Of a stretch of 64,000 nt of DNA, positions 1 through 64,000 are shown one piece after another (positions within the stretch are counted from its first letter, which is position 1; each line of letters starts with the position of its first letter). The notes under the pieces are model-generated. The model did not search any database. It was not told the DNA's origin and was given only the letters and a program-made list of their open reading frames with translations. The position numbers and the translations under genes are program-made. This stretch comes from Lineus longissimus. Lineage: Eukaryota; Nemertea; Pilidiophora; Heteronemertea; Lineidae. The DNA lies in the NCBI RefSeq assembly GCF_910592395.1, contig NC_088314.1, positions 2,294,001 to 2,358,000 on the forward strand, read 5' to 3'.

Positions 1-3000
1 CACTAATTGTTACTGTTTTAGCCACAAGATAACAGCTTCTACAAAGTTCACAAAGAACAATATTTGAACTCTACATGTACAAAATGGTGTAGTTGAGACA
101 CTGGACATTAAAGAGAAACAATAAGATCTGGAGGGCATTTTTGTGAATACAAATTCATGTCTAGTCTAACCAATACAAATCAAATCCACATCTAAATGTT
201 CATTCATGAGTATTGTGCGGGAAAAACAAATCGATCCAATGTGTCTATAGAATGAACGACCAGGACCCATCTGCTGACGCCTGGATCAAACAAGACGTGC
301 CAGAAATGGCTGAGAAAATGAACTAACACGGTGTGAACCAACATTCAAAAATCTATACCCTAAAGCAGACATGTATGCTTTGTCTGCAGTCTGAAGCATA
401 ACATATGGTACCTGTACATCACAGTGACACCACAGCGACACCATGACATACTGGTAAGAAACCAACATCACCAACGGACATTTTTTAACAACGACATGGA
501 AGGGATTCTAATGGTGTGAGTGATTGTTGTACTTACTGAAGATCAAATTCAACATATCGACGCTTCGAGTTCAGACACGTTTCTCCACGAGGTTATCTCA
601 GAATCAATATCAACAATCATGAACCGCACGCCACGTTGGTGAATTATGCAATGATAGCGGTTTCTCCGCAAATTATCGCTTAACAACCGGAGGTTAAAAT
701 AAGAAGACAATAAAACTGGGTTTCGCCTCAGAGCAAATGTTGCGAAATGACATATGTTTGAGCGTTCATAAATTGACAATCCGTTTGGAAATTTCTTGTA
801 GTTTTTTCCGTTGAATCATGAAATGCACATGTCCAGTCCACGGTATTATGATGATACGGTTCGCAGACGTTCGAGATGCATGCGTCTGCTGCGCCACATG
901 CAGAATCCCAGCACTAGCTGCTCATCTCACCAGCTACAGAGACACGACAGACTACACCACAGCATCCAATACATGATTCAGAAGCCTCTACACACACTGA
1001 CAATCAGTCTGTGGGAAAGAAGCGTCAATATCCGCAGATGATGAATGCTCGTTCCATCGTATACTAGCACTGCTTCCACTGTTACATTAATTATGTACAG
1101 TCCTGACAAACTGGTCTGTATTGATCGAGAGCCTGGAGAAAGAGGAAAGTGTTCCTAAGACAGTACGAGTGGCACGGATTGCAGCCAAGGGCTGGGTTTC
1201 ATCCTCAGTGTTTCCTAGATTGTCATTCTCTTCTGCTGACAGCCAGGTGAATAATTGGTCCAATTATGGAACTATACATAGCCATTTTTTCCCATTTGGC
1301 TTTAGTGCTTGTTATGTAAGGCGAAGCAAATGTATACTTTGATTTATTTCCTGGATACCTTGCTTGACTAAATTGGCTGAAAAGTCCAAGTAGAGCCTAT
1401 TGACATCATTGAGAGGAGACTTGAAGTGTTTTTTTATTTGGATTACAGTTACATGTACATCCCTAGATTACAATATGAATTTGAAAGACGTTTTGTGCGT
1501 CCAAGTCACAACCAAGTCACAGCCAGACCAAGTCACAACCTGGCACGTCACTTGCAACCGTTGGACACAATATCCCGCAGCATCCCGCATACTCAACATA
1601 AACCACAATTAATCAAATGTGCGGCAAATTCGCACATCACACACAGAGAGTGTTGAAAAAAAATCATACAAGATAAAGCAGGAAATAGTGTGTTTCCATG
1701 GAAACCAAGACATTCAGATTTAATGCAATTTTGCTTTCTGTGCTAAAACAATGATTTTTGTTGTACAAAAGGTTCGTGATCTCGGCGGTTCAATTTATTT
1801 TAAACATGGACTCAAGATTCTGAGAGATGAGCAGGGGACAAAGGACAAACCTCAATCTTACAGCTGATGAGCAAAGCAACTGCAGAATGTAGGTTATTTG
1901 GGGAGATGTCAAATCTTTTTTTTATGATATGGCAGTTGGGGAACTAGGCAACTTTTGTGACAATTTTCATCCAATCATTACCAATACCACTGTATTGGCT
2001 TTAGCTTCCAAATGCATTACAAAAAAGTAAAATGTATATACACGTATCTGGCTATCGATACCGGTAATTTATCTGTCTGACAAGTTCTAAAACACAATCA
2101 CCATGAGGCAATGGCTTCTTTGAAAATGTAGACCAAACATGCCATGTACTAATGATGCATGGGTTTGGATATTTTGTGCTGAGTTCATCATATTGATCAT
2201 TGTAATAAATTACTGGGAAAAGGTTTCTTATCAACTGTTAGTGTTATTGACGTAGACTCCTACTCACCCAGAGACATCTACACTCACCCCAAAGAACTAA
2301 AATCTAAACCTTTCATCATCGGACATATGTTGGCCAGGGTCATTCATGTACCTGTTGTTACGACTCAATGCACCTAAGAATGTGACATGGGTTCGCGAAA
2401 CCACACTGTGGGGTAAGGGCACCCTCTCTTCATGTAGTAGGACACCTCTCTATTGAGGACGGTGACCTTAGGTCAGTCCCAAAGGTTTCCTCAAGAGAGA
2501 GGTTGCACCGAAGTTTAAAATTATAGGGACGTAGCTAGCCTACACAGCAAGCTTTTTAGATTATCACATCAGGCATGCATAGCAGGGCCAAAAGGGTCTA
2601 TGAGGGGGGGGGGGGAGTGTAGGACGGGTTCCCCAACCTTACAATTTCAGTATACACTATCACCACCAACAACAGTCAACAGGCAAGATAACTATGAATT
2701 ATAATGGCAGCCATCAGGCAGGTTCCATGTGTAATCGAGCGCAAAGTAGCATCTCATGTCATTGACCCATGATCCGACGCCAGGTGCTAGGTGGCAGGGC
2801 AGGGCACTGGGCATGCAGCCCGGGGTAGGGGACCCAACCATCGAACCAACCGGCAGGCCCTGGACAGTACAATGAGTAAGCTTTTAGATCAGGCAAGTGT
2901 AGCAGGGGGCCTCGGGGGGGGGGGGGGGGGCTAGGGTCGACCCCCAAAACCTCACTTGACCACCTCCACCACAGTATACATAACCGGTACATGTAACACA

Positions 3001-3090
3001 TGATGTACACTACTGTGCATTTTTGGCTGACAGATTGCTGCCGGCTCAAAACATACGCTGCAATCAGTCTCCCTGAGCAAAAACGCTTAC
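1..3090 (-). other. ST7 intron 1 and left flank, no exon recognised
   Basis: This stretch lies downstream of the ST7 first exon on the minus strand and should be its first intron. I see no exon with recognisable ST7 or other protein sequence here on either strand; the open frames present are short and unlike any family I know. It holds a short run of AAGTCACAACC-like repeats near 1,500-1,550 and two related poly-G repeat copies near 2,550-2,660 and 2,878-2,985. Confidence 0.6.
2548..2985. repeat. Two diverged copies of a G-run repeat
   Basis: Copies at about 2,548-2,660 and 2,878-2,985 share the order AAGCTTTTAGAT, a CAGGCA block, TAGCAGGG, a run of 11 to 18 G, then a C-rich block and CACCACC before a shared AGTATACA. 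They look like a local duplication or two insertions of one dispersed repeat inside the ST7 intron. The G-run makes the exact length unreliable. Confidence 0.5.
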
Positions 3091-3241
3091 CGTAAGTAAT
3101 GTTTTCCCCGAGCTTTAGTGGTCCTCTTAACATGTAAACGACAAAAGACACCAGAAGGAACCAAACTACCCACAAATACGTCCAAGACCAAGCGATCCAA
3201 GACTTGATTTTATCAAATCCTCTACTCAAATAACCTGCCAT
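3091..3241 (-). CDS. ST7: ST7 homologue, first coding exon (partial gene)
   Basis: ATG at 3241 opens an exon of 50 codons plus one base that ends at a GTAAGC donor. It reads [20 protein letters not shown] followed by a long hydrophobic stretch and [11 protein letters not shown]. This closely resembles the N-terminus of vertebrate ST7/ST7L, recalled as VWSWTYLWTVWF...YILRVPLKINDNLS. ST7 is a multipass membrane protein proposed as a tumour suppressor and LRP-related factor; its biochemical role is unsettled. The visible part is the first transmembrane segment (about residues 15-38). The start is favoured by the match to the family N-terminus. The remaining exons are not visible and should lie to the left of the window. 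The gene sits about 0.6 kb downstream of the GANP stop codon in the same orientation. Confidence 0.85.
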
Positions 3242-3461
3242 GTTGGATTGTTGTGGTTGTCGTGAAACGTCGTCAAATCATTTCTGTCGTTGCCTTCATG
3301 TGTGTGTGCCCCTTCACACAGTCATCCCTAGCAGATATACAACATACGGCCACGGTATATGAATCTTTATTCATTGATGTGAAGTTGTCCTCAACACAGT
3401 GTATCGACTTCTTAAACATGCTGACTGAATAAATCAACTTGAATTCATGATTATTAAGACA

Positions 3462-3467
3462 TTTATT
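3462..3467 (-). terminator. Probable polyadenylation signal of the GANP gene
   Basis: An AATAAA hexamer on the minus strand lies about 400 bases after the GANP stop codon. A second AATAAA lies at 3366-3371. Either would end the GANP transcript just before the ST7 first exon. No cDNA is available to choose between them. Confidence 0.45.
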
Positions 3468-3867
3468 GCATCTTTCTCCAACTTTTACACTGAACATAAT
3501 AGGTGTTTAGCTTTTCAAAACTGAAGAATAATAGAAAAGTGTAGTAAACTAAATAAAGCAGTGTTCAAAATGAAAATTTTGGAACTCAATTCAAAACATT
3601 TTTCTTGTCTTTTTTGACATATCTGGATGTCTTGATGTCATAGCAATATGTACAGGAAGAAACACATACAGCAGATGTCCGGAACAACTGTCTGTATTAA
3701 GATTGTGACAATTATCCTGCTGACTGCAGTACTGGATTATCACTCATGGGTTGGGTACTCTGGGTCGAGAAAAATGCTTTTCTTTGCTCCATGATAGACT
3801 GCTGTACAGCTGCATTCTGACAGCTTAGATTGTGACAATTGCCCATGCATTGTTGGAAATCATTATC

Positions 3868-6800
3868 TCACTGATTCATGAGAAGAGACCGCAGCCTCAT
3901 CTCGAAGTTCATGTCCGCTCTTTTATTGGACAGCACATCCTGCTGCAGCATCAATATACTGTCTGAGGCAGACTGATGAACCTCAAACCCCCTCTCTATC
4001 GAAACATTCCCCACATCTTTATAAGTCCTCGACCAAGTTGTGTCCATGTCTAGCGATTCATCATCCTCTTCCAAAACACTCTGCAGATACTTCTCAAATA
4101 CATCCAGATTCTGTTTTTCAATGCTCAGTCGGGATTTCAGTTCATATGCTGAATTGTCTGCCTCAAGAGTGACTTTATTTGCCACGGACAGATCCAAAAT
4201 GACAGATGTATCCGGTGAAGCTGATGAGTCTAGTGCTGTTCGTTTCATTTCACTCTCGTTTGCTGTTTCATCCAGTTTTCGCTTAGCCGCTCGCACAACA
4301 CAATCTTTTGTAGTTGTCATACCTGAAAATAGATATGATTATACGTTATTACAGTCAGGTCATCTGGATCCCTATTGTCTCCATGGCCAGGTTGGGCCAA
4401 AGTGAGGCCAAGATTGTAACACCATCTGTCTCAAGAGCAATTTTCCATCTCTCAATCATGGAGGAGGAAGGAGATTACATGGGACGAGAATCCTACTTCA
4501 TCATTACAACGCACAGCATGATTCACATACCAGTTTCCAATGTTTCCAACAAGGTCTCGGTCCAGAATGTTGGCAGTCTGTAATCTCCCAGGGACGAAGG
4601 TGTATAGTATACCATAGCTTCCAACTGGTCCTCATCCTTAAAGCAAGAAATTCAAGATTCAAGATAGGAACCAAAATTACAAAATATGTTGAAACAAATT
4701 AGTGAAAGGAGTGCACACAGGATGCAGGATTAGAGATGTCGTGGTGACTGTCTTACTCGTAGTTAGAGGCAAATGCTCACTTGCAGACTATGGGGTCTGT
4801 TGTTCCTTAAGAGGTACCCAAAGGGCTTAGTAAGTAACAAGATTTTCCTCACCGATTCTGCTAATCCATCCACCCAGTCGAGATTCGCTAACCTATACGA
4901 TATGCATGCCGATATGATTTCAGTCCATGGCATGTTGATGAAGCGTGGTTCACAGTCCTCGAGGCGCTCAGCCAGGTAACAGGTGTCCTCAAAATCCTCA
5001 CGGCTTCTTCTTATTGCCCAGCCCACTCTATAAAAGGATAGACCATTTCACTGGAAAACTGATCACTCATATAATCAAAACTATAGTCTAAGGTGCAATA
5101 TTTACTGATACCATCTCACTGAATCAACAAACGTCCTTTTGGTATAGTCTTACCTTGACAATAGGTTGGTTATATCAGATTCGTCCACGGTGAGCGCCTT
5201 AATGTAGGCCCAGACATCTTTACAAGCTTGGTTCCAGCTCTCAGCTTCATTATCATGGTAAATGAAAGAGGGCAGTGAAATCGAAAGAAGCAAAGACTCC
5301 AAGTAGTCAAGCTGGTCCTTTGCATTCCAGTCCTGGGCAGGTAGGTCTGAAAAATGGAATTTGTGAAGGGTTATGGGACGACATCCATTCTGTCTTGTCT
5401 GACACAATCTCACAAAGCTTTTGAAAGTCCTTTCACCTCTTTTTTCAATAGGTTCTGGTCCACTTGGAAAGGTTCAAAGGGGAGAACAATGTCAAGAAGG
5501 ATTTATGTCCGAACTGAAACTAACCTGGATTTGTGCAGGAAAATTCCAAAGCTGGCCAAGAAATCTTGGCAAGCTCGAGACTTCCACCCACGGCAGACAA
5601 ATGGTTGACTGCAGATTGATACAGCCCGATCAGAACATTGGGCGACTGATGTGGAAGCCCTCTATTCTTCCTGGCAGCGAGGTTTTGGTAGACTGGCGTG
5701 TAGAACTCTTTGAAGAGGAACTCGTCTATGAAGTTTCGGAGGGGTTTCTTTGTGAGTTTAGGGTGACTGGGACAAGACTCAGCAGCCCACTGGAGACCTT
5801 GACCAAGCTGAAAATAAAGATATACACTACATTGAGTTTCTTTTACCATTGATCCCTGAGAATTCTCCACATAAAATCATTTACCCCCAACTGTATTGAG
5901 TAGGCTGGGTTAAAATACATCTAATCGATGTTTTATCATTCCTCAAGGGGCTCAAGAACTAGCTAGTATTAACTGAAGATCGATAATAAACACTGAGAAA
6001 ACTGAGAAGTCTTGTTCCAGACTGAAAGTTTTTCAAAAGAATCTATCCTTTGATACATGTTTAGTTGTTTATTGTTAGAACTTGTCATGAGGGGTTCAAA
6101 TCTCTCAACTACTCTGCACGTGACTGTAAAAATTCTAAAAATCAACAGAATCATGACCTCACTGCCCTATGCTATCTTTGAATCTCACCGATTTAGTCGC
6201 CTCAAGAGTCTCCACATCTTCGATCGACATTAGATGCAGACGATCCTGCGCGACCTCCATCAACGCATCTCTCTCAGCTGGCATTATTTTACCATCAGTT
6301 ATGACGAGCAATGGCGTGGATGGACAACATTTGGCAAGATCTTTGACACTCCTCACCTTTTCCTGCAAAAGAAGAACAAATCCTTAAGATCAAACTTAAC
6401 CGAAGTCCCAATATCTTTCCTTCACATTTGTGACCCACCACGGCAAAATGAGTCGCATGTTGCACAGAAGATGAGCCTAAAATGACACCTGGACGTAATA
6501 GAATAAATTGATATACCCTACTCAGACTTCACAAAAGGCAGACAATAGTGAAATGAACAACCAGTCCGTCTCAACCTGTAAAGCTCGGAGCGACATGCGA
6601 CTCATTTTGCCATGGCGGGTCACATTTATAAGGTAAAATAAACATGCACCATTTTAAAATTCTGTTCCTGACCATTGGTCATATAAAATGATTGAAACAC
6701 ACTGCTGAATAAAACTGACTAAACTTGAATCATACCGCTTCTGTTTGACTCGGTAAGATGAATCCTATGACTACTGAAGACCCCATGATGACATCCTTGT

Positions 6801-9800
6801 TTTCCAAGTGTCGCTCTGTCGTCCCCGAGACACAGACATGTAACGTGGCCTGTGCTGGGATGGATGGGGCAACAAGCATCGACGAATAGAGACTCAAGAC
6901 ATCTATGCCATCCTGAAAAACATATAATGATTTGACTACTCAAAAGTTATGGGAGTAAAACTGTTTGCTTAAGTGACCGTCAAGAAGGGATTGCCAAATC
7001 TCACTTACACTTCTTTACAAATCATCTGTCAGGGAAACAGTTTTGTTAAATCATTTTAACACCTTCAGCGCCGAACCATGCAGACTACGTGGCCCAAATC
7101 CCTCCTCTTTGAGCTGGTTATCGGAGTCTCATCGACTTCATGAGAGAACTACGCCATCGCCATCTTCAGGGCAAGGTAAATACTGAAAATACCAATATTC
7201 AGGGCAAGGTAGGAACTGAAAAGACCAAAGTTCCTGCCTTGCCCTGAAGATGGCGATGGCGTAGTTCAGAACTTTAGATGACTTCATGAAAGAACTACGC
7301 CATCGCCATCTTCAGGGCAAGGTAAATACTGAAAATACCAATATTCAGGGCAAGGTAGGAACTGAAAAGACCAAATGGTCTATTGCCCTGAAGATGGCGA
7401 TGGCGTAGTTCTTTCATGAAGTCCATTAGACTCCGATAACCAGCGCAAAGAGGGGGATTTGGGCCACGTAGATCTACGAGGTTCGGCGCTGAAGGTGTTA
7501 ATCTGGTGGTAACTGGTACCACAACACCCCTAACCACCCAATCTTGAAGCAAATGCCTTGACCAATTGGCAAAATTTGGTTCCGTGATTGCAGATTTTTA
7601 TGCTGGTATGATTTTCGTTCGACCTCTAGACTTCACAAACAAATCTCACCGTCCTTGCTTTGCGGTAGTTCCGAGCCTTTCCAGCCGCCCCTCTCTGCAG
7701 TTTATGTTTGACCCAGTCACAGAGAACAGAGTTCTTCTGGCAAGCTGGCTGAACCACCAACACCTTCCAGTATAGGCTGGGCTCTGAAAGAGAAGATTGA
7801 ACGATTATGGATGAGTGCACTGCAGTCAAATACTTCGTTTTTCTCAATGATGAACCATTGTTGAGATACATCACACAGATAGAGTAGGGTCAGTAATGAA
7901 ATGAAACTGGCTCGAGCTCAACAAGATCTTTTGTTGTTTTCGTCCACAAGCTGACTGGCAGTAGCCATTCGTTCAAAGTAGAGACATCTCAACAAGCTAC
8001 ATGAAGGACTGCTTCCCATTCACGGAACCTCCTACCCAGCTCATCTAGGTGAAAATGGACTAAAGCATGACTCTGAACTCACCCGAAGTCATCAATTCCT
8101 TTTTGCTCCGCCCTCCAAGTAGCCCAATGAGTTTTTCCCCAACCAAGTTTGGCAAATCAAACGGCTTCCATGCCCGATGATGCCGTAGGCCCTGCAGCAG
8201 ATTCCTCAAGTCGATATGATTCATATTTACTTGCTGTCGTAGACTGATTGACCTTGGCGGCTCAATCGAGAGGCGTGCCTTCTTTCCAACGTAAAATGCA
8301 TCTCTTGCGATTTCATCTGATGGTCGCCAGGGCAACAAACAGGTTACTTGTTCTTTGACACTATATCGTGATGGTGCACTGGGAAAATTGTGCATTGCTG
8401 TTTTTAGGCGGACTTGTTTCACGTAGCGTTTCCGCCAGATTTTGAAAAAGTTGTTTACACGGAAGAGTTGTACAGTATATTTCACATCCTCCAATTCTTG
8501 TTTTCTGATTTCTAAATCTATCACCTCTTTTGCTACTTCTGCAGCTAATGATTTGCAAGCATCCTCTGTGATTTCATCTTGGACTACGACTGCCACTCGC
8601 TGTTTGCTTTCCTCATGAAGTTGGGCCTGGACCACCCTAAATGAACAGACAAAAGGCAGTGAAATAATGCATGCATAACATGCATGTTAAAATACAGGCA
8701 GAATAGTGCAATATTGCAACATGATGTTTGGGTTCAGAGCAAGTACTTAGAACATCAACCTAACATGCGTTCGACCAACATGCTCTCAGAAACTACTGAA
8801 AGCTGTCTTACTCAAAAGGAAAGCTAAAGAACAGCTTCCAACTTCTGGAAGATGAAGCTGCGAGTCTTTCCTAACCAGTACTTAAGGAAAGAAGAATGCA
8901 TGGCAGATACGCTAGCTATTATAGGAAAGAAGAATACAGTGCAGCTGCAACACACCGCAAAGAATCAAAGCACATGTAAAGAATTCTACCTGTATTCTAA
9001 CTGCGCTGTTCTAAGCGTCTCCTCCTCGAGGACCGCCCACTCCACATCTCGGACAGCATGTTGACAAATCTCCACGATCAACGCAGCGTGTCTGCTTTCC
9101 TCTGCCTTCCTTTCAAGCTCTTGTCGTTCCTTTTCTTCCTTTTTTTGTCGCTTCTCTTCTAGTAATTTCTTCCTTATCTCGAGCTCTTCTTGTTCGTTCC
9201 TTGCTTCAATTATCATCTGTTCACATAAATCCCTGTTGAAAGGACAATTTCAGCTTTTCAGTTGGTGGGAAAACCTTCCAGCGTTCCAATTGACAATTTC
9301 CTCGGTACACAATATTGGATATATTTTCCAGTCTCAACTGAACCAGACCGATTGGAGGAAATATTCGTTGACAGCAAGCGTGTACACAAAGAGCACTGAA
9401 GCATTCTTACTTGACTCACCAGAATGTATACCTTAACCTAAACAGGTTTAGGTAGGACAAAGTCATATTGGAGAATTCATTGAAAATCAGTTCTAAATTC
9501 CTAAGAAGCCTCACCTGGTAAATTCATCACATGTTTCATCAGCGACCACCTTGCCCGCTGTCGCTATCTCAAATTCCAGGATTGTATCGTTGCTTGTCTG
9601 CAGAGCCAATTCATCAATAACCTCCAGGAAAAGGTCACGGGCCAGCTCTTTGATGACCTGCAGAGGAGACAAACAAATCAGTTCAGGCCAAGCAGCCATC
9701 AGGGCCGTCCAAAAGAGACCTGCCGCTGAACAGGGGAAGAGGAGATGAGGCAGCTTGGTCTGACCTGGGGAAACATCCACAGACAGGCTGCCTGGGGAGA

Positions 9801-11031
9801 AGACTGAAGATTGAGGCCTTATGTGCCCTCTAGGCATGAAGAGGACAAAGTAAAGTATTGTTCCTACCTCGTTTGGTAACTTCCTAGCTGCTGAATCTGA
9901 CACCACTGTGGTCCTTTCTGGCGTAATATCCCTGGACACCTCCACTTCAACCGGATAACACGTCACTGTGGGATCTGGCAGTACATAAAACAATGAAATG
10001 GCCAGGGCCATTGTGCTCACCTCATGTGGAGGAAAGATGGATAAAGAGCATGGTATTGTGTCATGTAGTGTTAGGTTTGATGTAGGTCCAAGCAATTACA
10101 ATTTCCCCAAAATGGCCAATTTACAGTACATTCGACCTCTGTGACCTTGAAAAGTAGGTCAAATCAAAGAAGACCCGGGTGACACATTGAATGGTTGTTA
10201 GAATTAGATGTACCTATGATATAAAATTGGTGCCAATCGGGCAAGTCATTACTTGGAATAAAGGCATTTTGAAGAATTTAGGATTTGGCCCCCTCCCTGG
10301 AGGCCAAACGGCAAATCAGATCGCACCAAACTTCGGTACCTGAGATCACCTGACCAAGGGGTACATGTGTACTTAATTTGTGATCAATAGTCATTGCAGT
10401 TAAGAAACGTGCCATAGTTACGGCCTGACGGCCAATTTACGCCATTTGACCTCTGTGACCTTGACAAGAAGGTCAAATTAAAAACCTGTAAGACATATAC
10501 TGTATGGTGGTTAGATGTACCCATGATATCAAATTGGTGGCAATCGGGCAAGAAGTTAAGGAATAATCACATTTTTAAGGTTTTTGGATTTTGCCCCCTG
10601 GTGGTCAAGTGGTGAATTATATTGGACTAAACTTCGGTCCCTGAGATCACCTGACTAAGGGGTAAATGCGTACCGAATTTGGTATCAATAGTCATTGCAG
10701 TTTAGAAACGTGCCATCGTTACATCCTAACGGCCAATTTACAACATTTGACCTCTGTGACCTTGAAAAGGAGGTCAAATCGAAAACCCGGAGGATATATG
10801 ATGCACCTTTGCTAGAAGTACCTACCATATTTTTTTCAAAATTTCCCGACTACTATTAAGGGAGATATTGCATATTTTCACTTTTAACGTTTGGCCCCCT
10901 GGTGGCCAAACCATGAAACGAATCGGACCGAAACTTGTTCTCCAAGGTGTCATTACATAAGGGTACATGTGTACCAAGTTTCAACTCAATAGCTCTAACA
11001 GTTACGAAACGTGCCCTGCTAACGGACGACG

Positions 11032-11069
<38 letters not shown>

Positions 11070-14000
11070 ACGACGGACGCCACGGTATGGGATAAGCTCA
11101 CCTCTGCTAAGAGGTGAGCTAAAAATGTTGTGAAGCATGTTTAGGTCAACTCTTTCAGATTATGTGGATATATCATTATGAGGTTTTCATTTGAATCAAC
11201 TGTGCTATCTTAGCCAAGCACTTATCCACTCATGCTCTGTATAATGGCAATGGACTTAAAATGATCGCTTTGTTGTATGACAAGATAATTGCAACACACG
11301 TTTTTGTGTCTTTGAGCATTCTCTACCAAAGAAAGACTGACCTCTGCCACCAGTAACTGACAAGTCCCCGATGTAACGCCCATGGTCACTGAAACTGCTG
11401 GAGGGGTTGATGATATCATTGGGAGGCAATGGACCACCGTTGACCACCTGTGGAGAGAAACAGAGAATGGTAAGCTCCAGCAAGTTTGCTTCCATTGAAA
11501 AGTGCTGTTCAGTCAAGGGAAAGATTGTATTCTAGTCCACTTTCTCAGGTTCTGAAAAGGAAATGTATCCCATGCCCTTGGACAGATATGCATAAGGTTC
11601 CTGAGATGGAATCATCACTCAAAGCGTGGATTTCTAGAGAGTCTCATGGGCTGTTTTTGCCTTTGAAATGTTTCCTATAAATTGGTTAGTCGTTCAGGCA
11701 AGATCAGCATAATGCCTCCATGAGACCAAGTTAAAGAAATCTGGCTATCCCAAAATATGTACCTCTCCAACTGACACTTGCAGCTTCGACTCAATCACAG
11801 TCTCCGCCCGACGGAATGTCCCAATAGCCTCTGGCGTAATGTAGTCAGACTTGTTCAACATGACCACTCCATCTTGTGCATCCAAGCCATGCTCTTCGCA
11901 GAAGTACGCTGCGTCTTCACTCTCTTCAAAGGCCAATTGTCGGACCAAGTCTTCCACAGGGTACTAAAGCAAAAGTGATAGACCATAATCAGAAGTGGTC
12001 TTGATATATGTTCAGTATTAAGATATTTGATCCAGCTTCTGATATTTGATCAAAACGCCAATTTGTTAAGATATCCTTGCAATCAGACCACTCCCCTCCT
12101 CACTGTGATACTGCTGTTTTTGCCGGCACTTGACTTGCCAGGACAGCAACCTTTCGTAAACTCACCTGGGTTCTCTTGTGCAACGCCTTCAGCATGATCC
12201 TCAATGCCTTGTGTCTGACTTGATTGAAGTAACGGTGCATGATGCATGCCTGGAGAAACGTCACCTTCTTCACGAGTTTGAAAAATCGAATGTAGTTGTT
12301 ACTGTCGAGCGCATGGTAGGTCTCTACAGCAAACTTGACAGCGGGTGAGGTGCGAATTTCATCGGGAAGTTGTTGCACTTCTCTGGAATGAAACAAAAAA
12401 GATTTAATTCTGTCACAATGTCTGCTATTAACGCTTTTGCTGCCAAGCTCAGTAGCATCTTCTGTGCTGCTAAAAGAAAATTGAACTCCGGGTCATTAAA
12501 TCTTGTCATGTAGAAGGAAACAAACTAGTCAAGGTGAAAAAGAATTTCCAATTCTTCAACTCAGCTTCTTCGAAACTCGAAAAATGGCTTGCAAGGAGAT
12601 ATTTTAAGTGCACACAATTTCCAGCTCGAAAAATGAGGCGCAGACCGAAATCATTAAAACGTTCTAAAGTACTCAAGGTAAGAATGTAACTTCTTAGCAG
12701 AACTCACCTCAAGGTATCACCTTCGTTGAGATTCATGAGAATCATATATCCCCTGAACTCTGCCTCATTGGGACAGCGGATACCCTGCTTATTCTCCAAG
12801 TCGTAATACAGCTCTTTTAACGTCTGTAGACATTTGGTCAAGTTCTCGTTGTTGATCTTCGTGTCGAAAACCATCATGTCCTCTTCGACAAGACGCTCGG
12901 CGCAGTAGATGTGAAAACGGACACATTTTTCCACCAGGGCAACAGCTGTCAAGTCACACAGGTGCTGTTGGGTAATATCCTGAAAATAGCGCAATATACC
13001 ATCACCAACCATTGATGGACATCCTTTCACCCTATGTGGGACACCACAAACAAAATAGGAGCAGGGATACGATGCAAGGCATGAAGTGTATCATGGATAG
13101 CGACCCGTCTAGCTCAGCAGGTGAAAGCTTGTCTTAGATTTGTGTCGTGAGGAGTATTGACCTGGTTTCAAGTAGGCACTACTGTCATCTTTTGAATCCT
13201 TCAAAGTCTTTTGAAATTTTTGCCACGCACGGAAGTTTCAGGGGTACAGTAGTGAAAAGTAAGACTCTCACCTTTCTTATTCCTCTCGTTCTATTCCAGA
13301 GGAAGTCAAACCATTCGCCCCAGTTGTTGTTACCCAGGTCCATGATATTGTTCACCAGGTAATCCATGGTCTTGGCAAGGACATGAGGTGGCCGCATCTC
13401 ATGAGGCAGGGGCTCATCCTGATCTGCTGACGACCGGCTGTATTCCTTCACAGCCTTGGAGTGGTCAATTTTAGGGTTTTGTCCTTTCTGGAAGGAAATA
13501 CAATCAAAGGCTGGGTTCATTTCTTTGTTCAAAACTAGAAATTAGAAATTGAATTTGAGATTTTTCAATTATATGCATGTGGTAAATACATAATTATATA
13601 GAGTGAAGTCCCAGGGTTCTTTTGTATCTTTTAAAAAAAGGTTCAACACCCTACCCGACTGTTCATTTGGCTTTGATTGGAGAGGCATTCAAACTTTAGT
13701 ACTTACAATATTAGTTCCTGGCACCATCTCAAACACACTCAGCCTCCTTCTGTCTTCCCTCATGTAACGTTCCTTCTCGGGGCACATGTCTGGGCATGTC
13801 CCGATGACAGCTTGTGCCTTCTCAAGACGTGACACCTTCTGAATGCCTAATCTCATCTGCCGCTCCCTTTCCTCTAATATATTAATCCTATCAGTTGCAT
13901 TATAGGCAACCATACCCGATGTTCCAGAAGAACGTGCAGACACTGAAACGCAAGGAAATCTTTATTTCACTGGTAATTTGGTTTGGTGTGTGTTATTACA

Positions 14001-17000
14001 TACACTACAACTACAGTACAATAGCTCGAAGTACTGGTCACATGTCATGACACAATGCATGCAAATGCAAGGCATGTCATTGCTGTGAATGAGGCCATAG
14101 AAAGCCACACTGACCCTAATAACATCTGAATTCTAAAGCATGTTTCCCAGGAGCTGACGGTGGGTCACAGCAGATAGAGATATATCAGGGTGCTGGTATT
14201 GAAATGTACCCAGGGACTGGACAATAAAAATGTCAATTTTCTAGCAGCCAAACCACCAAAAGTGTCCGCCCGACTTACAAGCTTCATGTCTTGCTCCACG
14301 GACAGGACTTGAGCGAGATTCCTGGGGTAACATCCTTATATTGCTCGGGAATCCCACATCTGGTCGTGCCTTGACTGGAGAGCGATGACCTGTCACTGTC
14401 TGGATGGCATGCACCCGATCAACATCCCCATCATGTCCATATTCCTCTAGTCGTTGCAGCAAGTGCACCTCCTCAGCTATATCCCGATCTGACGTTCCTT
14501 GCAAGGCTTCGAGCTCATTGTTGACCCCAGAGGAGAATAGGGTGCGTGGTTCTGAAAGGATGAAGTAAAATTTGGTCATGTAGCACCGACAAAGCAACCT
14601 TCTCATACATGTTCTCCTGAGCGCCTCTGTAGACACTTAAATAAGTTACAGCTGTTGTAAAGCTCTTTGAAACGTACCTATATCAGTATAAAGTGTATAT
14701 ACATCATACATACTTCCAAAGAGTCCTGGCACTGGTGCTTTCCTCTGTGGTTTCTCATCTTGCCCACTGGTTGAGTGTGAGCTCAAAAGGATACTGACAC
14801 TAGGTCGGCCAACACGGAATATTCTTCCTTTCCTCTTGGCTGTAGCAGCTTGGTCCTGTGAGAAAAAATACAAATGACACACGAGCCTGCTCAGGGAATA
14901 TGTCAGACATACCCACTGCATGATGCCTCTTCCAGCACTAGCAGCCACTAGAAGCACTGGGCAGTGAAAAGAAGAGGTTGTGATCATCAATTTAGTATGT
15001 CTAAAATGCACTCTTGGGATGGCGAACAGTAGTTTATCTTAGTGTTCCTGAACATTGCATTCATTGACATGCAGCAATGCAACATTCATATACATGCAGC
15101 AATGCATTTACATGTAGCTAAATCAGATACCTGAGATGGTCTGACAGAGGTACATTCCAGACAGCAGAACTCCCTCCTTGGAATTGGAGCTCAATTCGGA
15201 TTGATCATGTTAATACACATAGCTTCAGGTGATGATATTAAAGGGGCCTTCCGGCAGGAGCAAGGGGCCAAATCGATAGTCATCAGGTGACTAACATGCA
15301 CAGTAAGGGGACAATGTTGTGTTTGATATAGCAATAATTATATTCCTCATACATGTACAAGCATGAATAGTTTTGATATAGTTGGGGAGAGACCCCTTAT
15401 CTGCCAACCTGGCTCCTGCCTATACATGTATTCATGCTTCAAGTGCTCTGAAAGAGGAACTTACATGTGACTGAAAATGAATGGTTGCCTTCTGCTTGGC
15501 TGGGTTAGGGTAGACTCTCTTGATCTGGCCAAACTTGGAGAAATGTCTTACTAGGAATGCGCGGTTGTTGTATTCATTTGGTACTTCCTGACAAATGATT
15601 GCAGTCTTGGACCCGAGGTCATCTAAGAAGAGAAGACAGCATCATTGTTTGTATGTTGTGTCACATTTACCAGATTTTAAACTATTTGGAGAAGCATGGT
15701 GGTGTGGTGCTTAGAGCTCACCACTTCTGACCACTAGGTCCTAGGTTACAGTTCCTTCTGAACACTTCGTTCATTCTTGTTAGAGTTCGATGGTTAAGTG
15801 TACATTGTATGCGCTCAGTAGCTGCTCATTAACATCCACTGGAGCATTCTGGGCAGCCTGAAGGAGTTTGAGCAGGGTTGACTTGGAAAAGCACTGTAGC
15901 TCCTGGACGACCTCTGTACGAAGAAGACTTTGTAGTTTAGAGTATAATTTTAAGCGAAGACATATTTTTTAGTAAAAACTACAATTTTTAAAGACCAACA
16001 CTCACCATCTTTTGATTTGCTTCGTGCTATATTGATACTCTTCTTGACACTCCTCCTCGCAGCGTCAGACATTCTGCCGGGTTTGATTCCACCAGAAAAG
16101 ACAGGCCTTGCTCTTCGGCCCCCGTTTTCATCCTCACCAGTCTCTTTAGACGGACCCTTCCCGAACAAGTGTCTTGTCTGCCTTTCAGAAACATCTTGCC
16201 CCTCATCTGGGTCTCTCTTTCCAAAAAGTCCACGGTCTTGTCTCGCTGGCTGACGTTGAGACAGTGGTGCCCGTTCAATACGATGTTCACGTCTTTCATC
16301 CTCTTTAAAACCTCGACTCAACTTGCCAAACACCCCAGAATTTTCAGAACGACGTGTCTCCCAGTCACGTTCCCTGTGCCGATCAAATACTTTTTCCCCC
16401 TGATCAACCCCAGGGTCTCCTCCCTCTTCACTTATACTGGATGACTTACCAAACAACACTGTCCTCTTAATCTCTGGCACGTTCTCGGAAGCTTTGCCAA
16501 ACAGACCAGTAGGTTTCCCAAACAGACCACCAGCAGGTTTCCTGAACAAATCTGCTCCCTTTTCTGTTTGCCCCGATTCTCCACCCTTTTTCCCAAATAA
16601 TCCCGTTTTTGGTTGATGAGATTCAGCTGCTCTATAATATTCCTCCTCTCCAGTATCTTTCACTGTTTTTCCAAATAGAACAGTCTTCGTGACTGTTTCA
16701 CCTAAGAAAGAACATACATATTGAATAGACAAAATTCAAGTCGACAATTCAGACATGATATGCGCCCATGAAACCAATGTGACCTAACCCAACTACTAAT
16801 CTAGGGAAAGTGACATCAATCATTATGATCCATTGAAGGTTGTCAATGACAGCTTGGGGAAAACTACTTTGAAGCCGAGGCTCTGTGTGACGAGGCCCGG
16901 AATTTGCCGAAACACAAGTTTTTCATTTACTGTACCTGATGAACCTATGGGTGAAGCAGCTTTTTCTGACTTGCCGAAGCTTTCTCTTTTCTCCTGAGTG

Positions 17001-17823
17001 CGCTTTCCGAAAAGACCTGGAAAAAGAAACAGCACCAAGTAAAAACTCATTCAATAAGTACAATAGTTATAAGCGTGTGAATGATTGCCTTTTAAGTCAA
17101 TTAAGTCTGGACAGAAAAACTTACTGCAGTTAGTTACTAACTTCACCTACCAGTTGAAGGTCCTGAGAACAGGCCGTCAGTGTGAGGTCTCTGCTGGTCG
17201 CCGGACGCTGCTGTAGTCATGGACTTCCTGCCGAAAAGGCCTCCAGAAGAAGACACAGATTTTCCACTGAACAATGACCCTTGTCCGGCTGCTTGTTCCA
17301 TTTTGAATACCTGTGGGCTCGTTGGTCCAATTGCTGCTCCAGGTGGTGACACAGGAACAGTTGTACTGGTGGTCGAAGTTTGCAAGCTAGATGCAGATTG
17401 TGATGGTGCTTGTTGTGAGTCTATTGTACCAAAAATATTTGAGCCTTGCACCCCAGAATGGAATCCAACTGATGACGCTGAAGTTCCACCTAAGATTGAA
17501 GCTCTAGAGGTGCTTTGATCTGCAGGAGAGGACTGTTCAGCAGGTATGCTCTTGCCTCCAAACACAGCACTAGCGGCAGTTCCAGCGAAAGGTTTGGGTG
17601 AGGGCCCACCACTAAAAAGTGATCCGGAACTGGAAGTGCCTCCAAAGATATTCCCAGGTGACAGGCCTTGAAAAGGAGTAGCAGTTGATGTGACAATTGA
17701 CTCCAGGCCCACTTGAGCAACAGAGGACTGGATAGAGCATTTAGATGCTCCAGGATTACATTGTCCGAAGAGTGAGCCAGTTATTGACATCCCAGGGACT
17801 GACTGGGGAATATCTGGATTCAT
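3868..17823 (-). CDS. MCM3AP: GANP / MCM3AP (nuclear mRNA-export TREX-2 scaffold), complete
   Basis: I traced 24 coding exons, all GT-AG and in consistent phase, totalling 6,015 bases (2,004 residues; human is about 1,980): 17151-17823, 16936-17016, 16006-16701, 15465-15622, 14714-14855, 14279-14551, 13707-13942, 13272-13487, 12708-12979, 12166-12382, 11763-11963, 11342-11447, 9868-9974, 9515-9657, 8990-9232, 8083-8636, 7650-7783, 6736-6912, 6189-6362, 5525-5807, 5154-5346, 4853-5027, 4531-4636, 3868-4322. Order: FG-nucleoporin-like region (1-583), RRM (about 484-536, ending VKRVYPNP-like [10 protein letters not shown]), SAC3/PCI core (about 715-1060; [32 protein letters not shown]), a charged helix and centrin-interacting region (about 1175-1300; IWRKR, FPSAPS), then the C-terminal region called the MCM3 acetylase domain in vertebrates. 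GANP scaffolds TREX-2 at nuclear pores for mRNA export. The small SAC3 motifs are near-identical to vertebrate ones, so the call is firm. Confidence 0.96.
7056..7501. mobile_element. Palindromic MITE with TTAA duplication, piggyBac-like
   Basis: The element runs 7060-7497 inside GANP intron 17. It is flanked by TTAA on both sides and has long inverted arms that begin CACCTTCAGCGCCGAACC. The arms match with few differences for well over 100 bases and contain further inverted copies of a CTACGCCATCGCCATCTTCA block. TTAA duplications are the mark of piggyBac-superfamily transposition. No transposase frame is present, so it is non-autonomous. It would fold into a long hairpin in the pre-mRNA. Confidence 0.85.
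10111..11120. repeat. Three ~300-bp tandem units, GAC microsatellite and terminal hairpin
   Basis: Inside GANP intron 12, three diverged units start near 10,111, 10,431 and 10,731. Each begins GGCCAATTTAC, then TTTGACCTCTGTGACCTTGA and an inverted AGGTCA. Later blocks are TTTGGCCCCCTGG, TGAGATCACCTGA, GGGGTACATGTGTAC and GAAACGTGCC. After the last unit come a (GAC)n tract (11,021-11,078) and a hairpin with 11-base arms, AGCTCACCTCT / AGAGGTGAGCT (11,095-11,120). Similar GAC-plus-hairpin repeats are widespread in marine invertebrate genomes, by recall. It is probably a non-autonomous element with internal tandem repeats. Confidence 0.8.
15950..17823 (-). other. GANP N-terminal FG/LFGK repeat region (exons 1-3)
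   Basis: Exon 1 carries classical Nup-like FG motifs (SLFGQ, IFGG, VFGG, IFGT, GLFGR) in a Ser/Gly/Ala-rich context. Exons 2 and 3 switch to at least eight LFGK or VFGK units ([48 protein letters not shown]) in a highly charged context. FG repeats in this family mediate nuclear-pore association. A lysine after nearly every FG is unlike the neutral spacers of exon 1, so this part may behave differently. Confidence 0.8.
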
Positions 17824-19703
17824 AATTGTTCCTCAGTCTGTTCAAAATTCAACTACTACAGTCACTATGATTGATAAAAAGAATAAGTCCTGAAGTGAAA
17901 AAAAGAAATTATTTTCACCAATTGAATGAGTATCAATGGCCATGGGACCAACAAGCATGATCAATATTTAATTGGTTGGCATTCAAGTGAAAGGGTACCG
18001 TCTAATTTAGGCCCCTTGCCCTACCTTACCAAACCTACTGTACTGACGGTTGAAATTACAATCCTCAGTCGGAAAGGACGTAGTTTGAACACATTCAACT
18101 AGCCTATAAATCCTTTGAACAGTGGCGCTTCTTTAGTCAATCGCTAACCTTTTTTGGGCCGTGAACGGGGATTGTAAACTCGTTCTGTACTGACAATCAC
18201 AATGACATTGACAATGTGAATGACTGGTCTAAAGTGTTACAAATTATCATGTTATTATCGATTATGGTTTTCATAAGAAGTCTGCACGCCTCTAGAGCCG
18301 CTTCGAAGCATTATCTGACGTCCTCTTTGATGTGAAGACCTATTCAACAATGGTTTGTTTTCGCACATCCTGATCCTCAATCCTGTGGACCAAGGCTTGT
18401 CAGCCTTGTGTATGAAGTGCAGCCCGATGATTTCTCCTTCTGTCGTCCATGTAATTTACCACGTTTTAATCACAGGATCAACAACTAAATAGATCGACTT
18501 GCAAGGAGAGTGTTATCGTAACATTAATACGGCATCAAAGGCGTTATCAACCACACAAACATCTTACATTTTGTATTTTGGAAAAAACCTTTTTTTAAAT
18601 TTTCTTTTAATACATAATCTCACACGACGTAGACCATTTCCACACTGACCGTTTTCCTCCAAGGTCTCACACCACAGTTTCATCGGACCCATCAGCAGAT
18701 CAGATGTGACGTCAACGCGACCCCTGGTGCGAGATCATCCTGAGGAAATCGCTTTTCCGGCCCTGGAGATGCTGGAGAATCGTGTTGGAGTCCAACAGGA
18801 TAAGTCAAGACTTTAGTGATAGCTAAAAAGCCGTCTAACCGACAATACTTTCAGTCTTGGCGAGTGCTATACGATTGTGCAATAATGATTACATTGGTTT
18901 CACATCTACAAAATCCTAAATATTCTAGTATCTACTTTTTGATGGAATATTGAGTAATTTTTTATAATTATAGTAGTAGTAGCTAAGAAAGATAGCTAAA
19001 TAAATTTTCATGCAGTTTTGTTATGTAAATACCTACTTAAACAATTAAATTTTAAAATAGCAATTAGCTTTCTTACTTTAGAAAATAAATAAGAAAAATG
19101 GCGATTAGAAAGTAAAACTTCCTTTATTTGCTTTGGCTACTACAGTTTATCATGAACATGAGTTTATCAACAGTGTTATTTTGATGCTTGTTGGCGAGCA
19201 GACGAGGGCAAGAGGATATTACGCAGAGACAGTCCGTATCCAGTCCGAGTCGTTTACCAGTTGAGTAGTCAGCGCGGTCATTCGCGTATTTCCGAATGCA
19301 AACTTTGGTTCAAGTAGGCCACCAGCTGTATTTTTCCACAACGAGTTGCCTGGACAATTCATGTCTCCTTTAAGTTACTTTTATCCGAGAATAGCGGGAA
19401 AACGAAACACTACTTTGGAAAAACACTGACAGATGTTTATACATCGGTCGTATCAATCATCCCATATAGACTTGCTGAATTTAGCCACATCAGTTTCGTC
19501 GTTAGAAATATGCCAATCAAAAGCGTTGTTTTTGAGTGGCCTCCAGGGATCAACCAATTTTGCATTCGGAGAGGTTGAATTAACCTTCGATTCAGAGAGT
19601 GTCCAGTAGTAATTCCGGGTCATTTTCCACTTTGCTTCGGATTAAAATCGTCGAAAGTTCCGAATGTGGATTTAAAAAAAGACCGATTGGTATGTTACAC
19701 TTT
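17824..19703. other. GANP upstream region, no gene seen
   Basis: I find no convincing coding exon. It must contain the GANP 5' untranslated region and promoter. A TTTTGAACAG acceptor-like site lies about 18 bases before the GANP ATG, so the 5' leader may be spliced. A TGACGTCA-like CRE (TGACGTCAACG) lies near 18,707-18,717. The right part is AT-rich. Confidence 0.5.
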
Positions 19704-19709
19704 TTTATT
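19704..19709 (-). terminator. Polyadenylation signal of the small peptide gene
   Basis: AATAAA on the minus strand lies about 95 bases after the stop codon of the 75-residue peptide gene. The short distance supports the proposed last exon. Confidence 0.6.
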
Positions 19710-19803
19710 CATCAGTTAGTTTCGTTTTGACCTTCGAGTATAAAAAAAACATGTTGGCTTTGGAATTCAGGTAAAGATTGCTTTCGCATTGGTAAATGGA
19801 TCA

Positions 19804-21328
19804 CTATGGCACTGGGCAATTTCCCAGAAGCATACACTGAAAATATAAAAATGAGTCGTCGAAATTAGAACCTCCATCCGCTTGTCGCTTTCGTCGACGT
19901 TTGCTGACTGCTTCTGGTTCAATGTGTTCGACTGAAAATAAAATGAATATACATGTACCATGAGTATAAACCAACAGTATACAATATAATGTAAAATATA
20001 CTTAGTATTGCTTGATCTAGGTTAGCAACCTTAAGTCAATTTTTGGTCCGTGGAGGAGACTGGCGTCTGTCATCTCCGTCGATATAAAAAATGGGCCAAC
20101 CGTAGTACTTTGTATATGAATCACCCTCTAAAACCATGCAGTGGTTTTACTAAAATGTACCATCCGCCCCAGATATTTCGATGGCGTGTGAACAAAACCG
20201 TCTGAATTTCAGGATGTGTATGGATGTGCGAATCCAATACTTGTTGAATTGTACACCAGTCCGTGTTTTGGGGAAATCTGTAGTTACAGATTCTAACTTT
20301 TTATCAGTTTTTGTTATGACTTACCGACGAAGGATTCGTTGTATTTTGGTTCCATGCACTTGAATGGCCCATAGAAGTAAGACAGTACGGTTGTTCTACA
20401 TTTCGCAGGTAGCCTTACAACAGGCGTAACTAAAGAAAAGAAGATGGCGACGGTGAAAAACTCCTGCGCAGTCGCGGCGTTGTGTACCGGTACTCATCCA
20501 ACAGGATCCAAAGAAATACATTGTGTTGACTTATACAATAAACAAACCTTTTCATAAAACGTGCGGATAAGGCTGTGTACACGCAACATCACCAAGAGTT
20601 GGTCACGTAACATTTTTATTGCAACAGTTCGGCACACAATTCCCAGTGATGACGTCATCCCTGAAGTTTTCCTAGCCAATGTCAGTGCGCGACTTTTTTT
20701 CTGTGTCCAGATAGGCCTACTTTATGAACGCAATAAGTTTAGGGTTTGGCCAGACGTTTTAGGCTTGTTTCAGACTCCATCATGGACTTATCAAACATTC
20801 ATAGTACGTACATAAGTTACATCCGCTTAACTGGCTGATGAATGCGCACCGTATCAGGTCGCATGTCACACTGTGTAAGGTACCACCCGAGGAGCCTGCA
20901 AAACAAGATGATTAGGCAGTCAGTCAATGCATGAGCCTACAATTAGTGCCGAGTGTCATCTGGTAGAGAGTGAAATTTTGCATGAAATTCACAAAAAAAG
21001 TGATGTTTACATTGTGTTGGTGGAAAGTGGAAACGTTCTAGATATAACAAAGTGCTGCTGTCTGCGATGACAACGCTGGAAACGTTTCGTACCGGTTGAA
21101 AACTTTTTTTACCCGCCGGATGGAAACCTTTTGTCACCGAGGTGTAGGCTCAGGAAAAAAATCCTCAAAATATTTATGGTGCAAAAAACAACTCATGGCG
21201 TGTTCTCAGGCACCAGAAATATGCTTACATTCCGACCCATTCTTGTTCCCTTTCTTCTTCTTCTTTCCTTCGCCGCCACCTATCAGCACCAGCACGCACA
21301 GACTGGCTATGAGGACAAAGCGAAGCAT
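19804..21328 (-). CDS. Predicted secreted peptide precursor, 75 residues
   Basis: Two coding exons, 21229-21328 (33 codons plus one base) and 19804-19931, join in phase 1. The first follows a TTTGCAG acceptor exactly at its ATG, so a 5' untranslated exon lies upstream (22227 to about 22280, with a TATA box). Residues 1-21 form a clear signal peptide (MLRFVLIASLCVLVLIGGGEG). Next come five lysines, an acidic spacer, and a KRRRKR site at residues 44-49. The C-terminal peptide of 26 residues starts with Gln (possible pyroglutamate) and ends CMLLGNCPVP, so a disulfide ring of five residues between cysteines is possible. I do not recognise the family. The layout is that of a neuropeptide or hormone precursor. 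Extra exons in the 1.3-kb intron are possible. An AATAAA follows at suitable distance. Confidence 0.6.
20430..20480. promoter_or_regulatory. YY1/NRF1-like promoter motif cluster
   Basis: AAGATGGCGACGG (YY1-like) is followed by CCTGCGCAGTCGCGGCG (NRF1-like) within 40 bases, in the first intron of the small peptide gene. Such clusters mark housekeeping start sites. A plus-strand ATG within it opens only 37 codons, and no plus-strand gene is seen, so it may be an unassigned or bidirectional start. Confidence 0.3.
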
Positions 21329-22226
21329 CTGCAAAGACAGCGAATAAGGATTAATTAAGGACGATATGAAAGAAACCGTTCCCTCCGAATCCAATCGAGA
21401 TTATGGTGGGTTGTGGGAGTGACGCTGTTCAAACATCAGCACATTACGCCGATGTCCAAGTTTTGAGGTCACCGATCAGGGAAGGATTCTATTCGGGCGC
21501 CAACACCCTCGAAACTCCCGCTGGACACGACTATGCTAGGGAGATACAATGTTTCGTCAGAATTTTTCTTTCTAAAGACAATGCTTTTTATAATCGTCTG
21601 GATTTTGATGCACGTGTTTTTGTAACTCCGGCTCTTAAAAGGGGTGACGGTTACGACTGGGGCAGCCGAGATTTCACTCGGAAGCGTTCGGTGCGTCTTT
21701 CTGGGTTCGGACACCCAAACTTTGGAACAGTCTCCCGGCTCAAATACTTATTTTAATGTTTTATATGTCAACAGGTTGGAAACGTCTGGATGTTGATGAC
21801 ATGTGCACCTTCGTCACTTTCTGCCGCTGTGCAAAATGTCGGCCTACCTAGTTGGTGCGCATGCCGCCTGCATCCCCACGATCCCTGCTTTTCTCCAGGT
21901 GCCATATAATAGGTCTCGACCTACATGGTTACCTGTGTAGTACATGTACATTTTATCATGTTGTATATCGGTTGTAAATGTCTTGTTATGTTAATTTTAA
22001 TATTGTACATGTATTTTACATGAATAAATTAATTAACGCAACTTATGCGTGCGATTTTATGGTTGTGTTTGAAATATGAAAGCAATATGGGAAAAGAACA
22101 TTTATGCAGATGTTCTTCTTCTAACCATTTCATGGTTGTTCTTGTAAAGAAAAAGACGTAAAGGGTAAGACGTAACATCGAAAATTTAAGTAAAATGTAG
22201 AAATCGGATTACTTGTAAATAAATAC

Positions 22227-22280
22227 CTCGGAAGATTCTGGTTCCTTCGGATGTCTTCCCGGGCTGACGAACGGAGAAGG
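22227..22280 (-). other. Probable 5' untranslated exon of the peptide gene
   Basis: It ends at a GTATTT donor (exon end CCGAG) and begins about 30 bases downstream of a TATA box. It contains no ATG in frame with the next exon. The 3' boundary is well supported; the 5' end is estimated from the TATA position only. Confidence 0.5.
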
Positions 22281-22304
22281 TGATGGTGTCAAGAAGATGT
22301 GGGT

Positions 22305-22310
22305 CTTATA
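22305..22310 (-). promoter_or_regulatory. TATA box of the peptide gene
   Basis: CTATAAGACC reads on the minus strand about 30 bases before the proposed untranslated exon. Its spacing to the donor at 22,226 and the acceptor before the ATG at 21,328 makes a coherent gene start. Confidence 0.5.
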
Positions 22311-22319
22311 GTCGATCGT

Positions 22320-24427
22320 CTCTGATCTTATCTTCGGCCCACCACACGAGTCCCAGTACCATCTCATACAATCTCACTGCCAGCGAGCATTCCCGTGATG
22401 TTTTCATGAAGAATGATATCACCTATAACACCCGGGAGGCGAGGTTGTTTCCAAACAATTATCAAACTTCAAAGATAATCTGCCTAATTGAGATCTCCAT
22501 CACGTTAATTGGCGACTTTGACCGGCAGCGTATTTGATCAATAAAATGATTTTAGACCAACTGTTTACGATATCATCTTGTGGTATTTGATATAATACTT
22601 ATTTGTCTTTGACACATTCAAATGCTGCCTTTGGTATTTTCATTTAAACCGATAAAATCTGACTCTAAGAGCTTTTTGATTTTATCCGAGCTCAATCTGT
22701 TAAATAAAGATGTTGTGTTTGACTGCGGCCCTTGGCATTGTTGATCAATAATATGATTTCAGGAACGTTTTGATTTCATCTCAGACAGAAGTGCAGAAGT
22801 CTGATATAAGTTTCAAGAAAGTTGTATGTGTTATTGAATAGTGCTGTATATTCACCGTTGCCATTATTATCACGCCAACTAAAAATGGATATAGACCTTA
22901 ATACGCGTATGCGTAAAGCACGCATCCTTGCATCTGTGCCTCTATACAGATCTAGATTATATTTTTTTTGCTGACATAGGCCGTCAATCAAATTGAAAAC
23001 CACACAAATAAGGAAAAAAACACAAACTCCAACAACACATTCTTGTCTAAAATTGTAATCAACCAATTTATATATGAGATACTTCTTCGAATACATTCCA
23101 ATATACAGGTTATCCTTGCCTATAACGTCTTTGGGTGACATTGCAATGAGGCCCGATTGGGTACATAATAGTGGTTCTTGAATAAACCATACGTGATCAA
23201 GCAAGACTTGGCCTAGAGGGTGGAGTTTATTACAAAGATTTCTTGAGTATTCACACCTACTCCTGATGCTACCACTTTGTTGGCCTAATTAAATGTATGG
23301 TACATCTTCAGTTGTACAATTTGCAAAAAGGTAAAGAAGATTTTTAAATTTATTTATCATTTATTATAGTGACTCGTGCACACAAATTATATATACAATT
23401 AATTAACAAATACAAATAAATAGAACACCCAGCCCTCTTGTGCGTATTAGTCACTTTAAACAATTAAGATGATACTGTGCGGTACATGATAGGTAAACAG
23501 AACGTTGTGCTTGGAACGGTATACGGTAAAAGAAGCAACGGAAAAAGAGACAACAGGTAAAAAAAGGAACGTTAAAAAATGAGGAGGTAATCCAGTAAAT
23601 CTTCCTATCTCAATCTGTATGGGCAAAACCCCGCATCTCATTTGGGCAAAGACTGCGCGCTGGGCTTTGTCGATAGCGGACGAAACGTACGGTTCCATAC
23701 CGAAAGAACATTTAAGTTTAAATTGGTCCTCAGTTTGGGTTTGCTAGCCACGAGCGCCCGCCATTCTGTTTGCTGGAGACTCTTTAAGTTTCTCTTGAAA
23801 ACGGCCACGTCGCACGAAGTGCAATTGTCATCATGCTCATTCATATCCAATTTGGTGAGGATATCTCTGATTTCTGATTTCTGATTACTGTTTGCCTGGG
23901 CCTTTCCAAGTTAGGTATAACCACGTGCGCCTCTCTACGAGTGATGTATGGGTTGTCGAACTCAAATATGATATGCATATTCCATTTCAGCCTCCATCGA
24001 ACACCTCTCCTGGAGGCCATCATCTACTAATTCAACGGGATATTCTGAAAGAAAGGTGCAAAGTGCGTTTGAGAATATAGACGCGCGTGTACTACTTAGA
24101 ATTTCTTGGCATACTCATATATGGGTATTTTACCTGTCCGATGGAATAATGTAAGAAGTATGTTGGACGCTAACGTATTTGAGCGCTTGCCCAACCTGAG
24201 AGATAAATCAACATAGTATGGTAAGCCTCGTGTCGGGCGATGGTGCCATTGCGCCACGTCCTGTGACGACACCAATTTTTACGTAATGATGTCGTCAAAC
24301 TGTAATCGTAAACGGAAAACGTTTTAACTTGCAAAACCTGCCTATCGAGCGCTTCAAACGATCCTATTATAAATCCAGCCGCGAAGATGCTCTCCAAAGC
24401 TTAAAAAAACTTATGATGTCAACTTAC
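22320..24427. other. Gap with weak exon candidates
   Basis: No confident gene. On the minus strand an open frame ends at 23,638 and reads KSEIRDILTKLDMNEHDDN, then CTSC and VFKRNLKSLQQTEWRALVA. It follows several overlapping CAG acceptor-like triplets but has a poor pyrimidine tract. Another minus frame ends at 22,776 (NFLETYIRLLHFCLR). Both could be terminal exons or chance. AATAAA hexamers on the minus strand cluster near 23,348-23,365. Confidence 0.3.
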
Positions 24428-24509
24428 CATGATGATGATAGTACCACCAGCCTATTACTAACATCAGCATTAGTAATAAAGGCACTACGACTACGGGTAG
24501 GGTAACATT
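24428..24509 (-). CDS. Isolated splice-bounded exon encoding a hydrophobic segment
   Basis: An 82-base interval lies between a strong acceptor (TTTTCTTTTCAG) and a strong donor (ATG/GTAAGT). In frame 0 it reads NVTLPVVVVPLLLMLMLVIG then WWYYHHH, which looks like a signal anchor or a single transmembrane segment. Its phases (0 in, 1 out) do not match exon 2 of the neighbouring cytokine-like genes. I cannot find sure partner exons. One phase-compatible partner is the frame ending at 23,638. It may also be a chance pair of sites. Confidence 0.3.
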
Positions 24510-24980
24510 CTGAAAAGAAAAGAAAAGCCGTTTCTTCAGATTAGCGAAGAAAACGATCTCCAGTCACTTTCCATGCTCATGGTCGGGACTCCTCGTCGAA
24601 AAAAGTGGCCCGTCCGAGATATAATCTTAGTTTATACCTCACTGTGTTCATTTACAGAGGCAGGGTTTGGGATGCCAAGTTTAAGTGTCGGTCACTTTAC
24701 TAACCAGGCTTTAAACATGTTAAACAACCTAATCCTTGTCAGTAACTTTAATGGCGCCAAGTTAAAGTTTGGTAACATATTTGAGCAACCAGATCCTGAT
24801 TATGACATAATCTGATTTGTCATGAGGACAATTCGAACGCAGGATCATAGATCCCAAACGACAATCTGTCCCGATGCAGTTACTATATAGTATTGTGACG
24901 AAAATTTAGCCAGCGTTTAGGGTGCTTGCCATTTTGCCTAACTGCCCAGTAGGCATCGCAAGCGCAATGGCAATAGACCT

Positions 24981-25153
24981 GCCGGTGTAACAGTAACAAA
25001 TGCCCCCCTGGAAAAAGTGTCCGGCCCTATTGTATTCTGCAATATGGTTCTATAGAGACCCTGACCGTCAATAGCTCAGAGATTGAAGCGCATAATAGAA
25101 TCCTTTGTTTCCCGGGCATTCTATCCTAGGACATTTTAAACTTCTACACCGGC
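24981..25153. mobile_element. Short TIR element (GCCGGTGTA family)
   Basis: It starts GCCGGTGTAA and ends TACACCGGC, 173 bases, with no coding frame. The same terminal sequence bounds the element at 42,151-42,332. An internal block (CTATAGAGACCCTGACCGTCAATAG) recurs in diverged form near 61,590-61,640. This is a dispersed MITE family. Confidence 0.65.
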
Positions 25154-25658
25154 TATCACAACGGAAAGAGGTAAAGAGAAAAAGAGGCAAGGGAATAATG
25201 ACAACGACTATATTTACAGACTACAATGTACAACGATAACTAATTTTGTTTACAACGTGATATTTTGCTACAACATTTGCACCATCGTAACACAGCACTA
25301 CGCTTTACGGGAAACGACGGAGGTGTGCCCTGACTTTTTTAAATACATTACTTGGCATTACTCACTGCAGCTCTCGGCCAACAGAACCGTCTAAACAGCA
25401 ACATCTTCATGAGGTACAAACAGGACGATTTTCAGAGCGTTTAACTGAATTCAAGAAGTATTGTGTGTACACTGTTGGTGTTATAGACTGTTCATGTTAG
25501 TCTATCAGTATGGGATTTTCAAATAATGCTGTTAAGAACAAAACTTTAAACTGAACGAATATCACACATGCTCCAAGAATTTTAAAAATCATGATTGGGT
25601 TTTCTTAACGTAAAACACCGAGATAGACAAATTAAGTCCAAGCACAGTCCACATGAAG

Positions 25659-28600
25659 TCAAGTTAGGGTCGCGTACACCTGATACTGACCATCCTTATT
25701 AACATTACATTCATTATGGGCACCAGAATGACGCTCATTTCGCGATCGCTTACTCCGTTTTTCATGTTTGTATAATCTCGTGAAGGTCTTTGCAATTGAT
25801 CGAGAGATTTTTCTAAAGTTTCTTAAGATTAAAAACCCTCTGTTGTGTCTGACACTTGTCCTGTCGTGGCTGCCGTCACGCATCGTAATTTGACGTAACT
25901 GCCGGTAGATGTCGTCACTAATTGTCAATTTCCGGTCGGCCATTACTATTTGTAAGCTGCAGATGAGATCACAGACTCTGTTTAGAAGAGAGGTAATGTC
26001 AGGAGCAAATTCACCAGATTGAAAGAGATTCTCCGTTCTTAGAAACTCGAGCAGGAATGCTGAGGAGCGCAGGACGAGTTCCACTGTCTGGATAATGATT
26101 TTGTTCACCTGAAACAAATACGATAGAATAATGAACATGACTAGGCCATGGAGGTACATGTATTAATACCTCCATGACTAGGCCTAGGTGGCCAAGTTAT
26201 TGTTATTGTTATCAATACACATATGCATAAACTCCCTCCAATCGTGACGTCAGTGGACTCAAATATATGTAGAGCAGGGGACTACCGTCGTTTGAAGAAA
26301 AAAAACTTTAGAGACGATTAAATTGACTGAACTATACGCACCTCTTCATATGCGCCCCCTGTCCGCAGTTTCCTTGCAAGATGGCGAATGCTAGCCCATT
26401 TCGGTACATCAGGGAGACCGGGTAACTTCTGATTTCTCAGGCTATCGACGATCATTTGAACACCGAAAAACCGCCTTGCAATCTGAAATGTTTAAGTGAC
26501 CCTGGCTTGCTGTTGGTAATAAGTGATGATCATCACCCTAAGAAGGCCCCACGCTCAAACATTTTTTCACCTGTTACGGGCCCTCGAAACAACAGTGTCT
26601 CGAAAATATTGCGGCCGTTTTGTATATGTTTTGGAATCTTGGAATTGCAAGGTCTTTGAACGTGACCTTTGGCGTAAGTCACGACTTGACAAAAGACATG
26701 AAGGAAGACCTAATGTGTCAGTCATCCACTGATATTATACAAGCTTATCGGGTAAGCCGACGCCCCTTAAACGTGTTATTTGTAAGCGATTCTTCATGAA
26801 GCACATGACTGTGCTTGTACAGTTGAAAAAAACGGGTTTTTGGACAAGCCAAAAATGACGCGATGTTCGGCGAGGTCTGAGAAGATCCAGCGCAGAACTA
26901 CATTATACATGTGTGATACATGAACTTGACATTGACTTCACAATGAATACGAGGTAATTGCAATACGCGGTAATGTTGCCGTCGGGTATTATGCGGGGGC
27001 CACATTCAGGGTAACCAGCTTTCCCGGTAAGAAAAACTCAGGGAAGGTGCATGAGTAAAACATGCAAACCATCGATCGGACCAGTTTGTTGAGGTCGTTT
27101 ACACACATATTTTGGATTTTCTTGTTCGTTTTCGCATTTTCTATACATGAACTTGGCCTCACAATGAATACGAGGTAATTGCAATACGCAGTAATGTTGC
27201 CGTAGGGTATTATGCGGGGGCCACATTCAGGTTAACCAGCTTTCCCGGTAAGAAAAACTCAGGGAAGGTGCATGAGTAAAACATGCAAACCATCGATCAG
27301 ACCACTTTGTGGAGGTCGTTTACACACATCTTTTGGATTTTTTCTTGTTCGTTTGTTCGCATTTTCGTTACATGAACTTGACCTCACAATGAATACGAGG
27401 TAATTGATATACGCGGTTATGTTGCCGTAGGGTATTGTGCGGGGGCGGGCCACATTCAGGGTAACCAGCTTTCCCGCTAAGAAAAACTGAGGGAAGGCGC
27501 ATGAGTAAAACATGCAAACCATCGATCGGACCAGTTTGTGGAGGTCGTTTACACACATCTTTTGGATTTTCTTGTTCGTTTTCGCATTTTACTTACATGA
27601 ACTTAGCCTCACAATGAATACGAGGTACATGTAATCGCAATACGCGGTAATGTTGCCGTAGGCTATTATGTGGGGGCCACATTCAGGGTAACTGTCTGCT
27701 CCGTCATATTACTCTAGGCAACAATGACAGTCAACTAAAATGACTAGACAACTTAAAATATTACTAGAAACAGTAAGTACTTTACAAATATTTGTCGTAA
27801 AATGGGTGATTTCAAAGTCAGTTTTTAGATTTAGTTTTAGAACTTAATGGAACACTAAAACCCTTGATTAAACCAGCATTGAAATGAAGTGGGTTTAAGT
27901 TTAATCCCAGCTCGGTGTTATATTTGGAAGATTTGTAGTGCATTTTGTATTACCATTAAAACTAACACCTTGGGCATTAACACCGAGTGGATTTCAAAGT
28001 TGGTGTTGGTGTTAAGAAGGGAAAAAAATCATGTTGTTCGTACCATTTCAAGGAATAGTTGCTGGTATTTTGAACGCTGATGGGAATGATGATGGACGTG
28101 AAAGAAGACGACCAAATTTGTATTTCTGACAATTGTTTTCAATGTTTTGACAATCGAATTGGTCTTATCAAGACATAGGTTTTTAGGGGTAGAAATTAAG
28201 AACTGAGACTAACACCCAACACTAAAACCAAAACCGACTTTGAAATCACCCAATGTAGATTTTCGATTTGATGTTTTCGATTTGACGGAATGGAAGAGAG
28301 AACAAATTTATGTGATGATTCCGTGAGAACAACATTCCCCAGAGCGGACCCTGACGTGCATTTTGTTCTTGAAAGACAAGTTTTGAAATTAAAAAAAAAA
28401 CTTTTTTGTGTAGCTTCTTTTTTCTGGGTGGACATGTAAGCTGAATATACATTTAAAAAAGATGCAGATAGGATTTTTAAATGACACTTTGTTGGAGTGA
28501 ATATTTTTGCTGTAAACAGTGATATTTTCGCGAAGCTAATCAGTGAATGGGGAATTTGCTATTTTTTTATAGGCAGTAAAAGTGCCGCGTTTGCTGCGAA

Positions 28601-31600
28601 GCATTTTGTGTATAAAAAAATTGCTTTTGACGATATCGCGAGACCATTGCGAAAATTTAACGTTTTATTCATTTTCAAGGTGAGCTGGCTCATACTGTTC
28701 TATAAACGTTACAATGGGCGTTCCTTTTAAAAAATGTCATGATACATGTAGTTACTGACTTAGTCCTTCTTTTTTCTTGCTAGCAGGTAGATGGGATACC
28801 AGCTACGCCAGGTATATTGGCCAGTCCAATTAGTTGCTCCAAAATAAAAATTGAACCACGACAAATAAACCAGTCGGTAAAGTGGCGCAGTGAAACTTTC
28901 AACTTTCTCCAATTGTTGTTGGGTTGTGTTCGTCAACGACATGTTTGAACGATGTCCTTTCGCTTTACCTACCACTTTCGCTTTACCTACCAGTGATACC
29001 TCGGACCGTTACCGGGAAATTTCACTTCTATGGGATCACATGATCAATTATTTTAATCAGGTCAATAACTTTTGATGAGAAAAAACATTGATAAATAGGC
29101 CAGCCTGCTCTATCATGTGCATATAGTGGCATTTAGCCAAGTTTGCTTTGGTTTTCTGCTTGTTTACCACGTCTCGTGGCGTGAGATAAGATAGGCCGAT
29201 GGGTCAAGAACAAGAATGAAATATGTGACAAATTAGACAAATTTTCGTTTTTGGATGAAATAGGGGTGTTGATTTGAAAAGGAATTTTTCCCGCGCGTAA
29301 ATTTGCACAAAACCTTTAAAAGGGCCAAATGGTCTCCAATTGCGGGTCGAAAAGTTGATGTCGTCGATTCATGTCAACATGGGTATCAAAGTGAAGGTCT
29401 ATGAGAGTACTTTAACAGGGCATAGTTCCCCCTCCCCCCACCTTGACGTTCCCTGGGACCCCAAGGAGGGTCAAAAAGGGCAAAAGTCTGACCCCCTCCC
29501 TATATTAATATCAGTACAGGTGGATAAAAACTACTATTTCATTCGACGGTACTCGCACAAACCTTCATTTTGATACCAATGATGATACCTTTGGGCTAAA
29601 GATTGTCGAGGTCTCGAAATAAGGGTCTAAAAGGGGGCAGCCGACAGCCCTTATCCCGAAAGTGTCTTCATCGGAATCATTGTGAAGGCACGAGTATTGT
29701 CAAATAAAGCAGTTTTTGTCCATATGTAGTGCGCACAAATCTCGTGGTAGGATCCTGTTCGACCTTCCCCTGTTGTACACACAGTGGATTGAACGATTCA
29801 ACTATCAGCTGCCACCTATCAAATTACCGGTGTACTATTTACGTTCTGCTGATAGGTTCGTTCATTGTCTTGTTTCCAGATGGCGCTAAATTCGCTGAGA
29901 CAATACCACCATTGATTTTTAAAGCCTTTTAGCCAAGGAGGATACCGCGGTGACGTCACATCACGTGATCACGACCCATATTAATGATCGCTATGGCCAA
30001 TCAAATTCAGTCTACTGACAGCACCAGCACTAAACACATCTCCGTGTCTCACTGTCTGGTGCGCTCCTGTACACGAAAACACCAATAGACATGAAATATT
30101 GCAATACCTAGTATGGATTCTTCCTGTGTAAAATAAGATTTACAGAGCAGATTAACTTCCACGAATAAAAAAGACGTTTGGCGTGGCCAAAGTGCGGAAA
30201 TAATGTCTCCGCTAAAATACACTACGAAATACACTAGGCAATGCACTACGCGATACACGGTAGAGATGTAGTTGAGTTTGTTATTGTTTTGACTTGGAAG
30301 CCCGCCCATATCATAATATATTCATGTATTCATGAAGTATGAACTCATTTCTGTCCCATACAACTCTATGAACAGTCAATTTCTCCTTAAATCATCACGC
30401 GAAACCGCGATATCCGCAGGAAGATTTCGTTCTAGTGTCCGAAAATGCATGATCTTACAGGGGCGCTAACTCGACAAATAGAGGGGATCTATGGGGATCT
30501 ATGCGAGTTTTAGGTCCTACAGGTCTCGAACTTGTAAAATCTGTAAACATGCCTCCAAATCCCATTATGATAATGAATAGATTGCCCCATATCTGGGAGA
30601 CTGTTTTGAAACCATCGCTAATTTTGGAAGATCGGTGCCCGGTTTTAAAAACCTTATTTTTCCCCTTCAAAACAGCACTTTTCATTATTCAAATGATAAC
30701 TTATTGTCTGAAGACTTATTTCATAGCAGAAAAGTACTAATAACTCTGATTTGATGCGAAAAATCTAACTTTATTTGATGACTTGATTTTCCCTTGGCCG
30801 TGGATCGAGTTTGTTTGCAATATGCAGCGCCATCTTGGAAAAGCCGTGACGTCACCGCGGTATCCTCCTTGCCTTTTAGCATCAGATTTTGTCAATTTGT
30901 CACTGCTTGGGGTTGTGATGTGAAATGTGAAATGTGGGTGTGATATTGTGGACAGTCGGTGCAAGTAACTGGTGAAATTTAAACTGGTAGTTGATCACTG
31001 AAAGTTTTAGATAATCGGACAAATTGGATAGACGTTGATATTTCCACTCATTTCAACCACTTTCAAACGTCTCCTGTTGCGAAACTAGCAATCTTCAGAA
31101 CTTAATCAAATAATTTCTTTTTATCTGTAGACTTGCCACAACAAACATCTTTTCAATACCTCTCAAAATATGCATTTGACAGATAAAAACATACTCGCGT
31201 CTAAATGACAGGTCTGGAGATAGGTCTGGATCCTCCAATCTATGGATATTCAATGGTGGTTTTGTCTCTTCTCCAGTCAGATGAAGAGACATAATCTCTC
31301 TGCCATCATTGATTGCCATTATGTTATGTGATCAAAAAAGAATACCAGAATCAGCCTCCACAACCTAGGGCCAGGCCGATCTACAGCCTACTATGGGTGG
31401 AATGGTGCATTTGACCGTCGATTTCTGGTTTCTTGCAAAATTCTCTGTTAGACATTCTGTAGCACTCTATTGAAAGAAAACAAAATGTATAAACGGACTA
31501 CAAGTTTGGTTGGGAGGCCAATCGCCACTTTCAAGCTGCACCTGGGTTCCGGAACAAAAGTGCCAATGATACCGCTATCTAAAAAATCGCGAAGGCTTCT

Positions 31601-33814
31601 GACCGATTTTACAGTGCTTACGTAGTTGTCCATGGTAAACTTGATGAGCTTCTGTAAGCTTCTTGCAATCCATGCAATGATCTGAATCGCCCTATCATCA
31701 CCACTGTCATCGGCAGGACTGGCGGGTTGATTCACGGGCTGTGGTTTCGAAGGCGCTTTTTCTGGGGGTTGACCACCAGAGCAAGGATACCTGAGTTGGT
31801 TATCCCATTTCACAGCATGGCTTACCAAGATCATGCATAGCATCAACAAAACGCCGAATGGAACAGCTGGAAAGAAACAAGAGAATAATAATTATGCATT
31901 TTTATAAACACTATAATGGTGCATGCCGCTGCTGCAGTCGAAACATATTCTTTTCTCCGAAGAAGCCGATTTCGGCACGTTCTGTGGAAGCAGTGGGTAA
32001 TATCTGAAATTGGATTATGTTTCTTGTGGGCATCAGCTCCGCCTTCTTTGGTAGCTTAAAATTGCCATATGATTCCTTTTAGCACGTGATTAGTGTTTGT
32101 ATTTCAATGTGAATGGAGTGAAAAAGTTGGACGACACAAACACTACCAAATATCGAGTTACATAACGAATAGTACAAGGCCTTCTGTCGACTGCCACATT
32201 CACTGACAATGTGGGGTCCATGAAACGACTTGAACAAAAATCCATTACCGATATACAGGTCGTTCACAAGGATTCCGAACATAGTGGTCACAGATAATGG
32301 CCCTGACTGTCATGAATTTAAAGAATTTGCTGGACATTATGGGTTCAAGCACATCCCGTCGTCACCACGTTTCCCACAAAGTAACGGTAAAGCCGAAAAA
32401 GGGGTTCAGATAGTCAAGCGTTTGATTATGAAGGTTATCGAGAGTAATCAAGATCCTGAGTTGGCGCTGTTGCTATACAAGGCAGCACCACTTAAGAGGG
32501 GTAAGTCTCCAGCGGAGCTGATGTACAATAGGCATTTGAGGACCAGAGTCCCAATAGCTGTTAGGTCAGAGCCAGACTCAGGTGTGGATCAGAAATGGAA
32601 GTGTTGAGGGCACAGAAGGCTCAGTATGACAAATCTGCCAAAGACTTGTTACCACTTAGACCAGATGATGTTGTTCGTCTTAGGCATCCACCCCAATGTA
32701 AACAGTGGAATGTTAAGGCAAAAGTCAGAGGAGAAGTGGCTCCCAGGTCATATGAGGTTGTTACTAAGGACAATCGGGTCTATAGACGAAATAGAAGACA
32801 CTTGTTAAAGACTACTGAAGAGTATGTACAGGAACCAACTAGTCTGTCTGATCAGCAATATGCTAACATATTCGATGAAGTTGAGCAACAGTCACAACCA
32901 GGTTCAACCCAGTCACAACCAGGTTCAAATCAACCTAGACAAGCTCAGTTGCTTCCTCAATCTACAGGTGTTAGGCGTTCGGGTAGAAATGTCAAGCCTC
33001 CTACTAGGCTTATTGAGAGTATGCCCTGATTAGTCAGGAACAGTATGAAATAACTTTGAGACTCTGTAACAAAGTGAAGTCATGAACAAGGACAATCATT
33101 ATGACAATCTATAGTTATTATTATTGTGTCAAAGATAGTTTGTGTGATTAAATTTTTAGTTAGTTATATTTTCTACAGAAGTTGAAGCTGGAAAGGCATC
33201 ATAATAGTGCCTGGAACAATTTCAAGGGAAGAATGTGACAATAATCATGAAAACAGAATCAAAATTGTACGCAGGAATGGACTGCACATCCCCATGATCA
33301 AACTTTTCCCCGAATCCTGGTGGATTCTTTATAGTTGTCGTACCGCTAGCTATGAGGACTATACTGCATGGGATTTGGCTTTCAAGTAGCGCATTTTGAC
33401 ATTTTTAAATGCATGTGCACAAATATGTAGTCGTTTTCTAGTACATTTTTACCAGTCTTCAATAAAACAGCAGTCGGTGAGCAAGAATAGGAAGCTTTGA
33501 CCTATCCAAAACAAAAATGGCTGTTTCACCATTTTTGTAGCTTCTGAGATGATGACGGTTACCTAGAAATGTATATTTTTCAAATATCTAGGCCAACGGT
33601 TAGCCTCCTTTGTTTTCAAACTCAGCTAATCAACAACAAAATTCAAATTTCAAATTTTCAAACATCTAGATCAACCAACCAACATCTCAACAAACTGTTG
33701 AAATCGATGCACAGGTTACCAGTTACCGGTTAACTGCTGTTACTTTGCTGAAAATTAATCCGCCGGCATTTTGTCCTTACCGTGTCCAAAAAGGATCTTC
33801 AAAGGAGATTTCAT
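25659..33814 (-). CDS. Cytokine-like secreted helical protein, 289 residues (gene 1 of tandem pair)
   Basis: Four exons: 33781-33814, 31622-31866, 26342-26482, 25659-26108; phases 1, 0, 0; 870 coding bases including stop. Exon 1 (MKSPLKILFGH) joins exon 2 to complete a signal peptide of about 29 residues. Residues 30-69 are a Pro-rich linker with one Cys. Predicted amphipathic helices lie at about 70-105 (A), 140-166 (B), 174-198 (C) and 229-256 (D), with a GLP motif (115-117) in the long A-B loop. The tail is basic (KRSKRSRNERH). The layout is that of long-chain four-helix cytokines of the IL-6/CNTF/CLCF1 class. W77 stands 17 residues from the exon 2/3 junction, as in the second gene and, by recall, in CNTF (WLARKIRSDLTALTESY, junction after Tyr). 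Helix D (AKTFTRLYK) resembles CLCF1 AKDFNRLKK. The FxxK receptor motif of LIF/CNTF is absent. The exon chain is firm; the family is inferred. Confidence 0.7.
26918..27695. repeat. 225-bp tandem repeat, about 3.5 copies
   Basis: The block ACATGAACTT recurs at 26918, 27145, 27370 and 27595, a period of 225-227 bases. Each unit contains CACAATGAATACGAGG, a TATTATGCGGGGGCCAC block, CCAGCTTTCCCG and CATGCAAACCATCGATC. Copies are about 90 percent alike by eye. The array lies in intron 2 of the first cytokine-like gene. Open frames across it on the minus strand are repeats of one another and are not genes. Confidence 0.9.
27700..29930. other. Intron 2 of cytokine-like gene 1, middle part
   Basis: No convincing exon. 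It contains an AT-rich stretch and a minus-strand frame from an ATG at 28,942 to a stop near 28,760 (YRLVYLSWFNFYFGATNW and a KKKD end) without clear splice sites. I see no known domain. A direct duplication of TTTCGCTTTACCTACCA lies near 28,958-28,992. Confidence 0.5.
29925..30880. mobile_element. 938-bp TIR element with perfect 9-bp target duplication
   Basis: The element runs 29934-30871. Its ends are perfect 26-base inverted repeats starting CAAGGAGGATACCGCGG and continuing TGACGTCAC. It is bracketed by identical 9-base copies of CCTTTTAGC at 29925-29933 and 30872-30880. Nine-base duplications point to a Mutator-like (MULE) or Merlin-type element. There is no recognisable transposase frame, so it is non-autonomous. 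The perfect ends suggest recent insertion. It lies in intron 2 of the first cytokine-like gene. Each end holds a CRE palindrome (TGACGTCA) and a CCGCGG site. Confidence 0.92.
32269..33240 (+). mobile_element. Ty3/gypsy-type retrotransposon remnant (integrase C-terminal half)
   Basis: Plus-strand sequence encodes the second half of a retroviral-type integrase core: VVTDNGP with the second catalytic Asp, SSPRFPQSNGKAEKGV with the Glu, then an SPAELMYNRHLRTRVP block. After a frame change around 32,595-32,607 it continues through VVRLRHPP and NRVYRRNRRHL to a stop at 33,027. The first catalytic Asp, reverse transcriptase, protease and gag are missing. A purine-rich AAGGGAAGAA followed by TGTGACA near 33,222-33,240 may mark the polypurine tract and LTR start. 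It lies in intron 1 of the first cytokine-like gene, opposite to its transcription. It is dead: 5'-truncated and frameshifted. Confidence 0.85.
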
Positions 33815-36800
33815 GCTGGGAGACCCACAGCCAACTTCAGATGGGACTGCCATATGAAAAACCGGTGAAAATAACACAATTAAAGGGGTAGCTATCAAAA
33901 TTGGACGGCTGCTGAATGCATAAAGATCACGTCTTTTTATGATGTATTTCATGCATACTGTCGACATCCGCAAATGAAAAGGCCACGTACCCGTAACAAA
34001 GTTTTGAGCCATTTTCCCTTTAAAGGGGTTGTGTGAATTAGGGGTCCAAAACAGGAATAACAAGTTAGATATCAGATTGTGCTGTACAAAACGACGAGGC
34101 ATTGCTCGTGAAGAACTATTTTGCTGACCTAGCCGCACCAATAATATTTGATATTCATAAGCTTTTTTTGGAAATGATGTCATTAAAGGAGATCTGTCAA
34201 CCTTTGAATATTAAGGTGCTCTTGTTTCCGAAAATGATCCTGTTGGAAATTTATGCATCTGACATTTGCACCATATTTATTTTTGGCAATCTTTTAAGAG
34301 ATCATATGCATGAAAATTTGTATACTTTGATAATGAAAAGGAAAAGCAACCATCTTTTGAAAAAAAGGAGAGAAAAGTAAGGTGGTGTAATTGTTGAAAG
34401 TGTTCTGTTGCCAAATTTCTAACAGCAAACATGTTTCTTTTCTACCTGCTGTGTGTGATCGAGAATGAAGGTGACAAAATCTTCTTTGCAATGTTACAAC
34501 GACCAAGACTATTTATATAAATTTCTAAGTTTATTAAAATTGCCAAGTCTCTAATTCGTAGCCGCACTGGTATCCTGGTTTTCCAACTCTCACAAATTTT
34601 AGCCCAGGTTTATATCCTAAGGGTATTTTTCACCTGAAGTTACATTAAATTGTGGATGTCAGTGCTGATAATGAAGTGATGGCAAAACAAACTCAAATAA
34701 ATTAAAACCTTAAAGAGTTGCTTCTCTGAAAGTATCTGCAACAAAAGCAGTTTGAAGTTGGATTGGGGGTCTCGGTGTGGTATTCCACAGCTCAACGCCT
34801 GCTGCAGCAAACCCTTGGTCAACTAAACCTTGTTCTTTCGACATTTCTCAAACAAACCTCTAGACTTTCATAAAGTGCTTGCCTTACCAATTGAACAGTC
34901 AGAAAATCATTGCATGGTGCAAGCATTTCCAAGTAAAAAAGTTTCCAGAAATTGCTTTGATGCATAGAGCGAATTTTTATTGATATGTAAAATCTATCAT
35001 AGGTAATATTGATTGCTTTACTGAACGCTTACACCATGGACAATGAGGCCCAGGTATTGACAAGCCATACCAACGCCCAAACAATATTTTTTAGTCGTCT
35101 CCAAAACATTGGTTTTAGCCATATGTAATATAGAACTCGCACATCAGCCTGCTTAAAATAGGTATTGGACCTGAAGTCCGAATTTCTGAAATTTTGGTAT
35201 TGAAGATCAATGCCATTTCCTTCTCGAATGCATCGGCCAGTAAGCATTAAATTAAGCCAATGTAGCTAAAATAATTCTTTACCTCTAATCTAAAGTCACC
35301 TCTAATTTCAAAGCGAATAAAGGGGCTAAAATTTCTTGTTATTATACTTCTTGTGTTAGAGGTCGGTGATGTAACCCGTCGTCACTCTGACAATATTTTA
35401 TTGAACCAAACTTTAGGAATTAAAAGGAAAATGAATTTCATTTTCATCTAGAATGCCCTTTACCATCCGTCAGCCATCATAAATGAGAGAAGGAATCACG
35501 AAGTGGAAAAGGAAATTTCTTTGAATTTGTTGGGCTTTTGATTACTCAAGACGCAATTCGGGTTTTGAGTTGTAGGAACTGTCTTTGATTTTCAGTTAAG
35601 GAACTATCATTGAGTTGCAGATAAGGAACTTTCTTTAAGTTGGAGTACATGAGGAAAAATTTGTGTGCTGCAGAACACTAGGTGGTAGAAAAGCAACTAT
35701 CTTTCGATTGCGGAAAAGGAACGATATTGTGATTTGCAGACTATAAATCATTGTTAGTTGCAAGAAATGAACTATCTTTCAGTTGACTTCAGCCCATTTT
35801 GTCCATTTTTCGAAGAACGTCGTAGTGGAGTTCGTCTAGAAGCTTTGGTGGAAGTGGACTTGCAGGAAAAGCTTTATTGTGCATGCACTTCATCCAGTAA
35901 CCAAGGTTTGACTGATTGAAATCGATGAGTTGAAACCTTTTATATAATATAGCTACATGTAGTAGTGTTTGGCGGATTTATTTCGATGGGTGGCGTCGTC
36001 AAATCGAGGATTCAGTACAGGAATATAAATTTCCAGAAAAACATCCGGATCAGTTGGTTATTTTCGAATAATAATGTTATTTTTCAAGCAGGAGCGCCAG
36101 ACTAGGTTGTATAAAATTTGAATTTGAATTTCTGATACATGGTCTCGGTCACCAGTATGTGGATGTTTTCCATTTTAAATACGTATTTTTCATGAATTTT
36201 GAATTTTGTCTCTATAAAAGGGAACTAATGATGAAGTTTTAGTTCAGAAGCCTTAATAGTGTGGCCTCACAGGTAAAAAATGACCTCCAAAACTTCGAGA
36301 CCCCCAAACTCTGAAATTATCACGGTCAACCAACAACGAAAATGTCATAGTTTGAAGAACTCCCACAGGTCTAATATAGACCTCAAGGTATTACTTTCAT
36401 CGGAACGTCTGGGAAAAGTTATGAGCCGCTAGATGCCACAAAATTAACTGATTAATGCATTAGCATTTTATTACTCGCGTGTACGCAGAAAGCTTTCTTC
36501 AATGATGTGAAAGCAAGGCATAATGTACACCAGGACAAAATACTTCTGCCTACTCAGTGCATGTTATTGTGGCATCCCTTAGACACGAGATCATCTTTTA
36601 GGCAAGCTTTCCTAGCCTACTTCGCCTAGTTTTTCTTAGAAGGAGTGAGGTTTTTGAAAACCCTGAAACTAAAGTGACCCTCTACGGTTTTATCGTCCCT
36701 CTTCAGAATTTTCCGATGGATTCCAACTTCATCCCTGCCCATTCGAGTGAATCGTACTCGTGTGTTCTATAAAATTCCATTCAGATATACAGGTCGTCCT

Positions 36801-39011
36801 CGGGTGCTATAGCATTCCGCGAAGTTACTATTTATAGCTCACATAGTCATTTGCATAAGATATTGATGACGTTTTAGTCACGTGACAGTCGGACAGCGAC
36901 ACTTATTTCTACGCATTTGAGCTTATTTCAAAGTCAATTATCTTTGACCCTGCATTGTTTTTACCATGAATGATACCATAGAGTCAGAGAGAGAAATATT
37001 CAGAACAATTATGTAGTATTTCCAACACTTAGACATGTGCCAGATTGAATCTAACTGCCCTAGTTAGAAAGCCTGAATCAATAACGAAACCGCCTGTTTG
37101 TCCGACATTGCCTGTAATTCAGAGATGGGGAAATAGAGGGCAGCAGCTGCAGTGACGTCATCTTCGCGTAATGCTATTGTGACGGTGACATATAGTGCAT
37201 TGTATTATAATTGGCTATTTATACTCAATGAACAGTGTTATTTAAATGCTATTGTATGCACAGGTCATCACAGTCATTGGCTAAAGATATGTAAGCCACA
37301 CCAGCGGGTATTTCTAATGTTTTGTTTTTTTAGTCAATGTTCCAGGGCGGTAATACCATTGCAGATTGTGCATGACTAGTCACAATTTAGGCGGGACCAG
37401 AGCCCACTTAGTCCTACTGATAAATGTATGGTCCTACTAGTACATAAATGATAGGCTACCGGTGTTCACGTGGACATCCCGTAAATCCAGGCCGACGGTC
37501 AACCTATATACAACAGCTGTTCTTGGAAGTTGGTAGATCATGCTGTTAGTAGTGCTATATAGTCGACATAACGAATCATCTCCAAATTGCTTGAAGCCTT
37601 GAAAGATTTTGTTTTACCTGGCAAAACCTCGCCAAAACTCTGTCTGTTACAAACTTTCTGGCAACATCATCCAAAATAGATTGTTTTTTTGACATGGTTT
37701 TTCGTCGTTCAGATTGGAGGGGTTCAGTGAGGGATGAAACAACTCCATCTCTCATGGCTTCAAGCAATTTTTAAAGGTTTTCCCTCAAGGGATCCAAACA
37801 AATTAAAAGTCAACTTTAGAAAATTTTATTCAATATCTTAGATATCATACAATACACGTTCATGCACGCTCTTCGAATAGAAGATACATATAACAGTTTC
37901 CTTCACTTTGATGAAAACACGATGATGACACACACATCTCGCATTAAAGGGGCATTTCCAATGCAGGGCCAATTCAAAAGTTAGCCCATACTTGATTGAG
38001 ATTCCCTTTAAAACTAGATTTGTCATTATTTCTCCAGTAAAAGATATTTTTTAACTCAACTTAAGTGAGGGAATACCTTTCGTCTCTTAATGCTGCCACT
38101 AGAATGCATACATATGCGCGTATACATGCAACATGATGCGAATGATTTCAGCACGTCCCTGCAATGTTTGGTTGACAACGTTTTCTTCAAGTTAGCAGTA
38201 ACTGCTAGCGCTGCTAAAATGCACATCGTATAAGCATGCAACAATGCTAAAAACCGACAAGGTGAATACGTGTACAACTTGCATGCAAATGCAAAAACCA
38301 TTCGTCATGAAGCTAAAATACTTGTATACCTAAAATCGCATTTGGCGAAAGGAAAATGCCCTTCAAATTGAGGTCAATACGCTGCTTAATATCAAATTAG
38401 TCTCAAACATACGCAAAACCACGTAACTATGAAGATGCTATGAGTGAAATCTTACTGAGAGATTCCTATTACGTTGTGTGTACTAATGTTTAGAGGTGTA
38501 GCCCTGAAAATCTGGATGAACATAGTAAACAATACAGTCCTGCAGATTTCTCTGTTACTTACAAAATGTTCAAAATGGAGGTAGAGATCATGTCCGGCAG
38601 ATTAAATAAATTTGTATAATTTTAACAATATAATTAAAGAATGAAAACGTGAAGGAAGAGCCATGGATATGCGACTATATCATTTCACAGAATAACGGCT
38701 ACACACGTATACCGGGTACATGTTGGTACAGCAGGAACCAGCCTATGTGCTGTACTCTTTTACCTGATGTACTCATTTTAAGACCAACCGTATTGTTCAA
38801 TGACTGTTTTTTCCACACCGGTACTCATTATAAATTGTTGCTGAGATCTTTGAAAGTGGCGCTACAGATATACATACGCCTTCAAGACTGCGTTTTTTTT
38901 CAAGAACGCAAATGTACCTTTCCTAATCAAACTAGTCGCCAACTGGGCAACCAAGTCATGATGTGGCACTGTTGGCGATACTTGATCCCAATCGCCAAAA
39001 ATAAGTTCCAT
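33815..39011. other. Spacer between the two cytokine-like genes
   Basis: No confident gene in 5.2 kb. It should contain the promoter of the first cytokine-like gene; I see no clear TATA box within 100 bases of its ATG. A CAG acceptor-like site just before that ATG (33,848) suggests a spliced leader. Several short minus-strand frames (34,294-34,506; 34,640-34,822; 35,029-35,247) are AT-rich and unlike known families. A more exon-like minus frame at 37,621-37,767 is listed separately. Confidence 0.45.
37621..37767 (-). CDS. Possible exon or decayed paralogue exon between cytokine-like genes
   Basis: A minus-strand frame from an ATG-rich start to a CAG/GTAAAA donor in phase 0 ends with ILDDVARKFVTDRVLARFCQ. 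This predicted helix ends at a phase-0 donor, as exon 2 does in both neighbouring cytokine-like genes, and shows VARK where they have IAR or KAK. There is no signal peptide before it, no Trp at the key place and no following exon that I recognise. It is either a decayed third copy or chance. Confidence 0.2.
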
Positions 39012-42000
39012 TTATTCTCCAATGTTAAACCTGCCTTCAACTGATGAGCAGAGTTGGATGTAGTCTCTAATGATAATATAGGATTGGTTGTCCCGCATGC
39101 TTTTCTCATCATAGTGATCAAACTCGATGTTGTCAATGTTGTCCAACTTCAGGTCGTGTTCATCCATGTAGACCTTGAGAACTTCCCTGATGATCTTATG
39201 CTGTTCTATCGTTGAGTACAACGCGTTCTGCATTTCTGGATCATGGTTGTAGTCGGTCTCCTCCTTGATGATGTGTTTCAGAAATTCGTAGGTTTTGGCA
39301 AAGGCTCCGCTGATGTCAACAACAGCTTCATTGAGCTGAAAGTATGTATAAACTGAATGTAGGAACATAGATCGACGAAAACGTGTGAAGACTCGTAGCA
39401 GGTATATACATGTACTATAGTACAAGGTAGTTTGATTTATCGAATCTGATGACATATGGATCGGCCTGTCATGTTTCACAAATGGAATTGCTGTTCAAAG
39501 ATTGTCAAAAAGTGAAACTTCTGACACTATTTTTGCTACTTATAGAAGCACTGTAAGAAAAAATAATGTTATCAGCTGAACCGTTATCTCTTATCTCAAT
39601 TTGTTAATAAATTGAAGGATGAACTACCACTACACATTCCTAGTTGACGCTTTTGTTTTCAGCCACACGATCCGAGAAAGCGTTGTAGAGCACAGGTGGT
39701 TTACCGGATAAGCGAGGGGGTCATTTTCAAAGGAGGTCATTGACACGGTGGAGGAAAAGGAGACCCGAACATACCTGGTCTCTTTCGATTGCTGCAATCG
39801 TTTTATTGGCGAGGTCGAATGGCATTCCTTCAATGTGATACGGTGCAAGGTCCAAGACGCTCTGCCTGTCTGACCCTAACCTGTGTTCAAACTGAAAGAA
39901 AACCGAAAAGAACATTTTAAACAGATAATTGGCTATGAATTTTAAAAATGTTTCGTTGAGGTCGACGTTATCAAGATTGTCAAGACAGTAGAACAATGGG
40001 AATTTCGGCCTACTAGGTGCGAGCGGGCTGCTTTGTTCAAAGACACTAGAACGTGTAGTAGGCCAGGCCTGAATTCTTTTAACTGCGTAAGGGGCAAATC
40101 AACTCAAAGATAATATGTTGTGCTCGATAAGTTAAAATTTGTTGACTAACCTGTCGATTATTAACAATCTGTGCTGCATTCTTGGCACATTTCGCTTTCC
40201 ATGCTATCAATTCTGATATCTTGTTGGCCTGTCTCGATTCAGCGCTTGGCATGGTGATGACGATTAAGCACGTTACCAGAAGACTTGCTGCAAATCAAAG
40301 GAATTGATTCAACAAAGGTCTCACTTATGATCAGTACTTATATTCCCTGGGCCAATGATCTAGTTCTGAGAATGATTTTCGAGACTTTTGTAGAACAGGG
40401 TCTATGCCTGACCCACTTAAGGTTAATACTGTAGTCATAAAAGCTGACTTTGGTTAGCCCTATTGATATGCCTTAAATTGATATGAATATGAGCGAGATT
40501 ACCGGGTATCTCTTTTTCTGGGATACGCGAACTACATGTACATGAACATGTAAAATAGAAAAACAATGATTTCATTAATGGCAGTATTTGGCCCACACAG
40601 TTAATTGAGTACATGTATCATAATTGATTCTCGTAGTGTGCCACAGAAGAGGCGGTCCTTTCCCACGGCAGTTGCATTCTTTTCTGTCACTTTGCTACTG
40701 CAAGAGAAGTTGGGCTAACATGCGGCTTCATTAATGTCCAATGCTGTCAATCGTCATCCCCAAGATGCCCAAGGTGACTTGACATCGCCTCAGCTCATGA
40801 TCTGCCGTCGAAGAAGACTGGAATGTCAGACTGAAGCCCTTTTCACCAGACTCTTGAAAATAAAGGCTTTTGAGCTTTTTGAAAAACCTTCTTGGTCCGT
40901 CCCGCTATTGTTCGAACATTTTGAACAGGCTTTTCACCGACTTGGGTCAAGTCACACAACTTGACTTTGATAAAAATCAAAATAAACTCTTCAAATTATA
41001 ACACATCAACATTCTTTGAGAAACTAAATCGATGATCAATTTTATGTGTTGTACTCACTAGTTTAGAGACAATAATCACTCATTCAAAGATGGCACGAAT
41101 TTGGATCCTGTTGGAGATTCTTTTTTAGATTATGAAAAACGAACGTATTGCTTGCTCCAAGATGTCTAATTTGCTAATGCATGGCAGGAAACTGAGTTTA
41201 AATGCCAGAAGCATTGCACGTGACCACTCCAACGGTTTTCCCGCCCCTAAACTCCATTATGATAATTTAGGAAATATATCACTCGAAAAGGCCTAGATTC
41301 CATTTCCCCTGATTGTTCGACTATCATGTTCACGTTGTCGTACATGTAGTATCGAAAACGATACTAGAACAAACAGTTGAGTGTTTACTACTATTTATTT
41401 GGTTGTTTTATTTAAGGCCATCACTGGGTTACGTGTATTAATGACCTCATCTAACCACTTAATGATAATGGTGAATGCTTTTCACACACGCTCGTGATCA
41501 GTTTCAATTGCCGAACCACTATGAATTACACCAGAATTAATCAACAGCCTGTGGAAACTGCATGGTTTCCCGCATTCGCCGCCCAATCACGCTATATTTC
41601 TTTTGTTGCAGGGTGTCGCGTCATAACCATTTCGGTAATTAGGCGATAGTCCATTTATCCTGTCTATTGGCATGACAGAAACAAAACCAAACTATTGATA
41701 TATACCGAAGCTTTCTTTAAATTATTTCATTGCAGGTGGATTTGCTTGAAATATCTATCACATTGTTTTGAGATAAGGGGCATGATTTATGAATGAGTTA
41801 AATTATCTAATAGGATTATAATTCGAGAAAGTAGGCTTGTCCGTGTCTTAAGACAGCAAGGTCGCAAGGTAACATTACTTGCCCAATAACTATTAAAATA
41901 TAATTTACCAACGTTGCACATGTGGTATTTCCCATATTAGCTCAAAAACATCTGTAAAAACCCTTGGTAATATTTCGGCAGATGATTTAGGGAAACAAAA

Positions 42001-43842
42001 CATAAGCCTACCTTTAGGTTTATTCTAATTAAATTTGTATTTAACTTCTAGGGTTCTTTTGATTATGTTTGTAATTTCACCACCATGTCTCGGCCTACTC
42101 TGGTTGAAACCATTGTGAGGCGACTTCAAATGACACAACACTCAATAAGGGCCGGTGTAATGTTTTTGAGTGTTTCTGTTTTTGAGTGTTTCCCCTCATT
42201 GTTTGGGAACGCTCAAAAATAGATTGACTAGTTTTTCTGTGTATCCCCCCTATTGAAAAGTCATGGTCTCTCTAGCTGCCTGTTGTTTGGAAACACTGAA
42301 ACATGGGGAACAACCACAGATGTTACACCGGCAAACAAATCAGTCACTCACGGTCATGATAAACTGACATCTTAAGTGGCTTTTCAAGTTGTGTTATATC
42401 AAATGAGACTCATCTACGCGTGCCAATAACGATTGATTCGAAAAATCAAGTTCCTGTGTTGGGTGGTACAAGTTGGGATCGCGCCACTTATCCGTCAACG
42501 ACATTCTGGCTGACCATAAGTTTGAAGTACTGGCTGGGAGAAATGACCCAGTTCCCCGGTCCGGTCGGCCCGTCTGGGCAACGATGGTCGCCTAGTTTGT
42601 TTAACTCTTGAACAACAGTTGCAGAGTCATTCATTCCTGACCCTCAGACTTAAGTTAGCAACAATATTTTAGATACGAGTGATGGTGTGTTGGGGTGATT
42701 GCGAACTGAAATATGAAGGGAGATATGTGATCAGGCTATCCTTCTCGAAGAAGGGCATATTGCTAAGGCCAAGGTATTTTTAGTTTCCACATCAGCATCA
42801 TGACAAATGTGTGTTGTTGGGTTCGATTCCAAGTCGGGCCAAACCGCGGTTCTTGCCTGCACCGATCCATTCTGACAGAATAGAGGCCCCCTAGGACAGC
42901 TGTTACCACCTGGGTGAGTACAATATTAGAAATCGCTAGAAACCCTCAGATGGCCCGACCAATCGCTCCCTACCTTCATCCCAGCGTAATCCCATTTTGA
43001 AGTCACAATAGGCGTCTCTAAAAATTAAGTTGTTCTAAATCTCCACGACACTTCTCCTATAGTGCCTGCAGCCCTCAAGAGAAATCAATTTATATCTATT
43101 CTAAACAGTTTTTGTAACATATTTATGTAGAATCTGCAACAAAATTAGGGAATTCTGTGAATGAATCATATCAATTAGAATTAAGGAAAAGATAGATGAA
43201 AGCCCCCAAGTCATATACCAGAGATACCAGAGATGCCAGAGCTCCGGACTAGATAGTTTCGGAAGTAGTTTTGTTGGTTTCGAAATAATTATGGATAAAT
43301 GGGGTCTTTTCACACCCGCTTATCTACATAAAGTTTGCAAGCCAGTGATTTAGACTGTTTTCATAGCTAGCTTCCTGGTAACCAATAGTTAATGTAACAA
43401 ATGTATTTCAAATTAGATAGAAACGTCTTATCATTATTGTTGTTGTTGTTCATTTTTATCATTATTCTTCAAACCTCTGGACCAATTAGCGCATGATGGA
43501 TTATGTAGCTGTGAGGGCGGAATGTAATGTACCTATACATCATAGTCTACTACCACGGATTCAAGACTTCATTTCTTTCAATTCCGATATAAAAATACAA
43601 TCATTAGTAGAATATGTTTAAAAAATGAGAAAAGGGTGGCATTGTTTATTGTTTCACTTGGCCATCTTAGCTAGTTTTCGGATTGTGGTGCTCAGACCGG
43701 AGTGATAGAAACGGTGGCTAGACGAATTCATCGACGATGTCTGGAGCCTGCATTGTGCGCATGCGTGAACTGAGCTTTGGAGCCGATGCCTTTCGAGTCT
43801 ACAAGAAAGCATTTACCGATATTCCTTACCTTTGATGTCCAT
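39012..43842 (-). CDS. Cytokine-like secreted helical protein, 196 residues (gene 2 of tandem pair)
   Basis: Four exons: 43830-43842 (only MDIK plus one base), 40151-40287, 39775-39891, 39012-39335; phases 1, 0, 0; 591 coding bases including stop. The signal peptide is MDIKASLLVTCLIVITMPSA. Predicted helices: A about 25-50, B about 75-114, C about 120-149, D about 167-192, with a GMP motif (72-74) in the A-B loop. Exon 2 ends LIAWKAKCAKNAAQIVNNRQ: Trp 34 stands 17 residues from the junction, as in gene 1. GMP begins 22 residues after the junction, exactly as GLP does in gene 1. CNTF also has GMP in this loop, by recall. An ultra-short first exon that splits the signal peptide in phase 1 is also typical of IL-6/LIF-type genes. 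Mature length (about 176) suits a long-chain cytokine. The protein is acidic where gene 1 is basic. The exon model is firm (TATA box, splice sites); the family is inferred. Confidence 0.75.
42151..42332. mobile_element. Short TIR element (GCCGGTGTA family)
   Basis: Begins GCCGGTGTAA and ends TTACACCGGC, 182 bases, inside intron 1 of cytokine-like gene 2. The arms also share GTTTC/GAAAC blocks (GAGTGTTTC, GGAAACACT). A fragment of the same family lies near 52,568-52,625 (AGTGTAACGACTTGGAGTG, CCCCTTGTTGTTTG). It is non-autonomous. Confidence 0.65.
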
Positions 43843-43940
43843 GGTTGTCTCGCGTTTGAAGTGTCTTTTATTGTAAAAGGGCAGATCGGCGAATATCGAC
43901 TGCAGATTTGCTGTTTCATAATGATTTACTGAATGAGGGA

Positions 43941-43949
43941 CTTTATATA
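43941..43949 (-). promoter_or_regulatory. TATA box of cytokine-like gene 2
   Basis: TATATAAAG reads on the minus strand, preceded by GGGCC and followed by GTCCCTCATTCAG. Transcription would start about 30 bases on, near 43,915, giving a leader of about 72 bases before the ATG at 43,842. A TATA box suits an inducible gene. Confidence 0.6.
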
Positions 43950-46275
43950 GGCCCGAAGGGTTGTTGTTCGAAAACGCAATAGGGTTGCGAACCCGAAACA
44001 AAACTCACCCTGGATGCAGTATACTTCCTTCCTTAGATTCCCCTACGTCTATTTCCGCCCACAACTGTCAAAAATAGACCAAGTACTGTTTGAAACATAA
44101 TATTTGTCAATAAAGGCCAACACCGAGATGAAAATGATATCATCAAGATTATCTATTGGTTAAAGATGCTACTCTAAAAGTCCATTTCAGTAATCAAACG
44201 GCCAAAGGTGTGGGCGCTGAGATTTCCGACATGCGACACTGGAAGTGATCCGGGATGTTTTGCGGCCTACTGAGGAAGTCTTTGCTCTCGCCGTGACCAA
44301 ATCGAAACGAACTGCGTGATCTACATGACGGGCAATGTGCATTTAGCTTGGGAATCCGTACCTATCAATACGTACATATTTCCATTACTGTTCTCACATC
44401 AGCTGTATTTTAGCAACATTTCTAAGTTTGACATCAGTTCGAGAAGGCAGCAAAGTAACTTTTTTATAAACACTAGCAAAATATACATGTGTTTATTTAA
44501 CAGCAATCGGAGAAAGTTTATCATCAGTGCCAATATTTTTTAAATCGTGGGTCTGAAAAAGAGCGGATGTCCTTAATTGCGGCTTTCCACAATCAAACTC
44601 TGCAATATTTACATTGTTTAGTTTGCATTGGTATAGTCATGACTAGACATGGAATAATTCATGCAGCAATCAGCTTTTTGATAATGTAACCAAACGTTCA
44701 CTCTCAGGCCTATAGTAAACACTTTACTTGCAATGATACCAGTATTTTATGCTAACAATTGGTCATCCTGTTTAGGCTACTTATGTTCATTTTCGGTTCT
44801 AGAACACAATCCTTCAATACATGTACCTCGATCTCCAGTTGTCAATGAAATATCTCAGAAGGGGGGGGGGCATTTTAGCTTCGCCTTGAAAAATGAAACT
44901 ACGACTATAAAAGGCCTGTGTAGCCCATAGACTGCAGCCTTGGTGTTTGTTGTGATATTGCAAGGTAAGGAAAGGCAGACGACATGAATGTGAACGAAAT
45001 ATTATGTATCAATGTGTGTCTTTTCTTTAATCATTATCAATCATCGAATGAGTTGAGTTGCATTCTCTATTCTTGCTTGTAATTCCCTTTCTCACAAGTA
45101 GTCGATATATACCAAGTTCCCCTCATCCTGACAATGCCCAACAAGGACCCCCAAACAAGGTATTTTTATTCTTATTTTTATTCTAGCGTGTAAAAGTGGT
45201 TTGCAATAGCAAAAAGGCCTTCAAATGATAGCCGGAAACATAGAGGCAGAGTGATATTACTATTTCCTGATTAGCCCAAATTCGTTTATACTTCCTCAGA
45301 AATCTATTTTCAAAAGAAAGTAGGCCGAGGAAGTTGCATAGTTGCAAACTCTAGATTTCCCAGGAATATATTCCTTCCGCCGTCCATATCATGTGACATT
45401 CTATTGGTGATCTAGTCTTCCTATTGGTGCGAATATTTCGCCAACCAGTCAGTTACAGATGTGTTCACATAGCAAAAATAGTAGAGCGATAGTCCTAGCG
45501 CTTTAGCCATCATGCTTCGGCACCTTTTAGAATCAATGATCATGTTCGGCTATCGGTTAGAATTCGTCGGCAACCAATCAATTGATTCCACAGAAGACAT
45601 AGTGCTTACAAAATAGACCAAGTGTTATTTCCGATCCCCAGAGCCATTGTGCTTCATGTGATTATATGAGAATCCGTTGTACTCATTGGATCGATTCATA
45701 TTCATGCGTTACTTACATAATTATGAGAGGAAAGATGTTACGAGTTTAAGTTACACAAACTGAGTGTTTTATTTCATTGGGTATTAATCGAACTGTGATA
45801 ACATTTCTCAATGGGAATATCTTGGTCACGAAAACATGCTCTGTTGCGTGTAGTTGACAGCTGTTTACCAAATCCCTGATACGCAACTTTCGGCGGATAG
45901 CAGGAAGAACTCGCTCAACAACTTAAAAAACCTTGCATATGTCGGACTTGACTGAACCACTGAACAGATGCCTTTTCAAATCTGTTGGTCCAGTTGAGTT
46001 CGACCTTGGAGCTTCGGAGAGTCTGACTCGAGAGTCTGATATATGCAATGTTTAATCTGATATCTCGGACCAACATGTATAGAAAGGTATTATGTTGTGC
46101 CAACTTGGGAAGCGTGGTTAATCCGGAAAAAAGGATTGCATCCTGACCAAGGATGGGGCACCTTCGAAGTCGGTTCGACGGAATAAGCTATCTTAGTCGT
46201 AGAGGACTGGCAGAGGACCGGTAACCTCACCAGATATCTTACATACATAAATTGCGATACTTAGAGAATATTGAT
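43950..46275. other. Region between sGC and cytokine-like gene 2, no gene seen
   Basis: It holds the promoter region of the cytokine-like gene and the end of the guanylate cyclase transcript. I find no other exon. A run of 10 G lies at about 44,861-44,870. The region is AT-rich with scattered ACATGTA motifs. Confidence 0.5.
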
Positions 46276-46281
46276 TTTATT
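46276..46281 (-). terminator. Polyadenylation signal of the guanylate cyclase gene
   Basis: AATAAA on the minus strand about 190 bases after the guanylate cyclase stop codon, at a normal distance for a short 3' untranslated region. Confidence 0.55.
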
Positions 46282-46473
46282 CATACATTCATTATACTAA
46301 GTGTACAACAAGAAAAGAATGCTTTTTAACAAATGATTCTGGAGACATATTTATACATATACATGTAGAAACAAATATTTCCTCAATGAGTCAACGGGTG
46401 CAAGCGTGATATAATGAGTGTAATTCAATACTATAGGTGACCCTTAAGTGTAAATTGAACACGCGTTGCCCTG

Positions 46474-49400
46474 TCACAGAAGAGTACATGTTTCACTCTT
46501 TTGATATCTTCCCTCCTGCTGCTTTTTCTCGTCAACTGAAAAAGCATTGGCATTACTGTCACGTGTTTTAGCCGCATCGTTTTCACCAAGTCCATTTTGA
46601 ATAGAATTCTTATCACCAATTGCCTTGTTATCTGCAGTAATTTCTACTAAAAGTGTTTCTTCAGTTTGTTTCAGTGCAGTTGTACTGTCCTCAGTTTCTT
46701 TACCCTCATCAATTGGTGTTATTTTCCTGTTGATAGGTGAAAGTACGGGCCGGTTGAACTCCGTGAAGACCACACTCTCCCTCTTCGTCCGTGGCGTGCC
46801 CGGTGGCGGTAGTGGAACGCAGACATCGCCTTTTCCAAGCAGAAAGTATGTCGTCATCTTACCCTTGCCTTTCACTTCTATCTCACCTCTTTCTTCGAAG
46901 GAGAAGCCCTTACATCTAACACAGCTGAAAATAATAATTTTGCAAGGTAAAGATTTGTTGATTTAAATCACCAAGGACACTTTGTTTGACCAACGACAAA
47001 CGCAAAGAAATACTCCTTTGGTGTTACGAACTATGGACATTTAGTTTCAGCTTTTCCAGATTGAGGCGCTGAGTCCTCAAGTCAAAGGAGTATTAAATAG
47101 CCACATACCACATGTACATGTTTATGGAGACATGTACATGTTTATGTACGCACGTACGTGTTCATGTACATTCTAGAAGGAAGCCGGAAAATGAAGATTA
47201 TTTTCATTACCCTTCTCGTAACTTACCTATAGGTGGAAGAACTTAGATGAATTCTTCCTGGGATGCTGTGACTCTCCATCCGGGATGCCGTGTTCACTGT
47301 ATCGCCAAACAGACAATACCTTGGCATCTTCGCGCCCACTACACCCGCCACGACCGGGCCGGAATGGATACCCACACGGATCTGAAGAGTTGAAGGTAAC
47401 TAACTACTTAGGTTGCAAGTCACAAGCATATTTTAAGAATACACCTCTCGGGCATCTTCGCCTCAATCACACCCGCCTTGACAGGACATGAAACTGCAAA
47501 GGGGAAGAAAACACTTCACTTCACCTCAGGACCAAATTCTAGAATTGGTCGCTATCGAACTAATTGATGTATCATCAAGTCATACGGAAGTTTCTGCGTC
47601 CAGCTAACTGATCTGCGGCGGACATTTTAACAGGAAATAAGAAGGTACATGCTCTCGGGCAGTGAACGCTGGTTGTGCGAAATCCCTTTTAATTCTCTTA
47701 AGTAAAAAGTGTCTGGGCCAAATGCAAAAGTACCTGTAAAGGCAATCCACTTGCCGGCGACGTAACATGGCTTGCCTCTTCAATCATGTCCATTGCCATA
47801 TCTGCCACGCTTTCGGCATGGGAGTCGCTCACTTCAGGGACACCACCTACAACCATGTAAGCATCACCAATGGTTTCGACCTGAAGAACAAAAAGACGGA
47901 AACATTGCGGATCTGAGAGAAAGGTTAAGTCATCTTTGCGGCCTGACATTGCCACATTCATCGGACAAGGCCATGAGAGTCAGGTCAAGACGTACGAGTA
48001 ATACACCTTGACGTAGTTTATTTCGTTCAATCGCTAACAATCAAACTTCAGAAAACACAATTATGGCAAGGATCCTGTTATCACCAATAGAAACAATCGA
48101 CAGGTTTGGAAAGTCTTGTTTGAAGAGTTACGAAAGACGAAGTACAAAGTATGTTGAATGTGTATTTTGTAGACGGTTTTGTTTTGAAGATTTCTCCGAC
48201 TCCTCCTACACCTACATGTAAGTTTAAAAGATGTCTTGTAAATGATTTTATTAGCACATTGACTGGATGACATTGCGCCTTCGTACTTTGTACTTCGTCG
48301 CCGTACGGGTTGCGAACTTGCCTATAGATCGACAAGCCCACCCCTCTACCATAGGTGTACAGCATCTAGACCCTCAATGTATTGACATTGCTCAGCTTCC
48401 AGACAACGCAATGTATGGGCGGAGGCTACGGAGGCAATACCGCTGGAAGTTCAGTATGGTGTACAGCGGATCGGAGCCTATTTCAATGGGCTAGCCTGTC
48501 TATTGTATCGCCATCTCGCTTGCCATCTCGAGGCTTCCAAATATATCAAATTGTAAAACCTTCAATTGGCAGACCACGCAGCCAATAAACCCGTCAACTT
48601 CCATCCATGTCAACGCATACATCGATGAATAGCGACAGGAAATCCATGTAAAAACCATATATTAGGTCACCATTCCTTCTGGTGTTTGGTTGAGAATAGG
48701 ATATGGTACATTTGCATTTTCTATTACGTTTCTGCATGATTTAGGTAGGTCAATCATCGGTATAGTATCAAATAACATTGTTGGTTGCATGCTCGCATGT
48801 TAGACCGTGCCTAGGTTGTATTACCTTGTAAACATTATTGACGGTAGTTGCCTGGTCGAATCGTGAGTATAATGAGTTGAGCATGTTGACTACGTGGATT
48901 GGCGTACATGCAGCAGCTATGTTCGTGAACGTCACGATATCACTAAATAAGATTGTCACTTGGTCGAACTTTTCTGAAAGGCAATGGAGTGAAAAGTTAG
49001 CATTGATGGTAAACATGAACCAAAGTAGTGACACTATTCAGATCGTGGTCAGCTCGGTACCTTTTTCCTTCACAACTACTTGTTATACATGCTTCCCGAA
49101 ATTGGTGGCTTGCATTGGAACTAACTTTTTCCCCCTTGTTCGTCTTCAAAGGTATTCAAGTGTGTTGGTCAACCATGACTATCTCCTTTGTCCCTCCACC
49201 ATAAGGCCTAGTTTCCCCTTATGACATCACTATTTCGGACACTCGGCGCCCCATTTCTGGAAAGGTGTATAGTAACGTCTGTGGCGTGACCTGGTTCTCA
49301 CTCCCTTCAGGTATCACCGCTCTCACGAAGGGAGCTATTGAGAACCACTTGTCTCCTCTTGATGTTTAAGGCGAAAACCACAGACATGGAGACAACTCCG

Positions 49401-52400
49401 CTGGAGTTGTGAAATCTGCCTGGTCACTTGAACGCCGTCACCACCAAACCGTGCAGTATCATCCTCATTATCATACCTGCTTCCACCTGCTTATGTTCTC
49501 GCAGCTGATTGGCTACCTTCACCGGAAGCATCTGGTACAACAATTCGTCAGTTTTTCTCTTTTCTTCTTCCAGCGCCTTTCCCGTTCTTGTGAGCTCAGC
49601 AGTCGTTTCGTCAAGCTTTTTGCTAAAAAAAATGAATTTCCGAATGATATCCATTTCAGTTCTGTTTATCATCTTATCCGCGGACTTAAGAGGTCAGTCT
49701 TGCATGTAATTTTTCTTTACTTATTATACATGTAACTATGTATACCTATGTAACTTTCGTTGCATTGAGTAATACGGTTTAATTGTAATTGAGGGTGTTG
49801 AAAAATGTTTGCTCATTCCCGTGCTTTCATCTAGTATGTATTTCTACCTTATTTCTATTTCAGCGATTCTCTGTTGATTCAACAGGATGAGTTCCCGCGT
49901 GACGTCGTAGATAGGAATATCGGAAAGGAAGAGGTTCTTCTCCGCCATTTCGTTAAGACTAGACAGCCGGGGTGAGCATATGAACAGCATCAGGGTCACG
50001 TCCTCCATCCAGATCATCTGGCCTGTTGTAAACAAGACGTACACATTTGAATTTTTGGTGGATGCGGAATCGTGGTCATAACTTTTGTTGAATTATAAGG
50101 TACGAGCTGCTTTCTCGTCAGAGATTTGAGCTTAGTTTCATGAATAAACAGTGTCCAAAAGCCAAATTTCCTGGCCTTTTCGTTAGTAGTGACACTATCA
50201 TTAAAACCTTTACCATACCTTTCAGAACAATCCGCGATGAATTCAGTCCAATCACCTCCTTCTCTCTGATGATGAAACAAGCGTTGATGAACCTTCGTAG
50301 ATGAGCCATTGAAAGCATCAAGTTTGGCTGCATCATTTCAAAAACGTCACTGAGCTTAACGCCGCCAACGATCTGTCTGCACATTTTCTGGAGCCCTACA
50401 CCACATTGTACAATGCGTAACTCCGTGTCAAAAAGTATGTGGTAGGGAAATGCTTGACAGAATGATTTAGCATTGATTCGTAGTACATCCGGCACAACAG
50501 GCTGGAATGCCGGAACAATTTGGTTGCTTTTGTTGACGTCTTCGTTTAATGACGTCAGCACGATCCTGAAGATGACCAGGTATTGTTTACGTGTGTTACT
50601 GATGTCTATTGTGTGTATTTCCTGGACTACTGTTTCAACGTGTGTGTCGAAGAGTTTCTTTCCAACTGATCGAAGGATTCCTGGAAATGAATGAAAACCA
50701 TAAATTTAGGCAATCCACAGTATTTTATCCTTCTTGTATTACAATGTACAAAGCATTTTTTTAAGTAGCCGGAATTTAGGGAAAATATTGGTGAGCCTGA
50801 CTGCCTGTGAGCTGAATTCTGGAAGCGAGGAACAGTACAGTGATGTGATAATGTCATGCATACTCAATCAGTATAAATAATACTTGTAGTGTACAAAATC
50901 GTTATCTTTTCATTTGGCCATTTAGGTTCTGAGGTATGATGCATTTTCATCCGACTCAAAAGGCGGGCAAAAGGCAACTAGTGATAGTGCACGTAAGAAT
51001 TTCATGGACATACTTTGTCTAAACACATGTACATGTACCTTATATGGTATATTAATTGAACCGGTCACGTATTGCCCCTAACGCCATTATCCCAGCTATT
51101 AAATAGCGGCCGTAATCATCTCACCACAACATCCCTAATCAGGATAAGGTCGTTCCCTTCCTTGGCCATCAAGGAAGTTATTCACCTCTACATGTAGGTA
51201 ATAATGTTGAATCTTCTCGGACAAACATCATAACAAGGACAGGTCAAGGCACCCAGGCAGAGGTGTCTCGAGGACGAAATACAAAAGTAACCCTCATGTA
51301 CAGGCCAATAGCCCACTTTGTTCGTTACATTTTGGTTATTTGGGAGTCAAAAATTACCCAAAGGTGCGGTCGGCTTAGTTTGATGTTCTTCCGCGGGCAT
51401 CCCAAAATCCCCACTAGTGGGTTATTTGAAATACCATCTTCCAGCTGGGGCGAGCGCAGTTCCAATCTCAGCGAAAAAACGACCACGAGCAATCGGGCCT
51501 TAAGTTGTTTTTTCAAATTTGCATTTGATCTGCTCTTACCTATCACAAGGTTTTGAAGCCCAGGTCTGGATGAGTAGTAATGCAGCGTCAGGGATCCGTC
51601 TGGGTTGGTTTCGCACCTAGAATAAGTAGACGAGATGTTCTAATGTTTGAACTGTAAGCTTACATTTATCTGACACGATTTCACTGCTAATATGAGAATA
51701 TTCATGATGAAGAACTTCCATGGAAGGGGATCTGTGCGTGAGATGTGTTGGAAGACCGACATGGGGTTCTATAGCCAAGATAGGAAATACAGGCATGGCA
51801 CCCAAAACAAAGGAAGGGAGGAAAGCGTGGATATGATGTATCGGGCCAGTTTAGTTAGCGAACATCTTATGCAGAGTTAGCATAATGGGGGATTTTACAG
51901 GTCACAGTGCATAGCTTGAAACATCATATATACATGTAGGTTTCATCAAGAAGAAATGAAATACCAGTCTCTATTTTTATTCTTATTTACATGTGGTCAT
52001 TGTTAATCTGCATAATTTGGGTTATTGGCTCAAAAGGGCATAAACGAACACAAGGATTTTCCCACGTGTACAAAAGTCGGACATTAAGGCAAAATGAGCC
52101 GAACAAGGCCTATGATAAAGGCATAACAGGCTTAAAACTGTACATTTTCATGTTACACTTAGGCATAAACAAAGGGAACTATGACTAGAAGCTAATAAGA
52201 AAACATTGAATGATTGGTACGAATGTCCAGTTAAGCTCGTCTCAAATCACTAAGAAGTTTACTTAAAAGAATAACAAATCAAGCTCGAGAATTTGCTTCA
52301 TTAACTTTTAAAAGTATCGACTCGGAGGTTAAATAGTTGGCCAGTTAAGTACCAGAGAAAACATGATGGCACTTTCTGAGGTTTCGTAGTCAATTGTGAG

Positions 52401-55400
52401 TGTTTACTATTATGATAAGAGATTGAAGGTCACAAGGCCTACACATTTGTCTATGCTGTTATTACACTTAGTGGTTTCTTAACACTGTTGTAAAAGTATA
52501 AACATTTGAGGCACCAAGCCCATACACTGTCAAGAAAGGGTTCCTTGCGAACTCGTACAACCTTATTACCAGTGTAACGACTTGGAGTGTTTCCATTTCA
52601 GCGTGTTTCCCCTTGTTGTTTGTGTGCATTTGTGTACATATGTATATTAAGTCAACACCGATCTCCCTCTCTGATGGATATAAAAACCAACAAAATTGAA
52701 ACTCACTCGACTACCATTTCACTGACCTGAAAGATGGTGCATCGATATTTTCATAGGACATTGCCAGCAGCGCATGGAAAGAATCAAGATTCTGGACGAA
52801 GCTGGCGAAATCTTCGCCCAGAGTCTTCATCATCTTATCATAGCCGTGCCGCATGCAATACTCCAAGAAGTACTCGCCGAAAACCTCCAATACAGTTTCG
52901 GCTGGTAGACCTGTAAATAGAACAAAATCATATGCAAATAGTCATTTCATAACGCATTGCGTCATTATGATAAAACATTTCATGAAAAGTATTATCTTCC
53001 GATCATCTTAATTAGCTTTTGTTGAACCTTTTCTCTACATGCCGCTATATCCTTTTCGCGTATCGGCATCCTAACTTACCAAGAGTCTTCGCCACGGCTC
53101 CAACTAGAGTAAACGTCGCACCATCACAATAATGCTTAAATACTAAGAAGTGTTCGGTGTCGTTCAGGGAAGTTTCAGCCCTAACAAATTGAAATAAAGC
53201 ATTGTATGAAACGAGTACTTAGTGAAAGACATCAAAAGCTAAAGATATATGTTATTAGTCACAGCAACAACGTGAGAAGCAATATTGTGACAATGATCAG
53301 CAATTTCCGTAAAATACCTGTTACATACAAACAAAACCTTGTTTCATGATTGAGTATTCAGAGATGTTAACGGTGCCTGGTTCATCTTCTGAGGATGATT
53401 AACCACTGATTGCCAATTGCATTATGATGAGTTAAGAAGCTGGGGAATATTATCCGGACTAATCAGTGTTTTGTTGGGAATAATTCATTTGGAGGATATC
53501 TATCCTGACTAACTAGAGTTTTGTATCGAGTCATTTCATGTTAAAAAAGAAATCAGCGATGTAAAAACATTGTCATTGGTTGCCAAGGTGAAGGATGTTG
53601 TGCATGTGATACATTCCATTAATAATCGCCTATACATGCATGTCATGGATTGACATTCAAAACGCTAATTGCCTTTTCAAATGATTGCCAATCAGTCCGT
53701 AAACAAGGGATAATGAGGAAAAAATGCATTCGTCCTTGTCAGCAAAAAAGTGATATGTATAAGTATAATGGTAACGTTATGTTCCTATTTACAACCAAAC
53801 TGGTTCAATCCAACCGATTGACGCATTCAGGTCCGTTTCCAACCTTTCACTTACAGAATCTTCTTCCAGGCCTCTTCTCCAAACTTCTCCAGGACGAGCT
53901 GGCGAATGCACACGTGAATCTGACCATACTGAAACAAACAAAGCGACTTTTAAGCTAACACATTTTTAAAGACAAAATATCAATACTCGTAAAACACTCG
54001 GGTGTGACCATCAACAAAATAAGAAGATTAAGCAAAATGCCAATACATTCGGAAATCATTCCAGCAAGGCGATTAAATAATGCAAAAGGCTAACTTGTTC
54101 GGAAAAAACTCCATGGAGATCAAGAATAGCTTCATGAACGTCATTTTGCATGTTTGAAAAACATCTTATACCGATTTACGAAGGCTGTGAATATGATGTT
54201 GCTGACACCTTTTAAGCAATATGTACATACATTAACCTACAAAACACCTTACATCATATCACCTGCAAAGAAATAGACATTGTGAACAAGTTAGGCTTGT
54301 TTTGCCGCGTTATAAAGAAAAATATTCATTTCAGCTATGTTGCTAATGTAACTTCGATGTTGCCTTTGTAATAGTTTGAGTAAATGTAATGTTTGCTGAC
54401 ATCCTCGTTGGAAAGTAGTGCTGATTGAAGTAATCAAATGCGTCAATTGACCGAGCTCTGTGTTTGATATTTTGGCCAGACCAATTGCAAAACGTGGCGC
54501 TAATACTGATAGCTTACAAATGTATCGTTTTTTGACCAGTTAGCGATGAAAGTTAAATAACCAACCGTTCGTTTTTAATACATTGACCGACTGACCTATG
54601 ACTGACTTGAGGTCACTGGTGAATATCACGTACTAGCATTATACCCGTGGCGCAGGCAGGTTCAAATGGGCTATATCTTGAATAGATTAAATTGCAATGA
54701 AAACCTAATGCAATATCAAAGGAGCAATATCGAAGAGACAAATTAATCAAACCATTTGTCCACACAGACTCGGACCTAGCTGTAGCGTGCTGTATGCGTG
54801 CATAAAAGGTACAATGTATATCAATTGATCCGATAGAGATGATGAGGCAATGTCAGTATGCCTCGTTCCTTAGTCAGCAATATGCCTCTTTTTATACGGA
54901 GAAGAAGAGGGAGAACTCAGCTAGGCCTTCACATGTCGACTTCCAAATGGCTTGAACCAACTGTACTATCACTACTATAACTTAAAATACGTGCTCCTCC
55001 TACATGTAGCGATGTCTCGGGCAAGGCACTTAGTCGACAGGCAAGCTAAAAGTTCAGCACCGTGAGCAGCTCCTTGATAAGGCCATGTCAGGTTCACGCA
55101 CCTCTTCAGATACATCAAGTATTGAAAGCTGTGGTGAGCACATAAAAAGACCATGGTCACCTTAATTTGAAAATCCCTTCATAATCAAGGGCTGGCTCTG
55201 ACTAAAACAGTACCCATAAACCCCCAATTTGACCCCAGCTCCTAACTGCGGGAAAACCCAAGTCCAGCAACCAAAAGTACCAAAAATACGTTTTTGTTCA
55301 CATTTGAACTGCACACATGCGTTTGTTTACAATTTCATTTCCCGCAAAATCTCGAAAATCAGGTGACCTGCAATCGTGGATTGAAAATAACATTAAACTG

Positions 55401-58400
55401 GGTTCAGCAGGTCAGCAGGTATACCGGCTGTTCCAATCATCTCCCTACAGCCAGCTGTTCAAAATATTATGTTATTCACCCCACAGGGAGTGCAGGTAAT
55501 TGATTAAGCCACTGCATAACTTAACAGCAATGGCTTGGCTTCTGTGAGTGGTAAGGAGAATTGACAGTGTCCGATTAAACATCCCTCATTACTGCTCCGC
55601 TGAAGTAAATTTCCGAAAACAAACATTACGTTGCATCAGTATAACATATCACCTGCCAACGTGCAAAATTTCGAGACGAAACACTACCCCAAATGGCATT
55701 TTATCGAGCCGCCTTATAGTATTATGATATAGATATGTTTATTCATCACTTCTGTGGTGACGATTAGAACTATAATGATCGATAAGCTTCCACCATAGGC
55801 TCAAAGTACTCGAGTGAACTGCAATTAAAAGTGCGGTGGCAATGTGGAAGTGTGACCGACTTGTGGTGAGATAGTCGTGAGTTCGAGACTCAGGCTACTG
55901 GAAAAGTCTGCTGTTTCTTTCTCATGAGTTATGCTCCACATACCAGTAAACAAAAACCCTTTAACCAGAAACTGAGCCATGTTTACCGGAACAATGATCA
56001 TGGCCAGTGGGCGATACTGATAGTGTTTGAATATGCGAGATTCCGGAAACTTTTAACTTGTCGTTGAGAAGTTGTTATAGAAACGGGTATTTTTAGTTGA
56101 ACGAATATTTGCTCGCGTAATGACAAAACTTTGTCAAGCACTCAAAGGGGGTCAAGTCCAAATTCGGTTAATGACCGCAGCATTATAGCGATATTGTACG
56201 GTACATACTTCACTTGGTATAGTTTGCAAGGGTGGAGTCATTACCAGCCTACCAATTAGCAACGCCATGTTAATAGTGGAATGGAAGTAATTTGTTCTCA
56301 GTATGTTTGTCCGGCACTGAGTGATTTGAAATCGATAATTATGGGCTCTAGCTGCCTGAAGAAGTGGTTTCATAGTCCGGCCGGTCGTGGAGGTTTCAAT
56401 GTCCGAGGAACAAAGGGCTCTATTATGCGCTTTGATGGCTGAGCTATTGATGACCATGGCCGCTGTAGAACCACACACCAAACATGTCATCCATCAGAAA
56501 ACAGAGTTTTCCACTTTGTGCACAATGATGAGCGATATAACAAGCCATGACAGGCATGTGGCGCTGTATCTGACGTACATTCGTCATGACGCTCATGCTC
56601 AAAATGTACCCCTTTTTGCAAGCAGTATTACATGTACAATGGTCCTAGGTTCATTAAATGTGTGCAGGAAAACAACGTAGACATTACAGAGCGACGACTT
56701 TTCATCTACCATGCATTGGTTATTCTGGCCTCAAATATACAGATCGGCTAAGACTGTTTACTGCAAACACACTCCCTAATGTTCATGACCGTTCATCTAT
56801 AGGAATTAGCTAGAATATAATGTCACAGGTCGGAATTAATGTCACAAAGATTAGTTGTTTTCTATTCTAGTTGACGATAGATCTACTATTCGAAAAATGT
56901 CTCCACCATCTTTAATATTTCTGTTGTATCCAAAGGTTATTAACAAGAACACTCTCGGACATTCCCAAATTATACCTACAACGGAATGCCTCTAATCAAC
57001 CACCCATTGTGACCTTTAATTACACAAGGACTAGCCCTTATCCGTTATAAGTTACTGTTCTTTCTGCTAGGCTCTTTGCAAAGAAAAAGATTTTGAGTAA
57101 ACCGTAATTTTAAAAGCCGGCAAACCCTTAACTAGTTTCAACAATCAGAGTTTGTTTACAAAACAGTTTTTAAACTTTGCAAGTAAGCATTATGTGCCCG
57201 TTATAAACCGTATTCTTCAATTCAGGTGCTTATTGATATTCCATTACTTGAATTCGAACTAGGGCCTATGATGTAGTTATTAACAATATACCGTCCGAAC
57301 AAAAGGGAAAATTACAAACTCTTCCTAATTTGTGGCTGGGGTATGTTATTAACGCAATAAGTACAAGTCAAACATTCACACCTTGCTTGAACGATTCCCT
57401 GTTTATAAACAGACCTTCGGAAGCCAACCACCCGGGACGATGACGTAACGTAATGCGTGTATTCAATGTCAACTTCCTGGCTGGAGAGCGGGGTGAACAC
57501 TTGTTATTGTGGTCGCACCTTTACACATGATGTTCCGACACTCGTGTCCATGCATGGTTTTGCGTTGCCCTTGATGACTGCGTCGTTGAATGTTGATGAT
57601 ATGTTAGACATGTATTGTCCTCGTGAATCTTAGTGATATATTGAACATGTTGATCGTTCTGGTGAATCTTATTGTGACATTTTGAACATGTTGAATTGCG
57701 GTTGTGATTCTCAGTGATATATTTGGTAAGTTGGAAGACAGTGTTCTTCGGTAGATGACTTGAACGCAATTTCATCATAGCATTAGAAAAGCACGTTTGA
57801 AATAATCAAATGGTAAATTTATGTCATCAGGTAGGTATAAAGATCACGTACATACTGATGTTATACATGTAGTTTGACTGTGCCGCAAGGGTCAATTCCA
57901 GATAAAGAGTATCAATTGGTTGGTACACACCCTGCTAACATTTGAAAATTTAGAATCAAGGTATCTGTGTTGGCGATATCTTCTGCCCTTATCCCGGGGA
58001 GTCTTCGCCCTATGAAATTTTGTTCCCGTGGATTTTAAGGGTTGGAGACAATTTCCACTTATTTAGTAAATGTATATAATGTTTGTGTAAGGGTATATTG
58101 GCTTATTTTATTGTGTTTACAGTGAGGAATCTCACCTATTCGTTGAAATGCGGTGGGAGTGACTTTAACATGCATAATTTTACGTTGGTCGAAGTCGGGA
58201 AAGGCGGGCGTTAAAATCTTCTATGATTCTCTATTAAGGAAGGAGTAATAATTTAGTCACTAGTAATATTGAGAGAAAAGAGGGCAGGAAATATTTGCGA
58301 GAATGGTCTTTCCCACCTACTAACCCATTTGTCGATAGCGGGATCTCTTGTTGCTTACATGTATTCTCATGCAAACAAGCCTGCAAGGTTCAACCAAAAC

Positions 58401-58524
58401 AATCATTGAAGTAAGGGGAGAGGTAAAACATTGAGAAGAGTAATACCGCCCTCTCCCCCCAACGATGACTTTTATCCCTTTACTTTCGGGCTGAAACAGA
58501 ATAAATAAAAGTAACACTTACCAT
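46474..58524 (-). CDS. GUCY1B2: Soluble guanylate cyclase beta-2-type subunit, complete
   Basis: Twelve coding exons in consistent phase: 58522-58524 (ATG only), 53855-53928, 53080-53180, 52727-52910, 51540-51616, 50219-50680, 49848-50022, 49477-49622, 48825-48973, 47734-47880, 47227-47381, 46474-46924; 2,124 bases, 707 residues (rat beta-2 about 680). The enzyme makes cGMP from GTP when haem binds NO. H-NOX domain 1-180 has the proximal His at residue 105 and the haem-propionate motif Y134-x-S136-x-R138. An HNOBA/PAS-like domain (about 200-350) and a coiled coil (about 358-405) follow. The cyclase domain (about 405-590) keeps both metal Asp (419, 463), guanine-selecting Glu 459 and Cys 529, and Asn 536 and Arg 540. 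The 110-residue tail ends CTLL, a prenylation (CaaX) box; rat beta-2 ends CVVL by recall. RGQMIWM-like and NQQRIAEIE segments match beta-2 rather than beta-1. Confidence 0.95.
55317..55499 (+). CDS. Unassigned open frame inside sGC intron 1
   Basis: A frame from ATG reads [20 protein letters not shown] and continues [20 protein letters not shown] to a CAG/GTAATT donor-like end (or a stop right after it). It looks more protein-like than the surrounding sequence, but I know no family for it and find no second exon. It could be a fragment of a mobile element or the first exon of a nested gene. Confidence 0.2.
   Translation: MRLFTISFPAKSRKSGDLQSWIENNIKLGSAGQQVYRLFQSSPYSQLFKILCYSPHRECR
57609..57730. 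repeat. Imperfect ~41-52-bp tandem repeat, three copies
   Basis: Three diverged copies share the order GAACATGTTGA, a GTGAATCTTA or GTGATTCTCA block, and GTGATATATT. They lie in intron 1 of the guanylate cyclase gene. A minus-strand frame across it is repetitive and not a gene. Confidence 0.6.
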
Positions 58525-59739
58525 CTTGATTCTAGAAAGTTCTTCTCATATTCCTATTCGCCATGTTAAACCATTTCCAACTTGTTTTTGACACCGATCA
58601 CAGTCTGGTACAAGTGAATTAAAACCTCCAGGTAAATACAAAACAAAACAAGAACAAGTCCTTTAAGAGAGTTACAAGAGCCAACTGAGGCGCCACGTCA
58701 TGGCAGTCTAAGTCAGGGGTTTAGAATGGCTTCCCTCGCACTATTAACCCATTTGATTCTTAATTAAGGAAAAAGTCATTAACAGCTGGCATTCCATTTA
58801 GTGTTCTCTAATTCGCTGAGCCGATATAGTGATAATACGACTGATTTGCCAGAGATATATAAGCCATTCCGAGCCAACACGTTTTTCGCAGAGGGCGCTC
58901 AAGTGTATGTGTGTCTCTTCTTCGACCACGTGGCCGGGCCGACGTGAAAGGGAAAGTCTGTCGCCAGGAGAAAGTAATGTCATTGGAAGGAAATCGAACT
59001 TGATCAGTGAAACAAACGACCTTTTAACTAGTTCGGAAGGCAAAGCTCCACAAACGGCATCGGTGAATGGGGAGAATTAATGTTTGGGCCAGGTTTCTCT
59101 CTTGGCGTAGTAGCCTGGTACATGTAGGTATGAGCGAGGGCTTCTGCTTGCCCAACACTGACGGGAAAGCCAAGAAATCTTCGAGAGGAAAATGCCGAAT
59201 CAAAGCAATTGCCATCTCCCATCCCGCGTCCTAACCAAATACATCCACCCTGTCATGGGGTCACTGGAGGTTGGAATCAAGCAATGATGGACAAAAGCCT
59301 TCATTTGATGACATCATTTTATTACATCGTGGTTGCAATGCCATGCCGAGCATTTGCCGTCATAGAAATCGAAATTGGAGATTGAAGAAAGAAAACATTA
59401 TTTATTTCTCGGAAAACAAGACACGTGTATTTTATACAAAACAGAACACACATTAAAAACATGAGTGAACCGATTTAATGATATGATCGAGCTTGAGCAA
59501 TTGGATAGTACATGTATTGACAATGGTGTTAATGTAGTAAAGTGCAGTATCCATAAGTGTAATTGGCCGGTAGGCAACAGAGCACGTATGTTGATAAATG
59601 ATTGCCTGAATTGATTAATGTGCTTTGTTATACAGTTAAGATGAAAATCTGCCTGCAACGACACAAACTTCAAAACGTTTTGCGAACAACTGTTATTTTA
59701 TACACCTGTAAAGCATGATTTGATATAAAGATAACCAAA
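58525..59739. other. sGC promoter region and spacer
   Basis: No coding exon seen. The guanylate cyclase 5' leader must start here, just right of the ATG exon at 58,524; I see no clear TATA box. A CACGTGG-containing stretch (58,926-58,932) is an E-box. Confidence 0.4.
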
Positions 59740-60039
59740 ATGGACGGAATCAACATGACCCGCATGACCCTAGACTGTGGAGACGGTGGAAATCTCACTT
59801 TCGAGCCATACGCCAGGACGGACGGAATGGAAAACCAAGATTGTGTACTGACACTTAAAAAATGTTTTGGCACAGAGAATGTAAAGTTTTTCACAATATC
59901 ACAGAAACTTAAAACACAAGGCTTGGAACACGCCTACGTTATTAAGGAGAAAATCCTCTTTGCGAACCATCACAGTCTCTTGAGCTGCCTACCAAGCAAG
60001 CACAGATTACCTTTTGTTGCCAAATGTATATGCATGTAG
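59740..60039 (+). CDS. Unassigned 99-codon open frame, cut short by a MITE
   Basis: Opens with ATGGAC in a good AAAATGG context and reads MDGINMTRMTLDCGDGGNLT, later GTENVKFFTISQK. It ends at a TAG whose G is the first base of an inverted-repeat element (60,039). I know no matching family and see no splice partner. It overlaps the probable 3' region of the SPEC3 gene on the other strand. It may be a remnant of a gene truncated by the insertion, or chance. Confidence 0.25.
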   Translation: MDGINMTRMTLDCGDGGNLTFEPYARTDGMENQDCVLTLKKCFGTENVKFFTISQKLKTQGLEHAYVIKEKILFANHHSLLSCLPSKHRLPFVAKCICM

Positions 60040-60164
60040 CCCGGTTGTTAGAAAGCATGTCAGCTGATAAGATTACGTTGACGCGTTGTTACATGCGCCC
60101 ATTAGTACATGAAACTACATTAAGGCACGATGTTATGAGCTAACATGCTTTCTAACAACTGGGC
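60039..60164. mobile_element. 126-bp inverted-repeat element (MITE-like)
   Basis: Left arm GCCCGGTTGTTAGAAAGCATG and its complement at the right end (CATGCTTTCTAACAACTGGGC) match with one or two differences; the similarity continues about 12 more bases inward with mismatches. No target duplication is obvious and there is no coding frame. Confidence 0.7.
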
Positions 60165-60208
60165 AGGAGGAACTGCGAGAAAATCATATCTCAATCACCT
60201 TCAATACG

Positions 60209-62318
60209 CTAAGACACAGGTGTCATCGAATCTCCATCATTTTGACTGTTCGACCTTGTTGGTCTCGTATATGGATTTTGTGACCGAAAGAAATTGACAG
60301 CCACGACTGTGTTTCTGAGGGTCGTGATATGATTGGTTGCTCGCCGATTACTAGTATTTGCTGGCACCGCTTCTTGTACTGTTGTTACAGTCGCCGGTTG
60401 TGGTTGTGGTTGTTCCGTGACTACCACTATAGCTCCGGCCTGTTGTGGTTGATCTCCCTCTGGGCCTACGTACGGAGGCGGTGGTGAGGTAGGTAAGGGA
60501 AGACTGTAGCCGTAGATGGGGAGCTGGTCGCCCTGAACATCTTGGGAGTACGGTGGAGGTGCCGGTACATCTCCTCCAGGGTTCCGCATTCGCTGGATCA
60601 GTTCCCGCCTCTCGCGGGTCTTTGCTTCGTATTCCTCTGAAATATGTACGGACAATAAAAAGCTTCGGCATGATTTGTAGTTTGCATGTACATTGATGAA
60701 TCTAGTAATTAAGGCGCGGTTCATTGAGGGAAACGTAGTGCACAAATCGAGAGACAGGTTTTACTGTGTATCAAACATTCAGTATAATTTTTTTCCACTT
60801 GAACCCAGCCCTGACAAAAAATCAGGACAGCGATGTGAGAAAGACATGCTGTGTGCTTGACAAAGCTAGAATGGAAAAACAGCACTTCTGAAAAATGCTG
60901 CGCAGGGTTTTCCCTTTGAATGAAAGTGATTAACTGCCACTGAAGTATATAGCAACATCCTCCAAAGGGCAGTTCTTTTTTTGCTTGGTAAAGAGCGTCT
61001 ATCTAAACCTTTCTCAACACCAACCCTACGGCAATCTATAACGAGTGCCGCGCCCCAGTGCGGAGTGCTGTAGTTCTTGAGCCTGAAGCTGTGAAGCAAG
61101 CCGGGAGATTCTAGATGGCATGGCTGTTCTTGCAGTTCTTGACCGGGTAGGTCGATTTAAAGGTATTTTACTTTTTCTTATTTGAAAACGTAGCCAAAGC
61201 ACCAATCGTTAACTCACCTGCGAGTCCTATATACATGCATCCCCAAATACAGCTCCAGATCCAGCCAATCAGGAAGAATGGGATCAGGAGAAGTTGGCAA
61301 CTGCCTATGAGGATACTGATCATGACCGGGGTGCACTTCCGCTTCCGGTGCCTCCGTCGGCGGGGGTCAAGGTCGGCCATGTTACAGCAACAGGTGCCGA
61401 ATGTCGAGCAGCAGGTTCCTGAAAACAGAGACAGGGAGACATTCAACATAACGTCAAAATCTGTTCCTTGCACTTTGTATGACAAACATGACGAATAATA
61501 TTAATGGTCATACATTGAAAAATTCGGCCCGGAAGAGTGCCTTTTTCCATCAGACACTCACCGGTCAGGTCCTATCATATTCTGATAGATTATGGTGCTA
61601 TAGAGGCCATGACTGTCAATAGGTCAGAGGTTAAAGCGTATTCAACATCTACGTCCGAATGACCACGAACTTGTCTTCATCATGTGTCATCCAAGGCGGA
61701 GCTTTGTTGACGACAGACGAACGGGTCGGCCAGGCCAAGATACTCACCAAATCCTGGTAAGATGAAGTTCAAAACGGCACACAATGCAGCAAAGCACATC
61801 GGCATGATTGGGACGATGCCTTTATCCCTGAGGAGATGAGTCGTGCTGGGCTGCCGATGCTCACGGTCTGATCTACGCTCGCTTCTTCTCCGCTCCGTCA
61901 CCCTTTGTCGCTGGACCTCCATGATCTCTGCTATAGTCGGGAGCTGGCGCCGAACCTCCCCTTCTCCCGTGCCCGCAGTCCCCTCTCCAGCAGCCGGAGT
62001 GGTCCCGCTCGCACTCGTGTGCCCCTCTTGTCCTGGTTGCACCTCATTGCGTTGAGAAGGCACAGCTTCATCTCTACCAGATGATTCCACACCATTACTG
62101 GTGTTGTTACTCTGTGCCTCAGTCCGTGTAGTCTGAGTTCCGTGCTGCCGGGACTGACCCTGTCCCTGTTGTTGGGTCCTGTTCCTGCCCCGGGAGTAAT
62201 ACGCGTTGCTATCTATATGATCCCCTGTCAGTTGTTCATCATTCTCTGGTTCAGGCGTATCTAAGTCTGGGGTCTGAATTTCAATATTTAATGCCTGAAC
62301 ATCAGCATTATGAGCCAT
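60209..62318 (-). CDS. SPEC3/stum-family membrane protein, complete
   Basis: Three exons, 61748-62318, 61218-61418 and 60209-60636, all joined in phase 1; 1,200 bases, 399 residues. The SPEC3/stum family (sea urchin SPEC3, fly stum, vertebrate STUM) is linked to cilia and mechanosensory neurons. Residues 1-170 are disordered, rich in Gln, Thr, Glu and Arg. A conserved core follows: PIMPMCFAALCAVLNFILPG (about 171-190), a Cys cluster (GTCC...GTCCC), an Arg/Lys-rich loop, then QLLLIPFFLIGWIWSCIWG (second membrane segment, about 222-256). The C-terminal tail (258-399) holds two PPxY motifs (PPPY 284-287, PPPY 310-313) that could bind WW-domain ubiquitin ligases such as NEDD4. I chose ATG 62318; an in-frame upstream stretch has no ATG. 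The core is typical of the family, while the N- and C-terminal extensions are much longer than in vertebrate STUM. Confidence 0.88.
61525..61650. repeat. Fragment related to the GCCGGTGTA element family
   Basis: Within SPEC3 intron 1, the blocks CTATAGAGGCC, TGACTGTCAATAGGTCAGAG and TTAAAGCG match, with changes, the interior of the element at 24,981-25,153. The ends are not preserved. Confidence 0.45.
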
Positions 62319-64000
62319 ATTTCGCACTTTTATCAACACTTAAACGGGACAATATTCTCGCGACTATATGCCAAGTCTACCAAAAAGTAAGATAAAGTCA
62401 AGTCACGATGTAGACCGTAGGGCCTACCAAAACGAGGACAAACTTTAGCTACATCATAAACGTAGGCCCTACTCACAACTTCTTCTATTCTTCCCTAACA
62501 GTTATAATCGTAAGAGTAAAATAAGAAGCTCCTGCCATTCCGATCTTTACACTGTTTATACACTGTGTTGTCTCCATGGAATGTCCAATACGATACCGTT
62601 ATAACAAGGTGCTTGGTCTACATGTAAATTAAAATCACAGCGAAATAAGTAGTCAACAACAAAGAATCACTTGTGAAAAACACGAAATATCGTTCCACAT
62701 TATACAAACACTTTACATGCTGTATATTCCTCAATATTCAGAAAACAAAATACGAAAAATTTCACACTGTTTACTGGAATTTTCAATGTGACAACAACAG
62801 AGCATGCGTAATCAGCCAAAAAGAAATAAAGGGGCTAATACAGGTCATACTGGGGCCCTCCATGGCAGGTATATAGGTAGGCCTGCTCGACATACATCCA
62901 CATAGGCCTAGGAAGCCAAGTCTGCTTGCGTAACTTGATCCTCAAATATCGTGTGTGCGTTAAAGCGGTTGAAATGCTTAGATATAGCTGTGGTATTTGT
63001 TTTTAAACCAAGCCTCTGGCATTCGTTTTGATAATGAGATCATTATGGCAGTAATGTAGCAAAATATTAAACTATAGAGCAAGCAAAGGCCTACAGTGGC
63101 GAAATAAGAAAAATGTGTCTACGATGCCCTATCGAATGAATAGACTGACCGGTCATATGCAAGCCACAATAGACTCGCTTTCCCTTTTCTCAAAATAATT
63201 TTAAGGCTGTAGTGCATTCTATCCACCCCTTCATTCCACCAGCAACAAAAGATCGGGCAGGCCCATTGTTCCGGAAATCTATTCCCTATCCAATACTGCC
63301 GTGTTTATTGGGTGCCGTGGTCTCCTTGACTCTTAAACTGATCGCTTGACTGACTTTATGCAATACAATTCAATTAATTCTGTATTAATACCAGAGATGA
63401 AAAAGGAAGGACGAGGCTTTGCCAGGTTTAGCATAGATGGCATTGTCAAGATGTTCAACGAGAGATGGCAATCGGAATGAGAAGCTAGGTTACACTACTA
63501 CGCAACCGCGTGCTAACTATACGTCGTTATGTGACTCTACCAACCGTGGCCGCCATTTTGGATCCGCTCCTCCGCGATTCGTTGAGTGGATCACAGGTTC
63601 GTGAAGATACCAGGATCATAGCGGTCGATCAGCCCAGAATTATTTGATAAACACTCAAACTGAATGAACTTTACACACACATTTCTCTTTGATATCGTCA
63701 CGCGCCTGCGACCAATCCGGGATCTCGTTGTGTAATAAATATCCAGTTGAAATATATGTGTTGGCAGAGAGAAAGTATCTCAGCTAGTGTCAATCTTAGT
63801 TGGAACGTGAACCTGGGATGAAGAGGAGAAGCAAGAATATTGTATATCTGCCGGTGGTTTCGTGGCCTTCGTATTGGTCATTTGTTATGCTGTAAACTCA
63901 GGGTATCCCCTGGGGTGCCTCACACATGTTTTATATATGGTAACCATGAGACTAATCAATCCCATTTGGTTGATTGGATTGCTATGTCAGTGTCTTTGTT
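62319..64000. other. SPEC3 upstream region, no gene seen
   Basis: No coding exon on either strand. CCAAAATGGCGGCCACGG (minus strand, about 63,544-63,561) is a YY1-type promoter motif, so a distal start for SPEC3 or a plus-strand gene beyond the right edge may begin here. The left part holds a weakly repeated TAGGCCTA(C) motif. Confidence 0.4.

Follow-up and report, generated by a model that had tools for sequence, protein, structure and literature searches.

A putative family of IL-6/CNTF-type four-helix cytokine genes in the ribbon worm Lineus longissimus

Genes of the IL-6/CNTF family carry a phase-1 intron within the signal peptide, followed by introns in phase 0, one behind helix A and one ahead of helix B, and a phase 1-0-0-0 gene plan is also found in the GH, EPO and leptin types. 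Known IL-6-like ligands of invertebrates include the Unpaired cytokines of insects (Domeless ligands), and messengers of the IL-6/CNTF type are hardly known in animals like ribbon worms. Drosophila upd3 and IL-6-like signalling are treated in PMC7286907 and PMC12419797, and a shrimp study describes arthropod JAK/STAT activators as largely unknown (PMC9195186). A 2026 survey of 18 metazoan phyla or subphyla places IL-6-family ligands in vertebrates only, reports receptor-like, JAK and STAT genes in molluscs, and dates receptors resembling IL6R to as early as Mollusca; it makes no mention of the word nemertea (PMC13203501). Among the open-access papers that literature searches on nemerteans, annelids, molluscs and lophotrochozoa brought up, titles and abstract openings name no such ligand. 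Testable lophotrochozoan ligands would fill this ligand gap and help to date the IL-6 class.

The window analysed here, a stretch of 64,000 nucleotides (C7:2294001-2358000 of the 391-Mb assembly), contains two neighbouring minus-strand genes, A and B. We put at roughly two in three the probability that the products of both are secreted, long-chain four-helix cytokines of IL-6/CNTF type and that the two genes are members of a nemertean family numbering seven or more. Their exons, in window positions, are as follows.

Gene A exon 1, 43842-43830, minus strand: MDIK plus 1 nt, phase 1; ATG start, GTAAGG donor
Gene A exon 2, 40287-40151, minus strand: remainder of the signal peptide and helix A; phase 1 to 0; matches P0001 from its internal Met
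Gene A exon 3, 39891-39775, minus strand: AB loop with GMP at residue 22; phase 0-0; matches P0001
Gene A exon 4, 39335-39012, minus strand: helices B, C and D as predicted in a low-confidence model, and stop
Gene B candidate exon 1, 33814-33781, minus strand: MKSPLKILFGH plus G, GTAAGG donor; candidate only
Gene B alternative candidate exon 1, 38776-38764, minus strand: MSTS plus G; candidate only
Gene B exon 2, 31866-31622, minus strand: phase-1 acceptor; signal peptide, Cys/Pro-rich linker, helix A
Gene B exon 3, 26482-26342, minus strand: AB loop with GLP at residue 22, then PKW..AY as in CNTF/CLCF1
Gene B exon 4, 26108-25659, minus strand: helices B, C and D as predicted in a low-confidence model, RSKR furin-like basic site, tail, stop

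The phase-1 then phase-0 exon chain originally proposed for gene A held up in its splice sites and phases. A protein search returned a single match among 70 candidates, the uncharacterized L. longissimus protein of LOC135491434 (P0001, 180 residues), which is 100% identical over 92% of the gene A model and joins exons 2-4 in the same way. P0001 lacks a signal peptide because it starts at an internal Met; exon 1 is absent from the NCBI model and is therefore that of the original prediction and of the present model, where its ATG stands in a good context with a TATA box 107 nt upstream. With exon 1 as modelled, gene A shows the whole intron plan set out above for the IL-6/CNTF family, and gene B shows it from exon 2 on, the later junctions of both being phase 0 with AG/GT sites. 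These exon phases fit the plan of class I long-chain cytokines and support the IL-6/CNTF reading.

As had been noticed, a Trp is residue 17 counting back from the exon 2/3 junction in A and B alike, and exon 3 of each has as its residue 22 the G of GMP (A) or GLP (B). The latter spacing differs in CNTF, where, with the junction taken after residue 38, the distance to the start of GMP is 17 residues instead of 22. Over the 24 residues up to the junction, the A-B and B-CNTF pairs scored above shuffled sequences (p = 0.0007 and 0.0011) and A-CNTF did so weakly (p = 0.025); no pair with LIF, CNTF-LIF included, beat the shuffles (p = 0.16-0.25).

A tiny phase-1 first exon had been proposed for each gene, and it is here that the observation, which otherwise stands, is incomplete, as none was confirmed for gene B. 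Seven phase-1 candidates (at most 110 nt, with a plausible donor) were found, none with a TATA box within 260 nt, and the two listed above seem the likeliest. Together with the lack of an annotated match among 356 candidate proteins (only those of about 153-487 aa being compared) and with retroelement-like frames, seen by eye, between exon 2 of B and gene A, this might suggest that gene B is non-functional, its exon chain being a chance assembly or a decayed copy. We consider this highly unlikely, because exons 2-4 are open, with sound splice sites and matching phases, the A-B alignment keeps its register across exons, and one paralogue (P24, below) has LTISD.IY in common with B, the exon plan being kept in others. 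Moreover, the chosen exon 3 ranked first of 22 candidate exons against exon 3 of A and the AB segments of CNTF and CLCF1, and when this intron was resampled 400 times, a usable phase-0 exon with G-x-P precisely at codon 22 turned up in 3.5% of cases.

Several other features of the window were recorded. The plus-strand frames at 32224-33029, which probably lie in intron 1 of gene B, resemble by eye the 3' part of a retroelement (pol/integrase), with no Pfam match for the first frame; several repeats, each a few hundred bases long and almost identical, were seen by eye on the minus strand at 26950-27700, in the intron before exon 3 of B. Immediately beyond the 3' end of gene B, a transmembrane exon and a tail exon (23641-24520, minus strand) appear to belong to a single-pass membrane protein, for which no ectodomain exons were seen and Pfam gave only a sub-threshold IL32 match (E = 0.13). 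Minus-strand exons at 19800-21330 read by eye as encoding a small secreted protein that contains Cys and a basic site, RRRKR; they had no Pfam match. Other minus-strand neighbours (2759-17832, 46474-46962 and 61680-62339) are ST7, MCM3AP/GANP, a nucleotide cyclase exon and a Spec3-like exon, the last matched below the Pfam cut-off.

With gene B as query, the genome yielded nine matches, of which three were gene B itself and five of the remaining six lay on C7, a contig accounting for 21 of the 391 Mb. These matches are weak (E = 0.021-8.5), and their frames read like terminal exons of the A/B type:

P24, C7:1721031-1721228: terminal-exon-like frame with LTISDAIYQRIRQ, against LTISDDIYRQLRQ in gene B
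P26, C7:2699019-2699330: terminal-exon-like frame
P25, C7:20447580-20447948: terminal-exon-like frame
P27, C7:17625378-17625629: terminal-exon-like frame
P28, C7:17611939-17612145: terminal-exon-like frame

P25, P27 and P28 are clearly alike; what ties them to A and B is a set of motifs in helix D, the exon carrying G-x-P, the exon plan and a common contig. An exon 2 with a hydrophobic leader, a phase-1 acceptor and a phase-0 donor was found upstream in four of the five paralogues (all except P24), so that A, B and these four have such a leader, judged by eye and by a simple count rather than by a signal-peptide program. Three of the four exons share YWNDPC, and the last residue before the junction is aromatic in all four; a Trp at position 17 was seen in A and B alone. 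A G-x-P exon 3 was found in P24 (GTP at residue 22, with x not hydrophobic), P25 and P27 (GLP at residue 23), and in the last two exons 2-4 follow the same gene plan. The supposed tandem pair thus belongs to a larger nemertean family, with at least seven genes on this chromosome; a further exon 2, some 6 kb upstream of P25 (the 20.4-Mb member), suggests that there may be an eighth.

Similarity to vertebrate cytokines was assessed with decoys and profiles. The scores of gene B against CNTF, CLCF1 and IL-6 exceeded those of all 90 E. coli decoys and fell within the range of known family pairs. Its best human matches were CNTF and CLCF1, at 18-23% identity, and against block shuffles, which keep local helix patterns, these two remained significant (p = 0.005), with IL-6 reaching only p = 0.058. 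Without its tail, gene B ranked 3 of 93. It also scored above controls against a profile of the seven human IL-6-family members; against a profile of CNTF, CLCF1 and CT-1 only, 8 of 16 controls were higher than its local score (15.4) and none of 16 than its global score (10.1). LIF, G-CSF and CT-1 were not matched (17 of 90 decoys reached the LIF score, and likewise 17 of 90 that of G-CSF), and OSM was matched weakly (3 of 90 decoys, or 5 of 90 without the tail). Gene A alone showed no significant similarity (7 and 6 of 90 decoys reached its CNTF and CLCF1 scores; hhalign ranks 71 and 72 of 93), nor did the five paralogues one by one (at most 0.8%), and with an E-value limit of 10 Pfam had no match to either A or B.

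Aligned as a whole, the seven-gene worm profile matched the human seven-member IL-6-family profile with probabilities of 70% locally (177 columns) and 75% globally (203 columns), the reversed profile giving at most 0.2%. The alignment spans about 200 columns with helix D upon helix D, and none of 197 column shuffles or 200 block shuffles came near its score. Among 101 single targets (7 family members, 4 others and 90 E. coli ORFs), CNTF and CLCF1 ranked 1 and 2 locally and 1 and 3 globally; LIF (10 and 12) and CT-1, OSM, G-CSF and IL-6 (between 28 and 66) did not stand out. Omitting members lowered the probability to 0.6% (B), 2.6% (A), 0.4% (both), 0.4-0.9% (P24 and P26) or 5-12% (P25, P27 and P28), and 18 and 12 of the 200 block shuffles of the full profile reached the score of the profile without B. 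When CNTF was omitted from the target, 7-13% remained, and without CNTF and CLCF1 about 2% or less. Since the probability drops without B and without these two targets, the resemblance appears to point to CNTF/CLCF1 and to be borne mostly by gene B, to which the other genes are linked by mutual similarity and gene plan.

These comparisons bear on two alternatives. A class I long-chain family outside the IL-6/CNTF branch, standing independently beside the GH, EPO and leptin types, is very improbable, because gene B's plain-shuffle scores were higher for CLCF1 (4.6), CNTF (4.1) and IL-6 (3.3), with OSM at 2.3, than for GH1 (1.6) and EPO (-0.1), and because EPO, GH1 and leptin ranked only 72, 78 and 31 of 101 locally against the family profile (9, 40 and 67 globally). 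Less easily set aside, though still unlikely, is a family of helical secreted proteins peculiar to this lineage, such as effectors in mucus, venom or immunity, without cytokine homology, whose CNTF likeness would reflect convergence of amphipathic helices. The only database search with any match returned the same species alone, gene A and the five paralogues singly lack cytokine similarity, the profile signal hangs on few members and the predicted folds are of low confidence. Against convergence stand the decoy and block-shuffle results of gene B, the profile's score above its 200 block shuffles, the long alignment, and exon phases and a G-x-P that fit the class I plan.

AlphaFold models of P0001 and of gene B exon 4, built from single sequences and hence unreliable (pLDDT 44.8 and 45.1), placed helices at the expected A, B, C and D positions in A and at B, C and D in the gene B exon. 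Foldseek found nothing significant for either: the gene A model drew many ferritins, with leptin 14 and IL-6 27 of 50 listed, and for gene B exon 4 CNTF (1cnt) ranked 4 of 41 (top probability 0.30, E = 3), which may be taken as a hint only.

In the same genome, an exon-by-exon search for a class I receptor found no EpoR_lig-bind domain; fn3 domains are plentiful. Most of the 150 fn3 matches listed form a dense exon run at C15:10301110-10434263, either a very large fn3 protein or a cluster. STAT_bind exons occur at one place on C13 (three matches). JAK-STAT signalling by the family is thus inferred. In such a scheme, the signal peptide would be cleaved off and helices A-D would form the bundle; in gene B an N-terminal Cys would probably pair with a Cys of helix C and the C-terminal tail would probably be trimmed at RSKR; and the protein would bridge gp130/Domeless-like receptor chains, activating JAK and STAT.

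Taken together, an IL-6/CNTF-like cytokine is the best reading considered and is partly supported, short of family membership: gene B, the family profile and the exon phases favour it, whereas the low-confidence fold models, gene A and the paralogues singly, the dependence of the profile match on a few members, Pfam and the receptor search do not. The reading is better supported than could be seen when it was first proposed: there is now a family of paralogues, and gene B resembles CNTF and CLCF1 in comparisons controlled with decoys. We lean, if narrowly, towards the expanded family being truly CNTF/CLCF1-related and the missing ligand of lophotrochozoan gp130/Domeless-like receptors, in which case an IL-6-class ligand with a phase 1-0-0 plan would predate the protostome-deuterostome split. 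Exon phases and the G-x-P loop, in place of sequence searches, may then offer a route to such ligands elsewhere.

Among known systems, helix A of CNTF has W-L-A-R where gene B has W-I-A-R, 17 residues before a phase-0 intron; in the AB loop, G-L-P of gene B corresponds to G-M-P in CNTF and T-L-P in CLCF1, followed by W and then AY, and gene B resembles both in helix D. Unlike human CNTF and CLCF1, the worm genes have an extra intron before helix B, and B adds the basic RSKR site and tail; CNTF lacks a signal peptide, whereas the worm genes have a leader. The FxxK site III motif, which marks LIFR-binding members rather than every family member, was not seen by eye where helix D begins in either A or B. 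With LIF and OSM, gene B shares an N-terminal Cys before helix A and a pair of Cys in helix C (CDLIC; CRLC in LIF) and, with OSM, a basic cleavage site after helix D, although its LIF score is non-significant and its OSM score weak. Pfam, which holds the Unpaired family of insects, had no match to A or B. IL-6 and G-CSF have the tiny exon 1 split in phase 1 that is proposed for the worm genes, together with the two phase-0 introns that flank the stretch between helices A and B, and G-CSF has GIP in the loop where the worm genes have G-x-P; the worm genes lack the intron between helices C and D, and gene B matches IL-6 (0 of 90 decoys) but not G-CSF (17 of 90).
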